This document shows positions 1 to 64,000 of a DNA stretch of 64,000 nt, piece after piece. The position numbers and the translations under genes were made by a program. Position 1 is the first letter of the stretch; the number at the start of each line of letters is the position of its first letter. The notes beneath the pieces are model-generated. The model did not search any database. It was not told the origin of the DNA and saw only the letters and a list, made by a program, of their open reading frames with translations. Source of the stretch: Opitutaceae bacterium EW11 (GTDB lineage Bacteria > Verrucomicrobiota > Verrucomicrobiia > Opitutales > Opitutaceae); the NCBI GenBank assembly GCA_003054665.1, contig QAYY01000010.1:1-64000 (forward strand), given 5' to 3'.

Positions 1-384
1 CATTCTTTGATGAAGAGCCGCCTTTCCGCCAACGGGCTCTCACTCGAAATCGATCTCTTGATCCTGGAAACCGCATGCGTCGAGCTGCCAGCTCTCTCCG
101 ATGCCAATTCTGTCGGCCCGGGCGGCCGGAAGCGATCCGGTCCTGCGCCCCAAGCCCTGACGCGCACCGCCACCCGACGACGCTCGCCAGATTCGGCGGC
201 AGCCAGGGGACGCGCCGAGCACTGACGCGTGAGCGTGCGCCCCGAGCCCACTCATTCCCGCTCCACTCGGACCCATGCCCGCTTGTCGGCACGCAAGGGG
301 CTTCGCGAGTATCCGCATACACGCTACGGTTGATCGACAGACTCGGTTGAGCACCGGCTGGGAATCTCTTGATCGAGGACAGCT
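1..384. other. Left-edge region without a recognisable gene
   Basis: This stretch lies downstream of the FG-GAP gene, which ends at 385 on the minus strand. Several short open frames cross it on both strands, but all are compositional (rich in Arg, Ala, Pro, Ser), match no family I recognise, and none has a convincing ribosome binding site. I see no terminator with a T-run and no RNA gene. Confidence 0.5.
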
Positions 385-2196
385 CTATCGCCCGGAGGCC
401 GGGCCAGACATGGCCTCCGCAGGTCGGTCTCCGGGCGGTCGCACATCGACGACCCCTGCCGGCACGTGGGTGCAAACCGTCTCCTTGCCGGCCACCCAGT
501 GTACTTCCACTCGATCGGCGAAAGAGGCCTCTCCGAGTCCGAACACAAGATCGGTCGCGTGCATGCTCAGGTAGGACACGTCGGCCCCATACCAGCGAAT
601 CTGCCGCTCACCGTTGACCCAGACTTCAACGCAGGCGCCGAAGCACTCCGCGGCTCGTCCGTGGAGGCGGACGGTGAGCGAGCGATGCGCGGTGGGCGTC
701 TCGTTGTGCAAGAGAACCACCTGCCCCTCCGTCGTCGTGAACGCAAAGTCCGGGCGCCCATCGCGATCATAGTCCGCGATCGCCAGTCCGCGGCCGTTGT
801 AGGGCCGCCGAGTTGCCTCCCCTGCCAAGGCCGAAACATCGCTGAACCCTCCGCCTTCGTTGATGAAAATAAACATCGGTTCGGCTTTCAGCAGTTCGGG
901 GCGTTCCGGCACTTCCAAGGTGCTGCCATTCGCGATCGCGAGATCCGCGCGTCCATCCAGATCGAAGTCCGCCACGCCACAGCCCCAGCCGACCCGGCGC
1001 AGCGAGATCTCGCCCAAGCCGAAGGCGCGAGCCTTGTCCTGAAACTCCAACCTGCCTGCCGGCGTGGTGTGATTCTCGTAAACAGCCAATCCTTCCGCCA
1101 CCCAATGCGTGATCAGGAGATCCGGGAGTCGGCGCGGCTCGTTCGCGCCGGCCCGGAATTGCGCGACGGAAAGGCCCATCGAACTCCGCGGATCGGCCGT
1201 GCCCGCTTGCGCCGAGATGTCCGTGAAGGTCCCAGGCCGGCCTTCCCCACCGAGGTTTCTGAAGAGCCGATCGCGCGAGACATCGTTGCAGACATAAAGA
1301 TCGAGCCAGCCGTCTCCGTCGAAATCGCAGAACGTCGCTCCGAGGCTCCGGCCCTGCGGATCCGCGGTCCCCGACTCCGGCGTGACGTCCGCAAACGTGC
1401 CGTCTCCACGATTTCGGTACAGGCGGTTTGGCTGGGAATCGAACGCGCTGGGGTTGATCGCCAGGGGAGCCTCGTAACCGCCCCGTCGAGGCACGGCGGC
1501 CCCGCCCGCGACGACGGCGGCATCGAAGCTCACGTAGTTGCACAGGTAGAGATCGATGCGCCCGTCCCGGTCGAAGTCGCCCCAGGCGGCTCCGGCACCC
1601 CACTGCGCATCGTCCAGTCCGGCGCGCGCCCCCACCTCCTCGAACGTGCCGTCACCACGGTTATGATACAAGCGGTTCCGCCCACGGTTGGTGACAAAGA
1701 GGTCCAGCCATCCGTCGTCATCGTAGTCCACCCAGGAAGCGCCCATGCCCCAACCGTCGCGGTTGCCCACGCCGCTCGCGGCGGTCACGTCCGAGAACGT
1801 CCCGTCCCGGTTGTTGTGAAACAGGCGACTCCCTCCGGTGTGCCGGACGACATACAGGTCGACCCAGCCGTCTCCATCGTAGTCGCCCCAGGCCAGTCCG
1901 GCGCCGTTGTCCTCGGTAAGAATCCGCGCCCGGGGCGGCTCGAGGGGAGTCATCTTCAAGCCGGCCGCCTCCGTCACATCTTTGAAGCGCACGGCCGACT
2001 CTTCGGCCACGGCGGCATCGGCGTACTGGGTGGAAACGGCATGCCGCGCATCCGCCAACGTCTCCTCCCGAGCCTGTTCATGGCGGACCGTGAACAGGGT
2101 TGCCGCCACCGCCGCGAGCGAAATCCCGGCGCCCCACAGCCAAAGCTTTCGTCGTCGAGCGGATTTGCCCCGCACCTGGCCGCGCTGGGGAATCAT
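385..2196 (-). CDS. FG-GAP/VCBS repeat protein with C-terminal ASPIC/UnbV domain
   Basis: This is a 603-residue CRTAC1/UnbV-type protein. An N-terminal membrane anchor (about residues 17-36) is followed by a seven-bladed-propeller-like region. At least six Asp-rich calcium loops of the D-x-D-x-D-G type are visible (DYDGDGWVD, DYDDDGWLD, DFDRDGRID, DFDGDGWLD, DFDLDGRAD, DYDRDGRPD). The last ~90 residues look like an ASPIC/UnbV domain. The start at 2196 was chosen because its ATG overlaps the TGA of the upstream cytochrome gene (ATGA), which implies translational coupling; the frame is open further upstream but that part is the shadow of the cytochrome. Family members are extracytoplasmic binding or adhesion proteins with no fixed biochemical role. 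The pairing with a multihaem cytochrome suggests an extracytoplasmic redox or binding complex, which is inference. Confidence 0.85.
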   Translation of the reverse strand: MIPQRGQVRGKSARRRKLWLWGAGISLAAVAATLFTVRHEQAREETLADARHAVSTQYADAAVAEESAVRFKDVTEAAGLKMTPLEPPRARILTEDNGAGLAWGDYDGDGWVDLYVVRHTGGSRLFHNNRDGTFSDVTAASGVGNRDGWGMGASWVDYDDDGWLDLFVTNRGRNRLYHNRGDGTFEEVGARAGLDDAQWGAGAAWGDFDRDGRIDLYLCNYVSFDAAVVAGGAAVPRRGGYEAPLAINPSAFDSQPNRLYRNRGDGTFADVTPESGTADPQGRSLGATFCDFDGDGWLDLYVCNDVSRDRLFRNLGGEGRPGTFTDISAQAGTADPRSSMGLSVAQFRAGANEPRRLPDLLITHWVAEGLAVYENHTTPAGRLEFQDKARAFGLGEISLRRVGWGCGVADFDLDGRADLAIANGSTLEVPERPELLKAEPMFIFINEGGGFSDVSALAGEATRRPYNGRGLAIADYDRDGRPDFAFTTTEGQVVLLHNETPTAHRSLTVRLHGRAAECFGACVEVWVNGERQIRWYGADVSYLSMHATDLVFGLGEASFADRVEVHWVAGKETVCTHVPAGVVDVRPPGDRPAEAMSGPASGR

Positions 2197-4331
2197 GGCT
2201 GCGCAGGAGAACCGGAAGCGGCGACCTCCACGTTCACGGCGGTGGCATCCATCACCGTGGTGGGTTGAAACACGCCCGCCGCCCGTTCCATGTCGGGCAA
2301 AACGAGATTGAGAAACTCCTGCCGGTACCGGCGGTAGTTCAACCTGGCTTCCACGCGCAGAGGTCCTCGAGCGGAGGCCGGCACAGTCCAACGATAGGTC
2401 TGCTTGTCGGCGTACCCCGGAAAGATCACCCGCGTGTCCCGCCCTCCGGCTTTGCGCCAAAGATCGTGGCGCACGATGGATCTCCCGTCCGCGTCCAGCG
2501 GCAGCGCTTCGAGGACGAGTGTGCCGGCTTTCCGGCTCCCGCTGGCTTCGTGCAGTTTCCCGGGCCAATCCAGGATATCCCGAGACTGGGGATCGATGCC
2601 TCCCCACTCGGCCAGCACCGCGCCCGAGGCATCCAGGATTCGCAGTTGAACCCAAGCCCGAATGAAATCCAACGGCCCGGTGGTAAACGCATGTCCGGCC
2701 TTGCGATTGCGGACCACCGCCTGGACTTCCAGCGCTTCGCCGGCAACCACCCGGGGAGCGGCCGTCAGATCCACCGACGCCACCGGCCCGCCCGGCCACA
2801 CGTCCGCGATCTCGGGCAGAACGGTTTTCCCCTCCATCCACTCCTGGGTCAGCCGCGTCTGTTCCTCATGGTGCGGCAGCTTCAGCAACGCGGACATGAA
2901 GGCGTTGGTGGCGATGAACCCGTGATGGCGGTGAGTTTTGTCGTCCGGACGGCGCCGCGGATCCCCTTTCTGCCCCGCTCCCGGGTCGCGGGAGTCAGCC
3001 ACCAAGCGCATGTGGCAATCCCTGCACGAAAGGGCCTTCGACGGGTCGGACTCGCCCGCCCAGTGGCTCTTCTTCCATTCGTCAAATTGGTTTTGGGCCG
3101 GCACCGCGCCGAAATGATTCAGCGCCTCGGGAATGAACTGCTTGTGGCAGGACCCGCAGAACTCGGCGGTACGCAGGACCGGCCGGTTGTAGTCGGCCCG
3201 ATGCTGCCGCGGATAAGCACGTATCAGGAAGTCCGATACTTTTTTCCCGAATCCGCCCCCGGTCTCGCCGAGATAGCGGGTGGGCGGCACCAGCACGTAG
3301 TCGGCGTTGCCGCGCTGGTCCACCGTGCCGATCGCGTGACACACCACGCAGGACGCGCCCTCCTGCATCCCGGGCGCCGAGAGACTCTGGTTGCTCACGT
3401 CCTTCGCCCCGGCGAACAAGGAAATCGGGTCATGGCAGCCGGCACAGTAGCGCGTCTCCGCCGCGCCGCGGTCCCGTGCGAACGTCCGCTGCACCGCCTG
3501 AAACGGGGGGTTCATCGCAGAAAAGCGGTGGGCGCTCGGTTCCCACTCGGCGAGAATCTGCTCGTGGCAGCCGGCGGTCCCGCAGGAGGCGGAATGCGCG
3601 AGCGTGTCCGACGAGACCAGCGTCCCTCCGGCCGTGCGCGCGTAGCTTGGAGCGAAGGGGCTGCCCCGATACTCGGCAAAGCTCTGCGCAAAACCCGGCA
3701 ACGAGTACCCGGCCGGCACCGGTTGGGTCGCCGGTAAAGGTCGGACCTGGCGCGCGCAGATCCCGAGCCCGAGCGCCAAGGCCGCGCCGATGCCGGCCAG
3801 ACTCCACCCCCGACTTCGAAGGCGGCGCACAAACGCACCATCGCGCAGCAGGCCCGACGCACGCCGGATCCACGCCAGCCCGAGATGCACGGCGAGCACG
3901 GTCGTCAGCAGAATCGCCGTGGCGCTGTGAATCTGATCCCAGATCGGCGAAAGCCTCCGCCCGAAGAGACACTCGACGGCCACGACCACTCCGCTGCCCA
4001 GGCAAACCACCGTGGCTCCCAGAGCCGCAAACCCGAGCAGCTTCACGACCGACAACGTCTGCGTCCGCCAAGCGGACCAGTGCCGCCACTGGTACAGGGC
4101 TAACGGTACGACGAGCAGGGCACCGGCCGCCGTGTGAAACAGCAACTGAAGCTGCGCAACGACTGAAAACGGCGCCCACCACACCCAGAAGCCGGTGACC
4201 GCTTCCACGACCAGACCGATCAGGACCACCAGCGTAAGTCCGCGCGTCCACCCGAGGGCGGCTTCCTCCAACGGCGGACGAGGGGTGAAAGCAGGGGAAG
4301 ATGGTTGGCCGGACGGAGTGCGGGGTGTCAT
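2193..4331 (-). CDS. Membrane-anchored multihaem cytochrome c
   Basis: The protein is 712 residues from the ATG at 4331; an in-frame ATG at 4364 would add 11 residues. The N-terminal third has four to five hydrophobic helices (from GLTLVVLIGLVVEAV to SLAGIGAALALGLGI) with several His, resembling a di-haem b-type membrane domain. The periplasmic part carries haem-binding motifs CAGCH, CVVCH, CGSCH and CRDCH, plus one expanded CGTAGCH (C-x4-C-H). The last ~200 residues are beta-rich with no Cys-His motifs. This architecture fits a quinol-linked electron-transfer protein exporting electrons to a periplasmic partner. It is the first gene of a two-gene operon with the FG-GAP protein (4-bp overlap). 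The exact donor and acceptor cannot be read from the sequence. Confidence 0.8.
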   Translation of the reverse strand: MTPRTPSGQPSSPAFTPRPPLEEAALGWTRGLTLVVLIGLVVEAVTGFWVWWAPFSVVAQLQLLFHTAAGALLVVPLALYQWRHWSAWRTQTLSVVKLLGFAALGATVVCLGSGVVVAVECLFGRRLSPIWDQIHSATAILLTTVLAVHLGLAWIRRASGLLRDGAFVRRLRSRGWSLAGIGAALALGLGICARQVRPLPATQPVPAGYSLPGFAQSFAEYRGSPFAPSYARTAGGTLVSSDTLAHSASCGTAGCHEQILAEWEPSAHRFSAMNPPFQAVQRTFARDRGAAETRYCAGCHDPISLFAGAKDVSNQSLSAPGMQEGASCVVCHAIGTVDQRGNADYVLVPPTRYLGETGGGFGKKVSDFLIRAYPRQHRADYNRPVLRTAEFCGSCHKQFIPEALNHFGAVPAQNQFDEWKKSHWAGESDPSKALSCRDCHMRLVADSRDPGAGQKGDPRRRPDDKTHRHHGFIATNAFMSALLKLPHHEEQTRLTQEWMEGKTVLPEIADVWPGGPVASVDLTAAPRVVAGEALEVQAVVRNRKAGHAFTTGPLDFIRAWVQLRILDASGAVLAEWGGIDPQSRDILDWPGKLHEASGSRKAGTLVLEALPLDADGRSIVRHDLWRKAGGRDTRVIFPGYADKQTYRWTVPASARGPLRVEARLNYRRYRQEFLNLVLPDMERAAGVFQPTTVMDATAVNVEVAASGSPAQP

Positions 4332-4672
4332 GCAGTCGCGGGGTAAGCCGCGGATCACTGACACGCGCCTCCGTCCCGGAAAGCCGGATCCGTGAACTCA
4401 TTGACGCAGATCAAATCGCGCAACGCGGCCGACGTCAGCGGTCGCGCCGGAATCCCGCGGCGAGGCGCGAGAATCACGGGGCAAAACGCGCGGGATGCGG
4501 GGTAATGCGCCTCACCGGCAGCTCGTCCCAAGGAAGCGACGGATGCCGTCGGACGCTGCACGCTGTCAGCCGCCTTGCGACCGACAAGATCTCGCTCCAT
4601 GCGCTTCATTTCCGCTTTTCGGGCAGCCTCCAGGCTAGATCAGGGCCGGACGATATTTCACTATTCTCGCAG
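4332..4672. promoter_or_regulatory. Divergent intergenic region, cytochrome operon versus regulator
   Basis: This 341-bp region separates the minus-strand cytochrome operon from the plus-strand regulator and should hold both promoters. An open frame extends through it into the regulator, but its translation (rich in Arg, Gly, Ser) looks non-coding. An AT-richer patch (gatatttcactattctcgc) lies directly before the regulator ATG at 4673. I could not identify defined -35/-10 boxes or an operator. Confidence 0.4.
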
Positions 4673-5899
4673 ATGGACTCATTCCTCACAGCGGCGGCAC
4701 GGTTGCTGTCGGCAGGCGATCCCCTGGGCGCGCTGAAGCGCATCGCGCTGCGTGAAGATGCGCCGGCACTGGCACTGCGGGGCATCGCCATGGCTCAGCT
4801 GGGAGACTACCCGCGGGCGCGTGAACTGCTCCGGCGCGCCGCCCGGCGATTCGGCGCCCGAGAACGTCTGGCGCAAGCCCGCTGCCGCGTGGCCGAGGCA
4901 GAGGTCGCACTTGCGTCGCGCGACCTCCCTCGCGCAACGCACGGGCTCGACTCGGCCGCACGCGTGCTCGAGGCGCACGGCGACCGCGCGAACGCCGTGC
5001 ACGCACGCCTGATCGGCACCCGGTTCCACCTTCTCGTCGGCGAGATCGAGGACGCCAGCGAGACACTCGCGTCCATCGATCTGGCCAACTCTGGGTTGCC
5101 TCCGGCGTTGCTGGCCCGCGCGGAGCTGACGCAGGCTGAATTGTGCCTCCGCCGTATTCGCATTACGGATGCGTCCGCGGCGCTCGACCGCGCGGCGGCT
5201 GCGGCGCGGGCCGCGGGCATCCCTGCCCTCGTCGCCGAAGTGGGCCGCGTCCGCAACGCCTTGTCCGCTCCGTCAGCGAGGCTCATTCGCCGAGGCGTCG
5301 TGCAGCCGCTTCGCCTCGACGAAGCGGAATCCCTGTTCGCGTCGGGCGACTTGGTGATCGACGCCTGCCGCCGGGAAGTTCGCAGGCCGGGATTCGAAGT
5401 TCGTCTGGCGGGCCGTCCGGTACTGTTCGGATTGGTACGCCAGCTGGCGGAAGCCTGGCCGGCGGACGTTCCCCGGGACCGGCTCATCACGGAGACGTTC
5501 GGGGCCCGCAGCGTTCACCCGTCTCACCGCGTTCGACTCCGCGTGGAAATCGGCCGGCTGCGCGTCGTGCTGCGCCGGGGCGCTCGGATCGAGTCCACCC
5601 CTCGAGGGTTCAGGCTTCTGCCCCTCCGTGCCCCCAACGTGGCCGTCGTGGCGCCGCCAAACGAGGGGCCGGCAGGCGCCATTCTCGCGCTGCTCGAGGA
5701 CGGCGAGTGCTGGTCGACCTCGGCGCTGTCGCGGGCGCTGGGATCCAGTCAGCGGACCGTGCAGCGCACCTTGCGCGAGTTGGAGGAGACGGCAGCGGTG
5801 CACTCCGTGGGGCGGGGCCGGTCGCGTTGCTGGCTGGCGCCTGCACTGAGCGGATTCGCGACAACATTGTTACTCCCACGTTCTCTCCAAGTGGGCTAG
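4673..5899 (+). CDS. Transcriptional regulator with TPR-like N-terminus and two DNA-binding-like domains
   Basis: This is a 408-residue protein. Residues ~1-200 are Ala/Leu/Arg-rich helical hairpins of TPR type (for example DYPRARELLRRAARRFG). Residues ~225-320 resemble an OmpR/PhoB-type winged helix (LVIDACRREVRRPGFEVRL to IESTPRGFRLLP). A second helix-turn-helix follows at ~338-390 (STSALSRALGSSQRTVQRTL), ending in a small wing. The start at 4673 was preferred because the helical repeat begins there and the extra upstream frame is compositionally unlike it. It ends 9 bp before the beta-propeller gene and probably regulates the plus-strand genes that follow, or the divergent cytochrome operon; both targets are inference. 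Confidence 0.7.
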   Translation: MDSFLTAAARLLSAGDPLGALKRIALREDAPALALRGIAMAQLGDYPRARELLRRAARRFGARERLAQARCRVAEAEVALASRDLPRATHGLDSAARVLEAHGDRANAVHARLIGTRFHLLVGEIEDASETLASIDLANSGLPPALLARAELTQAELCLRRIRITDASAALDRAAAAARAAGIPALVAEVGRVRNALSAPSARLIRRGVVQPLRLDEAESLFASGDLVIDACRREVRRPGFEVRLAGRPVLFGLVRQLAEAWPADVPRDRLITETFGARSVHPSHRVRLRVEIGRLRVVLRRGARIESTPRGFRLLPLRAPNVAVVAPPNEGPAGAILALLEDGECWSTSALSRALGSSQRTVQRTLRELEETAAVHSVGRGRSRCWLAPALSGFATTLLLPRSLQVG

Positions 5900-5908
5900 A
5901 TTAGGGGC

Positions 5909-6574
5909 ATGGCAACGCCCAAAAAGAAACGAAACAAACTCGAGTCCCGGCCCGCGGAAATCGTCCGGGAATACGGCCCGTTTCCGGGTACGGAAGAGAT
6001 TGCGGGCGTCACGTTCGACGGCACGCAAGTCTGGCTCGCCCGAGGCGAAAGCATCGTCGCGCTCGAGCCAAAAAGCGGAACGCTCGGCCGCCAGCTTCCC
6101 GTTCCCGCGCATGCCGGCACGGCGTTTGACGGCAAGTTTCTGTGGCAGATCGCGGACGACCGTATTCAAAAGGTGGACCCCAAATCGGGGCGCATCGTCG
6201 CCACGATCCCGGCCCCGGCGCAGGGCCGCGACTCCGGACTGACCTGGGCGGAAGGCACGCTCTGGGTGGGCGAATATCGCGCCCGCAAGATCTATCAGAT
6301 CGACGCTGAGACAGGCGCCCTTCTGCGCACGATCGAGTCGGACCGCTTTGTCACCGGCGTTTCCTGGACTAACGGCGAGCTCTGGCACGCGGCGATTGAG
6401 GAAGACCGGGCTCAGCTCAGGCAGGTCGACCCCGAAACGGGCGAGGTGTTGGACCAACTGGACCTGCCCGACGGCATGTTCGTCAGCGGCCTCGAGGCCG
6501 ATGGCGCCGGGCTCTTCTACTGCGGCGGGGGTTCCAGCGGCAAAGTGCGCAGCGTCCGCAAACCGAGGCACTAG
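5909..6574 (+). CDS. Beta-propeller protein, glutamine-cyclotransferase/PQQ-like
   Basis: This is a 221-residue protein without a signal peptide; the N-terminus is Lys-rich (MATPKKKRNK). It has four to five repeats of about 45 residues with the pattern W-x-(A/V)-x-G-E ... I-x-x-(V/I)-D-P-x-(S/T)-G, as in KVDPKSGRIV, QIDAETGALL and QVDPETGEVL. These are blades of a propeller like those of glutaminyl-peptide cyclotransferase and SMP-30-like proteins. Family members bind ligands or are lactonases; no catalytic metal triad is clear here. It starts 9 bp after the regulator stop, so the two are probably co-transcribed. Confidence 0.7.
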   Translation: MATPKKKRNKLESRPAEIVREYGPFPGTEEIAGVTFDGTQVWLARGESIVALEPKSGTLGRQLPVPAHAGTAFDGKFLWQIADDRIQKVDPKSGRIVATIPAPAQGRDSGLTWAEGTLWVGEYRARKIYQIDAETGALLRTIESDRFVTGVSWTNGELWHAAIEEDRAQLRQVDPETGEVLDQLDLPDGMFVSGLEADGAGLFYCGGGSSGKVRSVRKPRH

Positions 6575-6672
6575 AGGCCTCCAAAAACCGGCGGCGTAGA
6601 GCCGTCTCCACCACGGTCCCCACCGGACCTCATGGCTACTGCCTTGCCCAAATTCTTTCCCCTTTCGAACTC

Positions 6673-7413
6673 ATGAAGCACACAACCATCCTCATCACGG
6701 GCGGGACCACCGGTATCGGTCTCGCAACCGCTCAACTCCTCCAGGCCGACGGCGCACGCGTCATCGTCACCGGCCACAACCCGGAAACCTTGGCCGCCGC
6801 GCGGGCAACGCTCGGTCCGGACGCCGTGGTCCTCGCGTCGGATTCCGGCTCGATCGGCGATGCGACATCGCTCGGCCCTCAGGTTCGAGAGTACGCGGAG
6901 AAGATCGACGGTGCCTTTCTCAACGCGGGCATCTCGCAGTTCGCCCCCTTCGAGGCGGTGACCCCGGAGTTCTTCGACGCCCAGTTTTCCGTCAACGTCC
7001 GGGGCCCCTATTTCCAGCTGCAATCGCTACTGCCTGTGCTCGCGAATCCCAGCGCGGTGGTGCTCAACGCCTCCCTCGCAGCGGAGTTGGCGCTCGCCAA
7101 CTCCAGCGTTTATGCGGCGACCAAAGCGGCCGTAGCTGCCTTCGGCAGGACCCTCGCCGCCGAATTGGCGCCCCGCGGAATCCGCCTCAATACGATCCAC
7201 CCGGGTCCGGTCACGACGCCGATCTTCAGCAAGCTGGGTCTGCCGCCGGAGACCGTGGCGGGCTTCGTCGAACAAACGACTTCCAGGCTGCTCACCCGGC
7301 GCTTCGGCACCGCCGACGAGATTGCACGGCTGGCCCGATTCCTCCTCTCAACCGACTCCAGCTACATCGTCGGCGCCGAAATCCGCATCGATGGCGGCTA
7401 CCGCCTCAGCTGA
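6673..7413 (+). CDS. SDR family NAD(P)-dependent oxidoreductase
   Basis: This is a 246-residue classical short-chain dehydrogenase. The nucleotide-binding loop is TGGTTGIG (residues ~9-16), followed by NAG (in FLNAGIS), the catalytic Ser (NASLA), and the Y-x-x-x-K pair (YAATK). The C-terminus has the usual PGPVTTPIF segment and ends in IDGGYRLS. The basic residues and lack of an acidic residue after beta-2 (VTGHNPE) hint at NADP(H), which is inference. It lies in a plus-strand run with the SRPBCC and DUF899 genes, 11 bp upstream of the former. The substrate is unknown. Confidence 0.9.
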   Translation: MKHTTILITGGTTGIGLATAQLLQADGARVIVTGHNPETLAAARATLGPDAVVLASDSGSIGDATSLGPQVREYAEKIDGAFLNAGISQFAPFEAVTPEFFDAQFSVNVRGPYFQLQSLLPVLANPSAVVLNASLAAELALANSSVYAATKAAVAAFGRTLAAELAPRGIRLNTIHPGPVTTPIFSKLGLPPETVAGFVEQTTSRLLTRRFGTADEIARLARFLLSTDSSYIVGAEIRIDGGYRLS

Positions 7414-7424
7414 ACGACCCGACC

Positions 7425-8060
7425 ATGAAACCTCCCCTCAATGCCCTTCCCTCGCGGTGGCCCGCCGCGATCGGCCTCTGCTCCTCGCTCCTTTTCACCC
7501 TCGCACTTTGCGCCGCCGCCGTGGGCGCCGCTGACAACACCAACCACGATTCAATCATGCAGACCCAGAATCACTACACGACATCCTTCCTGGTAGAGCA
7601 GTCGCCACAGGAGGTCTTCAAGTCCATCAACCAGGTTCGCGGCTGGTGGTCGGGCGAAATCGCCGGAAGCGCGGACAGACTCGGCGCCGAATTCACATAC
7701 CGGGTGCCGAACATGCACTACTCCAGGCAAAAGGTCACCGAGTGGGTGCCCGGAGAGAGAATCGTTTGGCACGTCCAGGACGCCGAACTGACCTTCGTGA
7801 AAGACAAGCGTGAGTGGAAGGGCACGGACATCGTCTTTGAGATCGCGAAAAAGGATCGCAAGACGGAGGTCCGCTTCACCCACCGAGGCTTGGTCCCGGC
7901 CTTCGAGTGCTACGACAAATGCTCGGACGCGTGGGGAGCGCTGGTGAAGGGAAACCTGCGCCAGTGGATCGTCACGGGCCAAGTCCAGCCGAGTCCGTGG
8001 GGCGAGCATCCCGAGCGGCCCACCGCGCGCCCGGCGGAACAAGCTGCGCGGCAAGAGTAG
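7425..8060 (+). CDS. SRPBCC (AHSA1-like) domain protein
   Basis: The protein is 211 residues from the ATG at 7425. The first ~37 residues form a signal-peptide-like hydrophobic segment ending AVGAAD. An internal ATG at 7557 (MQTQNHY) would give a cytoplasmic protein that begins exactly at the SRPBCC fold, so the start is uncertain. The fold is recognised from TTSFLVEQSPQEVFKSI, then RGWWSGEI, VPGERIVWHV and TEVRFTHRGLVP with the closing long helix. Such domains bind hydrophobic ligands. Neighbouring genes (SDR, DUF899) are often seen with it in small stress or detoxification operons, but no ligand can be predicted. Confidence 0.75.
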   Translation: MKPPLNALPSRWPAAIGLCSSLLFTLALCAAAVGAADNTNHDSIMQTQNHYTTSFLVEQSPQEVFKSINQVRGWWSGEIAGSADRLGAEFTYRVPNMHYSRQKVTEWVPGERIVWHVQDAELTFVKDKREWKGTDIVFEIAKKDRKTEVRFTHRGLVPAFECYDKCSDAWGALVKGNLRQWIVTGQVQPSPWGEHPERPTARPAEQAARQE

Positions 8061-8173
8061 GCCGCGCTCTTACCTGTATCCACCAAGCCACTTCCCACCT
8101 TGCGCAGTCCGCCTTCGAAGCGGCAGCGCCTCACACCTGAACCTCTGTCCATCAACCCTGAATCGCATCAACC

Positions 8174-9010
8174 ATGAAACCATCATCACTGGATCAACCG
8201 ACCGCCGCCGCGCCCAACGCAAAATGGCTCGCGGCTCATCAGGAGCGCACCCGCACAACCATCGTCGTGCCTCCCCTGCCCGCATCGTTCGAGCACCCGA
8301 CCGTCGTCTCTCCCGAGGAGTGGCTCGCCGCCAGGCGGGAGCTGCTGCGGGAAGAAAAGGAACACACAAGGCGCAGCGACGCGCTCGCCGCCCGGCAGCG
8401 TTCGCTCCCCTGGATGAGAATCGAAAAGAACTATGTCTTCGACTCGCCGGAGGGTCGTGTGTCGTTGAGCGACCTGTTCGGCAGCCGGCAGCAGCTGATC
8501 GTTCAGCATTTCATGTTCGGCCCCGGCTGGGAGGAAGGCTGCAAGAGCTGCTCCTTCATGGCCGACCACATCGCTCCGACGGTGGTGCATCTGGCCGCCC
8601 GGGGCGTTTCGTTCGCCGCGATCTCCCACGCGCCGTTGGCCGAGATTTTGCCGTTCAAACAGCGGATGGGGTGGAAGTTCAACTGGGTCTCGGCTCACGA
8701 GACGGATTTCAACACCGATTTCCACGTCTCGTTTTCGCCCGAGGACGTCGCGCGCGGTCCCGTGTTCTACAACTTCACCGAACAGGACGCGCCCAACAAC
8801 GAGCTCCCGGGCATCAGCGTGTTCGCCAGGGACGCGGCCGGCGCGATCTATCGCACGTATTCAACCTATGGACGCGGGGTCGAGCTCGTGATGACGACCT
8901 ACCGACTGCTCGACTTGGTTCCCAAAGGCCGCGACGAAGAGGGGCTCGAGTATGGCATGGCGTGGCTTCGCTACCACGACCGTTATGATACCGTCACCGC
9001 GGGTTCATAA
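8174..9010 (+). CDS. DUF899 thioredoxin-like protein
   Basis: This is a 278-residue protein with the full DUF899 pattern: an N-terminal helical arm with EEWLAARRELLREEKEHTR, then a thioredoxin-like fold with MFGPGWEEGCKSCSFMADH (a C-x-x-C pair), FAAISHAPL, and FNTDFHVSF. It ends in GRGVELVMTTYRLLDLVPKGRDE. Members of this family are cytoplasmic, of unknown function, and related to peroxiredoxin or SCO-like folds. The next gene, for a small membrane protein, overlaps its 3' end by 26 bp, which suggests coupled expression. Confidence 0.88.
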   Translation: MKPSSLDQPTAAAPNAKWLAAHQERTRTTIVVPPLPASFEHPTVVSPEEWLAARRELLREEKEHTRRSDALAARQRSLPWMRIEKNYVFDSPEGRVSLSDLFGSRQQLIVQHFMFGPGWEEGCKSCSFMADHIAPTVVHLAARGVSFAAISHAPLAEILPFKQRMGWKFNWVSAHETDFNTDFHVSFSPEDVARGPVFYNFTEQDAPNNELPGISVFARDAAGAIYRTYSTYGRGVELVMTTYRLLDLVPKGRDEEGLEYGMAWLRYHDRYDTVTAGS

Positions 9011-9347
9011 ACTCCGCCGCTGTTTGTTTCGGTGGCTGGTGCCAGGCGCGCTCTTCGCCCTGGCACCCAAGTGCGTGCTGTGCCTGGCGGCATACCTCGG
9101 CGTCGGAGCGGCCCTCGGCCTGAGCGGCACGGAGATCTGCGGCGCTCCCGACCGTGCCGTCGTCCAAACGGGGTCGTGGCTTCTGGCCGGGTCTTTGGTG
9201 GTGGGCCTGATCGTTTGGCTCCGGCCCAAAGCTACAGCCTCGTGCAACAGGCGGCGCGAGGGTTCCGCCGAATCATCCAGCCCGCATCATCCCGCTCCAC
9301 CCGCGCGGTCCGCGGCTGCGGTCAGCGGTGGCGGCCGTGCCGGATGA
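8985..9347 (+). CDS. Small membrane protein with C-x-x-C motif, downstream of DUF899
   Basis: The protein is 120 residues from the ATG at 8985; an earlier in-frame ATG at 8952 lies deeper in the DUF899 gene. There are two hydrophobic helices: one containing APKCVLCLAAYLGVG, the other SWLLAGSLVVGLIVWL. A third Cys occurs in TEICGAP. The last 40 residues are Ser/Pro/Ala-rich and probably disordered. The placement of the Cys pair at the membrane edge next to a thioredoxin-like gene suggests a redox or metal role, which is inference. Its 3' end overlaps the convergent UbiB gene by 26 bp. Confidence 0.6.
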   Translation: MIPSPRVHKLRRCLFRWLVPGALFALAPKCVLCLAAYLGVGAALGLSGTEICGAPDRAVVQTGSWLLAGSLVVGLIVWLRPKATASCNRRREGSAESSSPHHPAPPARSAAAVSGGGRAG

Positions 9348-10980
9348 TGTCGATCACGACGTACAGGCCGAGAATCGCCGAGAGCAGAAAACCGACGATG
9401 CCGAGCGCCGGGTACCCGAAGAGTTTCGGCGAACTCCCCGTCGTGACGATGAGCGAGGAGCCGATGATCAGCGCGCCGATGATCACGCCCAGCGCAATGC
9501 GGTTCGCGGCGATCTTCATCGCCTGATCGTGATCCTCCAGGCCGCGGTGCTGGAGGTTGATCACGAGGTTGTCGTGTTCCAGGCGCCGGACCAACCGGCG
9601 CAATTCGAACGGCAGATCCTGCAGTCCGAGGAGCGAATGACGCACCATCTCCCGCGTTCGCCGCGCGATCGTCCGCGGGTTGATTCGCTCTCGCTGCAGT
9701 TCCTTGAGCACCGGCTTGGTGTGCTCGCGCAGATCGAAGGCGGGATCGAGCATGCGTCCAACCTCCTCGATGGAGAGCACCGCCTTGGCCATCATCGAGT
9801 AGTCGCGTGAGAGCGCGATGCCGTGTTGGCCGAAAATGAAGAGCAACTTCAGCATCGCCCGCCCCAGCGCCTGCCGACCGATGGCGAAGTTCAATTCCTC
9901 CCGCAGCGCGAGCGTCACCTCTTTTTCCATCGCCCGGAGATCCGGCCGCGCGTCCACGGGAGCCAGGTCCGCCGCGATCTGGACGATGTGTTCGGCATCC
10001 TGCGCCACGGCCGCGATCCAGAAGTCCGCGAGCGCGTAGCGGTACCGCGGCGTGAGGTGTCCGACCAACCCCCAATCGAGAAAGCAGATCCGACGATCGG
10101 GGGTGATGAGAAGGTTGCCGGTATGCGGGTCGGCATGAAAAAAACCCGCCAGGAAAACCTGCCGGATGATCGATTCCGCCCCGAGACCCGCCAGCCGCAC
10201 GCGCTCCTCCATCGCAAGCGACTCCGCCTGCGAAACCGAGATTCCGGCGGCGCGCTCCATGACCAAAACGGTGTCGCTGGAGAACTCCGGGAAGACCTTC
10301 GGCGCGTAAACACGATCCGGATACGGATTGAGCGTGTTGAAATACTCCTGGTTGCGGGCCTCGTGGCGGAAATCCAGCTCGCGGAGCACGTTGATCCTCG
10401 CCTCCTGGATGATCGACTGCAGGTCCATCGACCGGAGGGCCGCGACTCGTTGCTGGAGCAAACCCGCGAGCCAGTTCGCCAGGTCGAAATCCGTGGTCAG
10501 GCGGCGCTCGAGATCGGGCTTCTGAACCTTCACCGCGACCAGCTGCCCGTCCTTGCGGAGGCGGCCGAAGTACACCTGCGCGAGCGAGGCCGCCGCGACG
10601 GGCGTTTCGTCGAACTCGGAAAAGACCTCCGCCAGCGGGAGCGGCAGCGAGCGTTCGAGCACCGGCCGCATCTGTTCAAACGGCAGGGGCTTTACCTGGT
10701 CCTGCAGCTTCCGCAGTTCCAGCACGAACTCGTGCGGGAGCGCGTCGGGGCGCATCGAGAGCAACTGGCCCAGTTTGACGAACGTCGGGCCGAGTTCCTC
10801 CGCGACGAGACGGACGCGCTCCGCCGTGCTCCGTTGAACAGTGGGCGGATGCAGGAGGCGCTGCCAGAATCCCACGGGCAGATCGATCTGCGCGAGGATT
10901 TCGGCAAAGCCATGCCGCACGAGCACCGCGAGAATCTCCTTCGCGCGGACGGCGTGCGGCAGCACGTTGAACGCTTTCAC
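9322..10980 (-). CDS. ABC1/UbiB-family atypical kinase
   Basis: This 552-residue protein has the UbiB-type layout: KxGQ-like motif (ELGPTFVKLGQLLSMRPD), Ala-rich loop (AAASLAQVYFG), catalytic Lys (VAVKVQKP), ExD-type helix, and catalytic and metal loops (FHADPHTGNLL; CFLDWGLVG). Two C-terminal hydrophobic helices form a membrane anchor. Two details differ from the commonest family form: DPHTGN instead of DPHPGN, and DWG instead of DFG. The family supports quinone biosynthesis or membrane lipid homeostasis as ATPases or kinases. It overlaps the upstream phasin-like gene by 4 bp. Confidence 0.92.
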   Translation of the reverse strand: MKAFNVLPHAVRAKEILAVLVRHGFAEILAQIDLPVGFWQRLLHPPTVQRSTAERVRLVAEELGPTFVKLGQLLSMRPDALPHEFVLELRKLQDQVKPLPFEQMRPVLERSLPLPLAEVFSEFDETPVAAASLAQVYFGRLRKDGQLVAVKVQKPDLERRLTTDFDLANWLAGLLQQRVAALRSMDLQSIIQEARINVLRELDFRHEARNQEYFNTLNPYPDRVYAPKVFPEFSSDTVLVMERAAGISVSQAESLAMEERVRLAGLGAESIIRQVFLAGFFHADPHTGNLLITPDRRICFLDWGLVGHLTPRYRYALADFWIAAVAQDAEHIVQIAADLAPVDARPDLRAMEKEVTLALREELNFAIGRQALGRAMLKLLFIFGQHGIALSRDYSMMAKAVLSIEEVGRMLDPAFDLREHTKPVLKELQRERINPRTIARRTREMVRHSLLGLQDLPFELRRLVRRLEHDNLVINLQHRGLEDHDQAMKIAANRIALGVIIGALIIGSSLIVTTGSSPKLFGYPALGIVGFLLSAILGLYVVIDIIRHGRHR

Positions 10981-11303
10981 GCGCTCGTCGTTTCCTTCGG
11001 AGTCTTTGCCGCGGCGGCGGCGATTTCCAGGGACGCCACACGCGCCTCGAGGGCGGCGAGGCGGTCCTGGGTCTTCCGATCGAATTTGCCGACGAACTCG
11101 GCGAGATTCTTGTTTAGCTCGGCGGCGAGGTTTTCGAACTCCTTCTTTCCGTCAGCGGAGAGTTTCTCCGCCATCGCCCGCGCGTCGGCCGAACTCACTT
11201 TCCCCTGTTTGACCAACTCATCCAAAGCGGCCTCCACCTTTTCCTTGGTGATGACCGCGGCTCCGAGCCCTGCGAGCAGCGTCTTTTTGATGATATCGAC
11301 CAT
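10977..11303 (-). CDS. Phasin-like small coiled-coil protein
   Basis: This is a 108-residue, highly helical protein. The first ~20 residues are hydrophobic (IIKKTLLAGLGAAVITKEK). A charged coiled coil with Leu/Ala heptads follows (VEAALDELVKQGKVSSADA to RLAALEARVASLEIAAAAAK). The layout resembles PhaI/PhaF-type phasin-family proteins. Its stop overlaps the start of UbiB by 4 bp, so the two should be translationally coupled. Its role may be to bring the kinase to a membrane or granule surface; that is inference. Confidence 0.75.
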   Translation of the reverse strand: MVDIIKKTLLAGLGAAVITKEKVEAALDELVKQGKVSSADARAMAEKLSADGKKEFENLAAELNKNLAEFVGKFDRKTQDRLAALEARVASLEIAAAAAKTPKETTSA

Positions 11304-11808
11304 GGTCTGGAGCGTAGCTTCATCGCCGCTTCAGGGCAACTCCCGGGACGACGTATCCACGAGCCCCCGCCGCTCTGCCGGTTCACCGACCGGCTCGTCG
11401 CGCGCAGTGCCAGCCTGCGGTCGCACCGCCATCCGCCCGCGCACCCGGGACCACAGAGCGCTGCAGAGGCCCGGGAACCGGATCTGAGCGGCTGAAGGAA
11501 GCGCACCGCCCAGCACACGACACGATGGATTGGAGCGAACCAGAGCGCTGGTTCGTCGTGCGCCGCATTGATCCGAGCGTAGCGCACAGTCCACTACAGC
11601 CTGTCAATAATCAAGCCCCAGTCCCCTGGGCTAAGCCCCCACGAGGCCGGCAGTGTTGAGTGTTGAGACGTGTCCCCTTCGGCCGCGCCCTCAGCTCAGC
11701 TTCTGCATTACCCCGCCGGGGTTGTTTTTGTGCCTTCCGGAACGGAATCCAGTGCGTGGCTCCGTTCATCAGAGGTATGACGCCGCGAAATGCTTCATCA
11801 ATCTGCTC
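11304..11808. other. Intergenic region upstream of the UbiB operon
   Basis: About 500 bp with no convincing gene. The right part (11640 on) contains a short tandem TGTTGAG (agtgttgagtgttgag) and a run of C/T-rich sequence. The UbiB-operon promoter should lie close to 11304. No RNA gene was recognised. Confidence 0.4.
11536..11555. repeat. Perfect 8-bp inverted repeat with 4-base loop
   Basis: The arms CGAACCAG and CTGGTTCG flank AGCG. There is no T-run on either side, so it is not a clear terminator. It could be a REP-like palindrome, since a RAYT-like transposase tail lies 0.7 kb away, or simply a chance hairpin. Confidence 0.35.
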
Positions 11809-12108
11809 TTACTGATTAGGTTCTCTCTGCTTCCTTCGCACTTTAACGATATTCCCATTTGAATACAACCGGTATTCGATAAATTTCCCTTCCTTGGTAA
11901 ACATGTAGTAATCACCCTCTTTAGTTTTCTCCCCTGAGTGCGTATCGTCGCGATACATATACGCTTCCAACATGCTAGACCCTGAAGGGAAATCGACATC
12001 AATCCTGTAGCGCGGCCTCATGCACCAGCAAACGACAACCCCAGCCATGAAAGAGGCGCAAATCATGACAACAACAAACATGACACGACGCGATATATGT
12101 GTTTTCAT
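11809..12108 (-). CDS. Small membrane-anchored hypothetical protein
   Basis: This is a 99-residue protein in a markedly AT-richer island than its surroundings. Residues ~9-29 are a hydrophobic helix (VMFVVVMICASFMAGVVVCW). A polar 70-residue extracytoplasmic or soluble part follows, ending in a YRLYSNGNIVKVRR segment that looks like a short MORN/YwqK-like strand pair. No family is recognised with confidence. The base composition and the adjacent transposase remnant suggest recent acquisition. There is no good Shine-Dalgarno sequence before the ATG. It could also be a fragment of a larger lost gene. Confidence 0.45.
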   Translation of the reverse strand: MKTHISRRVMFVVVMICASFMAGVVVCWCMRPRYRIDVDFPSGSSMLEAYMYRDDTHSGEKTKEGDYYMFTKEGKFIEYRLYSNGNIVKVRRKQREPNQ

Positions 12109-12280
12109 TTCTCACAATTACGTCCCAGTTTTCGGTATCTTTTTTCGGCTTCTCCAACTGCGGCTTAGCTTGGCGGATATAGTCCAAGGCTTTCCTCATA
12201 CGACTCGGTGCTCCACCAGAATCGACCCCAGTGTAGGCGAAGGCCATGCGATTATACGCACGATGGGGATGCCAAAGACG

Positions 12281-12433
12281 TCAAGGCTTGACCTGTGACA
12301 ACAGTCGGCCAACCGCTTTCTGGCCCTCTGGCGTAAGCAACAGCCGCCAGACGAACTGACTGACGGAGGCGGGCTCCCCCATTTTCATTCGACGCGCCAG
12401 CCACGCGTTCGGGACAGGCGTCGACTTCTTCAT
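12281..12433 (-). pseudogene. RAYT-like transposase C-terminal remnant
   Basis: A 50-residue frame from the ATG at 12433 ends at 12283-12281. Its sequence (NAWLARRMKMGEPASVSQ, then LTPEGQKAVGRLL) resembles the DNA-binding tail of REP-associated (Y1-type) transposases as found in Verrucomicrobia, where a Trp-Leu-Ala-x-x-Leu helix precedes a Gly-x-x-Ala-x-V-S-Q helix. The frame is closed by a TGA about 10 codons upstream of the ATG and no HUH/Tyr catalytic domain is present nearby, so this is most likely a decayed end. The family call rests on recall of similar tails, so it is tentative. Confidence 0.4.
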
Positions 12434-13088
12434 GGCGGCGGCCACGCATCCGGAATGGGGTCAAGGTGTGAATCTTGACAGAGTGGGCGGCCACAGAACT
12501 CGAATCAGGCGGCTCGCTCTGGTATCGCGTATTGCTATTCTCGTTACATCACGGCGACGGCAGTACGGGAGACGCATTGGCGCGACGGTTCTAGACCGCG
12601 TCTGTGTCGCGTCGGCCGCTGACTACCTCTCCGCAGTGGAGGATGAGCTTGCCCTCTCTTCCGACCAAAGAGCGCGGGGAGGCGCTGATCGACTTCGCGG
12701 GTGCCCGGTCACAACGCTCTCGGGAAACGAGCACAGAATGCCGAGCCGCACCACACCCGCTGCCTCGACCGACACATCGTCCTTTCGGGCTGTCGAAGCG
12801 GCGCAACCACAAGGTAAAACGTGGAATCCCGCTCTGGAAACGATTTCGCCGGACACGGGAACGATGGGAAAGCCAAGCGTGCGGCTGCATTGACAGCAGG
12901 TTCGCGGAGGAGGACAACCCAGCCAAAAGGCCCCGGCCGACTCGATGCGAAATCCTGTTGGCGCGTCTTTCGGCTGGGACCGGAGTCGTGCGTTTCCAGG
13001 GCGTCTGGGATCGAAACCTGACGCCCGAGAGACGCGCGGAGAATCCGCTAACGTTCACCGAGAGGCTGCCATCCAGGGAAAGGCCTGC
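12434..13088. other. Gene-poor region upstream of the GT39-type gene
   Basis: Open frames cross this 655-bp stretch on both strands, but the translations are rich in Arg, Ser, Pro and Thr and match nothing. A purine-rich AGGGAAAGG lies about 5-13 bases before the ATG at 13089 and is the probable ribosome binding site of the next gene. I see no other structure. Confidence 0.4.
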
Positions 13089-14591
13089 ATGCAAACCGAC
13101 GTGTCGAGAAAACCATCCGAGGGCGTACGCGAGACGGCGCTCTTTCTTCTGATCCTCGCAGCAGGTGCCGTCCTCTACACGTATCGGCTGTCATGGAGCG
13201 ACATCTGGATCGATGAGTCCTGCTCGAAGGCTCTGGCCAGGCACTCGCTGGCCGATCTGATCAGGCTGATCGCCCACGATTCGCACCCGCCGCTCTATTT
13301 CATCGGACTCAAGGGCTTCATGAGCGTGGTCGGCTATAGTGATCTCACTCTTCGCCTGTTCTCCGTCGTCGGAGCCCTCGGCACGTTGATTCTCGGCTAC
13401 GTCATGGGCCAACGTGTGTTCGGGCGCAGGGGCGCGTTGGTTTTGACGGCCGTGCTCCTCGCTCTGCCCATGCCCGCGCTCTACGCGCACGTTGCCCGAA
13501 TGTACACGTGGTCGGCCTGCCTGGTCTTGGGTGTGTTCCTGACCGCCGTGCAGGTCGGGCGAGACAGCAGAAGAATGGACATCGTCTGGCTCGGACTCTT
13601 CAGCGTTCTTGCCGCCTACACGCACTATTACGCGCTGATCGCTGCGTTCTGGATCAACTTCTGCCTGCTCCTGTATCTGGTGGTCCAAAGAAACCCGAGA
13701 TGGCGTGCGGTGGTTCTGATGGGGCTGATCGTGTTCGTCCTGTATCTCCCGTGGGCTTTTGTTCTTGGTTCCCAGTCGGCGACGGTCCGTAAGGATTTCT
13801 GGATACCGCCCGTTTCGTGGCAGTCGGTCGCGGAATGCTACACCCGGCCTTTCGGCGGATTCTACTCACTGAACGCACTTTCGTGGGTGCCGATCGTGGC
13901 GATCTACGGGCTTACGGTGGCCTGCATCGTTGTCGTCCTCGCGACGCCCAAGTCGGAAGACCGCTTGCCCGTACTGCTGGCTCTCGTCGGATTCCATGCG
14001 ACGCTGCTGAGCGCCACCGTGATCTCGCTCAGTGTGCGGCCGATTTTGTATCCGCGCTACATCATGACCATCGCGCCGCTGCTCGCCGTACCGCCAGCCG
14101 TCTTGTTGACCCGATGTCGCTCCGTGTGGATTCGCGGCGGGGTTCTTGCCGTGTTGATCGGCTGCGGCGTGCCGATCGTCTTCTCCGAGACAAAGTTCTC
14201 CTACGGGCCCTACCAACAAGCCCTGCGTTCGTTGGCGCAGCGCCATCCGGAAGTGGTGAAAATCCTGCATATAAACGAACTGACGACCGGGCCCTTTTCC
14301 GAGTACGCAAGCGGGACCCGCTGGAAGAACTATTACTTGAAGAACGATCGTGCCTCCTGGTACTCGAACATGGAGATGTTCGACGGCGCCACTCCCGTGC
14401 GGGATCTCGCCGCGATGACGGAGGAACGAGAGGTGTTCTGCCTCGTGGAGTTCTCCGGGTTTTGGCTGAATCGCCCGAACATCGACCTCGTCCTTTCACA
14501 GTGCGATTTGATCGCGGTCGAGAATGCTGCCGACGAAAAACCTTATCCCGGGATCGTTCTCAAACTGTACCTCCTGAGAGCCCGAAAGTAG
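13089..14591 (+). CDS. GT39/ArnT-like polytopic glycosyltransferase
   Basis: This is a 500-residue integral membrane protein. The first helix is at ~16-32, followed by the periplasmic acidic motif IDESCSK (Asp42-Glu43) and HPPLY (~66-70), the layout of PMT/GT39-type lipid-linked sugar transferases. About ten further hydrophobic helices follow to residue ~375, then a soluble ~125-residue C-terminal part. The start at 13089 was chosen because it has a good ribosome binding site and the longer frame adds non-membrane sequence. The donor is expected to be polyprenyl-phosphate sugar; the acceptor is unknown. It stands alone, with the convergent permease gene downstream. Confidence 0.8.
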   Translation: MQTDVSRKPSEGVRETALFLLILAAGAVLYTYRLSWSDIWIDESCSKALARHSLADLIRLIAHDSHPPLYFIGLKGFMSVVGYSDLTLRLFSVVGALGTLILGYVMGQRVFGRRGALVLTAVLLALPMPALYAHVARMYTWSACLVLGVFLTAVQVGRDSRRMDIVWLGLFSVLAAYTHYYALIAAFWINFCLLLYLVVQRNPRWRAVVLMGLIVFVLYLPWAFVLGSQSATVRKDFWIPPVSWQSVAECYTRPFGGFYSLNALSWVPIVAIYGLTVACIVVVLATPKSEDRLPVLLALVGFHATLLSATVISLSVRPILYPRYIMTIAPLLAVPPAVLLTRCRSVWIRGGVLAVLIGCGVPIVFSETKFSYGPYQQALRSLAQRHPEVVKILHINELTTGPFSEYASGTRWKNYYLKNDRASWYSNMEMFDGATPVRDLAAMTEEREVFCLVEFSGFWLNRPNIDLVLSQCDLIAVENAADEKPYPGIVLKLYLLRARK

Positions 14592-14707
14592 GAGGAGGCC
14601 TACTCCCCCACCCTCCACCCACGGTCCGCGAAGTGGCGCTCCCGTCTTCGTGTAACACTCCACCCACTACGCGCTAGCCAGACGGGAGCGTTCCGAATCC
14701 CTCAGAG

Positions 14708-17113
14708 CTATTCGGCCCGCAGGGCTTCGACGGGATCGATGCGCGTGGCGCGTCGGGCGGGAAGCCAGCAGGCCAGCAGGGCGGCGGCCACCAGCAGGGC
14801 ACCGCTTGCGAGGGACGTCAGGGGATCGAACCAGCCGACGCCGTAGAGCTGGCTGCCGAGGACGCGTGTCAGCCCGAGGCTCGCGACCAGCCCGAAAGCG
14901 AGTCCACTCCCGACGAGCCGCAGCCCTTGCGCCAGCACCAGCCGGAGCACATCCGCCGGGAGGGCGCCGAGTGCGATGCGCACGCCGATCTCGCGGGTTC
15001 GTTGCGCGACGGCGTAGGCGATCACGCTCGCGATGCCCAGCGCGGTGAGCGCCAGCGCGAGCGCGGCAAAGCCGACGAGCAGTTTGCCGAGGTAGCTCCG
15101 GATCCAAAACGTCTCGCCCATTCTCTCCCGCATCGTTTTCAGGCCGATCACCGGCAGGCTCGGATCGGTTTCACGCACCGCGGCGCGAATCGTCTTCGCG
15201 GCCGCCGCCGGATCGTCCGCCACCGTGCGCACGACGACCCCCATGATCTGCCGCGGATTCTGCGCGTAGGGCATGTAGAAACCCGGGCGCGCCTCGGCAT
15301 CCAAGCGCGTGTGCTTCACGTCGGCTGCGACGCCGACGATCTCCCGCGCGCTCAGCGGATCGGCCGGATTCCACCAGAGCCGTTGCCCGAGCGGATTCCG
15401 ATCTCCGAAGTATTGTCGCGCGAACGCCGCATCGACGATGAGCACTTTGCGGCTCGCGGCGTTGTCTTCCGCGCTGAAGTCGCGCCCGGCCAGGAGCGGA
15501 ATGCGCATGGCCGAGAAATAGCCCGGCGTGATGCAGCGGAGATTTCCGACGGGCCGCGGCTCGCCCGGAGGCACCGCCCGGCCTTCGACGACAAACGCCT
15601 GGCCGGTGCTGCCGCCCGACAACGGAATCCGCGAGCATGCAGCCGCTGCGGCGATCCCGGGCGCTCCGTTCAGTCGTTCGATCAAACGGTCGTAGAAAAC
15701 AATCCGCGCCTGCGCCGTCGTTCCGGGCCGAGCGCTCGAATCGAGATAAAACACGACCAAGCGCTCGGGATCGAAGCCGGGATCCACGCGTTGCAGATTC
15801 TGCAGGGAGCGGATCATCAAGCCGGTTCCGAAGAGCAGCAGCGTCGTGAGCGCGACTTCGGAAACGACAAAAGCGTGGCGGAGCCGACGGCCTTGCCGGC
15901 CACCGCTTGAACCCCGGCTCGACTCCCGGAGACCCGAGAGCACGTCCGCTCGCGCCGCCTGCGACGCCGGGATGACGCCAAACAAAACGCTGGTCAGCGC
16001 CGATACGCCGACAGCAAAGGCGAACACCCGCCAGTCCATCGAGAAGTCGATCCAATACGGAATCTCGATCGGCACCAGTCCGACGATCAGCCCGGTCCCC
16101 CAGCTCGACAGCATCAGCGCCAGCCCTCCGGCGACGCCGGTGATCAGCACGCTCTCGACCAGCAACTGCCGCAGGACGGGCCAGCACCCGGCTCCGAGCG
16201 CGGCGCGCACCGCGAATTCCTTCTGTCGGGTCACCGCACGCGCCAGAAACAGACCCGCCACGTTCGCGCAGGCGATGGCGAGGACGAACACGACCGCGCC
16301 GAACATCGTCCAGCCCATCGAGCGCAATCCGGCGTCAAGGAACACGTCCGAAAACGGCCGTACCACCGCGCCGACTCCGCGGTTGGTCAGCGGCGACTCC
16401 TGTGCGATGCGCGCCTGGATCGCGTTCAGATCGGACGACGCTTGCGCCAGCGTGACTCCGGGCCGCAGCCGGCCGACGCCCTCGTAGTTGAAACGCCCGC
16501 GCGTTCTCTCCGGCGCATCGACGACGAGCGGCACCCACAGGTCGCCGAAATTTCGAAACTGAACTCCAGGCGGCATCACCCCGATCACCGTGTAGGGCGT
16601 CCCGTTGAGCTGCACGGTGCGGCCGAGGATTCCAGGGGCGCCTCCGAACGAGCGATGCCAGAGCCGATCACTGATGAGGGCGACACGATCGCTGCCCGGT
16701 TGCTCGTCTTTCGGCAGGAAATCCCGGCCGAGAGCGGGCTGGAGACCGAGGGTGCCGAAGAGCGACGCCGAGACTTCGTAGGCGTTGACGTTCTCAGGCT
16801 GATCGCCGGCGGTGAGCGCCACATGGATGTCCGTCCAGATCGCGAGTCGGGAGAAAGTCGTGCTTTCATCGCGCCACCGGAGGAAGTCGGCGTAAGCGAC
16901 GTCCAGGGTCTCCTGGCCCTGCTTCGGATTCGACTCAGCCAGGGCAACAAGACGTTCAGGATCCTCGAAGGGCAGCGACCGAAAGAGCAGCGGGTTGACG
17001 CCGTTGAAAATCGTCGTGCTGAGTCCGATACCGAGCGCAAGCGTCACGACCACGACGGCCGTGAATCCGGGGGATCGAGCAAGCGAACGGAGAGCAAAGC
17101 GGAGATCGTTCAT
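14708..17113 (-). CDS. MacB/FtsX-type (ADOP) ABC transporter permease
   Basis: This is an 801-residue protein of the duplicated-permease type. Helix 1 (~16-38) is followed by a MacB periplasmic core domain (~40-250), an FtsX block of three helices (~285-420), then a second helix, a second periplasmic domain and a C-terminal FtsX block ending PARRATRIDPVEALRAE. The start at 17113 (MNDLRFALRSLARSPGF) is the usual beginning of this family; the frame continues upstream but is not conserved-looking. No ATPase gene is adjacent, which is common for this permease family. It probably exports or extracts a hydrophobic substrate or lipoprotein; the substrate is unknown. Confidence 0.9.
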   Translation of the reverse strand: MNDLRFALRSLARSPGFTAVVVVTLALGIGLSTTIFNGVNPLLFRSLPFEDPERLVALAESNPKQGQETLDVAYADFLRWRDESTTFSRLAIWTDIHVALTAGDQPENVNAYEVSASLFGTLGLQPALGRDFLPKDEQPGSDRVALISDRLWHRSFGGAPGILGRTVQLNGTPYTVIGVMPPGVQFRNFGDLWVPLVVDAPERTRGRFNYEGVGRLRPGVTLAQASSDLNAIQARIAQESPLTNRGVGAVVRPFSDVFLDAGLRSMGWTMFGAVVFVLAIACANVAGLFLARAVTRQKEFAVRAALGAGCWPVLRQLLVESVLITGVAGGLALMLSSWGTGLIVGLVPIEIPYWIDFSMDWRVFAFAVGVSALTSVLFGVIPASQAARADVLSGLRESSRGSSGGRQGRRLRHAFVVSEVALTTLLLFGTGLMIRSLQNLQRVDPGFDPERLVVFYLDSSARPGTTAQARIVFYDRLIERLNGAPGIAAAAACSRIPLSGGSTGQAFVVEGRAVPPGEPRPVGNLRCITPGYFSAMRIPLLAGRDFSAEDNAASRKVLIVDAAFARQYFGDRNPLGQRLWWNPADPLSAREIVGVAADVKHTRLDAEARPGFYMPYAQNPRQIMGVVVRTVADDPAAAAKTIRAAVRETDPSLPVIGLKTMRERMGETFWIRSYLGKLLVGFAALALALTALGIASVIAYAVAQRTREIGVRIALGALPADVLRLVLAQGLRLVGSGLAFGLVASLGLTRVLGSQLYGVGWFDPLTSLASGALLVAAALLACWLPARRATRIDPVEALRAE

Positions 17114-17810
17114 GGCCTGCCACTGCGGGCGCCATCGCGAGGGAACGTGGCGCAGTCGGCTTCGGGGGATGGTTTTCGGGGACCGTTGCCAGAAGGCAGC
17201 GGAGAACGTGTGGAGTTTGAGCAGTTCGCATTCCAATCGCGAGCCAGGCGAAAACCCAGTGGGGACGAGCGACTTCGACGGATCGCGAGTGGCGCCGCCT
17301 CTCCGGGCCATCTCGGAAACGGAACCGGGAGTCTCGGAATCGGGATGAAACGCCTCTGACAAAACCCAGCCTCGCTCGCTCGTGGCCGGGAGCCAGACGG
17401 CTCCCATCCATGCGCCAGAAACCAGCGCGGCGCAGGGGCTCCGGCGGGCAGTGCGCGCGGTGTCCTTCATCGTGCACGCGAACCTGTCGCCCACCGGTGT
17501 TGTTGATCCCGGCAGGTGCTCGGCGACGCCGAGTCCTCCATCCTGCCGATGATCTCGGTCAGCGGGTGTATCCATTTTCCCCATCGCGACGAGGACAACC
17601 GCAAAGGGGATCGCCAAGAGGTTGGCTCCTCAACGCCAACCATCGTGTGCCGGAGTCCTTTCGGCGCTCGGCGGTTTGTATGCCCAGAGTCATAGTGGAC
17701 GCTAGGACCTCTGTCCCATTGCCCGGGCGGGGCGAACGTCTCGTGATCGAGTCGGCTGTCTGCCCGTCGTTCGCGATCCCATTCGCCCGCAGCGGCCGCT
17801 CCCCCAGGCC
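17114..17810. promoter_or_regulatory. Divergent region between permease and LacI regulator
   Basis: Nearly 700 bp separate the two divergent starts. The permease frame stays open for 504 bases of it, but the translation lacks any family feature. Promoters for both genes, and possibly operators for the LacI protein, should lie here. I found no clear palindromic operator by eye. Confidence 0.35.
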
Positions 17811-19055
17811 ATGTGCTCCGCCCCCGCGTATCCCACTCCGCGTTCCGCGTCATCCATTGTCCAACCCGTGCCCGCTCCGCCCGGCGAGGATTCTGCCACC
17901 CCTCCGGGCGGTCCTCCTCTGCGACGGGTGACACAGAGCGACATCGCTCGCGCGGCGGGAGTTCACAACACCACGGTCTCGCTGGCGCTTCGCGACCGCG
18001 CGTGCATCCCGGAGGCGACGCGGCGCAAGATTCAGACGATCGCGCGGCGGATGGGCTACACGCCCGATCCCGCGCTCCAGGCGCTCGTCGCTTATCGGAA
18101 AAGCGTGGTCGGCGCCGGCGCTCATTCGACGATCGCGTTCGTGACCGACACGACCGGCGCGGACTGCCCGGGTGAACTGCAGGCGCGGGAACTCTGCCTG
18201 CTCGGGGCCCGGGACGCGGCAGTGAAACTTGGATACACGCTCGAGCACTTCTGGCTCGAAACGCATGAGATCGCCGAGGGACGTCTCGGGCAGCTCCTGG
18301 CCGGGCGCGGCATCCACGCAGCCCTGCTCGCCTGGCATCGGGGTGGAACATCCCGGCCGCTCGACTTCGATTGCCGTGAGCTTTGCGCGGTGCGCGTCGG
18401 CAATGCCGGTTGGAATCCGTCGCTCCACTCCGTGGTCAACGACGTCGGAGCCAACGTGCGCCTCGGTTTCCGGCACGCGCGACAGGCGGGTTATCGTCGC
18501 ATCGGCCTGGTGTTGCCCTCCGGCTGGGACGAGGCGTCGGACGGCGTTTGGTCGCTCGCGTTCGCCGTCGAACAGGCACGACTGCCGCAGCAGGACCAGA
18601 TTCCGCCCCTCACGCTATCGGGCGATGCTTCGAACCATGCTTCTGACAGCCACGGTTCTCCTCCGGAGAGCCGCGCCGAAGCTCTGGATCGGTGGCTGGA
18701 CGCTTGTCGACCGGAGGTCATCCTCGCCTCGAAGCCCCACGTGTCCGCAGCTCTCTCACGCCTCGGTCGGCGCATTCCGGACGACCTTGCGCTGATCGAA
18801 CTCCAGAACGAGAAGCCCGACGCAACTCTCGCGGGCGTTCGCCAGAACTACGTATCTGTCGGCGCACTCAGCGTGGAAACCGTCGTCCGGCTTCTTCAGC
18901 AGAACCAACGCGGACTGCCGTCCGTGCCCACGGTCACGCTCGTCCAGGGCACCTGGTGCGACGGCGCCTCGTTGCCGTTCCTGGCCAACGGAGGCCGCCA
19001 AGTCAGCGAGACGATGGCGAACGGGACCTTGAAGCTCGCAACCACGGCAGCCTGA
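17811..19055 (+). CDS. LacI-family transcriptional regulator
   Basis: This is a 414-residue protein. After a ~36-residue Pro-rich leader comes the LacI helix-turn-helix (VTQSDIARAAGVHNTTVSLA) and hinge (RRMGYTPDPALQAL). A periplasmic-binding-protein-like effector domain runs to residue ~390, with typical segments such as YRRIGLVLPSGWD and PDDLALIEL. In Verrucomicrobia such regulators control sugar or polysaccharide genes. The carbohydrate enzymes at 28.7-33.9 kb and the sensor kinase immediately downstream are plausible associates, but no operator links them. The leader may be over-annotated; no later Met precedes the DNA-binding domain. Confidence 0.9.
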   Translation: MCSAPAYPTPRSASSIVQPVPAPPGEDSATPPGGPPLRRVTQSDIARAAGVHNTTVSLALRDRACIPEATRRKIQTIARRMGYTPDPALQALVAYRKSVVGAGAHSTIAFVTDTTGADCPGELQARELCLLGARDAAVKLGYTLEHFWLETHEIAEGRLGQLLAGRGIHAALLAWHRGGTSRPLDFDCRELCAVRVGNAGWNPSLHSVVNDVGANVRLGFRHARQAGYRRIGLVLPSGWDEASDGVWSLAFAVEQARLPQQDQIPPLTLSGDASNHASDSHGSPPESRAEALDRWLDACRPEVILASKPHVSAALSRLGRRIPDDLALIELQNEKPDATLAGVRQNYVSVGALSVETVVRLLQQNQRGLPSVPTVTLVQGTWCDGASLPFLANGGRQVSETMANGTLKLATTAA

Positions 19056-19154
19056 CCGCCTCCCTCTCATCGCAGCGCCCTGATTGGTGCACCGCGTTTC
19101 TGAGGAGGCGGCACGGCGAGTCCCCCACGGCAGAAATAACGCGCGCCCTTCTGG

Positions 19155-22100
19155 TTGACCGCCCGCGAGACGACATGCGCTGAGTCCGGCGATGCGCACC
19201 GTCCGCGACGCTTCCGAGTGCTCCGGTCCAGACAAACCGCTTTACCCTCTTCCGGCGGCGACGCAGAGTCGCCGAGCGCCTTGAGTTCCAATTCCGACGT
19301 CCTCCTTGTCCGCGGGCGGTCCCGATGCAGTTCTCCCCTCCCCCTCCGGATTTTTCATCGCCCCTCGGGCATACTCGGGCGCGGATCCAGACGTTGGTTG
19401 AGTCTGCTCGCGGCAGCCACCCTGCTCGCGGGGGCGGCCGGGGCTGCGGTCGATAACATTCGCGGACTGCCGTTCGTCCGTTCCTATCCCCTCGACGAGA
19501 TCGGCTACATCCCGCGCGGTTCGCACCTGGCCTTCGACGCTTACGGGCGGCTCACGCTGGTGCACAGCGGAGCGTATGTGGTTCTCAACGACACGACTTG
19601 GGTGCGCTCGACGATCAGCGAGGACGATCACGATATCGCCATCGCCAACGTCGTCGTCGGCCGCGACGGTCAGACCTACTACGGCGCACGCGGATCGTGG
19701 GGCCGCATCGAAACCCGGGCGAACGGCACCCAACATCCGGTTTCCTTCGTGCCCGAAAACGCGCCGAAGTGGATCGTCACGGCCTCCTTCGAGGATCTTC
19801 TCGCAACCGACGAAGGCGTCTATTTCGCCGGCCCCAACGGCGTCGTCCGTTACGAGTATGCCTCCAGACGCTCGCAGCTGTTCGAGTTTCCGGGCACGCA
19901 GAAGATCTTCGCCATCGGGAAACAAGTCTACGTCTCCACCTACGGCAAACCGCTCGCGCTCTTCGACGTCCGGCGGGGCGAGCTTCAGGCCGTGCCCAAC
20001 GTGGCTGCCGGTGGCTCGGCCATCGAGTTCACCGCCCGTCTCAACGGCTCCACTACCCTCCTCTGTCTCCGCAACAGTCGGTTGCTCGCGTATGACGGGC
20101 ACCAGGTTTCCCCGTGGGACGCACAGACGGAGCACGGCCTCACGGGGAAGATTTCCGACATGCGTGAACTGCCCGAAGGCGGCGTGGCAATCGCGGTGTT
20201 CGGGAAAGGGCTCTTCTTTTTTTCGCCTGAAGGAAAGCTGACGCTCGCCCTCTCCACGGCGCGCTACCACCGGATCACCGCCCTCGCCTGCCGCGAACCG
20301 GGAGTGCTCTGGGCCTTCACCGAGGACACGATCGAGAAGATACTCTACCGGAGCCCGCTCTCGTCGTTCGGACAACAACTCGGGTTGCCCGCCAATTGGC
20401 CCGTGGTGGCGCGTTGGGACGACCGCATCTTCGTCGTATCCAGCGGAAAACTCTACGAGGCGATGCCGGAGGCGCAGGGTGCCCTGACGCGGTTCGAACC
20501 CCGGCCCAACCAACCGCCCGCGGAAGCGTGGGTGCTCGCGTCGAACGGCGAGTCCATGCTCGTCGGGAATGCGGTGGCGGTGCTGCAGGCCGAACACGAC
20601 GGCGGCTACACGCGGGTAACGTCGGTCCGAGGACTTTCGCAACTCGCCATGTTGGGGCCGGATCTCTGCTTCGCCGTCGGCACCGAGGAGATCACGCTGC
20701 TCCAGTTCAAGGACGGCAGGTGGCGCGAAAGCCCGGCGCCACACCTGAAGGGGAACTTTTTCATCGGCGGCGTCCGTCCGACCAAGCGTGCCGTCTGGAT
20801 CGAAATGGGCGCGGCAGGCGTGGCGCGTCTCTCGTTCGACGGAGAAAAACTCCAGCTGCGAAAGATCGATCTGCCCTGGCCCGACGAACAGTGGACCAAC
20901 GTCGGCATTGTCGGCGACACGGTCGTGCTGACCTCGCTGCCCGGCCGCCGCGTGTTTTTCGACGACAAGAGCGAAACGTGGTGCGAGGCGCCGGAGCTGA
21001 AATCGCTTCTCGATCGCGCGCCCTACTGGATTCTGCGCGTCCGCGCCGACGCGGACGGCGTGCTCTGGGCCACCCACTCCTCCGGCGTGGTGACGTTCAC
21101 GCCCAGAGACGGCGGCTACGAGATGGACGCCGCGAGCTTCGACCTGGTGAACGACCGTTTTCCCCAGATCCATTTTCTTCCGGAGAACGACATCTGGGTC
21201 TCGGCCGGACGCGCGCTTTATCGCGTCCAGCGCAACAATCCGTTGCTGACGCACGTTCTGCCTCCGCCAGTGCTCGTCCCGGTCACGAGCGCAAGGGGCC
21301 TCGGCGTCGCGGTCGGACCGGCGCGGAGCGCCAAACGCGTCGAGCTGCCGTTCAACGAAAGCAATCTGGTGTTTCGGGTCTTCTCCGGGACCTACCGGTG
21401 GCTGCGCGCTCCAGCTTATGAATACAGGCTGGCCGGGACCGAGCGCTGGACGCCGCTCGATGCGGGGGCGATGCTCAGCATCGGCGGACTGCGCGAGGGA
21501 CCGCAGCAGCTCGAGGTCAGGGTGCCCGACTCCCGGGCGGAGCCGCAGGCAGTCACGTCCATCCGCTTTCAGGTCCTGCCGCCCTGGTACCGCACGCCAC
21601 CGGCCTACGTTTCCTACGCGCTCCTCCTGATCGGAGCTTTCTACGGGGCGGTCCGCCTCGCCGTTCTCCTCCAGCGGAAGCGCAACCGCGTCCTCGAGAA
21701 ACTCGTTCGCGAGCGGACCAAGCAGCTCGAGGACACGATGGAGAAACTGAATGGGGAAACGCGCAACGCCGCTACGCTCGCCGAGCGAAACCGGCTCGCA
21801 GGCGAAATCCACGACAGCCTCCAGCAGGGGCTCAGCGGCGCGATCCTCCAGCTGGATTCCACCCTCCTGCTCCCGACAATCGACGGAGACCTCCGCACGC
21901 GCCTCAACGTCGTGCGCAACATGGTCTCCTACTCCCGCCACGAGGTGCAGCACGCGGTTTGGGACATGGAGTCCCCCTTGCTGCAGGGCGCCGGCCTCGA
22001 TTCGGCGCTGCAGAAGCTGACCGACTACGTCAACTCCGGCGCGGCAAAGATCGACGTCGCAGTGTCCGGCCGGCCCGTCGAACTCGCCTCGGGGCTGCAG

Positions 22101-22424
22101 CACAATCTTCTCCGCATCGCCCAGGAAGCGATCACCAACGCCGTCCGCCACGCGAACGCCACCCGGATCGCCATCCAGCTCGACTACGCCGCCGACGCGG
22201 TGAACCTCACGATCTCCGACGACGGCGCGGGTTTCCGCGCCGAAGAGGTGCTGTCCAACAAGCGCGGTCACTTCGGGCTGCGCGGCTTGCACGGACGCGC
22301 CAAGCGCCTCGGCGGACGCATCGAAATCCAAAGCGCTCCCGGCAAAGGCACGCGTATCCACGTCGTGGTTCCGCTCGGCGCAAACCCGTCGTCTCCCTCT
22401 CATGCAGAAAATCGTCCCGCCTAA
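19155..22424 (+). CDS. Sensor histidine kinase with beta-propeller/Y_Y_Y sensor and NarL-type kinase
   Basis: The hydrophobic signal helix is at residues ~81-97 (LSLLAAATLLAGAAGA). It is followed by a large periplasmic region of propeller-like repeats, a Y_Y_Y-type domain, one membrane helix (YVSYALLLIGAFYGAVRLAV), and a coiled linker. The dimerisation/phosphoacceptor helix has EIHDSLQQ (His886), and the ATPase domain has QEAITNAVRHANA and DDGAGF. The only ATG is at 19155, about 80 codons before the signal helix, and that leader looks non-coding, so the true start may be a TTG near 19398. This is a HisKA_3-type two-component kinase paired with the next gene (23-bp overlap). In related bacteria such sensors detect oligosaccharides, which suits the polysaccharide locus downstream. 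Confidence 0.88.
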   Translation: MTARETTCAESGDAHRPRRFRVLRSRQTALPSSGGDAESPSALSSNSDVLLVRGRSRCSSPLPLRIFHRPSGILGRGSRRWLSLLAAATLLAGAAGAAVDNIRGLPFVRSYPLDEIGYIPRGSHLAFDAYGRLTLVHSGAYVVLNDTTWVRSTISEDDHDIAIANVVVGRDGQTYYGARGSWGRIETRANGTQHPVSFVPENAPKWIVTASFEDLLATDEGVYFAGPNGVVRYEYASRRSQLFEFPGTQKIFAIGKQVYVSTYGKPLALFDVRRGELQAVPNVAAGGSAIEFTARLNGSTTLLCLRNSRLLAYDGHQVSPWDAQTEHGLTGKISDMRELPEGGVAIAVFGKGLFFFSPEGKLTLALSTARYHRITALACREPGVLWAFTEDTIEKILYRSPLSSFGQQLGLPANWPVVARWDDRIFVVSSGKLYEAMPEAQGALTRFEPRPNQPPAEAWVLASNGESMLVGNAVAVLQAEHDGGYTRVTSVRGLSQLAMLGPDLCFAVGTEEITLLQFKDGRWRESPAPHLKGNFFIGGVRPTKRAVWIEMGAAGVARLSFDGEKLQLRKIDLPWPDEQWTNVGIVGDTVVLTSLPGRRVFFDDKSETWCEAPELKSLLDRAPYWILRVRADADGVLWATHSSGVVTFTPRDGGYEMDAASFDLVNDRFPQIHFLPENDIWVSAGRALYRVQRNNPLLTHVLPPPVLVPVTSARGLGVAVGPARSAKRVELPFNESNLVFRVFSGTYRWLRAPAYEYRLAGTERWTPLDAGAMLSIGGLREGPQQLEVRVPDSRAEPQAVTSIRFQVLPPWYRTPPAYVSYALLLIGAFYGAVRLAVLLQRKRNRVLEKLVRERTKQLEDTMEKLNGETRNAATLAERNRLAGEIHDSLQQGLSGAILQLDSTLLLPTIDGDLRTRLNVVRNMVSYSRHEVQHAVWDMESPLLQGAGLDSALQKLTDYVNSGAAKIDVAVSGRPVELASGLQHNLLRIAQEAITNAVRHANATRIAIQLDYAADAVNLTISDDGAGFRAEEVLSNKRGHFGLRGLHGRAKRLGGRIEIQSAPGKGTRIHVVVPLGANPSSPSHAENRPA

Positions 22425-23040
22425 AAAGATCCGGATCCTGCTGGTCGACGACCACATGGTTCTTCGCATGGGCTTGATGACCGCCACGAGCGATCAGCCC
22501 GACATGGAAGTCGTCGCGGACGTCGAAAACGGCAGCGAGGCCATCGACGCGTATCGCGTGCATCAGCCCGACATCGTCGTGCTCGACCTCCGCATGCAGG
22601 GTCTGAGCGGCGTGGAGACGATCCGGCGGCTCCGCCAGGAATTCGGAGACGTCCGCGTGCTGATCTTCAGCAATTACGCAAGCGGCGAAGAGGTCTACCA
22701 AGCGCTGAAAGCCGGAGCGACCGGCTTCGTCCTGAAGGAAATGCCGCTCCTGCGCCTGATGGAGGCGATCCGATCCGTGTACGCCGGCGAACGCTACGTG
22801 CCGCCGGAGGTTGCCACCCGCGTCGGCGAACGCCTGCTCGCGCAGCTGAGCCCCCGGGAGCTGGAGGTGCTCCAGCTGGTCGCGAAGGGACGCAGCAACA
22901 AGGAAATCGCGTCCGAACTGAAAGTCGTGGAAGGCACCATCAAGATCCACGTCACCAATCTCCTCGCAAAGCTCGGAGTGTCGGACCGGACCCAGGCGCT
23001 GATCGTCGCGCTGCAGCGCGGCATCATTCATATCGAGTAA
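22402..23040 (+). CDS. NarL/LuxR-type response regulator
   Basis: This is a 212-residue protein with a receiver domain (acidic pair VDDH at ~15-18, phosphoacceptor Asp62 in VLDLRM, Ser/Thr position in IFSNYA, Lys in VLKEMP). The C-terminal LuxR helix-turn-helix has LSPRELEVLQLVAKGRSNKE and VVEGTIKIHVTNLLAKLGV. It overlaps the histidine kinase gene by 23 bp and is its obvious cognate partner. Its DNA target is unknown; the TonB-receptor gene that follows after 542 bp is a candidate. Confidence 0.95.
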   Translation: MQKIVPPKKIRILLVDDHMVLRMGLMTATSDQPDMEVVADVENGSEAIDAYRVHQPDIVVLDLRMQGLSGVETIRRLRQEFGDVRVLIFSNYASGEEVYQALKAGATGFVLKEMPLLRLMEAIRSVYAGERYVPPEVATRVGERLLAQLSPRELEVLQLVAKGRSNKEIASELKVVEGTIKIHVTNLLAKLGVSDRTQALIVALQRGIIHIE

Positions 23041-23582
23041 GTTGGCGCAGAGGCCGGAGGTCGGAAACCAGAGATCGGAGGCCGGAGCGTCCTCCCCGCT
23101 TCGGATTGCGCCGCCCTCCGAGAGGGATCACCGCCCCCGCGCTTGCGGGTGGGGCGGCGCGTCCCGCGACGACAGGCTCGAAGCGGACGAGGTCCGGATT
23201 GCCCGCAGTCCATTGGCCAAGCCGCATCCAGGATGTGACTACATCCACGATCGGACAAGCGCCTAAGCGCGATATCCCTTAGGTCATAACGGGGCGTATC
23301 ACGACTGCCCTGTTGCTCCGCCGTTCGGGCGTGTGTTCCTGATTGCGTCAGGTTCGTCACCCGCTCCGCCACCCCCGCGCCAGCGCTGATGAATACGTTC
23401 CATTCTCAGCACGGAGACCCCGCTCCGGAGCGAGTCCCTGCTCCAGAGTACGTTTCTCCAAGCTTCTCACGAACCTCCCTCGTTCGCCCCAAGTTTCCGC
23501 CCCGTCGTACCCCGTTGGGGAAATCGGCGGCGGTTGCCGCGCATTCTCTGTGCGGAGTCCCCAAGCAACGAAACCGTAACCA
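23041..23582. promoter_or_regulatory. Upstream region of the TonB-dependent receptor
   Basis: This 542-bp gene-free stretch begins with a purine-rich degenerate repeat (aggccggaggtcgga ... atcggaggccgga). A 12-base copy of TCGGAGGCCGGA also follows the cytochrome c gene near 51736. The rest should hold the receptor promoter and a long leader. The ORFs across it are compositional. No riboswitch fold was recognised. Confidence 0.4.
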
Positions 23583-26500
23583 ATGAATCCATACGTATCC
23601 AAACATGGCCCTGCCCGCCGTGGTGCGCGCACCCTGCTCACCCTGGCCGGCGCGACCATCTCGGCCGCGCTGTGCGCCCAGACAGCCACCCGGCCCGCGA
23701 CCACGTCAGACACCTCGTCCGCTAACGAGGAAATGATCGTCCTCAGTCCGTTCGAGGTGACCGCGCAATCGTCCACCGGCTATGTCGCCACCCAGACCCT
23801 GGCCGGCTCACGCATCAACACGCGGCTGGACGATGTCGGCTCCGCCATCTCCGTGGTCACGGCGGAATTCCTCAAGGACGTCGGCGCGACCGACAACAAG
23901 ACCCTGCTCGCCTACACGACGAATACGGAGGTCGGCGGCGCCCAGGGCAATTTCCGGGGCGCCTCCGGCGGCCAGAATCAAGATGAGACCGGAGCGTTCA
24001 CCAATCCGAACCAGAACACTCGGGTGCGCGGCCTCACGTCCGCTGACAACACCCGCAATTTCTTCATCTCCGATATTCCTTGGGACGGCTACAACGTTGA
24101 TCGCGTGGATATGCAGCGCGGCGCAAATTCCATCTTGTTCGGACTGGGCAGCCCCGCCGGTATCATCAACACCACGACAAAGACCGCCCAGCACCGCAAT
24201 TTTTCGGAGCTCGAGCTTCGCTATGGATCCTATGGGGCCAATCGCGTCGCCCTCGACATCAACCAGAACATTATTCCGAAGCAGCTCTCACTCCGCATCA
24301 ACCTGGTCCGCAACGACGAGGAATATAAGCAGGATCCAGCCTACAGCCTCTCGCGCCGTGCCTTCGGCACGCTGCGCTACGATCCGCAGTTCCTGAGCAA
24401 GAACGGCCACAAAACCACGGTTAAGGTCAATTTCGAGACTGGCACCGTGCGGAGTAACAATCCGCGTACGATCACCCCCACCGACCTGATCACCGGATGG
24501 TGGGATCACCTCGGCCAGGCCGTGTATAATCCAAACACGGTCCAGAACAGTGGCCAGTGGTACGATGCCAATGGCACCGCCTACTGGAAGGACAATACCG
24601 GTGAGTACAACTCCACCCGGACACCCGGCGGCGCGGCAAATCCATATTATCAGCCGTGGCTGGGAGCGCCCCAAATGTACGGCGGCGTGTGGATGCAGTA
24701 CAACCCAGGGGACGTCGGGCCCTACACGGCCACGATGCCCGAATACAAAAACATCGGCGGCATCAGTTCGAAGGGCGCAACCGACGGCGGCATCGGCGGC
24801 CTGCCGTTCTCCCGCCGCGTCACCGTCGCCAGCACCGCTTACTGGGCAGAGCGAATGCCGTCGGCGCCCTACCAAAAATGGGGACTGTGGAAAAGTCAGA
24901 CGCTTTCCGATCCGTCGGTGTTCGACTTCTACAACAACCTCATCGACGGCGAGAACAAGAACGAGTGGCAGAACTTCAAGAATCTCAGCGCCACCCTGAC
25001 GCAGACGTTCTTCAACGATCTCGTCGGGTTCGAAGCCGCCTACGACAAGCAACGGTATCGGAGCGGCCAGTACTCGTTCAACGGTTCCGGTGCGCTCTAC
25101 GTCGACATCAACAGCTACAATCTGGACGGCACTCCCAACGCCAACGTGGGCAAGCCGTACATAGAGAGCAACTACACGTATGGCAATAGTTCCTACGACA
25201 GCTCGCGCGAGTCCGCTCGGCTGAGCGCCTTCCTCGACTACAACTTCAACCGCAGCGACAATGGCGGGTGGTTCAAGAAACTGCTCGGCCGGCACACCGT
25301 CAGCGGTCTGCTCAGCCAGGATTCCTGGCGCACCGACCGGCGCAGCTTCAAGCGCTACGGCACGCCGGACTCATTCGGCGCCCTTGTCGCGACCGGCACC
25401 AACGCGAGCTACATCGACAGCAATGATCGCGCCGTCACGTCCACGATCTACCTCGGTGACTCACTCGCGAGCGCGAAGACATACCGCGGTGTGGACATTC
25501 CACGCGCAGGCGGCGAGGTCGTCGTCCCGAGCACCGTACAGTGGCGCTATTTCGATTCCACCTGGAATGCGCCGTCGGTTGATCCGGCGGCCCCCTGGGT
25601 CAGCACCTACAACGGCCAGACCCTCACGCAGTCGGAGAATCCGGCAAACTACGTCGGCTGGAAGACGACCGCCGTCAATCTCCTCAGCGCCGAAGCAGGC
25701 GACCAGGACGCGCTGACCTACTCAGCCAGCCTGAACAAACGTGTCGTCGATTCGTACGCCGGCGTCTGGCAGGCCCATTTCTGGGATGGAGCGGTCGTTG
25801 GGATGTATGGCATTCGCCATGACAAAGTGAAGTCTTGGGCGTTCGAAGGCATCCGCGTGAACAACCGCGTGAACTTCACCGCCCTCGATAGCGAGGGGCG
25901 GCTGCATTACTCGACTGACGGCAAGGAGGCGACCCTCTACGAGGCGAACTCCCCGAGCTGGAGCGTTGTGGCGAAGCTCAACCGCTTCATTGGAAACCGC
26001 CTCCCGGTCAATGTTAACCTGTACTACAACCGGTCGCAGAACTTCCAGGTCGTAGGCACTCGCAACAACATCTACGGAGAAGCACTGCCGGCTCCCTCGG
26101 GAAAGACGAAGGACATCGGGATTATGATCTCCGACAAGGAGGAGCGCTTCTGGCTTCGTATCAATAAATACAAGACGACGGTCAATAATGCCACAAATAG
26201 CACGGGGATCCCGACCTGGTACCTGCTGGGTGGCGGCAACTTCATCCAGCGCCAGGAAGACCGCGCCGATGCCTATGAATATCATCTCGCCGAACTCGGG
26301 AATCCCGCGTCGGCCAACGGCACTGGTTCATGGACGTGGCGTTATGCCCCGCGGGCCGGAGAGACGCAGGAACAAGCTGACGCTGTGGCCGCCGCCGCCG
26401 TCGCCGGTTGGCGTGCGTACACCAACGAACCGATTGTGAAACGAATTCTCGCTGCCTGGGGTTTCAACGACTTCAGCAAGACGCAGCTGACGACAATGTC

Positions 26501-27194
26501 CCACCCCGTCGCGAACTTCGTAGCCACCGAGGACCAAGTATCGAAGGGTTGGGAATACGAGTTCACCGCCAACCCAACCCGGAACTGGCGCATCACGTTC
26601 AACGCCTCAGACACGAAAGCGCTCCGCACCAACATCGGCGGCAGCGAACTCCAGGAGTTCATCGAGCTGACCAACAAGTACCACAACGGGCCCATGGGTG
26701 ATTTACGCCAGTGGGGCGGCGGGGGTACGGCCTCCACGGCACTCGTCAGCTGGAACAGCAACTTCTACTCGAAGTACCTGCTAATGAAACTCCAGGAGGG
26801 ATCCTACTCCTCCGAACTCCGCCAGTGGCGCTACAACCTCGTGACAAACTACTCGTTCACCAGGGGCGTGCTCAAAGGCGTGAATGTCGGCGCCGGCTAT
26901 CGGTGGCAGGACAAGATCGCGATCGGGTATCCGGTGAAGGCCGACGGTACCGGCAATATCACATTCGACCTCGATAATCCGTACTACGGTCCCAGCGAAG
27001 ACGCGATCGACTTCTGGGTGGGCTACCAGCGCAAGCTGACTTCCAGGATCGACTGGCGGATCCAGCTCAATGTCCGGAACGTTGGCGAGGGCAACAAACT
27101 CGTTCCCCTCACTGCGCAATATGATGGTGCCGTCGCCGCCTGGGGCATCGCCCCATCGCAGACCTGGACCATCACCAACACATTCAAGTTCTAG
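23583..27194 (+). CDS. Large TonB-dependent outer-membrane receptor
   Basis: This is a 1203-residue outer-membrane protein. The signal peptide spans ~1-33 (ending LCAQT), followed by the characteristic VLSPFEVTA motif (~53-61), a plug domain at ~65-200 with RINTRLDDVGSAISVVTAEF and NSILFGLGSPAGIINTTTK, and a long beta-barrel. It ends in TNTFKF with a terminal Phe, as expected for BAM-dependent insertion. The size and motif match the polymer-uptake receptors of Opitutaceae. Co-location with GH127 and PL26-like enzymes suggests import of pectin- or arabinan-derived oligosaccharides; the ligand is inferred. Confidence 0.95.
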   Translation: MNPYVSKHGPARRGARTLLTLAGATISAALCAQTATRPATTSDTSSANEEMIVLSPFEVTAQSSTGYVATQTLAGSRINTRLDDVGSAISVVTAEFLKDVGATDNKTLLAYTTNTEVGGAQGNFRGASGGQNQDETGAFTNPNQNTRVRGLTSADNTRNFFISDIPWDGYNVDRVDMQRGANSILFGLGSPAGIINTTTKTAQHRNFSELELRYGSYGANRVALDINQNIIPKQLSLRINLVRNDEEYKQDPAYSLSRRAFGTLRYDPQFLSKNGHKTTVKVNFETGTVRSNNPRTITPTDLITGWWDHLGQAVYNPNTVQNSGQWYDANGTAYWKDNTGEYNSTRTPGGAANPYYQPWLGAPQMYGGVWMQYNPGDVGPYTATMPEYKNIGGISSKGATDGGIGGLPFSRRVTVASTAYWAERMPSAPYQKWGLWKSQTLSDPSVFDFYNNLIDGENKNEWQNFKNLSATLTQTFFNDLVGFEAAYDKQRYRSGQYSFNGSGALYVDINSYNLDGTPNANVGKPYIESNYTYGNSSYDSSRESARLSAFLDYNFNRSDNGGWFKKLLGRHTVSGLLSQDSWRTDRRSFKRYGTPDSFGALVATGTNASYIDSNDRAVTSTIYLGDSLASAKTYRGVDIPRAGGEVVVPSTVQWRYFDSTWNAPSVDPAAPWVSTYNGQTLTQSENPANYVGWKTTAVNLLSAEAGDQDALTYSASLNKRVVDSYAGVWQAHFWDGAVVGMYGIRHDKVKSWAFEGIRVNNRVNFTALDSEGRLHYSTDGKEATLYEANSPSWSVVAKLNRFIGNRLPVNVNLYYNRSQNFQVVGTRNNIYGEALPAPSGKTKDIGIMISDKEERFWLRINKYKTTVNNATNSTGIPTWYLLGGGNFIQRQEDRADAYEYHLAELGNPASANGTGSWTWRYAPRAGETQEQADAVAAAAVAGWRAYTNEPIVKRILAAWGFNDFSKTQLTTMSHPVANFVATEDQVSKGWEYEFTANPTRNWRITFNASDTKALRTNIGGSELQEFIELTNKYHNGPMGDLRQWGGGGTASTALVSWNSNFYSKYLLMKLQEGSYSSELRQWRYNLVTNYSFTRGVLKGVNVGAGYRWQDKIAIGYPVKADGTGNITFDLDNPYYGPSEDAIDFWVGYQRKLTSRIDWRIQLNVRNVGEGNKLVPLTAQYDGAVAAWGIAPSQTWTITNTFKF

Positions 27195-27282
27195 AGCGAT
27201 GTTCGGAACGAAACTCCGGCTCGCCGGCGCGCTCGCTCACGGAAGGTCGTCCGATGGAACCCGAGAGAAACAACATTAAGCT

Positions 27283-27717
27283 ATGAACAATATGATGAAA
27301 CTGCTAGCGACCGCCTTCTTCTGCGGAAGCCTCTTCGTCTCCCCACTGCTCGCCAGCGCGTGGGAGTTTGAGTATCAGCTAACGAGCGATGGTGAGTACA
27401 AAACGGCGCAAGTGAACGTCCCGGCGTCCTGCACGGTATGGGTCACAGTGGAAGCGATTCCCGGTCCTGGTACCTGGGTCAGTACTTACGACCCGTTATC
27501 CGAAATGACCAACTGGGCCTATCAACCGGGTTGGGCGTTTGCAGAAGCTGCAGTCTCCGGACCTGACTACTCCCATTGGGAAATCGACAATGCCGGCGGA
27601 GGAAGCGACTACTTCGAACAATCAGGGAATCCGACTGCGGGCATCTATACGGTGAACGCAGTGGGCCACGTCTCTGAAGGCGGACAGGTGCTTGTTCGAG
27701 TGGGTATCGATTGGTAA
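27283..27717 (+). CDS. Small secreted hypothetical protein
   Basis: This is a 144-residue protein with a clear signal peptide (LLATAFFCGSLFVSPLLASA, cleavage near residue 26). The mature part is beta-rich and aromatic (WEFEYQLTSDGEYKT to VRVGIDW), acidic, with one Cys. No family is recognised. It sits 88 bp after the TonB receptor, and its stop codon coincides with the first base of a 48-base remnant resembling that receptor's 3' end, so it may be an insertion between two receptor-like ends. It could be an accessory surface or binding protein of the uptake system, which is inference. Confidence 0.7.
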   Translation: MNNMMKLLATAFFCGSLFVSPLLASAWEFEYQLTSDGEYKTAQVNVPASCTVWVTVEAIPGPGTWVSTYDPLSEMTNWAYQPGWAFAEAAVSGPDYSHWEIDNAGGGSDYFEQSGNPTAGIYTVNAVGHVSEGGQVLVRVGIDW

Positions 27718-27764
27718 TCGCCCCCTCGCAGTCCTGGACGGTTACGAACACGTTCACGTTCTAA
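27717..27764 (+). pseudogene. Remnant of a second TonB-receptor 3' end
   Basis: These 48 bases translate as IAPSQSWTVTNTFTF followed by TAA. The intact receptor at 27147-27194 ends IAPSQTWTITNTFKF followed by TAG. By hand alignment 39 of 48 bases match. The reading frame differs from that of the small secreted gene, whose TAA provides its first base. This is the scar of a duplicated receptor gene or of an insertion with target duplication. Confidence 0.75.
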
Positions 27765-27818
27765 ACGCTCCCGAACGAACGCATCGCCTCAACGCGATCG
27801 TTCGACCCACATCATCGC

Positions 27819-27853
27819 GAGAGCCGAGGTCGCACGACCCCGGCTCTTTTTTT
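27819..27853 (+). terminator. Rho-independent terminator
   Basis: The hairpin arms AGAGCCGAGGTCG and CGACCCCGGCTCT have one mismatch and are followed by a run of seven T. It terminates the receptor/small-protein transcript. A near copy occurs at 28445. Confidence 0.85.
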
Positions 27854-27954
27854 CGAACGGAAAGAACGGCCGCGGCCCCTGCGGTGCCCGTCCGGCCAAT
27901 CGGGCTTTGACCGCTCGCTTCGAGAACGGTACGATTCGGCCGCAACTTACCCCC

Positions 27955-28386
27955 ATGAAAACGATGCTCCGTTGGATGGTGTGTGTCGTTTTCGCCGGGC
28001 TCTGCTGGTCCAGCAGCGCACTGGCGATGAACAAGACAGATAAGGGGATGCTGACGCTGTCGGCTCCCGGAAATTGGGTCAGCGGGTCAACCGTTCAGTG
28101 CTCCTGGGACTGGGGCAATCTGGACGGCAACGTCGAACTCTCTCTCTGGAAAGGCGGCCGGCTCGTCGCGACGCTGGCGTCCTGTCCGCTGGGCGAAAAC
28201 GGCAAAGGCTCCGCTTCCATCGCCGTGCCGGCGAAACTCACCCCGGGCGCTTACGAGGTGCGGCTGAAATCGGCGAAACATCCCGAGCTGATCTCGAAGA
28301 TGGCCGTGAATGTGGCGGCGCCTCCCGCCGGCAAAGCCCTGCCGTTCGACGACGGATCGCACCCGCAGACGCCGGGCCGGCGCTGA
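27955..28386 (+). CDS. Small secreted protein, Kre9/Knh1-like beta-sandwich
   Basis: The protein is 143 residues from the ATG at 27955 (MKTMLRWMV); a longer frame begins at 27907. The signal peptide ends near SSSALAM. The mature domain follows the pattern of the Ser-Thr-rich Kre9/Knh1-like fold: LSAPGNWVSGSTVQCSWDW, VELSLWKGGRLVATLAS, GSASIAVPAKLTPGAYEVRLKS. The C-terminus is a basic Pro/Gly tail. The family is found in cell-surface proteins of both fungi and bacteria, with no enzymatic role. It lies between two very similar terminators and so forms its own transcription unit. Confidence 0.65.
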   Translation: MKTMLRWMVCVVFAGLCWSSSALAMNKTDKGMLTLSAPGNWVSGSTVQCSWDWGNLDGNVELSLWKGGRLVATLASCPLGENGKGSASIAVPAKLTPGAYEVRLKSAKHPELISKMAVNVAAPPAGKALPFDDGSHPQTPGRR

Positions 28387-28444
28387 GTCTGGACACGATC
28401 GTCTCCTGCGCGGTTCGTCCCTTCGATCCACCCAGAGAGCTGCG

Positions 28445-28477
28445 AGAGCCGGGGTCCGCGACTCCGGCTCTTTTTTT
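28445..28477 (+). terminator. Rho-independent terminator, near copy of the one at 27819
   Basis: The arms AGAGCCGGGGTC and GACTCCGGCTCT contain one G-T wobble and are followed by seven T. It terminates the Kre9-like gene. Confidence 0.85.
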
Positions 28478-28669
28478 ATCCGGAACGCCCTTCCGACGGT
28501 GCCGCCAACCGGAAGGCGCAAGGCCGGCGTTCCAAATCTCGCCGCCGGCGGTTGACTGTCCTGTAACCCCGGTTTCGCCGCGCGCGGCAGCGGCGCTGGA
28601 ATCCGTCCGTACACAGCGCGCGATCCGTCCGCGCTCCCCACTCGGCTCCGTTCTCAACCGCACCCCGTC

Positions 28670-31141
28670 ATGGCTCATCCCCGTGGACTCCTCTTGTTGA
28701 CGCGCGCCGCACTGCGCGCCCTGCCTCCGGCCCTCCTGATCGCCGCAGGCGCATCCGCTGCATCGGCTGCTCCCACAGGCGCGCCTCGCGAGGCCGCGCC
28801 GTCGGCCGCCAGCCTGCCCGCGACCGACGCCGTCCGCACCTTCCCGCTTTCCCAGGTCCGCCTCCTCGACAGCCCGTTCAGGCGGGCCCAGGAGATCGAC
28901 CGTGCGTATTTGCTGCGCCATGACATCCACCGCCTGCTCGCGCCGTTCCGGCTCGAGGCCGGGTTGGAGCCCAAGGCGTCCAAATACCCGAATTGGGAGA
29001 GCAGCGGACTCGATGGCCACACCGCCGGCCACTACCTCACCGCCGTCGCGCAGATGTGGGCGGCGACCGGCGACGCGGAGATGAAGAACCGGATGGACGC
29101 GATGGTCGGCGAATTGGCGGAATGCCAGCGCGCGTCGGGCGACGGCTACGTTGGGGGCATCCCCGGCGGGCGCGGTCTCTGGAAAGATGTCGCCGCCGGC
29201 CGGATCAATTTCCAGAGCTTCAGCCTCAACGGCGCGTGGGTCCCCTGGTACAACGAGCACAAGCTGTTCGCCGGATTGCGCGACGCCTGGCTGATCGGCG
29301 GCAACGCCCAGGCGCGCGACGTCCTGGTTCGCCTGGCCGACTGGTGCGACACGCTCCTCGCCCACCTCTCCGACCAGGACATGCAGGCCATGCTCGGCAC
29401 CGAGCACGGCGGGATGAACGAGGTGCTGGCCGATGTTTATGCGATCACCGGCGACGCCCGCTACCTGCGACTTGCCCAGCGGTTTTCCCATCGCGCACTG
29501 CTCGCGCCGCTGTTGCTCCACCAGGACCGGCTGACCGGACTCCACGCGAATACCCAAATCCCCAAGGTCATCGGCTTCGCCCGCATCGCCGAACTCGGCG
29601 GCGACGCTTCGTGGCGCGACGCCGCGCGCTTCTTTTGGAGCACCGTGGTCGAACACCGCAGCCTCGCCTTCGGCGGCAACAGCGAGCGCGAGCACTTCAA
29701 CCCCGCCGACGATTTTTCGACGGTCGTCGAGTCGCGGGAAGGACCCGAGACCTGCAACACCTACAACATGCTGCGCCTGACGGAAGCGCTCTTCCGCCAC
29801 GAGCCCGCGGCGCGTTACGCCGATTACTACGAGCGGGCGCTGTACAACCACATCCTCTCCTCGCAGCACCCGGAACACGGCGGGTTCGTCTATTTCACGC
29901 CGATCCGTCCGCGGCACTACCGCGTGTATTCACAACCCGAGGTCTGCTTCTGGTGCTGCGTCGGCAGCGGCATGGAAAACCACGGCAAATACGGCGAATT
30001 CATCTACGCCCACTCCGACGACGCCCTGCTGGTGAACTTGTTCATCGCCTCCGAACTCGACTGGAAAGACCGCGCCGTGCGCGTGCGGCAGGAAACGGAA
30101 TTCCCGGACGTGCCGCACACCCGGTTGATCGTCGGCACAAAGACGCCGCAGCGCTTCAGCATTCGTATCCGCCATCCGTCGTGGGTGGCCGCCGGCGCTC
30201 TCGCTCTTCGCGTGAACGGCGAACTCCAGCAGGTCGCCTCGAGCCCTTCGTCCTATGCCGAACTCACCCGTGAGTGGCGCGACGGGGACCGCGTCGATGT
30301 CGACCTGCCGATGCGCACGACCGTGGAGCGTCTGCCCGACGGCGAGGACTATGTGGCCTTCCTGCACGGCCCCATCGTGCTCGCAGCAAAAACGGGCACC
30401 GAGTCGCTGGACGGCCTCGTCGCCGGCGACGGCCGCATGGCCCACGTCGCCCCCGGTCCCTACCTTCCGATCGACCAGGCGCCGATGCTCGTGGGCTCGC
30501 CGGATAAACTAGCCGAGGCCCTCCGTCCGGTGCCCGGCAAGCCGCTGACCTTCACCGCGACCGAACTGATCCGACCGGAGTCCTTCCGGAACCTCGAGCT
30601 TGTGCCGTTCTTCCGCGTGCATGACGCCCGCTACATGATGTACTGGCGCACCGTCACCCCGGAGAAATACCCGGAGGTGGTGGCGTCCCTCGAGCGCGCC
30701 GAGCGCGAACGCCTGGAGCGGGAAGCCCGGACGCTCGACAACGTTGTCCCGGGCGAACAGCAGCCCGAGGTGGAGCATCGGCTCGCGTCGGAAGACTCGC
30801 GCTCCGGCGTGACTGTCGGACGCCACTGGCGCGACGCCGGGAAATGGTTCAGCTACGAGATGAAAGCGGCCGGGGCCGATACGCCGCTGGAGCTCGTCGT
30901 CTCCTACCACAGCATGGAACGCGGCCGGTCCTGGGATATTTTCGTGAACGACCAGCGCATCGCGTCGCTCAAATCGCCGTCTCAGTCCGGCGACCGACTC
31001 GTCGAGGTCGCGTATCCGCTTCCCGCCGACCTCGTCCGTACCGCGCCCAACGGCGTTCTGACCGTGAAATTCGTCGCCACAGGCGGTTCCCGCACGGCCT
31101 CCGTTTACGGCGTGCGGCTGGTCAAATCGCCTGCGCCGTAG
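28670..31141 (+). CDS. GH127 family beta-L-arabinofuranosidase-like enzyme
   Basis: This is an 823-residue secreted enzyme. The signal peptide (~1-34) is followed by an (alpha/alpha)6-barrel with family motifs: LDSPFRRAQEIDRAYLL, YPNWESSGLDGHTAGHYL and NEHKLFAGLRDAW. The zinc-site cluster GPETCNT has Glu360 and Cys362, with the Cys-rich loop CFWCCVGSG (Cys426, Cys429, Cys430). In characterised GH127 arabinofuranosidases one of these Cys is the nucleophile and the others bind zinc. The last ~140 residues form an extra beta-domain after a charged helix (ERAERERLEREARTLDN). The enzyme is expected to release arabinose from plant polymers or glycoproteins in the periplasm. Confidence 0.9.
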   Translation: MAHPRGLLLLTRAALRALPPALLIAAGASAASAAPTGAPREAAPSAASLPATDAVRTFPLSQVRLLDSPFRRAQEIDRAYLLRHDIHRLLAPFRLEAGLEPKASKYPNWESSGLDGHTAGHYLTAVAQMWAATGDAEMKNRMDAMVGELAECQRASGDGYVGGIPGGRGLWKDVAAGRINFQSFSLNGAWVPWYNEHKLFAGLRDAWLIGGNAQARDVLVRLADWCDTLLAHLSDQDMQAMLGTEHGGMNEVLADVYAITGDARYLRLAQRFSHRALLAPLLLHQDRLTGLHANTQIPKVIGFARIAELGGDASWRDAARFFWSTVVEHRSLAFGGNSEREHFNPADDFSTVVESREGPETCNTYNMLRLTEALFRHEPAARYADYYERALYNHILSSQHPEHGGFVYFTPIRPRHYRVYSQPEVCFWCCVGSGMENHGKYGEFIYAHSDDALLVNLFIASELDWKDRAVRVRQETEFPDVPHTRLIVGTKTPQRFSIRIRHPSWVAAGALALRVNGELQQVASSPSSYAELTREWRDGDRVDVDLPMRTTVERLPDGEDYVAFLHGPIVLAAKTGTESLDGLVAGDGRMAHVAPGPYLPIDQAPMLVGSPDKLAEALRPVPGKPLTFTATELIRPESFRNLELVPFFRVHDARYMMYWRTVTPEKYPEVVASLERAERERLEREARTLDNVVPGEQQPEVEHRLASEDSRSGVTVGRHWRDAGKWFSYEMKAAGADTPLELVVSYHSMERGRSWDIFVNDQRIASLKSPSQSGDRLVEVAYPLPADLVRTAPNGVLTVKFVATGGSRTASVYGVRLVKSPAP

Positions 31142-31244
31142 CGGCGCGTCGGCAACCGGCCGAGCTGGAAATCAGGTGCTTTTTTTGGGCCGCCCGAATC
31201 CCAGGGGCGCATTCCGGCGTCTTGTACGGATTGTCCCCCTACGC

Positions 31245-33923
31245 ATGAACTCCCTTCTGCGGCTCAGCGCCGCGCTTGTTTTGACGGGATGCACCGTCCT
31301 GGCCGCGAATGACCAGACCGCCCCGAGTGCCCAGGCCGTCTGGCTCGGAAACGTCCCTGCTCCGATCGAGTCGGGCACCAGCTTCGGCGTTCCCTGGCCC
31401 AAGGGCGCCGTCCAGAAAACCCAGAGCTTCGTACTTACCTCCGACGGCAAGACGCTGCCCGTGCAGACTTGGCCGCTGGCGTATTGGCCGGATGGATCCA
31501 TCAAGTGGACGGGCGTGGCGACGATCGCCGGGCCCGGCAGCTCCGCGTTCGCGCTGACGCCCGCGCCAGAGACGGCCGCCGCAGCGCCGGGGATCGCCGT
31601 CCGCCGCAGCGACACGACCGTCGAGATCGACACCGGCGCCCTGAAGGCCCGCCTCGCGACGGGCGGCGCGCGGTTCGTCGAATCGCTCGTTTTGAACGGC
31701 CGGGAGGTGGCCCGCGCCGGCCGCCTCGAATGCATCCTGCAGGACGGACCCGACGGCGAAGCCGACCGCGTCCCGGCGCGCACCGTGTTCGGCAGCCGCG
31801 TCGACCGGTTGACCGTCGAGCAGTCCGGGCCGGTGCGCGCGGTGGTCAAGATCGAGGGCAAACACGTCGCCGCAACAGGATCCCGCGCCTGGCTCCCCTT
31901 CGTGGTTCGCCTCTATTTCTACGCCGGCCAGCCGAATATCCGGATGGTGCATACAATCGTTTTCGATGGAGACGACCAGCGGGACTTCATCCGCGGCCTC
32001 GGCGTTGTATTCGACGTGCCGATGCGCGAGCAGATTCACAACCGGCACGTGCGTTTCTCCGCCGAGGGCGAAGGCGTGTGGGCGGAGCCGATCCAGCCGA
32101 TGATCGGCCGCGGCGGCCGTTTTGTCGCCGATCCGGACGGAGGCAAGGACGTGTATCCGCGCCAGGTTGCCGGCCAGCGGGTGCCCGATCGGGAACGCTA
32201 CAACGCCCGCGGCCAGGGGCTGCTCGCCGATTGGGCGGTCTGGGACGATTTCAAGCTCGTGCAGCCCAACGCGGACGGTTTCACCCTCGAGAAACGCACG
32301 AATCCGCAGAGCACCTGGCTGCGCGCGACCGCGGGGACACGCTCGACCGGCCTGGTTTTCGCCGGCGACGTAAGCGGCGGCCTCGCCGTCAGCCTGAAGA
32401 ACTTCTGGCAATCGTATCCGTCGGCGCTCGAGGTGCGGCACGCGTCGGCTGGTTCGGCCGAGCTTCGCGTTTGGTTCTGGTCGCCCGACGCCCCCGCGAT
32501 GGACCTCCGCCACTACGATGTGCGGGCGCACGGCCTTGAAGCCGTCTACGAAGACGTCCAGCCCGGGTTCAGCACCGCACACGGAGTGGCGCGCACGAGC
32601 GAGCTGACCCTGTTCGCCACCGATTCCGTGCCGTCGAATGAGGCGCTTTCCAGGCTGGCCCAGATCGGCGCCGCGCCTCCGGTGATCGTGTGCACGCCCC
32701 GCTACCTGCACGACGCACAGGCGTTCGGCGTCTGGGGGCTCGAGGACCACTCGACTCCGGTGAAGGACGCGATCGAGCAACGGCTCGCAGCCACGCTCAA
32801 CTTCTACCTCACCCAACCGGAGCAGCACCGCTGGTACGGTTTCTGGGACTTCGGCGACGTGATGCACTCCTACGATCCCGACCGCCATGAGTGGCGCTAC
32901 GATCTCGGCGGAATGGCGTGGGACAACTCGGAACTCGGGACCGACATGTGGCTTTGGTACAGCTTTCTCCGCACCGGACGCGCCGACGTGTTTCGCATGG
33001 CGGAGGCGATGACCCGCCACACGGGCGAGGTCGACTGCTACCACCTCGGACGTTTCGCCGGGCTCGGTTCGCGTCACAACGTCCGTCACTGGGGTTGCGG
33101 GGCGAAGGAGGCCCGGATAAGCCAGGCTGCGTATCGCCGGTTCTACTACTACCTGACCACCGACGAACGCGTGGGCGACGTCATGCGCGAGATGCTCAAC
33201 GCCGACTTCAAGACGATCGAGTTCGATCCCATGCGGCTCGCCCAGCCGATCACCGAGGCGGAAAAGAAAATCGCGCCCACTCGTGTCCGGCTCGGGCCCG
33301 ACTGGCTGGCGTTTGTCGGCAACTGGATGACCGAGTGGGAGCGCACGGGCGACACCCGCTGGCGCGACAAGATTCTCGTCGGCGCGCACAGCCTCGCTTC
33401 CATGCCCCTCGGCCTCCGGAGCGGGCGCAACCTCGTGTTCGGTTACGATCCGGCGACCGGAAAACTCTACCAGCTCAACGATCAGGCCGGCGTCTACAAC
33501 CTGGCCACGATCATGGGCGGCGCCGAGGTGGCGTTCGAATTGAACCAGATGCTGGACGACGCCGTCTGGAAGAAAGCCTGGCTGCAATACTGCCGGCTCT
33601 ACAACGCCCCCGCCGACGTGCTGCGGCGCGACATGCAGACGGGAACGGAAGGGGCCGACGGCGCGTACGCGCGCGACGGACGGCTTGCCGGCTACGTTTA
33701 CACCCAGACGGGGAACGAAGGTTTCCTCAAGGTGGCGATAGACTCCCTGCTGCGCCCGCGCCGCGGAGAATCCGACCGCCAGGTACGCCGGGTCGACGTC
33801 CCCGCCGTGCCGCACCCGATCGACGAAGGGTTGGGTGGCACGAACGGCGCCGCGCAGTTCGGACTCGAGACAATCTCGATGCTCGGAACCGTGGGCGATC
33901 GGTTGCCGAAGGAGATGAAATAG
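31245..33923 (+). CDS. PcRGLX/YetA-like exo-rhamnogalacturonan lyase (PL26-like)
   Basis: The protein is 892 residues from the ATG at 31245, which starts a signal peptide with a lipobox-like LVLTGC; the frame opens earlier at 31176. The N-terminal RIFT-barrel-like domain is recognised by GTSFGVPWPKGAVQ and LPVQTWPLAYWPDGSIKWTG. A beta-sandwich follows, and then an (alpha/alpha)-toroid with WYGFWDFGDVMHSYDPD, WDNSELGTDMWLW and GLGSRHNVRHWG, where Tyr, His and Arg residues could be catalytic. The family cleaves unsaturated rhamnogalacturonan I from the end. It follows GH127 by 103 bp, so the two probably form one operon for pectin side-chain and backbone use. The substrate is inferred from the family. 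Confidence 0.8.
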   Translation: MNSLLRLSAALVLTGCTVLAANDQTAPSAQAVWLGNVPAPIESGTSFGVPWPKGAVQKTQSFVLTSDGKTLPVQTWPLAYWPDGSIKWTGVATIAGPGSSAFALTPAPETAAAAPGIAVRRSDTTVEIDTGALKARLATGGARFVESLVLNGREVARAGRLECILQDGPDGEADRVPARTVFGSRVDRLTVEQSGPVRAVVKIEGKHVAATGSRAWLPFVVRLYFYAGQPNIRMVHTIVFDGDDQRDFIRGLGVVFDVPMREQIHNRHVRFSAEGEGVWAEPIQPMIGRGGRFVADPDGGKDVYPRQVAGQRVPDRERYNARGQGLLADWAVWDDFKLVQPNADGFTLEKRTNPQSTWLRATAGTRSTGLVFAGDVSGGLAVSLKNFWQSYPSALEVRHASAGSAELRVWFWSPDAPAMDLRHYDVRAHGLEAVYEDVQPGFSTAHGVARTSELTLFATDSVPSNEALSRLAQIGAAPPVIVCTPRYLHDAQAFGVWGLEDHSTPVKDAIEQRLAATLNFYLTQPEQHRWYGFWDFGDVMHSYDPDRHEWRYDLGGMAWDNSELGTDMWLWYSFLRTGRADVFRMAEAMTRHTGEVDCYHLGRFAGLGSRHNVRHWGCGAKEARISQAAYRRFYYYLTTDERVGDVMREMLNADFKTIEFDPMRLAQPITEAEKKIAPTRVRLGPDWLAFVGNWMTEWERTGDTRWRDKILVGAHSLASMPLGLRSGRNLVFGYDPATGKLYQLNDQAGVYNLATIMGGAEVAFELNQMLDDAVWKKAWLQYCRLYNAPADVLRRDMQTGTEGADGAYARDGRLAGYVYTQTGNEGFLKVAIDSLLRPRRGESDRQVRRVDVPAVPHPIDEGLGGTNGAAQFGLETISMLGTVGDRLPKEMK

Positions 33924-33945
33924 AGCGCGAGAAACGGCTGGTTGC

Positions 33946-33973
33946 GGGAGCGCCAGAGGGATGCGGCGCTCCC
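33946..33973. terminator. Hairpin between convergent genes
   Basis: A perfect 9-bp stem, GGGAGCGCC and GGCGCTCCC, has a 10-base loop and lies between the PL26-like gene (plus) and the VOC gene (minus). There is no T-run on either strand. It is placed as a two-way terminator or mRNA-stabilising structure. Confidence 0.45.
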
Positions 33974-34000
33974 CACAACTCCGCCGCGCGGTCCGTGATC

Positions 34001-34951
34001 TCAGGTCGCCTTTGCCTCGAGCGGGGGCAAAGCAGCCTCGATTTCCTGACGGGCCGCTTCGTACTGCGCCGGCAGCATCAGGCTCGCGCCCATCCGGTCG
34101 GCAGGTTCGTCGACGGCAAAACCGGGATTGTTCGTCGCAATCTCGAAAAGGATGCCGCCCGGCTCGCGGTAATAGATGGAGTGGAAATACGAGCGGTCCA
34201 TCACCGGACTGAGGTTGTAGCCGAGCTTGGCCAGGGTTTCGCGCCAGCGCCGCTGCGCGTCGTCGTCGTCGACCCGGAACGCCACGTGATGCACCGTCCC
34301 GCGGCCCGGCAACGCATGGCGCGCCGCGGGAAGGCAGAGCACGTCGACAATCGACGCCGGGCCCGCGCCGGGCGCCTGAAACCGGTAGCGCCCGCCGCTC
34401 TCCTTCACCAGCGACCAGCCCATCTGCTGCGTGAGCAACGCCTGCGTCCGCTCGTATCCCGCCTCGGAAAGCGTGACGGAATGAAAGCCGCGCAGCTGCC
34501 GTTCCGCCGGCACGCCCGAGTCCTTCCAGGGCTGAAACGCCGTGGGTGCCGCCGTCGCGACGATCTCGAGCGACAGCCCGTCCGGGTCTTCGAATTCCAA
34601 ATACGTCTCGCCGAAGCGCTCCTTCGGACCGCGCACGTCGGCACCGGCTTCCTCGAGACGCGCCTTCCAATACGCCAGTCCCGGCTCGTCGGTCGCAAAC
34701 GCGGTGGCGCTCACCTCCCCGGTGCCGTCGCGTCCGCTCGGGAGGTTTTTCCACGGGAAGAACGTCATGACCGAGCCCGGCGTGCCCGAGCCGTCGGCGT
34801 AATACAGATGATACGTGCTCGGGTCGTCGAAGTTCACCGTCTTCTTCACCAGGCGAAGCCCCAGCGTACCATTGTAGAATTCGTAGTTTCTCTGTGGATC
34901 TCCGCAGATCGCGGTGACGTGGTGCAGGCCGTGGATGTCGTGTGTGTTCAT
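34001..34951 (-). CDS. Ring-cleaving dioxygenase/glyoxalase (VOC) family protein
   Basis: The protein is 316 residues from the ATG at 34951; the open frame runs on upstream into the porin gene. It has two VOC modules: residues ~8-150, starting with the metal-ligand motif LHHVTAICGDPQRNYEFY and ending FEDPDGLSLEIVA, and residues ~160-300 with GFHSVTLSE, GTVHHVAFRVDDD and REPGGILFEIAT. It resembles the MhqO/YkcA-type dioxygenases induced by quinones and aromatic electrophiles. It is the last gene of the seven-gene operon and probably a cytoplasmic Fe(II) enzyme. Confidence 0.88.
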   Translation of the reverse strand: MNTHDIHGLHHVTAICGDPQRNYEFYNGTLGLRLVKKTVNFDDPSTYHLYYADGSGTPGSVMTFFPWKNLPSGRDGTGEVSATAFATDEPGLAYWKARLEEAGADVRGPKERFGETYLEFEDPDGLSLEIVATAAPTAFQPWKDSGVPAERQLRGFHSVTLSEAGYERTQALLTQQMGWSLVKESGGRYRFQAPGAGPASIVDVLCLPAARHALPGRGTVHHVAFRVDDDDAQRRWRETLAKLGYNLSPVMDRSYFHSIYYREPGGILFEIATNNPGFAVDEPADRMGASLMLPAQYEAARQEIEAALPPLEAKAT

Positions 34952-34986
34952 GGAGAGAATTGGATGCCGGAGGACGCGGCTACGGA

Positions 34987-36387
34987 TCAGAAAAGGAACG
35001 TAACCCAAGTCGTGACATAGTTCACATCCTTGCCGGGACCGCTCTCGCGCAGGAAGCGCCCGGCGAAAAACCGCGAGTAGCCCGCGGTGACAGTCCAGCG
35101 CCGGCTGGCCCGCCACATCGCCAGCACCGAGGCCTGCGTGCCGACGAACCGCGCGGCGCTCGCCCGGCCCGAACGGAGCACGTTGACCGACGGTCCGTAA
35201 AGCCCGTCGCTGAGGCTCTCCCGCCAAAAAACATCCACGTCGGTCACCAGCGTTAGCGACCTTCGCGGGTTGAAGGTGAGCGACGGATGCACGTCGACGA
35301 AGTTGGACGGCCCGATCAGCCCGCTCTCGCTGAAGTACGCCCCTCGGGGAAAGAGCGGGTTGAAACTCCCCAGCCTGCCGTCCTTCCGATCCTTGTCGCC
35401 GCTGGCGACATCGGCCTTGAGTCCCAGGCGGGGCGTCCACGGCGAACGTCGCCACGTGTATCCGAAATCCGACGCCGCCGTCCATGCCCGGATGCGGTCG
35501 GAGCCGAACCGGCCGGTCTGAAACACCGCCTCCAGGTTGTAGTCCCAAGCAGCCGCTTTGCCCCACCAGCGGGCGCCGAACGAATGGCGCCGCTCGCGCG
35601 CCGTGCCTTGGTCAAACCGCGCTTCCGGGCGGAGCAGGCCCAGATAATAAAGATCGAGATTCGCGCCGGGCAGTCGGGGCAGCGGCCCCGTCGCGTACAC
35701 GCCCCAGAGCCGTTGTCTCGAATCGAAGCCGTCGTCGAACGAACCCGGTTTGGTGGGGACCGGCGCGGTCAGAAACGCATCCACACGCAGTTTCTCCCGC
35801 TGCCAAATCTCCCGAATTCCATCGAAGCTCTGCCGGACATTGGGGCCTTCGCGGAACGAAACCAGCCGCGACGAACCGTACGCCATCTCCTGGCGGCCTA
35901 CGCGGAGAATGGCGGCGCCGCCGGCCACGTCGGACGTCTTCAGATCCAGGAAAAGCTGGTGCAGGTCGAACCGGTCTTCGTCCGGCGGCCGCGGACCGCC
36001 ATTGCGGCCGTCCTCAAACCCGCTCTTGAGCTGCGCAAAAACGCGAAGCCCGGATCCGAGATGTGCGTCCGCGTGCAGCATGTACCGCTGGAGCCAATAC
36101 CCGTCACCGTCCTGCGGTCCCTGTCCCCACAGGGAGTGGTCGAACCGCTCGTACCTCACCCGCGCCTCTCCCCCGAGCGAAAGATACAGCTCCGGGTCGT
36201 CGGAAAGGGGAAGGTGTTTCAGCCGGTCCAGCGGGTCGCCGTCCACGACGGGCGCGGGGTACTGCTCGTCGTAACGGAGCGCTTTGAACTCGGACGCGCC
36301 GCCGCGGAGTCCCGCCGCGGTCCACGCTGCGGCGAGGAGTCCGAGGCCGATCCAGCGCCTAACGCCGATGCGCACGCAGCCGGGCAT
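34987..36387 (-). CDS. AlgE-like outer-membrane export porin
   Basis: This is a 466-residue outer-membrane beta-barrel. The start at 36387 gives a short signal peptide (WIGLGLLAAAWTAAGLRG). The mature protein has RYDEQYP and repeated amphipathic strands (ELYLSLGGEARVRYERF; ILRVGRQEMAYGSSRLVS; TWRRSPWTPRLGLKADV) and ends VNYVTTWVTFLF with a terminal Phe. It resembles the alginate-export family, several members of which transport small aromatic or polyol substrates rather than alginate. Its start overlaps the DoxX gene by 29 bp. It probably supplies the operon with substrate or exports a product. Confidence 0.82.
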   Translation of the reverse strand: MPGCVRIGVRRWIGLGLLAAAWTAAGLRGGASEFKALRYDEQYPAPVVDGDPLDRLKHLPLSDDPELYLSLGGEARVRYERFDHSLWGQGPQDGDGYWLQRYMLHADAHLGSGLRVFAQLKSGFEDGRNGGPRPPDEDRFDLHQLFLDLKTSDVAGGAAILRVGRQEMAYGSSRLVSFREGPNVRQSFDGIREIWQREKLRVDAFLTAPVPTKPGSFDDGFDSRQRLWGVYATGPLPRLPGANLDLYYLGLLRPEARFDQGTARERRHSFGARWWGKAAAWDYNLEAVFQTGRFGSDRIRAWTAASDFGYTWRRSPWTPRLGLKADVASGDKDRKDGRLGSFNPLFPRGAYFSESGLIGPSNFVDVHPSLTFNPRRSLTLVTDVDVFWRESLSDGLYGPSVNVLRSGRASAARFVGTQASVLAMWRASRRWTVTAGYSRFFAGRFLRESGPGKDVNYVTTWVTFLF

Positions 36388-36808
36388 CGCAGGAAAAGGG
36401 GCCGCCGCCGACCAGGACAAACACCGCCACACCGAGCGTGTAGAGCAGGGCGAGCTGAGGATCCCGCCCGGCGAGAAGATTTTGAAGGATGGCTCCGCCG
36501 AGCACGGCGGTGAGAACCGCGGCGTTGAACCGCGTGAACAGTCCGAGGGCCAGGAGCAGCGCGCAGACGAGTTGGACGGCGGTAGCGACAAACGCCGCGG
36601 CGATCGGAAACGGGACGTGCATTTCCGCGACCTCCGCCGCGAGCGGCCAGTGCGTGCCGTGGCGAAGAAACGCCAGACCGCCGAGCAGCTTGTGGTAGCC
36701 GTGGACAACGAAGACCATCGACCCGAGGCCGACGCGCAGCGCAAACACCCCTGCGGCCGCGGGGCGGCTGTCGAGGTCGGTCGCGAGTGAATCCTGTACG
36801 AGTGACAT
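36359..36808 (-). CDS. DoxX family membrane protein
   Basis: This is a 149-residue protein with four hydrophobic helices: LRVGLGSMVFVVHGYHKLLG, FPIAAAFVATAVQLVCALLLALG, FNAAVLTAVLGGAILQNLL and ALLYTLGVAVFVLVGGG. It has the family's VHGYHKL motif. DoxX proteins are quinone- or thiol-associated inner-membrane proteins. It overlaps the downstream porin gene (29 bp) and lies 39 bp after the amidohydrolase. Confidence 0.88.
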   Translation of the reverse strand: MSLVQDSLATDLDSRPAAAGVFALRVGLGSMVFVVHGYHKLLGGLAFLRHGTHWPLAAEVAEMHVPFPIAAAFVATAVQLVCALLLALGLFTRFNAAVLTAVLGGAILQNLLAGRDPQLALLYTLGVAVFVLVGGGPFSCDARLRAHRR

Positions 36809-36847
36809 GGGAGGGAGGGGCCGGCCCGCGGGCTCGGCGCGCGTTTT

Positions 36848-38782
36848 TCAGAAGGCGAAACAGTCGCAGCCGACGCCGAAGAAACCGCCCGATCCGGCGC
36901 CCAACGCTCGGTCGACCGGTCCGCTCGCCTTGCCCAGAAGCCGCGCCAGCACGCTCGAGGCGTTGAAGACGTGCTGCGGGCACATGCATCCGTCGGGATG
37001 CGGCAGATGCACCGGGCAGGCGCAGCCCACGGGGTGCGCGGCCAGGCTGGCGGGCGCCGCCCGGCCGTAAAACTCCGGCGCACCGTATCCGCCGAATTGT
37101 TTCACCGGCGACCAGTCCGGCATGACGGGCAGCTCCGGGGGCGCCAGAGGTCCGAACTCGCCGGTCGCGTACACCACCCGTCCGCCGAGGACGGTAAGAA
37201 CGGATTCGATCCGCTTGATGCGTTCTTCGGGGACGGAGAAGAAATCCTCGGACAGCACGGCAAGATCGGCCAGCTGCCCAGGAACGACGGCGCCCTTCTT
37301 TTCGCTTTCGCTGGAGAACCACGCGCTGCCGACGGTGTAGAGCCGAAGCGCCTCCATGCGGCTGAGCCGATTCTCCTCCGGATAGAGCTCGAATCCACCG
37401 ACCGTGCGGCCACTGACCAGCCAGTAGAGGGAATTCCAGGGGTTGTAGTTGGCCACGCGGGTCGCATCCGTGCCGGCACCGACAGGCACGCCGGCGCGGA
37501 GCATCTTCGCGATCGGGGGCGTGGCGACCGTGGCGGCACGCCCGTATCGGGCCGCAAAATACTCGCCCTGGAACGCCATCCGGTGCTGGACCGCGATGCC
37601 GCCGCCCAGCGCGCGGACCCGCTCGATATTCCGGTCGCTGATCGTCTCGGCGTGATCGAGGAACCAATTCAGCCCGGTCAATGGATGGGTCCGATGGACT
37701 TTTTCGAAGACGTTCAGGAAACGCGTGATCGACTCGTCGTAAGTGGCGTGGAGGCGGAACGGCCAGCGGTTCGCGGCGAGCAGGGAAACCACGTCCTCGA
37801 GATCGGTTTCCAGCCGCGGAGCCAGGTCGGGCCGGGGCTCGAGGAAGTCCTCGAAGTCGGCCGCGCTGAACACGAGCATCTCGCCGGCGCCGTTGAGCCG
37901 GAAAACGTCGTCGCCCTGCCCCGGCTTCGCCATCTGCACCCAACGCGCGAAGTCCTCCTTCTCCTTCTGCGGCTTCTGGGTGAAAAGATTGTAGGCGATC
38001 CGCAGCGTCATTTCGCCGCGGCGGTGCAGTTCGGAGATGACCTCGTAATCCTCGGGGTAGTTCTGATAGCCGCCCCCCGCGTCGATCACGCTGGTCAGGC
38101 CGAGCCGGTTGAGCTCGCGCATGAATTGCCGCGACGAGTTGTACTGGTATTCAATCGGCAACTTCGGACCCTTCGCCAGGGTGGCGTACAGGATCGTGGC
38201 GTTCGGCCGGGCGATGAGCAGGCCCGTGGGATTGCCCTCCTTGTCGCGCTGGATCTCGCCGCCGGGAGGATTGGGCGTGTTCTTGTCGTAGCCCACCGCG
38301 CGCAGGGCCGCGCGATTGAGCATCGCCTGGCAGTAGAGGTGGAGGATGAAGACCGGAGTGTCGGGCGCGGCCTCGTTCAGCTCCTCGAGGGTCGGCAGGC
38401 GTTTTTCGGCAAACTGGAATTCGCTCCAGCCTCCGACAACGCGCACCCACTGGGGCGCCGGCGTCCGGGCGGCCTGTTCCCGCAACATGCGCAGGCCGTC
38501 CGCCAGCGACGGCACGCCGTCCCAGCGGAGCTCGAGGTTGAAGTTCAATCCTCCGCGGATCACGTGCAGGTGCGAATCGTTCAGACCGGGGACGACCGTG
38601 CGCCCGCCGAGATCGACGACCTCCGTGTCGGGTCCGCGAAGCGCGAGGATTTCGCGATCCGGCCCGACGGCGAAGAACCGGCCGTCCTTGATCGCGACCG
38701 CTTCGGCAAACGAGCGCCGCTCGTCCTGGGTGGCGATCCGGCCGTTGTGCAGAATGAGTTGGGCAGTGGAGGGAGCTGTCAT
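36848..38782 (-). CDS. Amidohydrolase (YtcJ-like) with a Cys-rich C-terminal tail
   Basis: This is a 644-residue metal-dependent hydrolase. N-terminal beta-sandwich strands (LILHNGRIATQDERR) lead to the metal motif DSHLHV, then HLYC, HATYDES, FLDHAETIS and GTDATRVANYNPW, and the closing sandwich GQLADLAVLS. The last ~60 residues are unusual: three C-x-C units (GCACPVH, GCMCPQH, GCDCF) separated by a Gly/Ala-rich linker. Its start overlaps the ABM gene by 4 bp. Relatives act on N-substituted formamides or cyclic amides; the substrate here is unknown. The tail could bind a metal or anchor a redox partner (inference). Confidence 0.88.
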   Translation of the reverse strand: MTAPSTAQLILHNGRIATQDERRSFAEAVAIKDGRFFAVGPDREILALRGPDTEVVDLGGRTVVPGLNDSHLHVIRGGLNFNLELRWDGVPSLADGLRMLREQAARTPAPQWVRVVGGWSEFQFAEKRLPTLEELNEAAPDTPVFILHLYCQAMLNRAALRAVGYDKNTPNPPGGEIQRDKEGNPTGLLIARPNATILYATLAKGPKLPIEYQYNSSRQFMRELNRLGLTSVIDAGGGYQNYPEDYEVISELHRRGEMTLRIAYNLFTQKPQKEKEDFARWVQMAKPGQGDDVFRLNGAGEMLVFSAADFEDFLEPRPDLAPRLETDLEDVVSLLAANRWPFRLHATYDESITRFLNVFEKVHRTHPLTGLNWFLDHAETISDRNIERVRALGGGIAVQHRMAFQGEYFAARYGRAATVATPPIAKMLRAGVPVGAGTDATRVANYNPWNSLYWLVSGRTVGGFELYPEENRLSRMEALRLYTVGSAWFSSESEKKGAVVPGQLADLAVLSEDFFSVPEERIKRIESVLTVLGGRVVYATGEFGPLAPPELPVMPDWSPVKQFGGYGAPEFYGRAAPASLAAHPVGCACPVHLPHPDGCMCPQHVFNASSVLARLLGKASGPVDRALGAGSGGFFGVGCDCFAF

Positions 38783-39321
38783 GGCGATGTTCTTTTTCGC
38801 GGCATAAGCCAGCCGCGCAGGATGCGGGTGAGGACCGGCATGATCGCCCACGTGAGCGCCGCCACGATGAGCCCGGTCACGACGATGTTGAGCAGGAGCG
38901 GATGCCACGCCGGCAGCAGCCGTGCGAAAAGACGCGGCAAAAGCGAGGTGAGCGGATACACGCCCGCGAAGGTGACGACGGCCATCTTCCAGCGCGGCGG
39001 CGGAGCCGCGGGCGAACGAAACCAGGCCTCCAGTCCGTGCAGCTGCCGGTACTCCGGTTCGCCGTCCGTCATCTGCACGGCCCGGCGCTCCCACTCCCGG
39101 AAAAGCGGCGAGGCGTAGAAGGCCTCGCGCTCCTCGTGATTTCGGAACGAGCGCAGGATTCCGTACTCGCGCGAATCCGAGCCCGGCAGCGGGACCAGCA
39201 TGTGCGCGCCGATGACGGCGGAGTGCTCGAACGACGCGCGCAGAAACTCCCGAAGCGACCGTTCGAACTCGGCCTCGTAGCCCGGACGCACCCGGCGCGT
39301 GATGGCGATATGGACAGGCAT
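38779..39321 (-). CDS. Antibiotic-biosynthesis-monooxygenase (ABM) domain protein with membrane tail
   Basis: This is a 180-residue protein. The ABM dimeric alpha/beta-barrel domain covers ~1-105 (VHIAITRRVRPGYEAEFERSL to EREAFYASPLFREWERR). The rest has two hydrophobic helices (VTFAGVYPLTSLLPRLFARLL; LLLNIVVTGLIVAALTWAIM), so the barrel is tethered to the inner membrane. ABM proteins oxidise quinol-type or other aromatic compounds, or degrade haem, without cofactor. It overlaps the amidohydrolase start by 4 bp and belongs to the seven-gene operon. Confidence 0.85.
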   Translation of the reverse strand: MPVHIAITRRVRPGYEAEFERSLREFLRASFEHSAVIGAHMLVPLPGSDSREYGILRSFRNHEEREAFYASPLFREWERRAVQMTDGEPEYRQLHGLEAWFRSPAAPPPRWKMAVVTFAGVYPLTSLLPRLFARLLPAWHPLLLNIVVTGLIVAALTWAIMPVLTRILRGWLMPRKRTSP

Positions 39322-39376
39322 GGAGTCGGGCCCGGCGCGAGCGAAACCAGCTCCGCGCGCGCCGGGTGAATTCCGA

Positions 39377-40051
39377 TCAGTGGGAGGCCTTCTCCACGAC
39401 CTGCGGAGATTTCGCGGACTGGGGCGCCTTGTGCACCATGGTGTAGGCGTATTCGACGCCCACGCCGTAGGCGCCGCCCTGTTGTTTCAGAATCCCCATG
39501 AGCGGATTGTAGTGGTCGCGCCGGGCCCAATCGCGCTGCCACTCGAGCAGCGCGGCGATGGTGGTCACCCGGACCGCGCCGGCCTGCACCATGCGCGAGA
39601 GCGCCGCTTCCTGCGCGGCCGGCGAGGTGGCGCCGCAGCAGTCCTCGACCACGTACACGTTGTAGCCCGCGCCGAGCATCTCGATCGTCGGCCAGGTCAC
39701 GCAGACCTCCGTCCAGAGCCCGGTGATGATGACGTTCTTCCGGCCAGTGGCGGCGATCGCCTCGCGAAATCCGGGCGAGTCCCAGGAGTTCATCGACGTG
39801 CGCTCGACGACCTTCTGGCCGGGGAAAACGTCCAGGAGCTGCGGCCAGATGTAGCCGCTGAAAGACTCCGTCTCGACGGCGGTCAGCACGGCGGGCACGC
39901 CGTATTCCTTCGCCACTTTGGCGAGCAGGGTGACGTTGTTGATGAGCCCCGCGCGGTCGGCGTTGGCGACGCCGAACGTCATCTGAGGCTGGTGATCGAT
40001 GAAAACGACGACGCTATCCTGCGCGGTGTAGAGTTGGTGATACGGAGACAT
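39377..40051 (-). CDS. Isochorismatase-family (YcaC-type) hydrolase
   Basis: This is a 224-residue cysteine hydrolase. The catalytic triad candidates are Asp in VVFIDHQPQM, Lys in FPGQKVVERTSMNSW, and Cys in LWTEVCVTWP. The C-terminus carries the YcaC-like extension (HYNPLMGILKQQGGAYG). Substrates in the family range from isochorismate to amides, and the subgroup is not well defined. It is the second gene of the operon, 43 bp after the alpha/beta hydrolase. Confidence 0.9.
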   Translation of the reverse strand: MSPYHQLYTAQDSVVVFIDHQPQMTFGVANADRAGLINNVTLLAKVAKEYGVPAVLTAVETESFSGYIWPQLLDVFPGQKVVERTSMNSWDSPGFREAIAATGRKNVIITGLWTEVCVTWPTIEMLGAGYNVYVVEDCCGATSPAAQEAALSRMVQAGAVRVTTIAALLEWQRDWARRDHYNPLMGILKQQGGAYGVGVEYAYTMVHKAPQSAKSPQVVEKASH

Positions 40052-40094
40052 GGGAGGTGAAAAAGGAAGGGAGAGTGCGGTTAGGCGGGTGGGC

Positions 40095-41093
40095 TCAGCT
40101 GGCGGCGAACGAGAGGAGATCGGCGTTGAGCTTGTCCTTGTGGGTGTCGGTCAGCCCGTGGGGAGCGCCGGCGTAGACAAGCAGCTTGGCGCCCTTGACC
40201 AGCTTCGCCGCGGCGCGGCCGGAGTTGTCGATCGGCACGACCTGGTCGTCGTCGCCGTGTATCACAAGTGTGGGTACGTCGAACTTCTTCAGATCCTCGG
40301 TGAAGTCCGTTTCCGAGAACGCCTTGATGCAGTCGTAGGTGTTCTTGTGCCCCGCCATCATGCCCTGCGCCCAGAAGAAGTCCGAAAGCCCCTGGGAGAC
40401 CTTGGCGCCCGGGCGGTTGAACCCGTAGAACGGGCCGTTCGCCAGATCGCGGTAGAACTGCGAGCGATTCGCATGGGAGCCGGCGCGGATCTGGTCAAAC
40501 ACCTCGATCGGCACGCCGCCGGGATTGGCCGCGGTCTTCAGCATCAGCGGAGGCACGGACGACACCAGCACGGCCTTGGCGACCCGCTTCGTCCCGTGTC
40601 TTCCGATGTAGCGGGCGACTTCGCCGCCGCCGGTGGAAAAGCCGATCAGGATGACGTTCTTGAGATCGAGCGCCTCGATCACCGCTGCCAGATCGTCGGC
40701 GTACGTGTTCATCTCGTTGCCCTCCCACGTCTGCGTCGAGCGGCCGTGGCCGCGGCGGTCATGCGCGATGCAGCGGTAGCCGTTCTCCGCCAGGAAAAGC
40801 ATCTGCGACTCCCAGCTGTCGGAGTTCAGGGGCCATCCGTGGCTGAAGACGATCGGCTGACCGGAGCCCCAGTCTTTGAAGAAAATCTGGGTTCCGTCTT
40901 GGGTCGTGATGAAGCGGTCTTGTTTTTTCATGGATGCGGGATCGTGAGTTCGAGGAGCGCTGGAAAGGGATTCGGCGGGACCGGCAAAGGCCGACGACAG
41001 CGGAAGCGCCGTGGCCGCAAGAAGGCCGGCGCTGCCGGCGAGAAACGCGCGCCGGGTGAAATCGAGAGGGGGCGTTGGGTGGTTCGTGCTCAT
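40095..41093 (-). CDS. Tat-exported alpha/beta hydrolase (haloperoxidase-like)
   Basis: This is a 332-residue protein with a twin-arginine signal ([16 protein letters not shown]) and Ala-rich segment to ~40. Mature-domain motifs are [11 protein letters not shown] (oxyanion), the nucleophile elbow [19 protein letters not shown] (acid) and GAPHGLTD (His). It closely resembles cofactor-free non-haem haloperoxidases and esterases. An internal ATG (MKKQDRF) begins the conserved domain, so a cytoplasmic form is conceivable. It is the first gene of the seven-gene minus-strand operon. Confidence 0.92.
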
Positions 41094-41505
41094 GGAAATC
41101 GCGGGAGGAAACGGACCGGCTCGATCGCTAGCGGCGACGCGCCGAGGTTCTTGAAGCGGCGGCCGCGCACACCTGCTGCCCAGGCGAGCTCAGGTCATTT
41201 TCAGCAGCGGCGCGGGTCATGGTGCCGAGGTATACGCCGAACCCGGGGCGTTCTGAAAAAGAGCCCGGACGTTTTTTTCGGTCACCCGTTTTTCGGAAGC
41301 GACGGCTGCGCAACAGCCGGCCCGGAAACGCCCGCGGTTCGAGCAAAGCGCCTGCACCGCCGCAAAAACTCCAGGCGGAACCCGCTGGCCCGGCAGCAGA
41401 TTACCCGAGCGCGCGCCCCACTCCGGGATAAACATCGCTCCGGCGCGGAATCCGGCGTATCAATTGCCCTCCGTCCATCTCGGACTCGTTGGAAATCTTC
41501 CCATT
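41094..41505. promoter_or_regulatory. Divergent region between the detoxification operon and rpoZ
   Basis: This 412-bp region has no convincing gene; the short ORFs crossing it are compositional. It should carry the promoters of both the minus-strand operon and rpoZ. Two T-runs at ~41269-41275 and ~41289-41293 are the only notable AT-rich points. Confidence 0.4.
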
Positions 41506-41784
41506 ATGAGAAACGACTATCTGCAAAGCGCGCTCAAGGTCATCGACGACCCCACCATCCTCATCAACGTAGTCTCTCATCGCGTGAAGCAGCTGCGCCG
41601 CGGACATCGCGCACTGGTCGAGTCGCTGGAAAAACTCTCGGCCGAAGACATCGCCCTGCGCGAAATCGCCGAAGGAAAAATCACCTTTGAAGTCGCGACC
41701 ATCGTCGAAGCGACCGCCACTCAGCGCGGTTCCGTGAGCTACGCGAGCGCGTCCTCCGCGCAGAAGCCTGCGGCGCACTCATGA
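41506..41784 (+). CDS. rpoZ: RNA polymerase omega subunit
   Basis: This is a 92-residue protein. The start at 41506 (MRNDYLQSALKVIDD) was chosen over the upstream ATG because it opens the omega-family core. Characteristic segments are INVVSHRVKQLRRG, ALVESLEKLSAEDIALREIAEGKI and TFEVAT, with the family's Ala/Leu-rich helix. Omega promotes beta' folding and assembly. The C-terminus is a short Ser/Ala tail. The next small gene overlaps its stop by 4 bp (ATGA). Confidence 0.88.
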   Translation: MRNDYLQSALKVIDDPTILINVVSHRVKQLRRGHRALVESLEKLSAEDIALREIAEGKITFEVATIVEATATQRGSVSYASASSAQKPAAHS

Positions 41785-42071
41785 CCACGGCGCGCAAGAA
41801 CGGCTCGAGCCAGCCGGACAACGGCCGGAACGGGACAGGGCTTTCGATGGATTTCGTCGGGCCGGACGGGAAGCTCTACCCTGCCATGCCGCCTCCGGAC
41901 GAAAGCTACGCGCTGCGCCACGACGGACGCTTCTGGCACATTGCCTTTCCGATTCCCGACGAGCCCGAATGGCAACAGGTCTTTCGCGGTCCGCACCTTC
42001 CCGAAGCCGGGGATCGCGACCGCTGGGTCCGTTATCGTCCGTATCCACGAACTCCGGACCGCGCTCCGTGA
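41781..42071 (+). CDS. Small protein translationally coupled to rpoZ
   Basis: This is a 96-residue hypothetical protein. The N-terminal ~25 residues are polar and likely disordered. The rest is compact and aromatic/proline-rich (LYPAMPPPDESYALRHDG, RFWHIAFPIPDEPEWQQV). No family is recognised. Its ATG overlaps the rpoZ TGA, which makes real translation likely, and it ends 19 bp before the convergent TonB-receptor gene. Confidence 0.6.
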   Translation: MTTARKNGSSQPDNGRNGTGLSMDFVGPDGKLYPAMPPPDESYALRHDGRFWHIAFPIPDEPEWQQVFRGPHLPEAGDRDRWVRYRPYPRTPDRAP

Positions 42072-42090
42072 CGCGGCGGACCGCGCCGGC

Positions 42091-45000
42091 TCAGAACCGC
42101 ACCGTCGCCGACACCGTGTAGCTCCGGGGTTGCTGGTAGACAAAACTCGTCGGCACGGTGACCCGGTCCGGTCTCGAGAGATCTCCCCCGGGCGGACGAA
42201 GCCCCGAGCCGGTGTAGATGAGAGTCCGGTCGTTCAGCAGATTGGCGACGCTCAGGCTCACTTCCATCGAGCACCGCTTCGACAGCCGGCGCTGGTACGC
42301 GACCGAGGCGAACACGGTGTAATACGACCTGCGATACACCGGGATCGTCGAATCCACGGAGGGATCATCGATCGCCGACGCCGGGTTTTGCGGATCGGCC
42401 GCAGTATCGGCCCCGCGATTCCCGATCACGCGCCGGCCAAGCATCTGGATGCCTGCGCCCACACGGAAGCCGTCGAGCCATCCTTCGCGACGGAAGGCGT
42501 AGTCGGTGTAGAGATTTGCGGTCCACTGCGGCAGGGCCGTCGCGACCACCGCCTGCGGGTCGTTGGCCTTCTTGAAGGCCTGGATTGCGTTCCAGGCCGC
42601 CGCGGCCGCGGAGACATCCGGCGAGCGGCGGTCCGCCGGAATCTCGGCGTCCACGGATGCGACGCCGCCGGAATCGATCAGCGCTCCGGCATCGAGGACA
42701 ATCTGCCGCAGGGCGGACTCGTTCGCCCGCAGATAAGCCCACTCGTCCCTCGCGTTGCGGAGGGTGCGCACCTGCGGCCACGATGCGTTGCCGGTCAGGC
42801 GCCACCGCTCCGTGAGGTTCGCGGTCAGCTCGATCTCGCCGCCGCGCGCGACGCGGTCGCGGAAGTCGAAGGTGGGCGAAGAAATCAGGGGCAGACCACG
42901 CGCGTTCACTCCGGCCGGCGAGAGATCGCCGACGGCGTTGGCGGAAGCGATGTCGGCGTACTTTCGCGTCGAGCCGGTGGAGTCGAACGACACACCCGCC
43001 TGGCGCCCGTCGTAACGACCCACGGTCAGGTTGATGCGACCCTCTGCGAACGCGAAACGCACGCCCGCATCCCACCCGCGGCTGAGCGACGGCGGCAGCG
43101 CGGCACCGGTAAGCGTCACGCCCGACACAGGCGGGACGAACGACTTTGCGTAATTGTAGAACAGACCGGCCCAGTTCCTCAGCCGATACACGCCGCCGTA
43201 GCTCGCGGTGGTGACGAGGAATCTCGACCGCGGCGCCGAAAAGTCGTCCTGAAACCGGTCTCCGGCGTATTGCGCCAGGGGCACGCCGTTGACCCGCGGC
43301 CGGGCCAGGGCCGGCTGCGCCGGGCCCAGCGCCGCACCGGATGCGTCTTTCGGGACATAGATCAGGCGATAGTAGTCGTCGGGCGCCGCCGGGCGGAAGG
43401 GAAGCGTGTCGCCGGACCAATCCGCCGGGAAATCGTGGGCCACCGCGGCGGGACTGCCGTTGAGCGTGTAGGTGTAGGCCTGGTACACATCCCGCCGCAG
43501 CCCACCCATCAGAGAAAGCCGGCCGTCCAGCAGCGACGCCGCCAAACTGGCCTGGGCGTAGACGAAGCGGTTGTCGGACATCCGCTGATTCCCCGGCCGG
43601 GCGATGTCGAGGATCCTCTGCACCGCGACCGTGCCGGAGGAGCCCGCAACCGGGTCCACATAACGCACGCTTCGCGGAATGGAGAACGGCTTTCTCGGAT
43701 CGCTCCAGTAGTAGCGGTACAGATACGTGTCGGCCGTCGGCCGGCGGCGCACGTCGGGATTCAACGCCAGCACCTCCGTCCACTGGGTCGTGTAGGATTT
43801 CACCACCCGCCCGCCGGCCACCACGTTGGTCCGCACGTCGCCCCACCGGTTGCCCTCGAAGACCAGCGCGGCGGCGAGTCTCCCCTCCCCGATCCGGTCG
43901 TCGAAATGGGTATGGTCGCTCGGAGCCTCGCCGTAGACCTGGCGGAAACCGGGATTGGGACGCCCGTCGGGAAGCGTTTGGTTCACGTCGACGCGCGCTT
44001 CGGCCAATCCCGCGGCCTCGATGTATTCGGAAAGATGATCCACCCGGGCATAGTTGACCGCAGCCTCCAGGAAGAAGCGGTCGCCCTCCCGGTGTTCGAG
44101 AAACACGGCCGCGTCCTGGAACCGGTACGTCAGGTTCGGCGCATCGGGCGCGATGACGGTGGTTCGGCCGGGCACGAAAAAGTCCGACCCCGTCTCGGCC
44201 AATCCGAAGAGCCGCCGCGAATCGTACACGCTGCCGACGATCGCGCCGCCGTTGACGCCCAGGTTCGCCGCGCTCGCCGGCGTCACTCCGCCAACCGGCA
44301 CTCGTGAGTTCGCGGCGCCGCCAAGCGTGGTCCAGGTGTTGGCCCAGTTGAGCAGGGTCCCGCCGTCGCTGCCGGGAATAAACACGCGGTAGGGCGCGGA
44401 GCTGGATCCGTTTCGCGCGAGTCCCTTTCGATCTGCGTCGACGATCGACGCCGTGGTCGCCGCCACGACAGTGCGGCCGTCCCAGCCCGAGACGCGGTCG
44501 AGCACGGAGTCGACGCCGATCAGCAGTTCCTGCCGGTAGTATTCGTATTCGACGCGGACCTGGGTGCGCGGTGCGAGCGCCCAGGTCATCGCGACATGCA
44601 CACCGCGGCGGTTGTCGAAGGTCAGGTCGCGCCAGCCGTCGGCCTCCTGGCCGAGGAGATTCAGCCGCAGCGCGGCTTCTTTCCCCAACGGTCGATTGAC
44701 GTCGAGGGTCGCGCGGCGGCGATTCCACGAGCCCGTGGTCAACTCCGCGCGCGTGAAATCCCGGTCGAGGCGCGCGGTTTTTGTCATTCCGCTCACGGTG
44801 CCGCCGAGACCGCCGGTTCCGATCAGGAGCGCGTTCGGCCCCCGGGCGAAATCGATCCTCTCCTGCGCGTAGGTATCCGCATTCGTTCCGAGCAGGAAAA
44901 AGTTCCGGAGCGGCGCGTTGGTCTGAATCCCGCGCGACACGATGCTGGAGCCTCCCTCGAAATTGAAGAACTTGTAGTTCTGCGTACTGGTTTGCGGCGC

Positions 45001-45345
45001 GTAGGCGCCGACTGACCACGCCAGGGCCGACTCGATATCCGTCAGGTGCAGGGCCTCGATGAAGTCGTGGGTCACGACGGAATATGCGAGGGGCGTCACG
45101 GCCAGGGGCGTGGCCATGCGAGTACCCGAAAGCAGTTCCGCGGGGACAAAACCGTCGTCTTTGTCGGCTTCGACACGGAAAGGCGAAAGCGTTTCGGTCC
45201 CGCTCGCCTCGGTGTCCGGCCCCGCGTCCGCGCACCAGCCCCGGGCAACCGACAGCCAGATCGCCGCCAGCATGCCCAAGCCCGAGGAGCTTCGCCGCCT
45301 GGCGCAAGCGGCGGACGGACGGGAGCGCAGAAGGGGAGCGGGCAT
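42091..45345 (-). CDS. TonB-dependent outer-membrane receptor
   Basis: The protein is 1084 residues from the ATG at 45345; a longer frame starts at 45393. The signal peptide is at ~20-38 (SGLGMLAAIWLSVARGWCAD), followed by the TLSPFRVEA motif (~52-60), plug (TPLAYSVVTHDFIEALHLTDIESAL split over ~77-103; RIDFARGPNALLIGTGGLGG) and beta-barrel, ending SYTVSATVRF. It belongs to the same Opitutaceae-like group as the receptor at 23.6 kb but is clearly diverged. The sigma-factor operon is divergent, 250 bp away, and could control it; the ligand is unknown. Confidence 0.93.
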   Translation of the reverse strand: MPAPLLRSRPSAACARRRSSSGLGMLAAIWLSVARGWCADAGPDTEASGTETLSPFRVEADKDDGFVPAELLSGTRMATPLAVTPLAYSVVTHDFIEALHLTDIESALAWSVGAYAPQTSTQNYKFFNFEGGSSIVSRGIQTNAPLRNFFLLGTNADTYAQERIDFARGPNALLIGTGGLGGTVSGMTKTARLDRDFTRAELTTGSWNRRRATLDVNRPLGKEAALRLNLLGQEADGWRDLTFDNRRGVHVAMTWALAPRTQVRVEYEYYRQELLIGVDSVLDRVSGWDGRTVVAATTASIVDADRKGLARNGSSSAPYRVFIPGSDGGTLLNWANTWTTLGGAANSRVPVGGVTPASAANLGVNGGAIVGSVYDSRRLFGLAETGSDFFVPGRTTVIAPDAPNLTYRFQDAAVFLEHREGDRFFLEAAVNYARVDHLSEYIEAAGLAEARVDVNQTLPDGRPNPGFRQVYGEAPSDHTHFDDRIGEGRLAAALVFEGNRWGDVRTNVVAGGRVVKSYTTQWTEVLALNPDVRRRPTADTYLYRYYWSDPRKPFSIPRSVRYVDPVAGSSGTVAVQRILDIARPGNQRMSDNRFVYAQASLAASLLDGRLSLMGGLRRDVYQAYTYTLNGSPAAVAHDFPADWSGDTLPFRPAAPDDYYRLIYVPKDASGAALGPAQPALARPRVNGVPLAQYAGDRFQDDFSAPRSRFLVTTASYGGVYRLRNWAGLFYNYAKSFVPPVSGVTLTGAALPPSLSRGWDAGVRFAFAEGRINLTVGRYDGRQAGVSFDSTGSTRKYADIASANAVGDLSPAGVNARGLPLISSPTFDFRDRVARGGEIELTANLTERWRLTGNASWPQVRTLRNARDEWAYLRANESALRQIVLDAGALIDSGGVASVDAEIPADRRSPDVSAAAAAWNAIQAFKKANDPQAVVATALPQWTANLYTDYAFRREGWLDGFRVGAGIQMLGRRVIGNRGADTAADPQNPASAIDDPSVDSTIPVYRRSYYTVFASVAYQRRLSKRCSMEVSLSVANLLNDRTLIYTGSGLRPPGGDLSRPDRVTVPTSFVYQQPRSYTVSATVRF

Positions 45346-45595
45346 GTAGGTCGTGGACAGAAAAGGCGAAGCGCCCCGGAACCGGGCGCACACCCCTATT
45401 CATCCGCCCGCTGGCGGCAACGAGCGGGCGACGATTCGCGAGCGGTTTTCCACGGCGCGCACCCGGCTCGCACGTTCTCGGATCCGGGCAGCGCTGCGCC
45501 CAGGCGAGCCGCCGAGATTCTTTTTTCACGTTTTGCGATTCCGACGTAATGGAGCGTATGTGGCCTCCCACTTCGCCTTGGCCGACGACGAATCC

Positions 45596-46609
45596 ATGGC
45601 CTTTCTGCCGGACCTGACCTTCCCTCCGCCCGCGGCCCAGCGAGACGGAGAGGGAAACGCGTCCGCGCGGCCGCATGGTTCGGGAGAGGGCACGGACGGC
45701 GCCGCAACACTGGAGCGGATACGCGAGTTCGAAACGGCCGGACGGCGCATGCGCGCGGTGCAAGACGAGGCGTCCGCGGATCTTTACTTCCGTCAGGGAC
45801 TGGACTTGGGACTGGCCGCGATCGATGGCCAGCCCCGCTCAACGGAAAACAGCCCGGAGCTGCGCCTGCTCGTGGTTCGCTGCGCCGTGGAATGCGGCGA
45901 GGCGGAACTGGCCCGCGCCCTGGCTCAACAGGCGAACGACGACGCTCCCTTCGCCGGGTCGGAGGAATGGAAAACGCTGGGCGACCTGGGCCGATGGCCG
46001 GACCGCTGGCTCGTTGCCGCCATCCGGCGCGCCCCTCCCGACCAACCGGCTCTGGACGAACTCGCGCAACGGCATTGGCGGACGCTGTTCGGCCGGTGCC
46101 AGATGCTGACGCTGAATCGCGAAGCGGCCGCCGATCTGGCGCAGGACGCCTGGTGCAAGGTGCTCAAAGCCCATCGCGCGCTGAAGCCCGGGGGCAATTT
46201 CCCGGCCTACATCACCACCGTCGCGACCAATCTCTGGAGAGACGGAAACCGCGGACAGCGGCGGGCCGGTGCGCTCGGCGCGCCGCGACTCGCGTCGCTG
46301 GACGACGAACTTCCGACCGACACGGGCGACAGCGTGAGCCTCGGCGAGGTCATTCCTGATCTGGCTTCGCTGGAGGGCGAGGAGCGGAAACATCTCATGC
46401 AGGACATCGATCACGCGCTCGGCCAGCTCCCGTCCCTGCTGCGAGACGTGCTGATCTCGCGCTTTCTCGACGGGGAATCGTGCGCCCAAATCGCCCGGCG
46501 CGTCGGCCGGACGGAGCAGTCCGTCAGCGGCTGGGTGCGCCGCGCGCTGCAGGATTTGAAAACCCAGCTCCAAGGCTCCCGCTCTGACAAACGGGAGAAA
46601 TCACCGTGA
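45596..46609 (+). CDS. ECF-type RNA polymerase sigma factor with N-terminal helical extension
   Basis: The protein is 337 residues from the ATG at 45596. Residues ~1-35 are Pro/Ser-rich, and ~40-150 are an Ala-rich helical (TPR-like) region not found in minimal sigma factors. Sigma-2 is at ~155-220 (AAADLAQDAWCKVLKAHRAL; AYITTVATNLWRDGNR) and sigma-4 at ~276-323 (LPSLLRDVLISRFLDGESC; RTEQSVSGWVRRAL). It heads an operon with three further genes (GTGA overlap with the next). The N-terminal extension may receive a signal or mediate anti-sigma binding (inference). Confidence 0.9.
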   Translation: MAFLPDLTFPPPAAQRDGEGNASARPHGSGEGTDGAATLERIREFETAGRRMRAVQDEASADLYFRQGLDLGLAAIDGQPRSTENSPELRLLVVRCAVECGEAELARALAQQANDDAPFAGSEEWKTLGDLGRWPDRWLVAAIRRAPPDQPALDELAQRHWRTLFGRCQMLTLNREAAADLAQDAWCKVLKAHRALKPGGNFPAYITTVATNLWRDGNRGQRRAGALGAPRLASLDDELPTDTGDSVSLGEVIPDLASLEGEERKHLMQDIDHALGQLPSLLRDVLISRFLDGESCAQIARRVGRTEQSVSGWVRRALQDLKTQLQGSRSDKREKSP

Positions 46610-47154
46610 ACCAGGAAATCTCCATCGAAGCACTGCTCAAGTGGCGGCTCGACGCCGCGGAACACGAGGCTCCGCCGCCACCCCGAGCGTCCCGGCTCCT
46701 GGAGCTCTCCCGCCCTTGGTGGGAGCGCACTCCGGAGCTGTTTCAAGGGCTCGTCCAGCGGCTCGCGCTCCGGCCTTCCCAGCTCGCGCACGCGATGGCC
46801 CGGGCGCCGGGCGGAGCCGGTGTGCCGGTGCCGTCCGTCGTGCACGACGGTACGTCCCCGCTGGATACGACGAGCGAGGTGCTCTACGTCGCGGTGAAGG
46901 GCCCGCGCCTCCGCCTGCGTTTCAAGGTCGAGTCCGCCCCCCTCTCTCCGCCCGCCTTCTGGGAGGTCACCTTTGTCGACCCGGAGACGTCGAAGCCGCT
47001 GCTCTCCGGGACCGCGGCGCATTCCGCGGGGGACGAATACCGGCTGGAGGAGGAGCTTCCGCCCGAGGTTCTCCCCGCGTGGTCCCGACTCCGCGTCACG
47101 GACCGCATGCCGTTTCGCTTCATCCTTCGCCCCGCCGCCGGACCGGCTGCGTAG
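46606..47154 (+). CDS. Hypothetical protein of the sigma-factor operon, anti-sigma candidate
   Basis: The protein is 182 residues, starting with GTG at 46606, which overlaps the sigma-factor TGA (GTGA). Residues ~1-60 form a helical segment with Trp and acidic-aromatic character (ALLKWRLDAAEHEAPPPP; RPWWERTPELFQGLVQRL). Residues ~85-175 are beta-rich (VLYVAVKGPRLRLRFKV; FWEVTFVDPETSKPLL). No membrane helix is present. Its position immediately after the sigma gene suggests an anti-sigma or adaptor role, but no zinc motif (HxxxCxxC) is present, so this is inference only. Confidence 0.6.
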   Translation: MNQEISIEALLKWRLDAAEHEAPPPPRASRLLELSRPWWERTPELFQGLVQRLALRPSQLAHAMARAPGGAGVPVPSVVHDGTSPLDTTSEVLYVAVKGPRLRLRFKVESAPLSPPAFWEVTFVDPETSKPLLSGTAAHSAGDEYRLEEELPPEVLPAWSRLRVTDRMPFRFILRPAAGPAA

Positions 47155-47169
47155 CCGGAGGTCCGCCGT

Positions 47170-48870
47170 ATGGTATTCCTGTGGTTCTGGAGCTTCTGGC
47201 ATTGGAGCATGGAAAGCTTTCGCCAGGGGGCCGTTCTGCGCGGTCCGCTCGACGGCGTCGCCGGAAACTGGGACGAGTGGTACCACCACGAGGCCTCGGC
47301 CGACGAGCGTCAGGCCGTCGAACACGCCGGCGCATCGGAGGCGGCGCAGGAGGAATTCGTGGAATGGATACTCTGCACCTGGTCGTCCGAAGCGAACCTG
47401 AAGGGAAACCAGGACGCCGCGCGGCACGTTCTTCAGCAGCTCGCGCTGCTCCCGCCGTTTGCCTCCTGGCCCGCCATGCGGCGGGTTCGTGAGCGAGCGC
47501 GCGACGGAGCGATATCCGCCGTTGTCCTGGCGGATCCCCACACCGGTCAGGATACGGATGTTCGCCCGGTCACGGCACGATTGCTGCCGCAATGGACGGA
47601 CAAGACGTCCTCCGCCGTGCAGACCGAGGGCTTTGAAGCCGACGCCGCGGACGTCGAGGTGCCCCGGGCGGCGGCGGCGAGCGTGCTCGCCGGCTCGGGC
47701 TTCGCTTACCTGAGTCTGCTCTGGCTGGCGGCAGGGCGGCGTTCCCATCCCGCAGCCGCCCGCTATTTGCTTCGCGCGGGCTGGCTCGGTATCGGCGGCC
47801 TTGTCGCCTGGATGCTCTGGGGTCCCGATCCCGGAGCGCAACTGCGATGGTTCGCCCTGTCGCTCCTCCTGCTCTGGCTCGCCGTGGCGGGCTTCTCTCT
47901 GGCGCTGCTGGTGCGGGAGATCTCCCGCGCCCGTCGGATCGGAAAGACGTGGGCCGGCCGGCTGAAAGACGATCTCCTGCTGCTCCAAATGCCAGGCCGC
48001 CTTCGGGTCAAGGGAGGCTCGGCCGGACTGGCCTTCTGCCTCGCCGCGATCGGCGCCGCGGCGCGGGCCTACCCCGCCGGCCTTTCCCGCTCCTGGATCT
48101 GGCGAAACCTCCAAGACAGGATGACCGCCGACGGCGCCACGTGGGCGGCAACCGGCGTGATCACGTCCGACGGCTTCCTCCAACCCGTCGCGCTCGAACC
48201 GAAGATCCAGGCCTGCGTAGCCCATTCCTCCATACAACGGCTGATCACGCCCCGGCAGCGTGCCGCCTCCCGCGCGCCCGAAGCCGATCCGAGGCCGATT
48301 CCGCCCGAGATCGTCCGTCTCCGGCCGGCGCCCCAGCCCGAACTCCGGCGCGCGCCAGCCGTCGGTTACGCGGCCGAAGCCTCCTCGCTCCGGATCCGCC
48401 GCTGCCGGCACGTGGCGGAGGCGGTGTTTTCAATTGGCGGGTTCGCCAGCTGGGCGCAGGTCGCGACCAACGTCGTCGCCCTCGCGCTCTCGGCCTCGGT
48501 GATCGCGGCGCTTCCGGACCTCCGCTACATTATCGTCCCGCCCGCTGCGCCCGCGGTCGTGCCGCCGTCATCGCCTTCGCCGTACTTTCTCTGGGTGAGC
48601 CTGGATACGCCGCATCCCGAATATTTCCAGGTCGTGCTCGAATCACCCATATGGGCAAACCGGCGCGCGAACGTCGCCGAACGCAACGGCGCTCCCGCCT
48701 CCGTTCGCGCCGAGATCCGCCTGACCCGCGTCGAAAAATCCGAACGGGTGCTCGACCAGGGCACCGTCTACATCGAGCGCCGCCCCCGGTTTCTCTCGCG
48801 CAGCTATGCGCCGGGCGAACGCGTGGGCCGCTATTCGTTTTCTTACCTCAGCCGCCTGCCTGATGAATAG
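47170..48870 (+). CDS. Membrane protein with a Lon-like (S16-fold) domain in the sigma operon
   Basis: This is a 566-residue protein. Residues 1-165 are soluble and helical with a Trp-rich start. Hydrophobic segments occur at ~169-188, 201-219, 227-248 and 430-450. Between the third and fourth lies a domain (~265-362) whose order matches the S16 Lon peptidase fold: GGSAGLAFCLAAI (Ser284 at the position of the Lon catalytic Ser in PSAG), then TGVITSDGFLQPV, PKIQACVAHSSIQRLITPRQ (Lys345 near the catalytic Lys). The C-terminal ~110 residues are beta-rich and Pro-separated. A membrane-bound peptidase acting on the sigma or anti-sigma protein is an attractive but unproven reading. Confidence 0.5.
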   Translation: MVFLWFWSFWHWSMESFRQGAVLRGPLDGVAGNWDEWYHHEASADERQAVEHAGASEAAQEEFVEWILCTWSSEANLKGNQDAARHVLQQLALLPPFASWPAMRRVRERARDGAISAVVLADPHTGQDTDVRPVTARLLPQWTDKTSSAVQTEGFEADAADVEVPRAAAASVLAGSGFAYLSLLWLAAGRRSHPAAARYLLRAGWLGIGGLVAWMLWGPDPGAQLRWFALSLLLLWLAVAGFSLALLVREISRARRIGKTWAGRLKDDLLLLQMPGRLRVKGGSAGLAFCLAAIGAAARAYPAGLSRSWIWRNLQDRMTADGATWAATGVITSDGFLQPVALEPKIQACVAHSSIQRLITPRQRAASRAPEADPRPIPPEIVRLRPAPQPELRRAPAVGYAAEASSLRIRRCRHVAEAVFSIGGFASWAQVATNVVALALSASVIAALPDLRYIIVPPAAPAVVPPSSPSPYFLWVSLDTPHPEYFQVVLESPIWANRRANVAERNGAPASVRAEIRLTRVEKSERVLDQGTVYIERRPRFLSRSYAPGERVGRYSFSYLSRLPDE

Positions 48871-49603
48871 GATCCCGCTTCCGACGCTGACTCCCCTCCC
48901 GATCTTTCGCGTGCTCGCCTGCCTCGCGGCGGGCATTCCGGCCTTGTTTTCCTCCGGGTGCGGACGGCCCGGCGTGCGCGCCGAGCTCCACGTTTTCCAG
49001 CCGAAACGCGAGGAGCCCGCGCGCCTCGAGATCCAGGCGGAGGTCGCCGGCGCGCAGTCGAATCTGTACTATATCTGGTTCGCCGATACCGGACGCTGCG
49101 AACCGCAGGAGTCCACCGAGCCCAGGACGACGTTCCAGTTTGCCGACGGAGCCACCCAGGACTGGGTCACGGTCGAGATCTGGCAGCGCGGAAAACGCGT
49201 CGCGCAAAGCCGCACCGACGTGCGCCGAGCCACCGGAGGCGCGGAACAGCCGTCGACCAGCGAACAAGAGCTGACCATCGAAATCACCGATCTGCCCTTC
49301 GCCGAACCCGGTGGACCGAACACGCGGACCAACATCGCCGGGAAGGTGCACGGCGTCCTGCGGCCCGACTACCGCGTCGTGGTTTACGCCCGCGACGACG
49401 GAGTCTGGTATATCCAGCCGACGTCCCGCGCCGCTCACGCGATCGGGCCCGACCACACGTGGTCGACCTGGACCCATACCGGCTCCGCTTACGCCGCGAT
49501 TGTCGTGCACGCAGGTTACCCCGCGCTGCGCACGGCCGACCGCATTCCTTACGTCGGGGGCGATGTCCTGGCGCGCGTGGTGTGCGACGGCAGGCCGAAG
49601 TGA
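48863..49603 (+). CDS. Lipoprotein of the sigma-factor operon
   Basis: The protein is 246 residues from the ATG at 48863, which overlaps the previous stop by 8 bp. The N-terminal signal ends in a lipobox-like PALFSSGC. The mature protein is beta-rich (LHVFQPKREEPARLEIQAEV; VVVYARDDGVWYIQPTS; HTGSAYAAIVVHAGYPALR). The latter half resembles the putative extracellular ligand-binding domain of some bacterial surface proteins. No family is certain. Being last in the operon, it may be the outer sensory or structural component. Confidence 0.65.
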   Translation: MNRIPLPTLTPLPIFRVLACLAAGIPALFSSGCGRPGVRAELHVFQPKREEPARLEIQAEVAGAQSNLYYIWFADTGRCEPQESTEPRTTFQFADGATQDWVTVEIWQRGKRVAQSRTDVRRATGGAEQPSTSEQELTIEITDLPFAEPGGPNTRTNIAGKVHGVLRPDYRVVVYARDDGVWYIQPTSRAAHAIGPDHTWSTWTHTGSAYAAIVVHAGYPALRTADRIPYVGGDVLARVVCDGRPK

Positions 49604-49622
49604 TCCCGCGGACCGATCGACG

Positions 49623-50687
49623 CTACATCGGCGCCGACGAACTCCGCGAGGGCGCCGTCGCGGCCAGCCCGTCGGCACGACCGGCGAGGTGCGCTCTGAA
49701 CCAGGTGCGAATCTCCGGCGCGAGCTTGCCCACCTCCAGCGGGAGCGAGACGTGATTCTCGCCGGGCACCACGAACAGCCGGCTGCCCGCGGCAGCTAGG
49801 CGGAGAAGCCGGCGGCTGTGCTCGGGCGAAAGCCACCCGTCGGCGGCGCCGTGGATGAAGAGAATGGGGTAATGGATTTCGGATACGCTCCGCACCGTGT
49901 CCGCGTCGCTCCAGTTGAAAAGCGCCCGCCGCGCCCCGACCGATAGAGCTTCCTGAAACAGTCCGTCGCTGATCCGCGAAGCCACGCCGGGAAACGCGGC
50001 TCGGGCGAGCTCAGGAATCGCGTCGCGCGCCGAAGCGAACGGCTCGAGCGCCACCACCGCCCGCACGCGCGGATCCTGCGCCGCAAAGTCGAGCCCGACC
50101 GAGGCACCGTACGAGACCCCGAGCACACCGACGGGAAGGTTGTCCCACCGCGACCGGCTTTCGATCGCGTCCAGAACCTTCTCGAGATCTTTCTTCTCGA
50201 GCGCTCCAAAGCCGACCCACCGCCCGGTCGAGGCGCCATGGCCGCGGAGATCCACGGTCGCCACGCGATAGCCCGACGACGCAAATTCGAACGCCCACGG
50301 CAGCATCTGCTCTTTGCAGAGACCGAACCCGTGCAGCATCAGGATCAGTCCGCGCGGAGGCCGGTTGTCCCGCGTGAAGTCCAGCCGGATCGGGCCGTCC
50401 GCCCAGACGCGGCCGCCGTCGATCTTGGGATGCCAGGAAAACTCGTACTCGCCCCGTTCGACGATCGCCACCTGGAGAATGGCAGAGGAGACGGGCACCT
50501 CGAAGACGTCGGCGTACGCGCGCTTCGCCACGTCCTGCACCGCCTGGCTGCACTCGAAGCCCTGCTTCGGCCGGCTGTTTGGCGCGGAGAATATCTGCCG
50601 CGCGACCAGCTCCGCACCGGGATTGCACCCCGACGCGAGGATCGCGACGACCAACAAAAAACCGGAGAGTACCGACGACTCCGACAT
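49623..50687 (-). CDS. Alpha/beta hydrolase lipoprotein
   Basis: The protein is 354 residues from the ATG at 50687 (MSESSVLSGFLLVVAILASGC), which gives a lipobox. The hydrolase motifs are LILMLHGFGLCKEQ, VDLRGHGAST, the nucleophile elbow GVSYGAS, FIHGAADGWLSPEH and PGENHVSLPL. It is expected to be an inner- or outer-membrane-tethered esterase or peptidase in the periplasm. The frame extends upstream to 50867, but without family similarity. It is convergent to the sigma operon and divergent from the copper protein. Confidence 0.85.
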   Translation of the reverse strand: MSESSVLSGFLLVVAILASGCNPGAELVARQIFSAPNSRPKQGFECSQAVQDVAKRAYADVFEVPVSSAILQVAIVERGEYEFSWHPKIDGGRVWADGPIRLDFTRDNRPPRGLILMLHGFGLCKEQMLPWAFEFASSGYRVATVDLRGHGASTGRWVGFGALEKKDLEKVLDAIESRSRWDNLPVGVLGVSYGASVGLDFAAQDPRVRAVVALEPFASARDAIPELARAAFPGVASRISDGLFQEALSVGARRALFNWSDADTVRSVSEIHYPILFIHGAADGWLSPEHSRRLLRLAAAGSRLFVVPGENHVSLPLEVGKLAPEIRTWFRAHLAGRADGLAATAPSRSSSAPM

Positions 50688-50869
50688 GGAGACACTCTGT
50701 ATCGGCCATCTGGCGACAAACCATAGCTGCCAGCCGCGTATTCCCGCCCGCAGCCAGATCCCCGCCGGCCGCAATTGCCGCCCGCCTGCCACCGCGAATT
50801 CCGTATTGCTGGGAAAGCAGACAGCCATAAACCTCCGCTGCACCCGACCCCGCTTCAGAGTCCCCACCC

Positions 50870-51223
50870 ATGAAAACCCTCCGTCTCCTCCCCCTGGCCG
50901 TGCTCCCGCTCTCGCTTGCGGCCGTTTGTTTCTCCGCCTGCTCGAAGTCCCGTTCTCCGGCCTCGTCCGAGGCCACGGCTCCCGCGGAAAAAGCGGCGGC
51001 TGCCCGGCATCCGCTGAAGGGCGTCATCGTCGACGTGCTGCCGGACCGCTCCGCGCTCAAGGTGAAGCACGAGGCGATCCCGGGCTACATGGTCGCCATG
51101 ACCATGGCGTTCAAAGTGGACGCCGCGACCCTGAAGGCCGCCGCCAAGGGACAGGCGATCACGGCCACCCTCGTCGAACGCGACGACGGACTCTGGCTCG
51201 AGGACGTGCAGCCCGTCCGCTGA
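50870..51223 (+). CDS. CusF-like copper-binding lipoprotein
   Basis: This is a 117-residue protein with a signal sequence and lipobox-like VCFSAC. The CusF-type domain (~47-117) has HPLKGVIVDVLPDRSALKVKHEAIPGYM split over two strands, then VAMTMAFKVD, with the Met and His residues of the copper site (His71, Met80 region, MTM). CusF-like proteins carry Cu(I) in the periplasm. The next gene, for a cytochrome c, starts 7 bp later, so the two are probably co-transcribed; a cytochrome oxidase copper-delivery role is inferred. Confidence 0.82.
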   Translation: MKTLRLLPLAVLPLSLAAVCFSACSKSRSPASSEATAPAEKAAAARHPLKGVIVDVLPDRSALKVKHEAIPGYMVAMTMAFKVDAATLKAAAKGQAITATLVERDDGLWLEDVQPVR

Positions 51224-51230
51224 TTTTCCC

Positions 51231-51734
51231 ATGTCTACGTCACGACTGCTGGCCATCAGCCTTCTCTCAGCGTTCGGTCTGCTCACCGGATGCTCCAAAT
51301 CTGCCGAAAGCCCGCGGGCTTCGGCTGCGCCCAGCGCGCCCACGGCCGACCTTGCCAACGGCAAGGCGGTGTTCGAACGGGTGTGCGCCGCGTGCCACCA
51401 ACCGACGGGCCTCGGACTCCCGGGGACATTTCCTCCGCTCGCCGGATCGGAGATTCTCACGCGCGGAGACGGCAGCACCGTCGTGCGCATCGTCCTGCAC
51501 GGACTTCAGGGCCCGATCACCGTCGGCGGCAACACGTTCAACAGCGTCATGCCGCCACAGGGCCCGATGCTGAAGGACAACGAAATCTCCGACGCCATCA
51601 GTTACGCCCGCAGTTCCTGGGGCAATCGCGCCTCCGCCGTATCCGAAGCGACGGTACGCACGCTCCGCGCCACGGTGAAACGCGACGGGATGTGGACCTG
51701 GCCCGAACTCGACAAGGAGACCGGCGGAAAATGA
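51231..51734 (+). CDS. Cytochrome c (monohaem) lipoprotein
   Basis: This is a 167-residue protein with lipobox AFGLLTGC. A cytochrome c domain starts near residue 40 (ANGKAVFERVCAACHQPTG), with the haem motif CAACH and the sixth ligand Met in SVMPPQGPMLKD. Family members are membrane-bound electron carriers. It follows the copper protein by 7 bp, so it may serve a copper-containing terminal oxidase or nitrous-oxide/methyl reductase chain. Confidence 0.9.
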   Translation: MSTSRLLAISLLSAFGLLTGCSKSAESPRASAAPSAPTADLANGKAVFERVCAACHQPTGLGLPGTFPPLAGSEILTRGDGSTVVRIVLHGLQGPITVGGNTFNSVMPPQGPMLKDNEISDAISYARSSWGNRASAVSEATVRTLRATVKRDGMWTWPELDKETGGK

Positions 51735-51790
51735 GTCGGAGGCCGGATTTCTGACGTCGGGCCGACGGAGGTCGAAGGACCGCTTCCAAG

Positions 51791-51824
51791 TTCGCCGCCA
51801 CCGGATCCTCCGGTTGGCGGCGAA
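51791..51824. terminator. Strong hairpin between convergent cytochrome c and GT41 genes
   Basis: The arms TTCGCCGCCACCGGA and TCCGGTTGGCGGCGAA pair over 15 bp with one bulged base and a 3-base loop. There is no T-run on the plus strand beyond a TGTTTTC, so it is probably a two-way terminator or mRNA stabiliser. Confidence 0.6.
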
Positions 51825-51938
51825 TCTGTTTTCAGGACGTTCGCCTCGGTCTTCTCACGCGGCGGAAACGTCATGCCACCCGCAAGCGCTCAGAGAGCAC
51901 CCTGCGGTCCGACCTCCGTCCTCTCCCCGGAACGCCGC

Positions 51939-54044
51939 CTACGTCAGCGACGGCTCGGGTGTTTTCCGTTTTCTGGATTTCGTCTTCGGGACCGGCGGCC
52001 GCACATCGTCCTGACGGGAGGAACTCGTTTCCCCCGCCGCACTCGCGACGGAGCCATAGCGCCTATCCAGGGGAAACGGCCGCACCCGATGCCGCAGGGC
52101 CAGGCGCGCCTTCCACCAGCCGGCGTAGTCGCGCATCGCGAGGGCTTCGTTTTCGTCCGTCTTGGCCTGCGCTCCGACCTCGAGGTACACCTCCAGATTG
52201 GCGAGATCGGGCTGAGGCAGCGTGCCTTCTTCGCAGCGCCGCCACATCTGCCGATACCGTTCTTCGAGTTCGCGGACCAACCGCGGCATGTCGAAGAGCG
52301 TGCACGTCTCGCGCTGGCTGCGCAGTTTGTCGCGCACGGGGAGGAGCGCAGCCCGGTCCTGGCCGAAGGCGATCGCCCGATCCACGTATTCCTTGGCCGA
52401 CAGGCAGACCATTTCGGGAAGCCCGGCGGAGCGCACCAGGCTTCCGCAGACCCGCGAGGCGAACGATCTGCCGGAGAGCGTGAGCACCGGCAGCCCCATC
52501 CAAAGCGCGTCCGACGCGGTCGTGTGGGCGCCGTACGGCGATGTGTCCAGGAAGAGATCCGCCAGCGTGTAACGGCAGAGGTGATACGGGTTGGCCAGCT
52601 TGTCCGCGAACACGAGCCGCTCCGCCGCGACGCCCTGCCGGACGGCGTGGGCGCGCAGCCGCTCGTTCGTCTGCCCGGTGCTGCCGAGGAGCCAGAGCAC
52701 GCTGCCCGGAACGGCTTTGAGGATCGTCATCCACCGGTCGAACGCGAAACGGTGGATCTTGTGCGCGCCGTTGAAGCAGCAATAGACCATCGCGTTCTCC
52801 GGCAGGCCGCAGTCGCGGCGCGCGAGCGGCCGCGGCGACACCGCGCGCTTCCGGTTGTTCGGCTGGTAGCACGGCAACCGCATCACCTCCTCCGAGTAAA
52901 AGATCTCGTACCCCGGCGGCACAATCCACTCGTCCGCCAGGAGAAAATGATGGTACGGACTGGCCATCGTTCCGGGGAAGCCGAGCCAGTTCACGATCAC
53001 CGGCGCGGGCCGCAGGGCCACGAGCTTCAACCGCGCCTCGCGGGTGTAGCCGTTGAGATCGACCAGTATCTGGATGCCGTCGTCGACCATGCGTTTCGCC
53101 ACCGTGGCGTCGTCGAGCTCCGTGATCGAGAGCCAGTGGTCGGCCGAGTTGCGGAAACCGGTGTGCAGCGGATCCTTCGCCGCCGGGCCGCAATAGTAGA
53201 CGAAAACCTCGACCTTGCTCCGGTCGTGCAGGCCGAAAACCTCGGCCATGAGATAGCCGACGGCGTGCTCGCGCAGGTCGGACGAGAGATAGCCGATCCG
53301 CAGTCGCCCGCCGTTTCCGCGAGCGCGCGGCCAGGCGAAAAACGGATTCGGCGGACTGCCGACGTCGAGCCGGTTGTACTGCGCGGCAAGCGCGAGGTGC
53401 AGCATCGGGTCGTCGGTTTGCGCGGCGATCGACAGCGGCGACATGCCCTGCATCAGCGTTTCATGGTTCACCCGCTCCCACGGTTCGACGATGGGCCATT
53501 TGCACTGGCGCTGTCGCAGTGCGACGTAGTGCTGCGCCACTTCGCGCTGATGCGGATCCAACTCCAGGCTCTGCTTGAGCATCGCTTCGGCCACTTCGTC
53601 CTGATTCGCCGCCTCCAGCGTCCGTGCGCTCTGGTTCAACGCCGTCGTCTTGTACGTGATCGCGTTTCCCGTCACCGGCGCGAGTTTTGCCAGGGCCGTC
53701 GACCACTGCACCACGGCCAGGTTCGGGCTTCCCTGCCGCTCGTAAACCCGGCCGAGATTGATGTGCGCCGGCATGAATTCCGGATTCAGCTTCAGCGCGC
53801 GTTCCAGGCATTCGCGCGCCGCGGCGAGTTTGCCCGAGTCCGTCAAGACCACGGCATGGTTGAACAGCACCGCGTAAAGGAGCGGATGATCGTGGTTGTG
53901 CTCGATCCACTTGCCGTACAGCACCTCCACCGAGCCGGGTTGGCCGCTCTGCTTCAGCGTCTCGGCCGTGCGGATGAGGTCGGTCACGCTGAGGGAACGC
54001 GCCATCGACTGGATCAAGGCGGAAGCGAGGAGTTCGGAGGGCAT
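51939..54044 (-). CDS. GT41 (OGT/SPINDLY-type) O-linked glycosyltransferase with TPR N-terminus
   Basis: This is a 701-residue protein. TPR-like helical repeats cover residues ~15-180. The GT41 catalytic region (~245-600) has GYLSSDLREHAVGYL (His260 at the position of the OGT base), VYCCFNGAHKIH (Lys429, UDP-sugar phosphate contact) and SPYGAHTTASDALWMGLPV (His507-Thr508-Thr509), then SFASRVCGSL. The last ~40 residues are basic and disordered (KTKSRKRKT). No signal peptide is present, so it is cytoplasmic. It is 82 bp downstream of the giant Ser/Thr-rich repeat gene on the same strand, which marks that protein as the natural candidate substrate. Members transfer GlcNAc or another UDP/GDP sugar to Ser/Thr; the sugar is not determined here. 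Confidence 0.92.
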   Translation of the reverse strand: MPSELLASALIQSMARSLSVTDLIRTAETLKQSGQPGSVEVLYGKWIEHNHDHPLLYAVLFNHAVVLTDSGKLAAARECLERALKLNPEFMPAHINLGRVYERQGSPNLAVVQWSTALAKLAPVTGNAITYKTTALNQSARTLEAANQDEVAEAMLKQSLELDPHQREVAQHYVALRQRQCKWPIVEPWERVNHETLMQGMSPLSIAAQTDDPMLHLALAAQYNRLDVGSPPNPFFAWPRARGNGGRLRIGYLSSDLREHAVGYLMAEVFGLHDRSKVEVFVYYCGPAAKDPLHTGFRNSADHWLSITELDDATVAKRMVDDGIQILVDLNGYTREARLKLVALRPAPVIVNWLGFPGTMASPYHHFLLADEWIVPPGYEIFYSEEVMRLPCYQPNNRKRAVSPRPLARRDCGLPENAMVYCCFNGAHKIHRFAFDRWMTILKAVPGSVLWLLGSTGQTNERLRAHAVRQGVAAERLVFADKLANPYHLCRYTLADLFLDTSPYGAHTTASDALWMGLPVLTLSGRSFASRVCGSLVRSAGLPEMVCLSAKEYVDRAIAFGQDRAALLPVRDKLRSQRETCTLFDMPRLVRELEERYRQMWRRCEEGTLPQPDLANLEVYLEVGAQAKTDENEALAMRDYAGWWKARLALRHRVRPFPLDRRYGSVASAAGETSSSRQDDVRPPVPKTKSRKRKTPEPSLT

Positions 54045-54126
54045 TTTCGGAAAGTGGAAAACGTGGCTCGTGCTTCGGCGACGTGTCGCCGCTCTTCAGA
54101 TACGGGTCTTGCCCGACCGGGGTCGC

Positions 54127-57100
54127 TCAGGCCATGGCCTCGTTGAGCGCCGCGATCTGCGCCGGCGTCAGGCTGGCGAGCTGGGTGGACGTAAACGCGC
54201 TCGCCTGCGTCGGTTTCAACGACTCGAGTTCCGTCGTCGTGAGCGCGGCCAGCGCGGTGGTCGACAGCGCGCCGATCGTCGTCGTGGTGATCTCGCTGAG
54301 CTGCGTCGGCGTGAGGGAACCGAGCTGGGCGGCGGTGAGCGATCCCAGCTGCGTTGCGGAAAGAGCGGCAATCTGCGACGCGCCGAGCACCCCGAATTGC
54401 GTGGCCGGCATGTGCGCGAGCTGCGTGCCGGTGAGGCTCGAAACCTGGGTGGCGGTGAGCCAGCCCACCTGCGTCGTCGACCAGGCGTCCAATTGCCCGA
54501 GCGAGAGCGAACGCAGCTGCATCCGCGAAAGTCCGCCGATCTGAGCGGACGACAACGCCGCGACCTGCGTGGTGGCAAGATCCTCGATCTGCGAGGGCGA
54601 AAGGGCGTTGACCTCCGTCGCGGTCAGCCCCGCGAGTTGAGTGAGGGTCATGGCCCGCAACTCCGTCTCGGTCAGTCCCTGCACGCCCGTGGCGGACAGC
54701 AGGCCCAGCTGCGTTGGCGTGAGCACCGCAAACTGCGCCGGAGTCAGCGCGCCGACCTGGGCCGCGGTCAGGCCGCGGAACTCCGTCGAGGTGAGGAGCG
54801 AAATCTGCGCGGTGGTCAGCGAAGCGATCTGGGAGGTGGAAAGACCCGCGATGCCGGAAGCGGAGAGGCTGACGAACTGGGTCGTGCTCAGGGCGGAGAA
54901 CTGAGTCGGCGTCAGCCCGGCTACCGCGCTGGAGGAAAGCGCCGACATCTGCGTGCTGCCGAGAGCGCGCAGCTGGCTCGTCGACAGGGATGCGACCTGC
55001 GCCGCCGTCAGGCCCGAGGCGCCCGCGGCCGACAACGCGGCGAGCTGGGTCGCGCTCAGGGCCGAGAGTTGCGCCGTCGTCAGCGCCCCCACCCCGGTGG
55101 AAAGCAATCCTCCGATTTCGGTCGTCGTGAGGCAGGACAGCTGGGTCGCGGTCAACCAGCCGAGCTGGGCGGTGGTGAGCGCACCCATCTGCGTCGAGGA
55201 GAGCGCCGAAAGCTGACGCGTCGTCAGAGCGGCCATCTCGGCCGAGGTCAGGCCGGCGACGCCGGTGACGGAGAAGCCGGAGAGCTGCGTCGCGGTCAGT
55301 TTCGCGAGTTGGGCCGTGGAGAAGGATGCGACCTGGTCCGCGCGCAAACCGCCGAGCGCCGCGGCGCTGAGGCCGGCCAGCTGCGTCGTCGTCAGCGCAC
55401 CGATTTCGGTCGTCGTGAGTGCCTGGATACCCGTGCTCGTCAAGCCATGCAGCTGCGTGCTCGAGAGCGCCGCAAGCTGCGCCGTGGTGAGAGCCTGCAC
55501 CTGCGCCGCGGTCAACCCGCCCACCTGCGTCGAGGCCAGCGCGGCGAACTGGGTCGTCGGCAGCGACGCCAGCTGAGTCGCGCTCAAGCCGGCGATGGCC
55601 GAGGTCGACAGCGCGGCAAACTGCGCCGCGGTCAGGGCCGACAACTGCGCGGTGGAGAAACCGGCGACCTGCGTCGAGGTGAGTCCCCGGATCTCCGTGG
55701 TCGTCAGCACCCCGAGCTGGGCCGGCGAGAAGGCGTCGAGTTGCGCGTCCGTCAGGCTGCCAAACTGCGCGGGAGTCAGCGCCGCCAGCTGCCGCGTGCT
55801 GAGCGCCGCGATCTCCGCCGGCGTCAGGCCGCTGATCGCCGTGGTGCTCAACGCGGCGATGAACGTGGTGCTCAGCGCGTTCAGCTGGGTCGGACTCATC
55901 GCCCCGATCTGTTCCGCGGTGAGTCCGGCGATTCCCGTCGCAACCAGCGCCGCAAACTGGGTGGTCGCGAGCGCCTGGATTTGCGCCGTGGTTAGGGCGC
56001 CCACGCCGGTGCTCGAGAGCCCCCGGAGCTGCGTGCTCGAGAGCAAAGCGACCTGCGCCGCCGAGAGGTCCGACACCTGGGTTGCCGTGAGGGCCGTCAT
56101 TTCCGTCGCGGTCAGGGCCTTGAACTGCGCCGTCGACAGGGCGCCGAGCTGCGTGGCGGTCAGGCTCGAAATCGCCACCGACGAAAACGCGGCGATCTGC
56201 GTCGGAGTGAAGGCGCCGAGCTGCGTGGAAGTGAGCGCCGATGCCTGCGTATCCTGCAGGCCGGCCAGCTCCGTGGCGGTCAACAAGCCGAGCTGCGTCG
56301 TGCTCAACGCCTGGAGTTGCTCCGTGGCGAGCGCTCCGAATTGCGCCGAGGTCAGGGCCGCCAGCTGGCGGTTCGAAAGTCCGGCCAGCTGCGTCTCGGT
56401 CAGGCCGGCGATCCCGGTCGTGCTGAGGCTCGCAATCTGCGCGGTGCTCAGCGCCGACAACTGCGCGGCGGTGAGGGCGCCGACGGCGGTGGTCTCCAGC
56501 GCCGCCAGCTCCGTGGCCGTGAGCGCGCCTAGTTGCGCGGAACTCAAGGCGCCCACCTGGGCGACACTCAGAGCGGCCACCTGGGTTGCGGAGAGGCTTC
56601 GGATCTGCGTCGTGCCGAAAGCGGCGATCTGCCCGGGCGAGAGGGCTTCGAACTGCTCGAGGCTCAGGCTCCCGATCTGCGCGGGAGTCAGCGCGGCGAT
56701 TTGCGTCGATGCGAGGGCGGCAATGCGCGTGGTCGAGAAGCCGGCGATGCCGACCACCGACAGTCCGGCGAGCTGGGTGGTGGAAAGCGCCGCCAGCTGC
56801 GTGTCCGCGAGCGCCTCGACCTGCGTCTCCGTCATCCCGCCGATCTGCGTCGCGGAGAGAGCGGCAAGCTGCGCAGCGGTGAGCGAGCCGATCTGCGTCT
56901 CCGTCAAGCGTCCGAGCTGCGTGTACGTGATCCCGGCCAGCTGCGTCGTGGTCAGCGCGGCGATATCAGGCGCGCTGAGTCCGCCGATCGCGTCCGACGA
57001 AAGTGCGGCGAGCTGCTTGGCGGAAAGAACACCGACCTGGCCGGTGCTCAACGCCCCCAGTTGCGTATCCACCAAGCTCGCCAACTGCCCGCCGGTGAGG

Positions 57101-60100
57101 GCCGCCAGCTGTGTCGTCGAGAGTGACGAGATTCCCGTCTCGTCGAGGCCGTCGAGCGCCGTGGTGGAAAGCGCCGCGATCTGTTTGCCCGAGAGCGCGG
57201 CCAGCTGGCCCTGGGTGAACTTCGAAAGCTGCGCGTCGGAGAACCCGCCGATCTCCGTGGTGGTCAGGGCCGATATCTGCGTCGAGGTCAGCGCGGCGAC
57301 CTGCTCGGCGGCAAGCGAGCCGATCTGCGCGGCGGTCAACGAAGCGATCTGCCGGGTGGAAAACGCGGCCAGCCGCTGCGGCGTCAGGCCCGCGAGGGCG
57401 TCGGCGGAAAGCGCCGCCAGCTGAGTGCTCGAAAGCACGCCCAGCTGCGTAGTCGCAAGCGACGCCACCTGGGCGGAGCTGAGTCCGTTGATCTCGGTCG
57501 AGGTCAGCGAACCGAACTGGGTCCCGCTGAGCGCGGAAAGCTGCGACGCGGAGAGTTCGCCAATCTGGCTGGCGGTGAAGCCGCGAAGCTGGGTCGTGGT
57601 CATCCCGGCGAGCTGCGCGCCGGTGAGCCCCGCCAGCTGACTCGCGCTCAGCCCTCGGAGCGACGTGGCGCTCAGGGCGCGAGTCTGGGTCGAGGAGAGA
57701 GCGGCCAGCATGGTGGGCGAAAAACCGGCGATGGCCGTGGCCGAAAGGGCCGCCAGCTGCGTGGCTGAGAGGGCGGCGACTTGCGCGGCGGAGAGCGCGG
57801 AAAGCTGCGTATCCACCATTCCACTCACCTCCGCGGAGGTGAGCACGGAGAGCTGCGCGGCGCTGAGAGCGGCCACCTGCGACGTCGAAAGCGCCCCGAA
57901 TTGCGAGGCGGTGAACGCCGCCAGCTGCGTGGTCGACAACGCGGCCATCTCGGCCGCCGTGAGGCCGCCGAGCGCCGAGGTTGAAAGCGACACCAGCTGC
58001 GTTTTGTTCAGCACTCCGAGCTGCGCCGCGGACAGCGCGGAAACGTCCTCCGCCGAGAGTCCCGCGAGCTGGCGCGCGGTGAGCGCCGCCACCTGACGGG
58101 TCGAAAGCCCGGAAATCTGCGTGCTCGAGAGCGCATCGATCTGCGTGCCGGTGAAGCCCTGAACCTGGCTCGAACTCAACGCCGCCAGCTGGGCAGGGCT
58201 GAGGATACCGAGCGCGGCGGCGGGCAGCGCGCCCAACTGCGTCGGCGTGAGCGCGGCAAACTGCGTCGGAAGCAACCCGGCGAGCTGCGTCTCGGTGAGG
58301 CTGCCGAGGCTGGAAGATGCAAGCGAAGCGAGTTGGGTGTTGCTCAGGGCAGCGAGCTGCGCCGGGGAGAGTCCGCCGATCGCGGTGCCGGAGAGGCCTT
58401 TCAGTTGTGTCGACGTCAGGCTGCTCATCTGCGCCGTCGAAAGCAGCGCCAGCTGGGCGGCCGAGAGGCCGGCGAGTTCGGCCGGCGTCAGCGCGCGCAA
58501 CTGCGTACTCGTCAGCGAAGAAATCTGCGTCTCGGTCAGGCCGCCGACGGCCGTGCTGGACAGCGCCGCCCACTGCGTCGTCGTCAGGGCGGCAAACTGG
58601 CTCGGCGAGAGCCCGGCGAGCGCCGTGCCGGTGAGGCCCTTGAGCTGCGTCGGCCCGAGCGCCGCCAGTTGGGTCGAATTCAAAACCGCCCATTGCGTGT
58701 CGGCCAACGCTCCGACCGCTCCGCTCGATAGTCCTTTGATCTGGGTGGAGCTGAGCGCCGCCAGCTGCGTCGTGGACATTCCCGCGATGGCATCGGTGGT
58801 GAGCGCGGCCAGCTGCGTCGACGTCAGCGCGGCAAGCGAGGTCACCGTCAGTTCGCCGAGATCGGTGCTCGTCAGCCCGGCCAGCTGCGCGCCTGTGAGC
58901 GCCGCCAGCTGCCGCGTTCCGAGGCTGGCGATCTGCGTCGCCGAGAGTTCGCTCACCGCCGCGGCGCTGAGGGCACGGAGCTGCGTCGTGCCGAGACTGC
59001 CGAGTTGGGTGACTCCGAGTCCCGCCACGACCGTGGCGGAGAGCGCACCGAGCTGCGTCGCCGCCAGGCCCTTCAGCTGGGTCGTGGTGAGCGAGCCGAG
59101 TTGCGTGGCATTCAGACTGGCGACGGCGGCGCTCGAGAGTGAACCGATCTGAGTCGAGGAAAGCGCCGCGAGTTGGTCGGTCGTGAGCTGGGCGAGTTCG
59201 GTCCCGGTGAGACCGCGAAGCTGCGTGGCGGTAAACGTCGAGAGCTGGGTCGTCGTCAGAGCCGCGAGCTGGGTGTCGCTGAACGCACCGATCGCCGCGC
59301 TGCTCAGCCCGCGAAGCTGGGTGCTCGTGAGACCGGCGAGTTGCGTTGTCGTCAGGCCAAGGAGTCCCGCCGCAGTGAGTCCGGAGAGTTGCGTCGAAGT
59401 CAGGGCCGCCAGCTGCGCCGCGGTGAGTTCGCTGGCATCGGTGCTCGTGAGCCCTCCGATCTGCGCGACGGAAAACGCTTTCAACTGCGTTTCGGACAAC
59501 GCGGCCAGCTGCGTCGAGGTCAGCGCGCTGACCGCCGCGGAGCTGAGTCCGCGAAGCTGGGTGCTCGTCAGGGAGGCCAGCTGCGCGGAGCCAAGCGCAC
59601 TGACGAACGTCGCCGAAAGCGCCCCCATTTCGGTGCTGGTGAGACCGCGAAGCTGGGTCGTGGTCAACGCCGCCAGCTGCGTCTCGCTCATTCCCTGGAT
59701 CTGGGCGACCGAGAGCGCCGCCAGCTGCGTGCCGGTGAGAGCGGCCAGCTGGGTCGTAGTGAGAGCGTTGACGGCCGTGGCGGAAAGACCGCGAAGCTGC
59801 GCGGCGGAGAGAGCGGCGAGCTGCGGGCCGGAAAGCACGGCGAGTTGCGTATCCGCGAGAGCGGAAATCCCGGCGCTGGTGAGTCCTTTCAGCTGCGTCG
59901 TCGTGAGTGCCGAAACCTGCTCGGACGAAAGCGTCCCAATCTGAGCCGCGGTGAGCGCCCCCAATTGAGTCGAGGTGAGGCTCCCCAGCTGCGTGGACGT
60001 GAATGCATTGAACTGCTCTTCCGTGAACCCTTTCACCGCAGCCGGCGAAAGCGCCGCCAGTTGCGTCTTCGAGAGGGCGGACAGCTGCGCGACGCTCAGT

Positions 60101-61608
60101 CCAGCGATGCCGGTGGCGCTCAAGCCGGCCAGTTGCGTGGCGCTCAGGACGGAAAGCTCGGTGGTGGTCAACGCCCCCGCCGCCGTTGCGGACAGCGCCG
60201 CCAGCTCCGTGGCGGTGAGCGCCTTCACCTGCGCCGTGGACAGGCTCGCAATCTGGTCTTCGCTCAGCGCCCGAATCTGGACCGCGGAAAGCGCGGCGAT
60301 CTGCGCGGTGGTCAGGGCGGCCAGCTGCGAGGAGCTGAAGTTGGACAGCGCCGAAGCGGTCAGCCCGCGCACCTGGGTGCTGTTGAGCGAGGCGAGCTGG
60401 GCGGTCGAGAGCGACGCGAGCTGGGCGTCGCTCAGCGCGGAAACCTCCGTCGCCGTGAAACCTTTGAGCTGCGTCGTGGTGAGGGAGCTCACTTGCGCAG
60501 GGGAAAGGTATCCGATCTGCCCGACCGTCAGGGCGCCGAGCTGGGTCGACGTGAGCGTGCCGAGCTGGGTGACGGTGAGCGAGGCAAGCTGCTCCTCGGT
60601 CAGGCCCTTCACCGCAGCCACTGGAAGCGCCTTCAGTTGCGCGGTCGAAAGAGCCGCAAGTTGGGTGGCGCTCAATTCCGAAAGGCCCGTGCTGGTGAAG
60701 CTGGCGAGCTGGGTGGTGGTCAACGCGGCGAGCGCGGTGCCGGTCAGCGCTCCGATCGCGGTCGACGTCAAGGAGCCCAGCTCCCCGCCCGTGAGTGTCT
60801 TCAGCTGACTCGTGCTCAGTCCGGCGAGCTGGGTTTCGCTCAGGCCCTTCAACTGGGCCGCGGTGAGCGCCTCGAACTGCGTCGTGGTCAACGCGCCGAG
60901 TTGCGTCTCCGTCAGGAGCGAGACTTCCGTGCTGGTCAGCCCCCTGATCTGAGTCGCGGTCAACGCGGCGAGTTGGGAGGTGGAAAGCGTGGCAAGCTGC
61001 GTCTCCGCGAAGGCGGCGATCTGGGCGGCGCCGAAACCCTTCACCTGCGTCGTGCTGAGAGCGGCCAACCGGTCGGTCGAAAGCTGCCCGATCTGAGCCG
61101 GGCTCAGCATCCCGAGCTGGCTGGAGCCGAGCGCGGCCCATTGCGCCGGCGTGAGCGCATCCATCTGGTCGGCGGTGAGGCCGCGAATCTGGTTCGTCTG
61201 CAGCGACGCGATCTGCGTCGGGGTGAGCGAGGCGACCTGGGTGGTCGTCAGTTCGCCGATGTCGGAACTCGAGAGGCCGCGCAGCTGGGTCGTCGTCAGG
61301 CTGGCGATTTCGCTGGTGGTAAACGTTTCCATCTGCGCGCCGCTCAGCATCGAGAGCTGGCTCGCGCTGAAGACCACGATCTCCGTCGCCGACAGCGCCT
61401 CCACCTGGGTCGTATCCAAAGCTTCGATCTGCGTCCGCGTGAGCGCGGCGAGCTCGGTCTTGGTCAGGGCCGCGATCTGCGTGGTGGTCAGCGAGGCGAT
61501 TTCGGAGGCAAGAAGGGACGAGAACTCCTTCGCGGTCAGGCTCCGCAGGGCCGTGGTCGAAAGGTCCGAGACCGATTGGGTGGTGGAGGAAAAGATGGAC
61601 GAGATCAC
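54127..61608 (-). CDS. Giant octapeptide-repeat protein
   Basis: The protein is 2493 residues from a GTG at 61608. Residues 1-2488 fall into 311 octads without any break in register, followed by NEAMA. The consensus is [ST]-x-[TAS]-Q-[ILV]-x-[AG]-[LF], with examples TTTQIAAL, STTQLAAL and TPAQIAAL. Ser/Thr at position 1 and Gln/Glu at position 4 form a helix-capping-like pattern (Pro is common at 2), with hydrophobic residues at 5 and 8. Octads lacking Gln recur every 3-4 octads. There is no signal peptide, membrane helix, Cys pair or catalytic motif, and only one Cys was noticed. Ser and Thr make up roughly a quarter or more of the residues. It is probably a solenoid or fibrous structural/surface protein. 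Export route and start codon are uncertain. Confidence 0.9.
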   Translation of the reverse strand: MISSIFSSTTQSVSDLSTTALRSLTAKEFSSLLASEIASLTTTQIAALTKTELAALTRTQIEALDTTQVEALSATEIVVFSASQLSMLSGAQMETFTTSEIASLTTTQLRGLSSSDIGELTTTQVASLTPTQIASLQTNQIRGLTADQMDALTPAQWAALGSSQLGMLSPAQIGQLSTDRLAALSTTQVKGFGAAQIAAFAETQLATLSTSQLAALTATQIRGLTSTEVSLLTETQLGALTTTQFEALTAAQLKGLSETQLAGLSTSQLKTLTGGELGSLTSTAIGALTGTALAALTTTQLASFTSTGLSELSATQLAALSTAQLKALPVAAVKGLTEEQLASLTVTQLGTLTSTQLGALTVGQIGYLSPAQVSSLTTTQLKGFTATEVSALSDAQLASLSTAQLASLNSTQVRGLTASALSNFSSSQLAALTTAQIAALSAVQIRALSEDQIASLSTAQVKALTATELAALSATAAGALTTTELSVLSATQLAGLSATGIAGLSVAQLSALSKTQLAALSPAAVKGFTEEQFNAFTSTQLGSLTSTQLGALTAAQIGTLSSEQVSALTTTQLKGLTSAGISALADTQLAVLSGPQLAALSAAQLRGLSATAVNALTTTQLAALTGTQLAALSVAQIQGMSETQLAALTTTQLRGLTSTEMGALSATFVSALGSAQLASLTSTQLRGLSSAAVSALTSTQLAALSETQLKAFSVAQIGGLTSTDASELTAAQLAALTSTQLSGLTAAGLLGLTTTQLAGLTSTQLRGLSSAAIGAFSDTQLAALTTTQLSTFTATQLRGLTGTELAQLTTDQLAALSSTQIGSLSSAAVASLNATQLGSLTTTQLKGLAATQLGALSATVVAGLGVTQLGSLGTTQLRALSAAAVSELSATQIASLGTRQLAALTGAQLAGLTSTDLGELTVTSLAALTSTQLAALTTDAIAGMSTTQLAALSSTQIKGLSSGAVGALADTQWAVLNSTQLAALGPTQLKGLTGTALAGLSPSQFAALTTTQWAALSSTAVGGLTETQISSLTSTQLRALTPAELAGLSAAQLALLSTAQMSSLTSTQLKGLSGTAIGGLSPAQLAALSNTQLASLASSSLGSLTETQLAGLLPTQFAALTPTQLGALPAAALGILSPAQLAALSSSQVQGFTGTQIDALSSTQISGLSTRQVAALTARQLAGLSAEDVSALSAAQLGVLNKTQLVSLSTSALGGLTAAEMAALSTTQLAAFTASQFGALSTSQVAALSAAQLSVLTSAEVSGMVDTQLSALSAAQVAALSATQLAALSATAIAGFSPTMLAALSSTQTRALSATSLRGLSASQLAGLTGAQLAGMTTTQLRGFTASQIGELSASQLSALSGTQFGSLTSTEINGLSSAQVASLATTQLGVLSSTQLAALSADALAGLTPQRLAAFSTRQIASLTAAQIGSLAAEQVAALTSTQISALTTTEIGGFSDAQLSKFTQGQLAALSGKQIAALSTTALDGLDETGISSLSTTQLAALTGGQLASLVDTQLGALSTGQVGVLSAKQLAALSSDAIGGLSAPDIAALTTTQLAGITYTQLGRLTETQIGSLTAAQLAALSATQIGGMTETQVEALADTQLAALSTTQLAGLSVVGIAGFSTTRIAALASTQIAALTPAQIGSLSLEQFEALSPGQIAAFGTTQIRSLSATQVAALSVAQVGALSSAQLGALTATELAALETTAVGALTAAQLSALSTAQIASLSTTGIAGLTETQLAGLSNRQLAALTSAQFGALATEQLQALSTTQLGLLTATELAGLQDTQASALTSTQLGAFTPTQIAAFSSVAISSLTATQLGALSTAQFKALTATEMTALTATQVSDLSAAQVALLSSTQLRGLSSTGVGALTTAQIQALATTQFAALVATGIAGLTAEQIGAMSPTQLNALSTTFIAALSTTAISGLTPAEIAALSTRQLAALTPAQFGSLTDAQLDAFSPAQLGVLTTTEIRGLTSTQVAGFSTAQLSALTAAQFAALSTSAIAGLSATQLASLPTTQFAALASTQVGGLTAAQVQALTTAQLAALSSTQLHGLTSTGIQALTTTEIGALTTTQLAGLSAAALGGLRADQVASFSTAQLAKLTATQLSGFSVTGVAGLTSAEMAALTTRQLSALSSTQMGALTTAQLGWLTATQLSCLTTTEIGGLLSTGVGALTTAQLSALSATQLAALSAAGASGLTAAQVASLSTSQLRALGSTQMSALSSSAVAGLTPTQFSALSTTQFVSLSASGIAGLSTSQIASLTTAQISLLTSTEFRGLTAAQVGALTPAQFAVLTPTQLGLLSATGVQGLTETELRAMTLTQLAGLTATEVNALSPSQIEDLATTQVAALSSAQIGGLSRMQLRSLSLGQLDAWSTTQVGWLTATQVSSLTGTQLAHMPATQFGVLGASQIAALSATQLGSLTAAQLGSLTPTQLSEITTTTIGALSTTALAALTTTELESLKPTQASAFTSTQLASLTPAQIAALNEAMA
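54127..61608 (-). repeat. 24-bp/8-residue tandem repeat array
   Basis: About 310 copies of a 24-bp unit encode the octads of the giant protein. Codon choice varies between copies and no long identical block was seen, so the array is old or actively diversified at synonymous sites while the octad register is kept. Long ORFs on the opposite strand here are by-products of the periodicity. Confidence 0.9.
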
Positions 61609-62284
61609 CGCGGGAAGGGATTGACCGGCTCGGAGACACGCGCGGCGTCCGGCTTACCCTGGCGACGTGGTTTGGCTGATACACGCCGCCACCCTTCGGC
61701 TGGACGCGGGGGCACCTTGCTCGGGGAAACAGGCGTGACCGTGCTTCCGCTCCCCCGTCGGTCAACCGAATTGGGATGAGCCCGGCTTTGTCGTGGACGA
61801 ATCCCTACAAACGCATTTTGGGCGTTCAGCGACGCGGGATCCACCGTTGCCGCGGCAGGGTCCCGGTCCCGAGCGAAGCGCCGGACTCCCTCCCCCAGTT
61901 CAAGCCTACCGCCGGTGTGTGTCTGTAGTCTACGGGGTGATACTGCGGAGAATCAGCGTTTCTACTGATTGCGCTGGGGCACGCCCGCCGAACCGTGAAA
62001 GCCGGTTGCATCGACGCCGCCAGCCGCTGGCTTTACGGCCGCCCGGATGGCTCCAAACGCACCGGTCTGGCGCCAAAACACGGTAAACGCATTCAGTCTG
62101 CGGCAGCCAGCCGCCGGCCTGGCGAACGCGTCCGGAAACACTGGTCAAGTATATGTAATATATACGTGTCTGCTCATATATCGACTTGAGCAATTTCCCG
62201 CGCTCCGTTCCCCTCCGCACATCCAGCCTCGCTCGTTCTCTCCCTGCTTTCTTCAACGCAGACACCCCCCTCGGAGACCAAACT
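61609..62284. promoter_or_regulatory. Divergent region between the repeat protein and the multihaem cytochrome
   Basis: This is a 676-bp gene-free region. Short frames cross it, but none is convincing. It should hold the promoters of both flanking genes. A striking AT-rich patch with an imperfect inverted repeat is at 62146-62188. Confidence 0.45.
62146..62188. promoter_or_regulatory. AT-rich imperfect inverted repeat, possible operator or promoter
   Basis: CAAGTATATG at 62146-62155 and CATATATCGACTTG at 62175-62188 are related as an imperfect inverted repeat (CAAGT...ACTTG outer, ATATG...CATAT inner) around an AT-rich centre. It lies about 100 bp upstream of the cytochrome ATG in otherwise GC-rich DNA, so it could be a regulator-binding site or promoter element. 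Confidence 0.4.
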
Positions 62285-64000
62285 ATGAAATCTCGCGTGA
62301 GTTGGACCGTCGCCGCCCTGCTATCAGCGTCCGGCACCCTCTTTGCCGGCGGCGGCAAGCCCACTCTGCTGGGCTGGAACAACCTCGGCATGCACTGCAT
62401 GGACGACGACTACGACGTCTTCTCCATCCTGCCGCCCTACAACACCGTCAACGCGCAGTTCCTCGACGCGTCGGGGCATCTGCTGAAGTCGGGCTCCGGC
62501 GTCACGCTCACCTATGAGGCGGTCGCGGATCCGGACGGATCGATCAACACCACCTCGGTCGGGAAAACGAATTTCTGGGTCGACGCCACCGACCTCTTCG
62601 GCCCCGGCGCTCCGACTGCCGACAAGGGTCTCGCCGGCTTCGCCATGCCCGGCAAATCGAACGTCCCGCAGAAAATGGCCTGGACCGCCACGGCCCAGAA
62701 CTGGTTCGAGGCGACGGGCATTCCGATCACGCCGACCGACGACGCCGGCCGCCGCAATTCGTATCCGATGATGCGGCTGAAGGCCCGCAACACCCAGGGC
62801 ACGGTGCTCGCCCAGGTCGACGTCGTTCTCCCGGTTTCGGACGAAATGGACTGCCGCGCTTGTCACGCGTCCGGCAGCGGACCCGCCGCGATGCCCGCCG
62901 GTGGATGGGAGTACGACTCCAACTCCAAACACGATTTCCGTTTCAACATTCTCAGGCTGCACGACGAGAAAAACGCCGGATCGGCGCTCTACCAAACCGC
63001 GCTGCAGACCGTGGGTTATTCGGCGTCTGGCCTGTACGCCACCGCGAAGGGCGGCATGTCCATCCTGTGCGCAGAGTGCCATTCCTCCGAAGCGCTCCCC
63101 GGCAGCGGCGTCGCCGGTGTTCCCCCGCTCACCCGGGCCGTGCACGGCGTTCACGCCAGCGTGATCAGCCCTCGGAGCGGCCTCAGTCTCAACGCCACGG
63201 CCAATCGCTCTTCTTGTTACGAATGTCATCCGGGATCGACGACCCAGTGCCTCCGCGGCGCGATGGGAGCAGCCGTGGATCCGGCCAACGGACAGCTGGC
63301 GATGCAGTGCCAGAGCTGCCACGGCACGATGTCGCAGGTCGCCTCCACCTCTCGCACCGGCTGGCTCGACGAACCCAACTGCCAAGCGTGCCACACCGGC
63401 ACCGCCCGCCAGAACAGCGGCCAGATCCGTTTCACCAACGCACTGCTAGCCAACGGTACCGTCCGCGTCCCGCAGAACACGCGCTTCGCCACGACTCCGA
63501 ACACCCCCGCGCCCGGCAAGTCGCTCTACCGGTTCTCCGCCGGCCATGGCGGACTGCAATGCTCGGCGTGTCACGGATCGACCCACGCGGAATTCACGAG
63601 CAGCCACCGAAACGACAACATTTACTCTCAGGAACTGCAGGGGCACGTGGGCGTGCTGGCCGAGTGCACCGCCTGCCACGCGAAGCAGCCCACCACGGTG
63701 GCCGGCGGCCCGCACGGCATGCATCCGATCGGCAACGCCTGGATCGACAAACACGAGGACGCGGTGAACTCCGGTTGCCAGGACTGCCACGGGACCGACT
63801 GGCGCGGCACCGTTCTTAGCCAGGCAAAGGCCAACCGCACGTTCAGCGTCGAGGGCAAGACGGTCAAATTCTGGCGCGGCCAAAACGTCAGCTGTTACGA
63901 GTGCCACAACGGTCCGCGAGGCGAAGGCAACGCGCCCGCCGCGCCCAAGGTGCTCGCCTCCGTCACCCTCGCCGGCATCTCCGGGGTGAGTTCGATCAGC
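62285..64000 (+). CDS. Secreted multihaem cytochrome c, 3'-truncated by the window edge
   Basis: The ATG at 62285 begins a signal peptide (WTVAALLSASGTLFAGGG), and the frame stays open to the right edge (572 codons visible, no stop). After a ~180-residue N-terminal domain (GWNNLGMHCMDDDYDVFS; FWVDATDLFGPG) nine C-x-x-C-H motifs follow: CRACH, CAECH, CYECH, CQSCH, CQACH, CSACH, CTACH, CQDCH and CYECH. Additional His residues (HGVHAS, GGPHGMHP) could be distal ligands. The protein is expected in the periplasm or outside the cell as an electron conduit. It is divergent from the giant repeat gene. The C-terminus and total haem number are unknown. Confidence 0.85.
   Translation, partial: MKSRVSWTVAALLSASGTLFAGGGKPTLLGWNNLGMHCMDDDYDVFSILPPYNTVNAQFLDASGHLLKSGSGVTLTYEAVADPDGSINTTSVGKTNFWVDATDLFGPGAPTADKGLAGFAMPGKSNVPQKMAWTATAQNWFEATGIPITPTDDAGRRNSYPMMRLKARNTQGTVLAQVDVVLPVSDEMDCRACHASGSGPAAMPAGGWEYDSNSKHDFRFNILRLHDEKNAGSALYQTALQTVGYSASGLYATAKGGMSILCAECHSSEALPGSGVAGVPPLTRAVHGVHASVISPRSGLSLNATANRSSCYECHPGSTTQCLRGAMGAAVDPANGQLAMQCQSCHGTMSQVASTSRTGWLDEPNCQACHTGTARQNSGQIRFTNALLANGTVRVPQNTRFATTPNTPAPGKSLYRFSAGHGGLQCSACHGSTHAEFTSSHRNDNIYSQELQGHVGVLAECTACHAKQPTTVAGGPHGMHPIGNAWIDKHEDAVNSGCQDCHGTDWRGTVLSQAKANRTFSVEGKTVKFWRGQNVSCYECHNGPRGEGNAPAAPKVLASVTLAGISGVSSIS

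Follow-up and report, generated by a model that had tools for sequence, protein, structure and literature searches.

We analysed a 64,000-nucleotide stretch of the genome of Opitutaceae bacterium EW11 (positions 1 to 64,000 of contig QAYY01000010.1), here termed the window. On its minus strand lies a giant repeat gene that is followed by a gene for a GT41 (OGT-type) glycosyltransferase with an N-terminal TPR region (Table 1). The repeat ORF starts with a GTG at 61608 and stops at 54127. Because the N-terminus of the repeat protein aligns with the starts of its relatives, in a comparison made by eye, the GTG start is supported. A multihaem cytochrome c gene is located upstream of the repeat gene (62279-64000, plus strand), and a CusF-like protein and cytochrome c pair is encoded beyond the GT41 gene (50870-51734, plus strand); neither showed any sign of belonging to the repeat/GT41 pair.

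Table 1. Features of the repeat gene and its GT41 partner gene in the window.
Feature	Position	Strand	Remarks
Giant ALTTAQ-repeat protein, 2493 aa	54127..61608	-	311 octads in a single register, tail NEAMA
N-terminal 32 residues of repeat protein	61513..61608	-	Gap-free alignment by eye with the M-T-S-[IV]-x-S-L starts of relatives
Residues 1-300 of repeat protein	60709..61608	-	AlphaFold2 from single sequence, pLDDT 86.6, same mini-helix pattern
Residues 801-1040 of repeat protein	58489..59208	-	AlphaFold2, pLDDT 94.3, 30 helices in 30 octads
C-terminal tail NEAMA and stop codon of repeat gene	54127..54144	-	
TPR + GT41 (OGT-type) glycosyltransferase, 701 aa	51939..54044	-	82 nt downstream of repeat gene, same strand
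TPR region of GT41 protein	53541..53870	-	About residues 59-168
GT41 catalytic region	52275..53321	-	About residues 242-590

A preliminary description of this DNA had claimed 311 octads in one unbroken register over residues 1-2488, with units that diverge in sequence while the register holds, and both claims were confirmed. A script that tracked the register, and in which a change of phase was allowed but penalised, stayed in a single phase over residues 1-2493, that is, throughout the 311 octads and the tail (the C-terminus reads AALNEAMA), and 298 of the 311 octads are distinct. The strict consensus [ST]xxQ[ILV]xxL was matched by 140 octads and its relaxed form by 283, whereas positions 5 and 8 are both hydrophobic, with Ala and Trp counted in, in all octads except numbers 1 and 164 (309/311). 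Position 1 is Ser or Thr in 86% and position 4 is Gln in 70% of the octads; Pro occupies position 2 in 28 of the 311, and its earlier description as frequent was overstated. The Fourier and autocorrelation analyses that had been proposed as a check showed that the protein spectrum is dominated by the octad frequency and its harmonics (periods of 2.666, 4.002 and 7.99 aa at 594, 271 and 70 times the mean power) and that self-identity is 0.37 at lag 8 compared to 0.06-0.12 at lags of up to 39 other than multiples of 8. These data support a strict octad register that is kept under divergence. No signal peptide was recognized by eye, and no other credible Pfam match pointed to a further domain, the entire protein being array.

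The repeat ORF is a real coding frame, because its GC3 (GC1/2/3 of 0.617/0.581/0.866) matches that of four neighbouring genes (0.82-0.86) and because two overlapping long frames that were tested peak in GC at another codon position. These overlapping frames (59173-61779, plus strand, 868 aa; 56966-61765, minus strand, 1599 aa), in which the GC-rich codon position is the wrong one, are a by-product of the 24-nt repeat in high-GC DNA. The 24-nt periodicity of the array in the DNA and the several other open frames could be taken to mean that the array is itself a DNA repeat of selfish or low-complexity nature, or that its frame is spurious, with octads arising as a by-product. This reading is contradicted by the diversity of the octads, by the lack of any lag with near-identical runs in the window array, by the GC3 value, by a confident model folded from the single sequence, and by the mixture of synonymous codons at fixed residues (Leu at position 8 is encoded by CTC 109, CTG 92, CTT 36, TTG 32 and CTA 2 times), and we give it practically no credence.

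The preliminary description had also regarded the repeat as unlike any described fold and had named placement in a known family as the outcome that would speak against this view. A profile search identified such a family: the repeat protein matched the curated Pfam entry PF20080 (ALTTAQ_rpt) with 1016.4 bits against a cut-off of 26.4, in 92 stretches, whereas the remaining Pfam matches (CAAP1, LRR_EndoS, Sigma70_r4_2 and SAM_3) included no stretch that passed on its own. PF20080 describes the same repeat, but its model spans 38 positions, which corresponds neither to the octad nor to a turn of 3.42 octads (see below). Furthermore, PDB chain 9zem, named 'HeliScrew4', matched the window profile by sequence with an E-value of 2.6e-27; it is 120 residues long and contains an octad of the same kind, a likeness that rests on sequence and name. 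The repeat is thus already deposited and, judging by the name and sequence of HeliScrew4, its fold probably is too, so the claim of a repeat unlike anything on file did not hold. In the open-access literature we found no paper that names HeliScrew or ALTTAQ or treats the ALTTAQ family, and the eight subfolds listed in a 2024 review of alpha-solenoids do not include this one (PMC11514114). The ALTTAQ fold therefore looks barely described in the open literature, and the window protein is a genuine member, of giant size, of a repeat family that has a name but little description. What is new here is a second register of 3.42 octads, the GT41 partner, and type I secretion genes that are added in some relatives; the first two had been missed in the earlier description.

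The series of octads is itself periodic. In a spectrum of power summed over 30 residue-by-position features, a peak of 222 was obtained at 3.425 octads, compared to at most 69 when the order of the octads was shuffled 200 times; taken separately, the thirds of the protein peaked at 3.42, 3.41 and 3.425 octads. Gln-4, Gly-7, Ala/Gly-4, Lys/Arg-6 and Asp/Glu-2 have distinct phases within this period. A peak at 3.37-3.455 octads was among the top four in each of the 20 arrays analysed and was the top peak in 16; it exceeded the maximum of 50 shuffles in 17, the exceptions being loci L090 and L091 and one frame of L096. This period is not accounted for by recent duplication, because the peak was above the shuffles in seven of the nine spectrally analysed loci that lack recent copies (the window, L032, L085, L087, L090, L091, L092, L097 and L098).

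The second register appears to be a screw of approximately 3.42 octads (27.4 residues) per turn, that is, 105 degrees per octad and approximately 91 turns, a twist derived from sequence and not from coordinates. In four arrays (the window, L087, L092 and L115) acidic residues at positions 2/3 and basic residues at position 6 lie approximately 160-190 degrees apart round this screw, whereas in L085 position 3 gives an angle of 68 degrees and position 2 one of 166 degrees. One of the charge classes is too sparsely represented in most of the 13 arrays analysed, and charge stripes along the screw are suggestive only.

To the structure prediction of octad segments that had likewise been proposed, AlphaFold2 returned a periodic helical fold and not disorder (Table 1). 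For residues 801-1040, where the input was an alignment with 11 further segments of the protein taken in phase, the model has helices of 4-6 residues, one in each octad, and no strand. For residues 1-300 the regular pattern begins at approximately residue 41, the initial 10 residues are poorly defined, and strands are again absent. One mini-helix per octad is predicted, with position 1 as N-cap, the helix at approximately positions 2-6, and hydrophobic residues at positions 5 and 8; the helix N-cap that had been suspected at position 1 agrees with the place of the helix in all 30 octads of residues 801-1040.

Leucine-rich repeats have one beta-strand per repeat. Chains of this class matched the repeat down to 3.3e-13, yet neither model contains a strand; we took these to be composition matches and rejected the assignment. 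Ice nucleation proteins have a Ser/Thr-rich periodicity of 8/16 residues and are thought to be beta-solenoids. This shared periodicity, together with the RefSeq label 'ICE nucleation protein' of the homologue in Cereibacter sphaeroides 2.4.1, might suggest an ice-nucleation or antifreeze-type repeat protein, but the all-helical, strand-free models differ from a beta-solenoid and none of the five Pfam matches is an ice nucleation family, which makes this explanation highly improbable. Homologues on Cereibacter sphaeroides plasmids (L095 and others) have been given the names 'ICE nucleation protein', 'heme utilization protein' or 'large exoprotein', which the predicted fold does not support.

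The best structural neighbour of the repeat model in Foldseek was mesothelin (E-value of 1e-4, TM 0.38). In VIA the best neighbour was a phage receptor-binding protein with Z 8.9, the rest having Z below 7, and 9zem was absent among the structural-neighbour matches listed. Armadillo, TPR and HEAT repeat units comprise approximately 30-42 residues and two or three helices. PPR units are given as 31-36 residues and PUF units as approximately 36 residues (PMC11514114). These alpha-solenoids likewise stack helices into a superhelix, but the unit of the window protein is 8 residues long and contains a single helix of 4-6 residues, and membership in the armadillo, TPR or HEAT subfolds was rejected. 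Many of the VIA neighbours are nevertheless armadillo-like (beta-catenin, importin-alpha and designed ARM proteins, Z 5-6). Such neighbours would suit an alpha-solenoid that carries no glycans and whose groove takes up peptides or proteins, as in armadillo or TPR proteins, with a GT41 link that reflects a common surface-glycan gene island. However, Z below approximately 13 may mean just a common arrangement in the case of helical repeats, and both mesothelin and the armadillo proteins are weak matches to distant superhelices, the scores of which may reflect no more than this arrangement.

Whereas the window array has no recent copies, near-identical internal copies were found in 13 of 26 loci. 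The commonest lag per locus was 17 octads in five loci, 24 in four, 44 in two, and 62 and 68 in one each, which correspond to approximately 5, 7, 13, 18 and 20 turns, respectively. The worst-fitting lag is 62, which is 0.13 turn off at a period of 3.42 and 0.29 turn off at 3.39. With the period fixed at 3.41, the mean cosine of the commonest lags was 0.91, a value reached in none of 20,000 random draws of lags between 5 and 79, although a lag that related bacteria have in common does not count as several independent events. In L084, L094, L096 and L111 the octads of separate frames were listed together, and the minor lags of 25 and 52 in L094, which are not whole turns, may stem from this joint listing. 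As judged from these lags, recent duplications in the relatives appear to be close to whole numbers of turns. The L094 array (Pseudoroseomonas, 13194-18314) extends over several overlapping frames, which suggests frameshifts or assembly errors in near-identical repeats.

Within the phylum of the window organism, PF20080 was found in this genome alone, both among 57 relatives (E-value of 1e-3) and among 288 genomes of the phylum (E-value of 1e-6). It was present in 6 of 337 genomes from the class of a Rhizobiaceae relative, the relative included (E-value of 1e-8). Among 14 named control genomes only Caulobacter vibrioides had PF20080; it is also one of the two with GT41. A rare-peptide scan of genome contigs yielded two loci. 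A Rickettsiales MAG encodes a protein of 1085 aa with weak, interrupted octad-like stretches (L033, 1519-4776; tblastn E-value of 1e-11). Locus L098 (NZ_CP084753.1, Roseateles sp. XES5, UNVERIFIED_ORG) largely has in common with L097 (Shinella zoogloeoides) the order ABC transporter, FAD oxidoreductase, cupin, repeat gene and GGDEF, and this sequence, labelled as betaproteobacterial, may be a mislabelled Shinella-like genome. We rejected a phage origin of the repeat, since one 240-aa segment had no tblastn match in 50,697 phage records at 1e-5 and the 50 matches listed among predicted viral structures had query TM-scores of at most 0.31.

A GT41 gene lies within approximately 4 kb of a repeat gene in five of the seven PF20080-positive genomes (G000, G331, G507, G535 and G603), in G535 between two repeat genes. 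G372 has GT41 genes elsewhere only and G473 has none, and several of the positive genomes also carry repeat genes without a nearby GT41 gene. Among plasmids, 54 records contain the repeat and 86 a relative of the window GT41 (E-value of 1e-20). Of the 60 of these 86 that were listed, 26 hold the repeat, with the best places within 12 kb of each other in 24 of the 26; among these pairs are 11 Cereibacter plasmids that resemble one another and two sister plasmids of Rhizobium. Because of these related plasmids, and because G507 and a contig of G372 have the same sizes as two plasmid records, the independent cases are fewer. In Rhizobium anhuiense T24 (L118, 16634-18735) the GT41 gene adjoining the repeat is split into two overlapping frames and is either broken or misassembled. 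A neighbouring enzyme is not always needed, because 20 of 36 array stretches scanned, two of which are both ends of one array, have no GT41 in view.

In a tree of 28 GT41 sequences, in which near-duplicate loci were entered once and the broken L118 sequence was left out, all 18 repeat-linked enzymes fell on one side of a branch (93/98) and the 10 unlinked ones, including a paralogue from the window genome itself, on the opposite side; none of 500 label shuffles scored as low. The linked enzymes form two sub-groups, and in three loci a member of each stands in tandem with the other. Ten linked GT41s from alphaproteobacteria share 44-52% identity with the window enzyme along most of the length of the latter. 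Within its own taxonomic family, matches came from 17 of the 41 genomes, paralogues included; their identity was 27-40%, and coverage was mostly partial. GC is 0.688 in the repeat gene, 0.660 in the GT41 gene and 0.656 in the remaining window. Because the window enzyme is nearer to the linked alphaproteobacterial enzymes than to those of its own family, and because the linked enzymes group together, the repeat and GT41 genes probably arrived jointly by horizontal transfer, at a time remote enough for their base composition to have come to match that of the surroundings. A screw period that is legible in the sequence and a co-travelling GT41 are features of the window protein and its relatives. 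That linked GT41s are one group following the repeat between lineages would not be expected of a generic glycan island. The groove-binding solenoid can draw on the stretches without GT41 in view and on other polysaccharide genes in some loci, but we consider it quite unlikely.

The window enzyme matched PF13844 with 267.5 bits against a cut-off of 25 and has TPR families near its N-terminus, and its nearest solved relatives are OGT enzymes. Aligned with OGT chains, it keeps the Lys of FNxxxKI and the His of the D-x-x-x-H and HTT motifs, residues with a catalytic role in OGT. Against NF049992, the model for HMW1C-type N-glycosyltransferases, it scored 21.4 bits compared to a cut-off of 1000.

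We think it fairly likely that the window encodes a giant screw-shaped alpha-solenoid that is O-glycosylated by its own GT41 enzyme to give a glycosylated fibre. Each octad would form a short mini-helix capped by the Ser/Thr at position 1, with positions 5 and 8 in the core, and successive mini-helices would wind into one uninterrupted rod. This rod would be the dedicated multi-site acceptor of the TPR-GT41 enzyme encoded immediately downstream, which, in the cytoplasm, would O-glycosylate Ser/Thr residues exposed close to the N-terminal ends of the mini-helices. The resulting long glycosylated fibre would then be exported in several proteobacterial relatives by a neighbouring type I secretion system. 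The window protein is, in this model, probably a sugar-coated fibre.

Gram-positive serine-rich repeat glycoproteins, which use accessory Sec export, are described as having Ser-rich repeats that are glycosylated intracellularly before export; to our knowledge, their repeats and enzymes are unrelated to the ALTTAQ/GT41 pair. HMW1C, like the window enzyme, belongs to GT41. The large surface adhesin HMW1 of Haemophilus influenzae is described as being modified by this dedicated enzyme (PMC2877744), but HMW1 is N-glycosylated and uses two-partner secretion, and the window enzyme falls below the cut-off for such N-glycosyltransferases. In Caulobacter crescentus, FlmG is reported to be a soluble protein with TPR and GT-B glycosyltransferase regions that acts on its flagellin substrate in the cytoplasm before export, its TPR domain binding the partner flagellins (PMC7591256). 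There the enzyme is likewise dedicated and carries TPRs, but the substrate is flagellin and the donor pseudaminic acid, whereas the window enzyme would modify the repeat protein. The window pair would work like FlmG-flagellin or HMW1C-HMW1, with a dedicated enzyme for one large protein, and would be a member of neither.

The binding of flagellins by the FlmG TPR domain (PMC7591256) makes contact between TPR and screw plausible, and the screw could instead be a scaffold or regulator on which the TPR region docks while other proteins are glycosylated. The linked GT41s are separate genes, two in tandem in three loci, and Ser/Thr at position 2 fails to separate linked from unlinked arrays cleanly, as a scaffold would allow. 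However, the partner is the substrate in both FlmG-flagellin (PMC7591256) and HMW1C-HMW1 (PMC2877744), the arrays consist of 20-38% Ser/Thr in 26 loci, and a scaffold of approximately 2500 residues would be costly. We therefore judge the scaffold unlikely, if less so than the groove binder.

For O-glycosylation of the array itself, Ser/Thr at position 2 is a candidate acceptor that the counts half support: it occupies at least approximately 60% of octads in 16 of 17 GT41-linked arrays, with 45% in the window itself, and at least 60% in 10 of 20 array stretches without GT41 in view. When the position-2 prediction was applied to 11 fresh stretches, one fresh linked array was high (L130, 0.87), and several unlinked ones were high too. 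Genes for UDP-galactopyranose mutase (glf) or UDP-glucuronate decarboxylase are found near linked GT41s in L109, L110 and L094 (the decarboxylase in L094). These nearby genes are possible sources of the donor sugar and hint that it may be something other than plain GlcNAc.

In six loci the repeat/GT41 pair is accompanied by type I secretion genes, namely in Pseudoroseomonas, Cereibacter, two Pseudomonas plasmids, and G507 and G603; in the last two, type I HlyD was the sole component looked for and was present. The type I-associated arrays L086, L088, L094 and L095 end in [AS]LF[LM], and in the two Pseudomonas proteins the C-terminus is another stretch, which is not made of repeats. No exporter genes were found among the neighbouring ORFs scanned in the window. 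In the window genome, the best matches to type I HlyD (TIGR01843) and the PrtD-type ABC transporter (TIGR01842) had 53 and 244.6 bits against cut-offs of 208.65 and 510.15, respectively, and a single weak Peptidase_C39 match had 25.2 bits against 22. Because neither type I HlyD nor a PrtD-type transporter exceeded its cut-off in this genome, a surface fibre is not supported in the window organism, whereas a surface location is supported for some relatives.

For the family as a whole, we tentatively put forward a wider reading, on which we would not yet rely, in which ALTTAQ proteins would be a mobile class of O-glycosylated helical-screw fibres. Their evolution would be quantised twice, by the 8-residue register and by whole-turn duplications (17 octads as 5 turns, 24 as 7, 27 as 8, 31 as 9, 44 as 13 and 61 as 18), and a dedicated GT41 clade would travel with them between lineages and decorate particular faces of the screw.

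If these readings are correct, the pair would represent a bacterial O-glycosylation system with an extremely repetitive and regular acceptor, which would be useful for the study of OGT-type enzymes. Eight residues would be close to the shortest possible unit of a helical solenoid, and the sequence itself would reveal the superhelical twist (approximately 105-106 degrees per octad) as well as evolution by whole turns, giving a direct test of structural constraint on repeat duplication. A role would also be suggested for family members that are currently labelled as hypothetical, 'ICE nucleation' or 'heme utilization' proteins.
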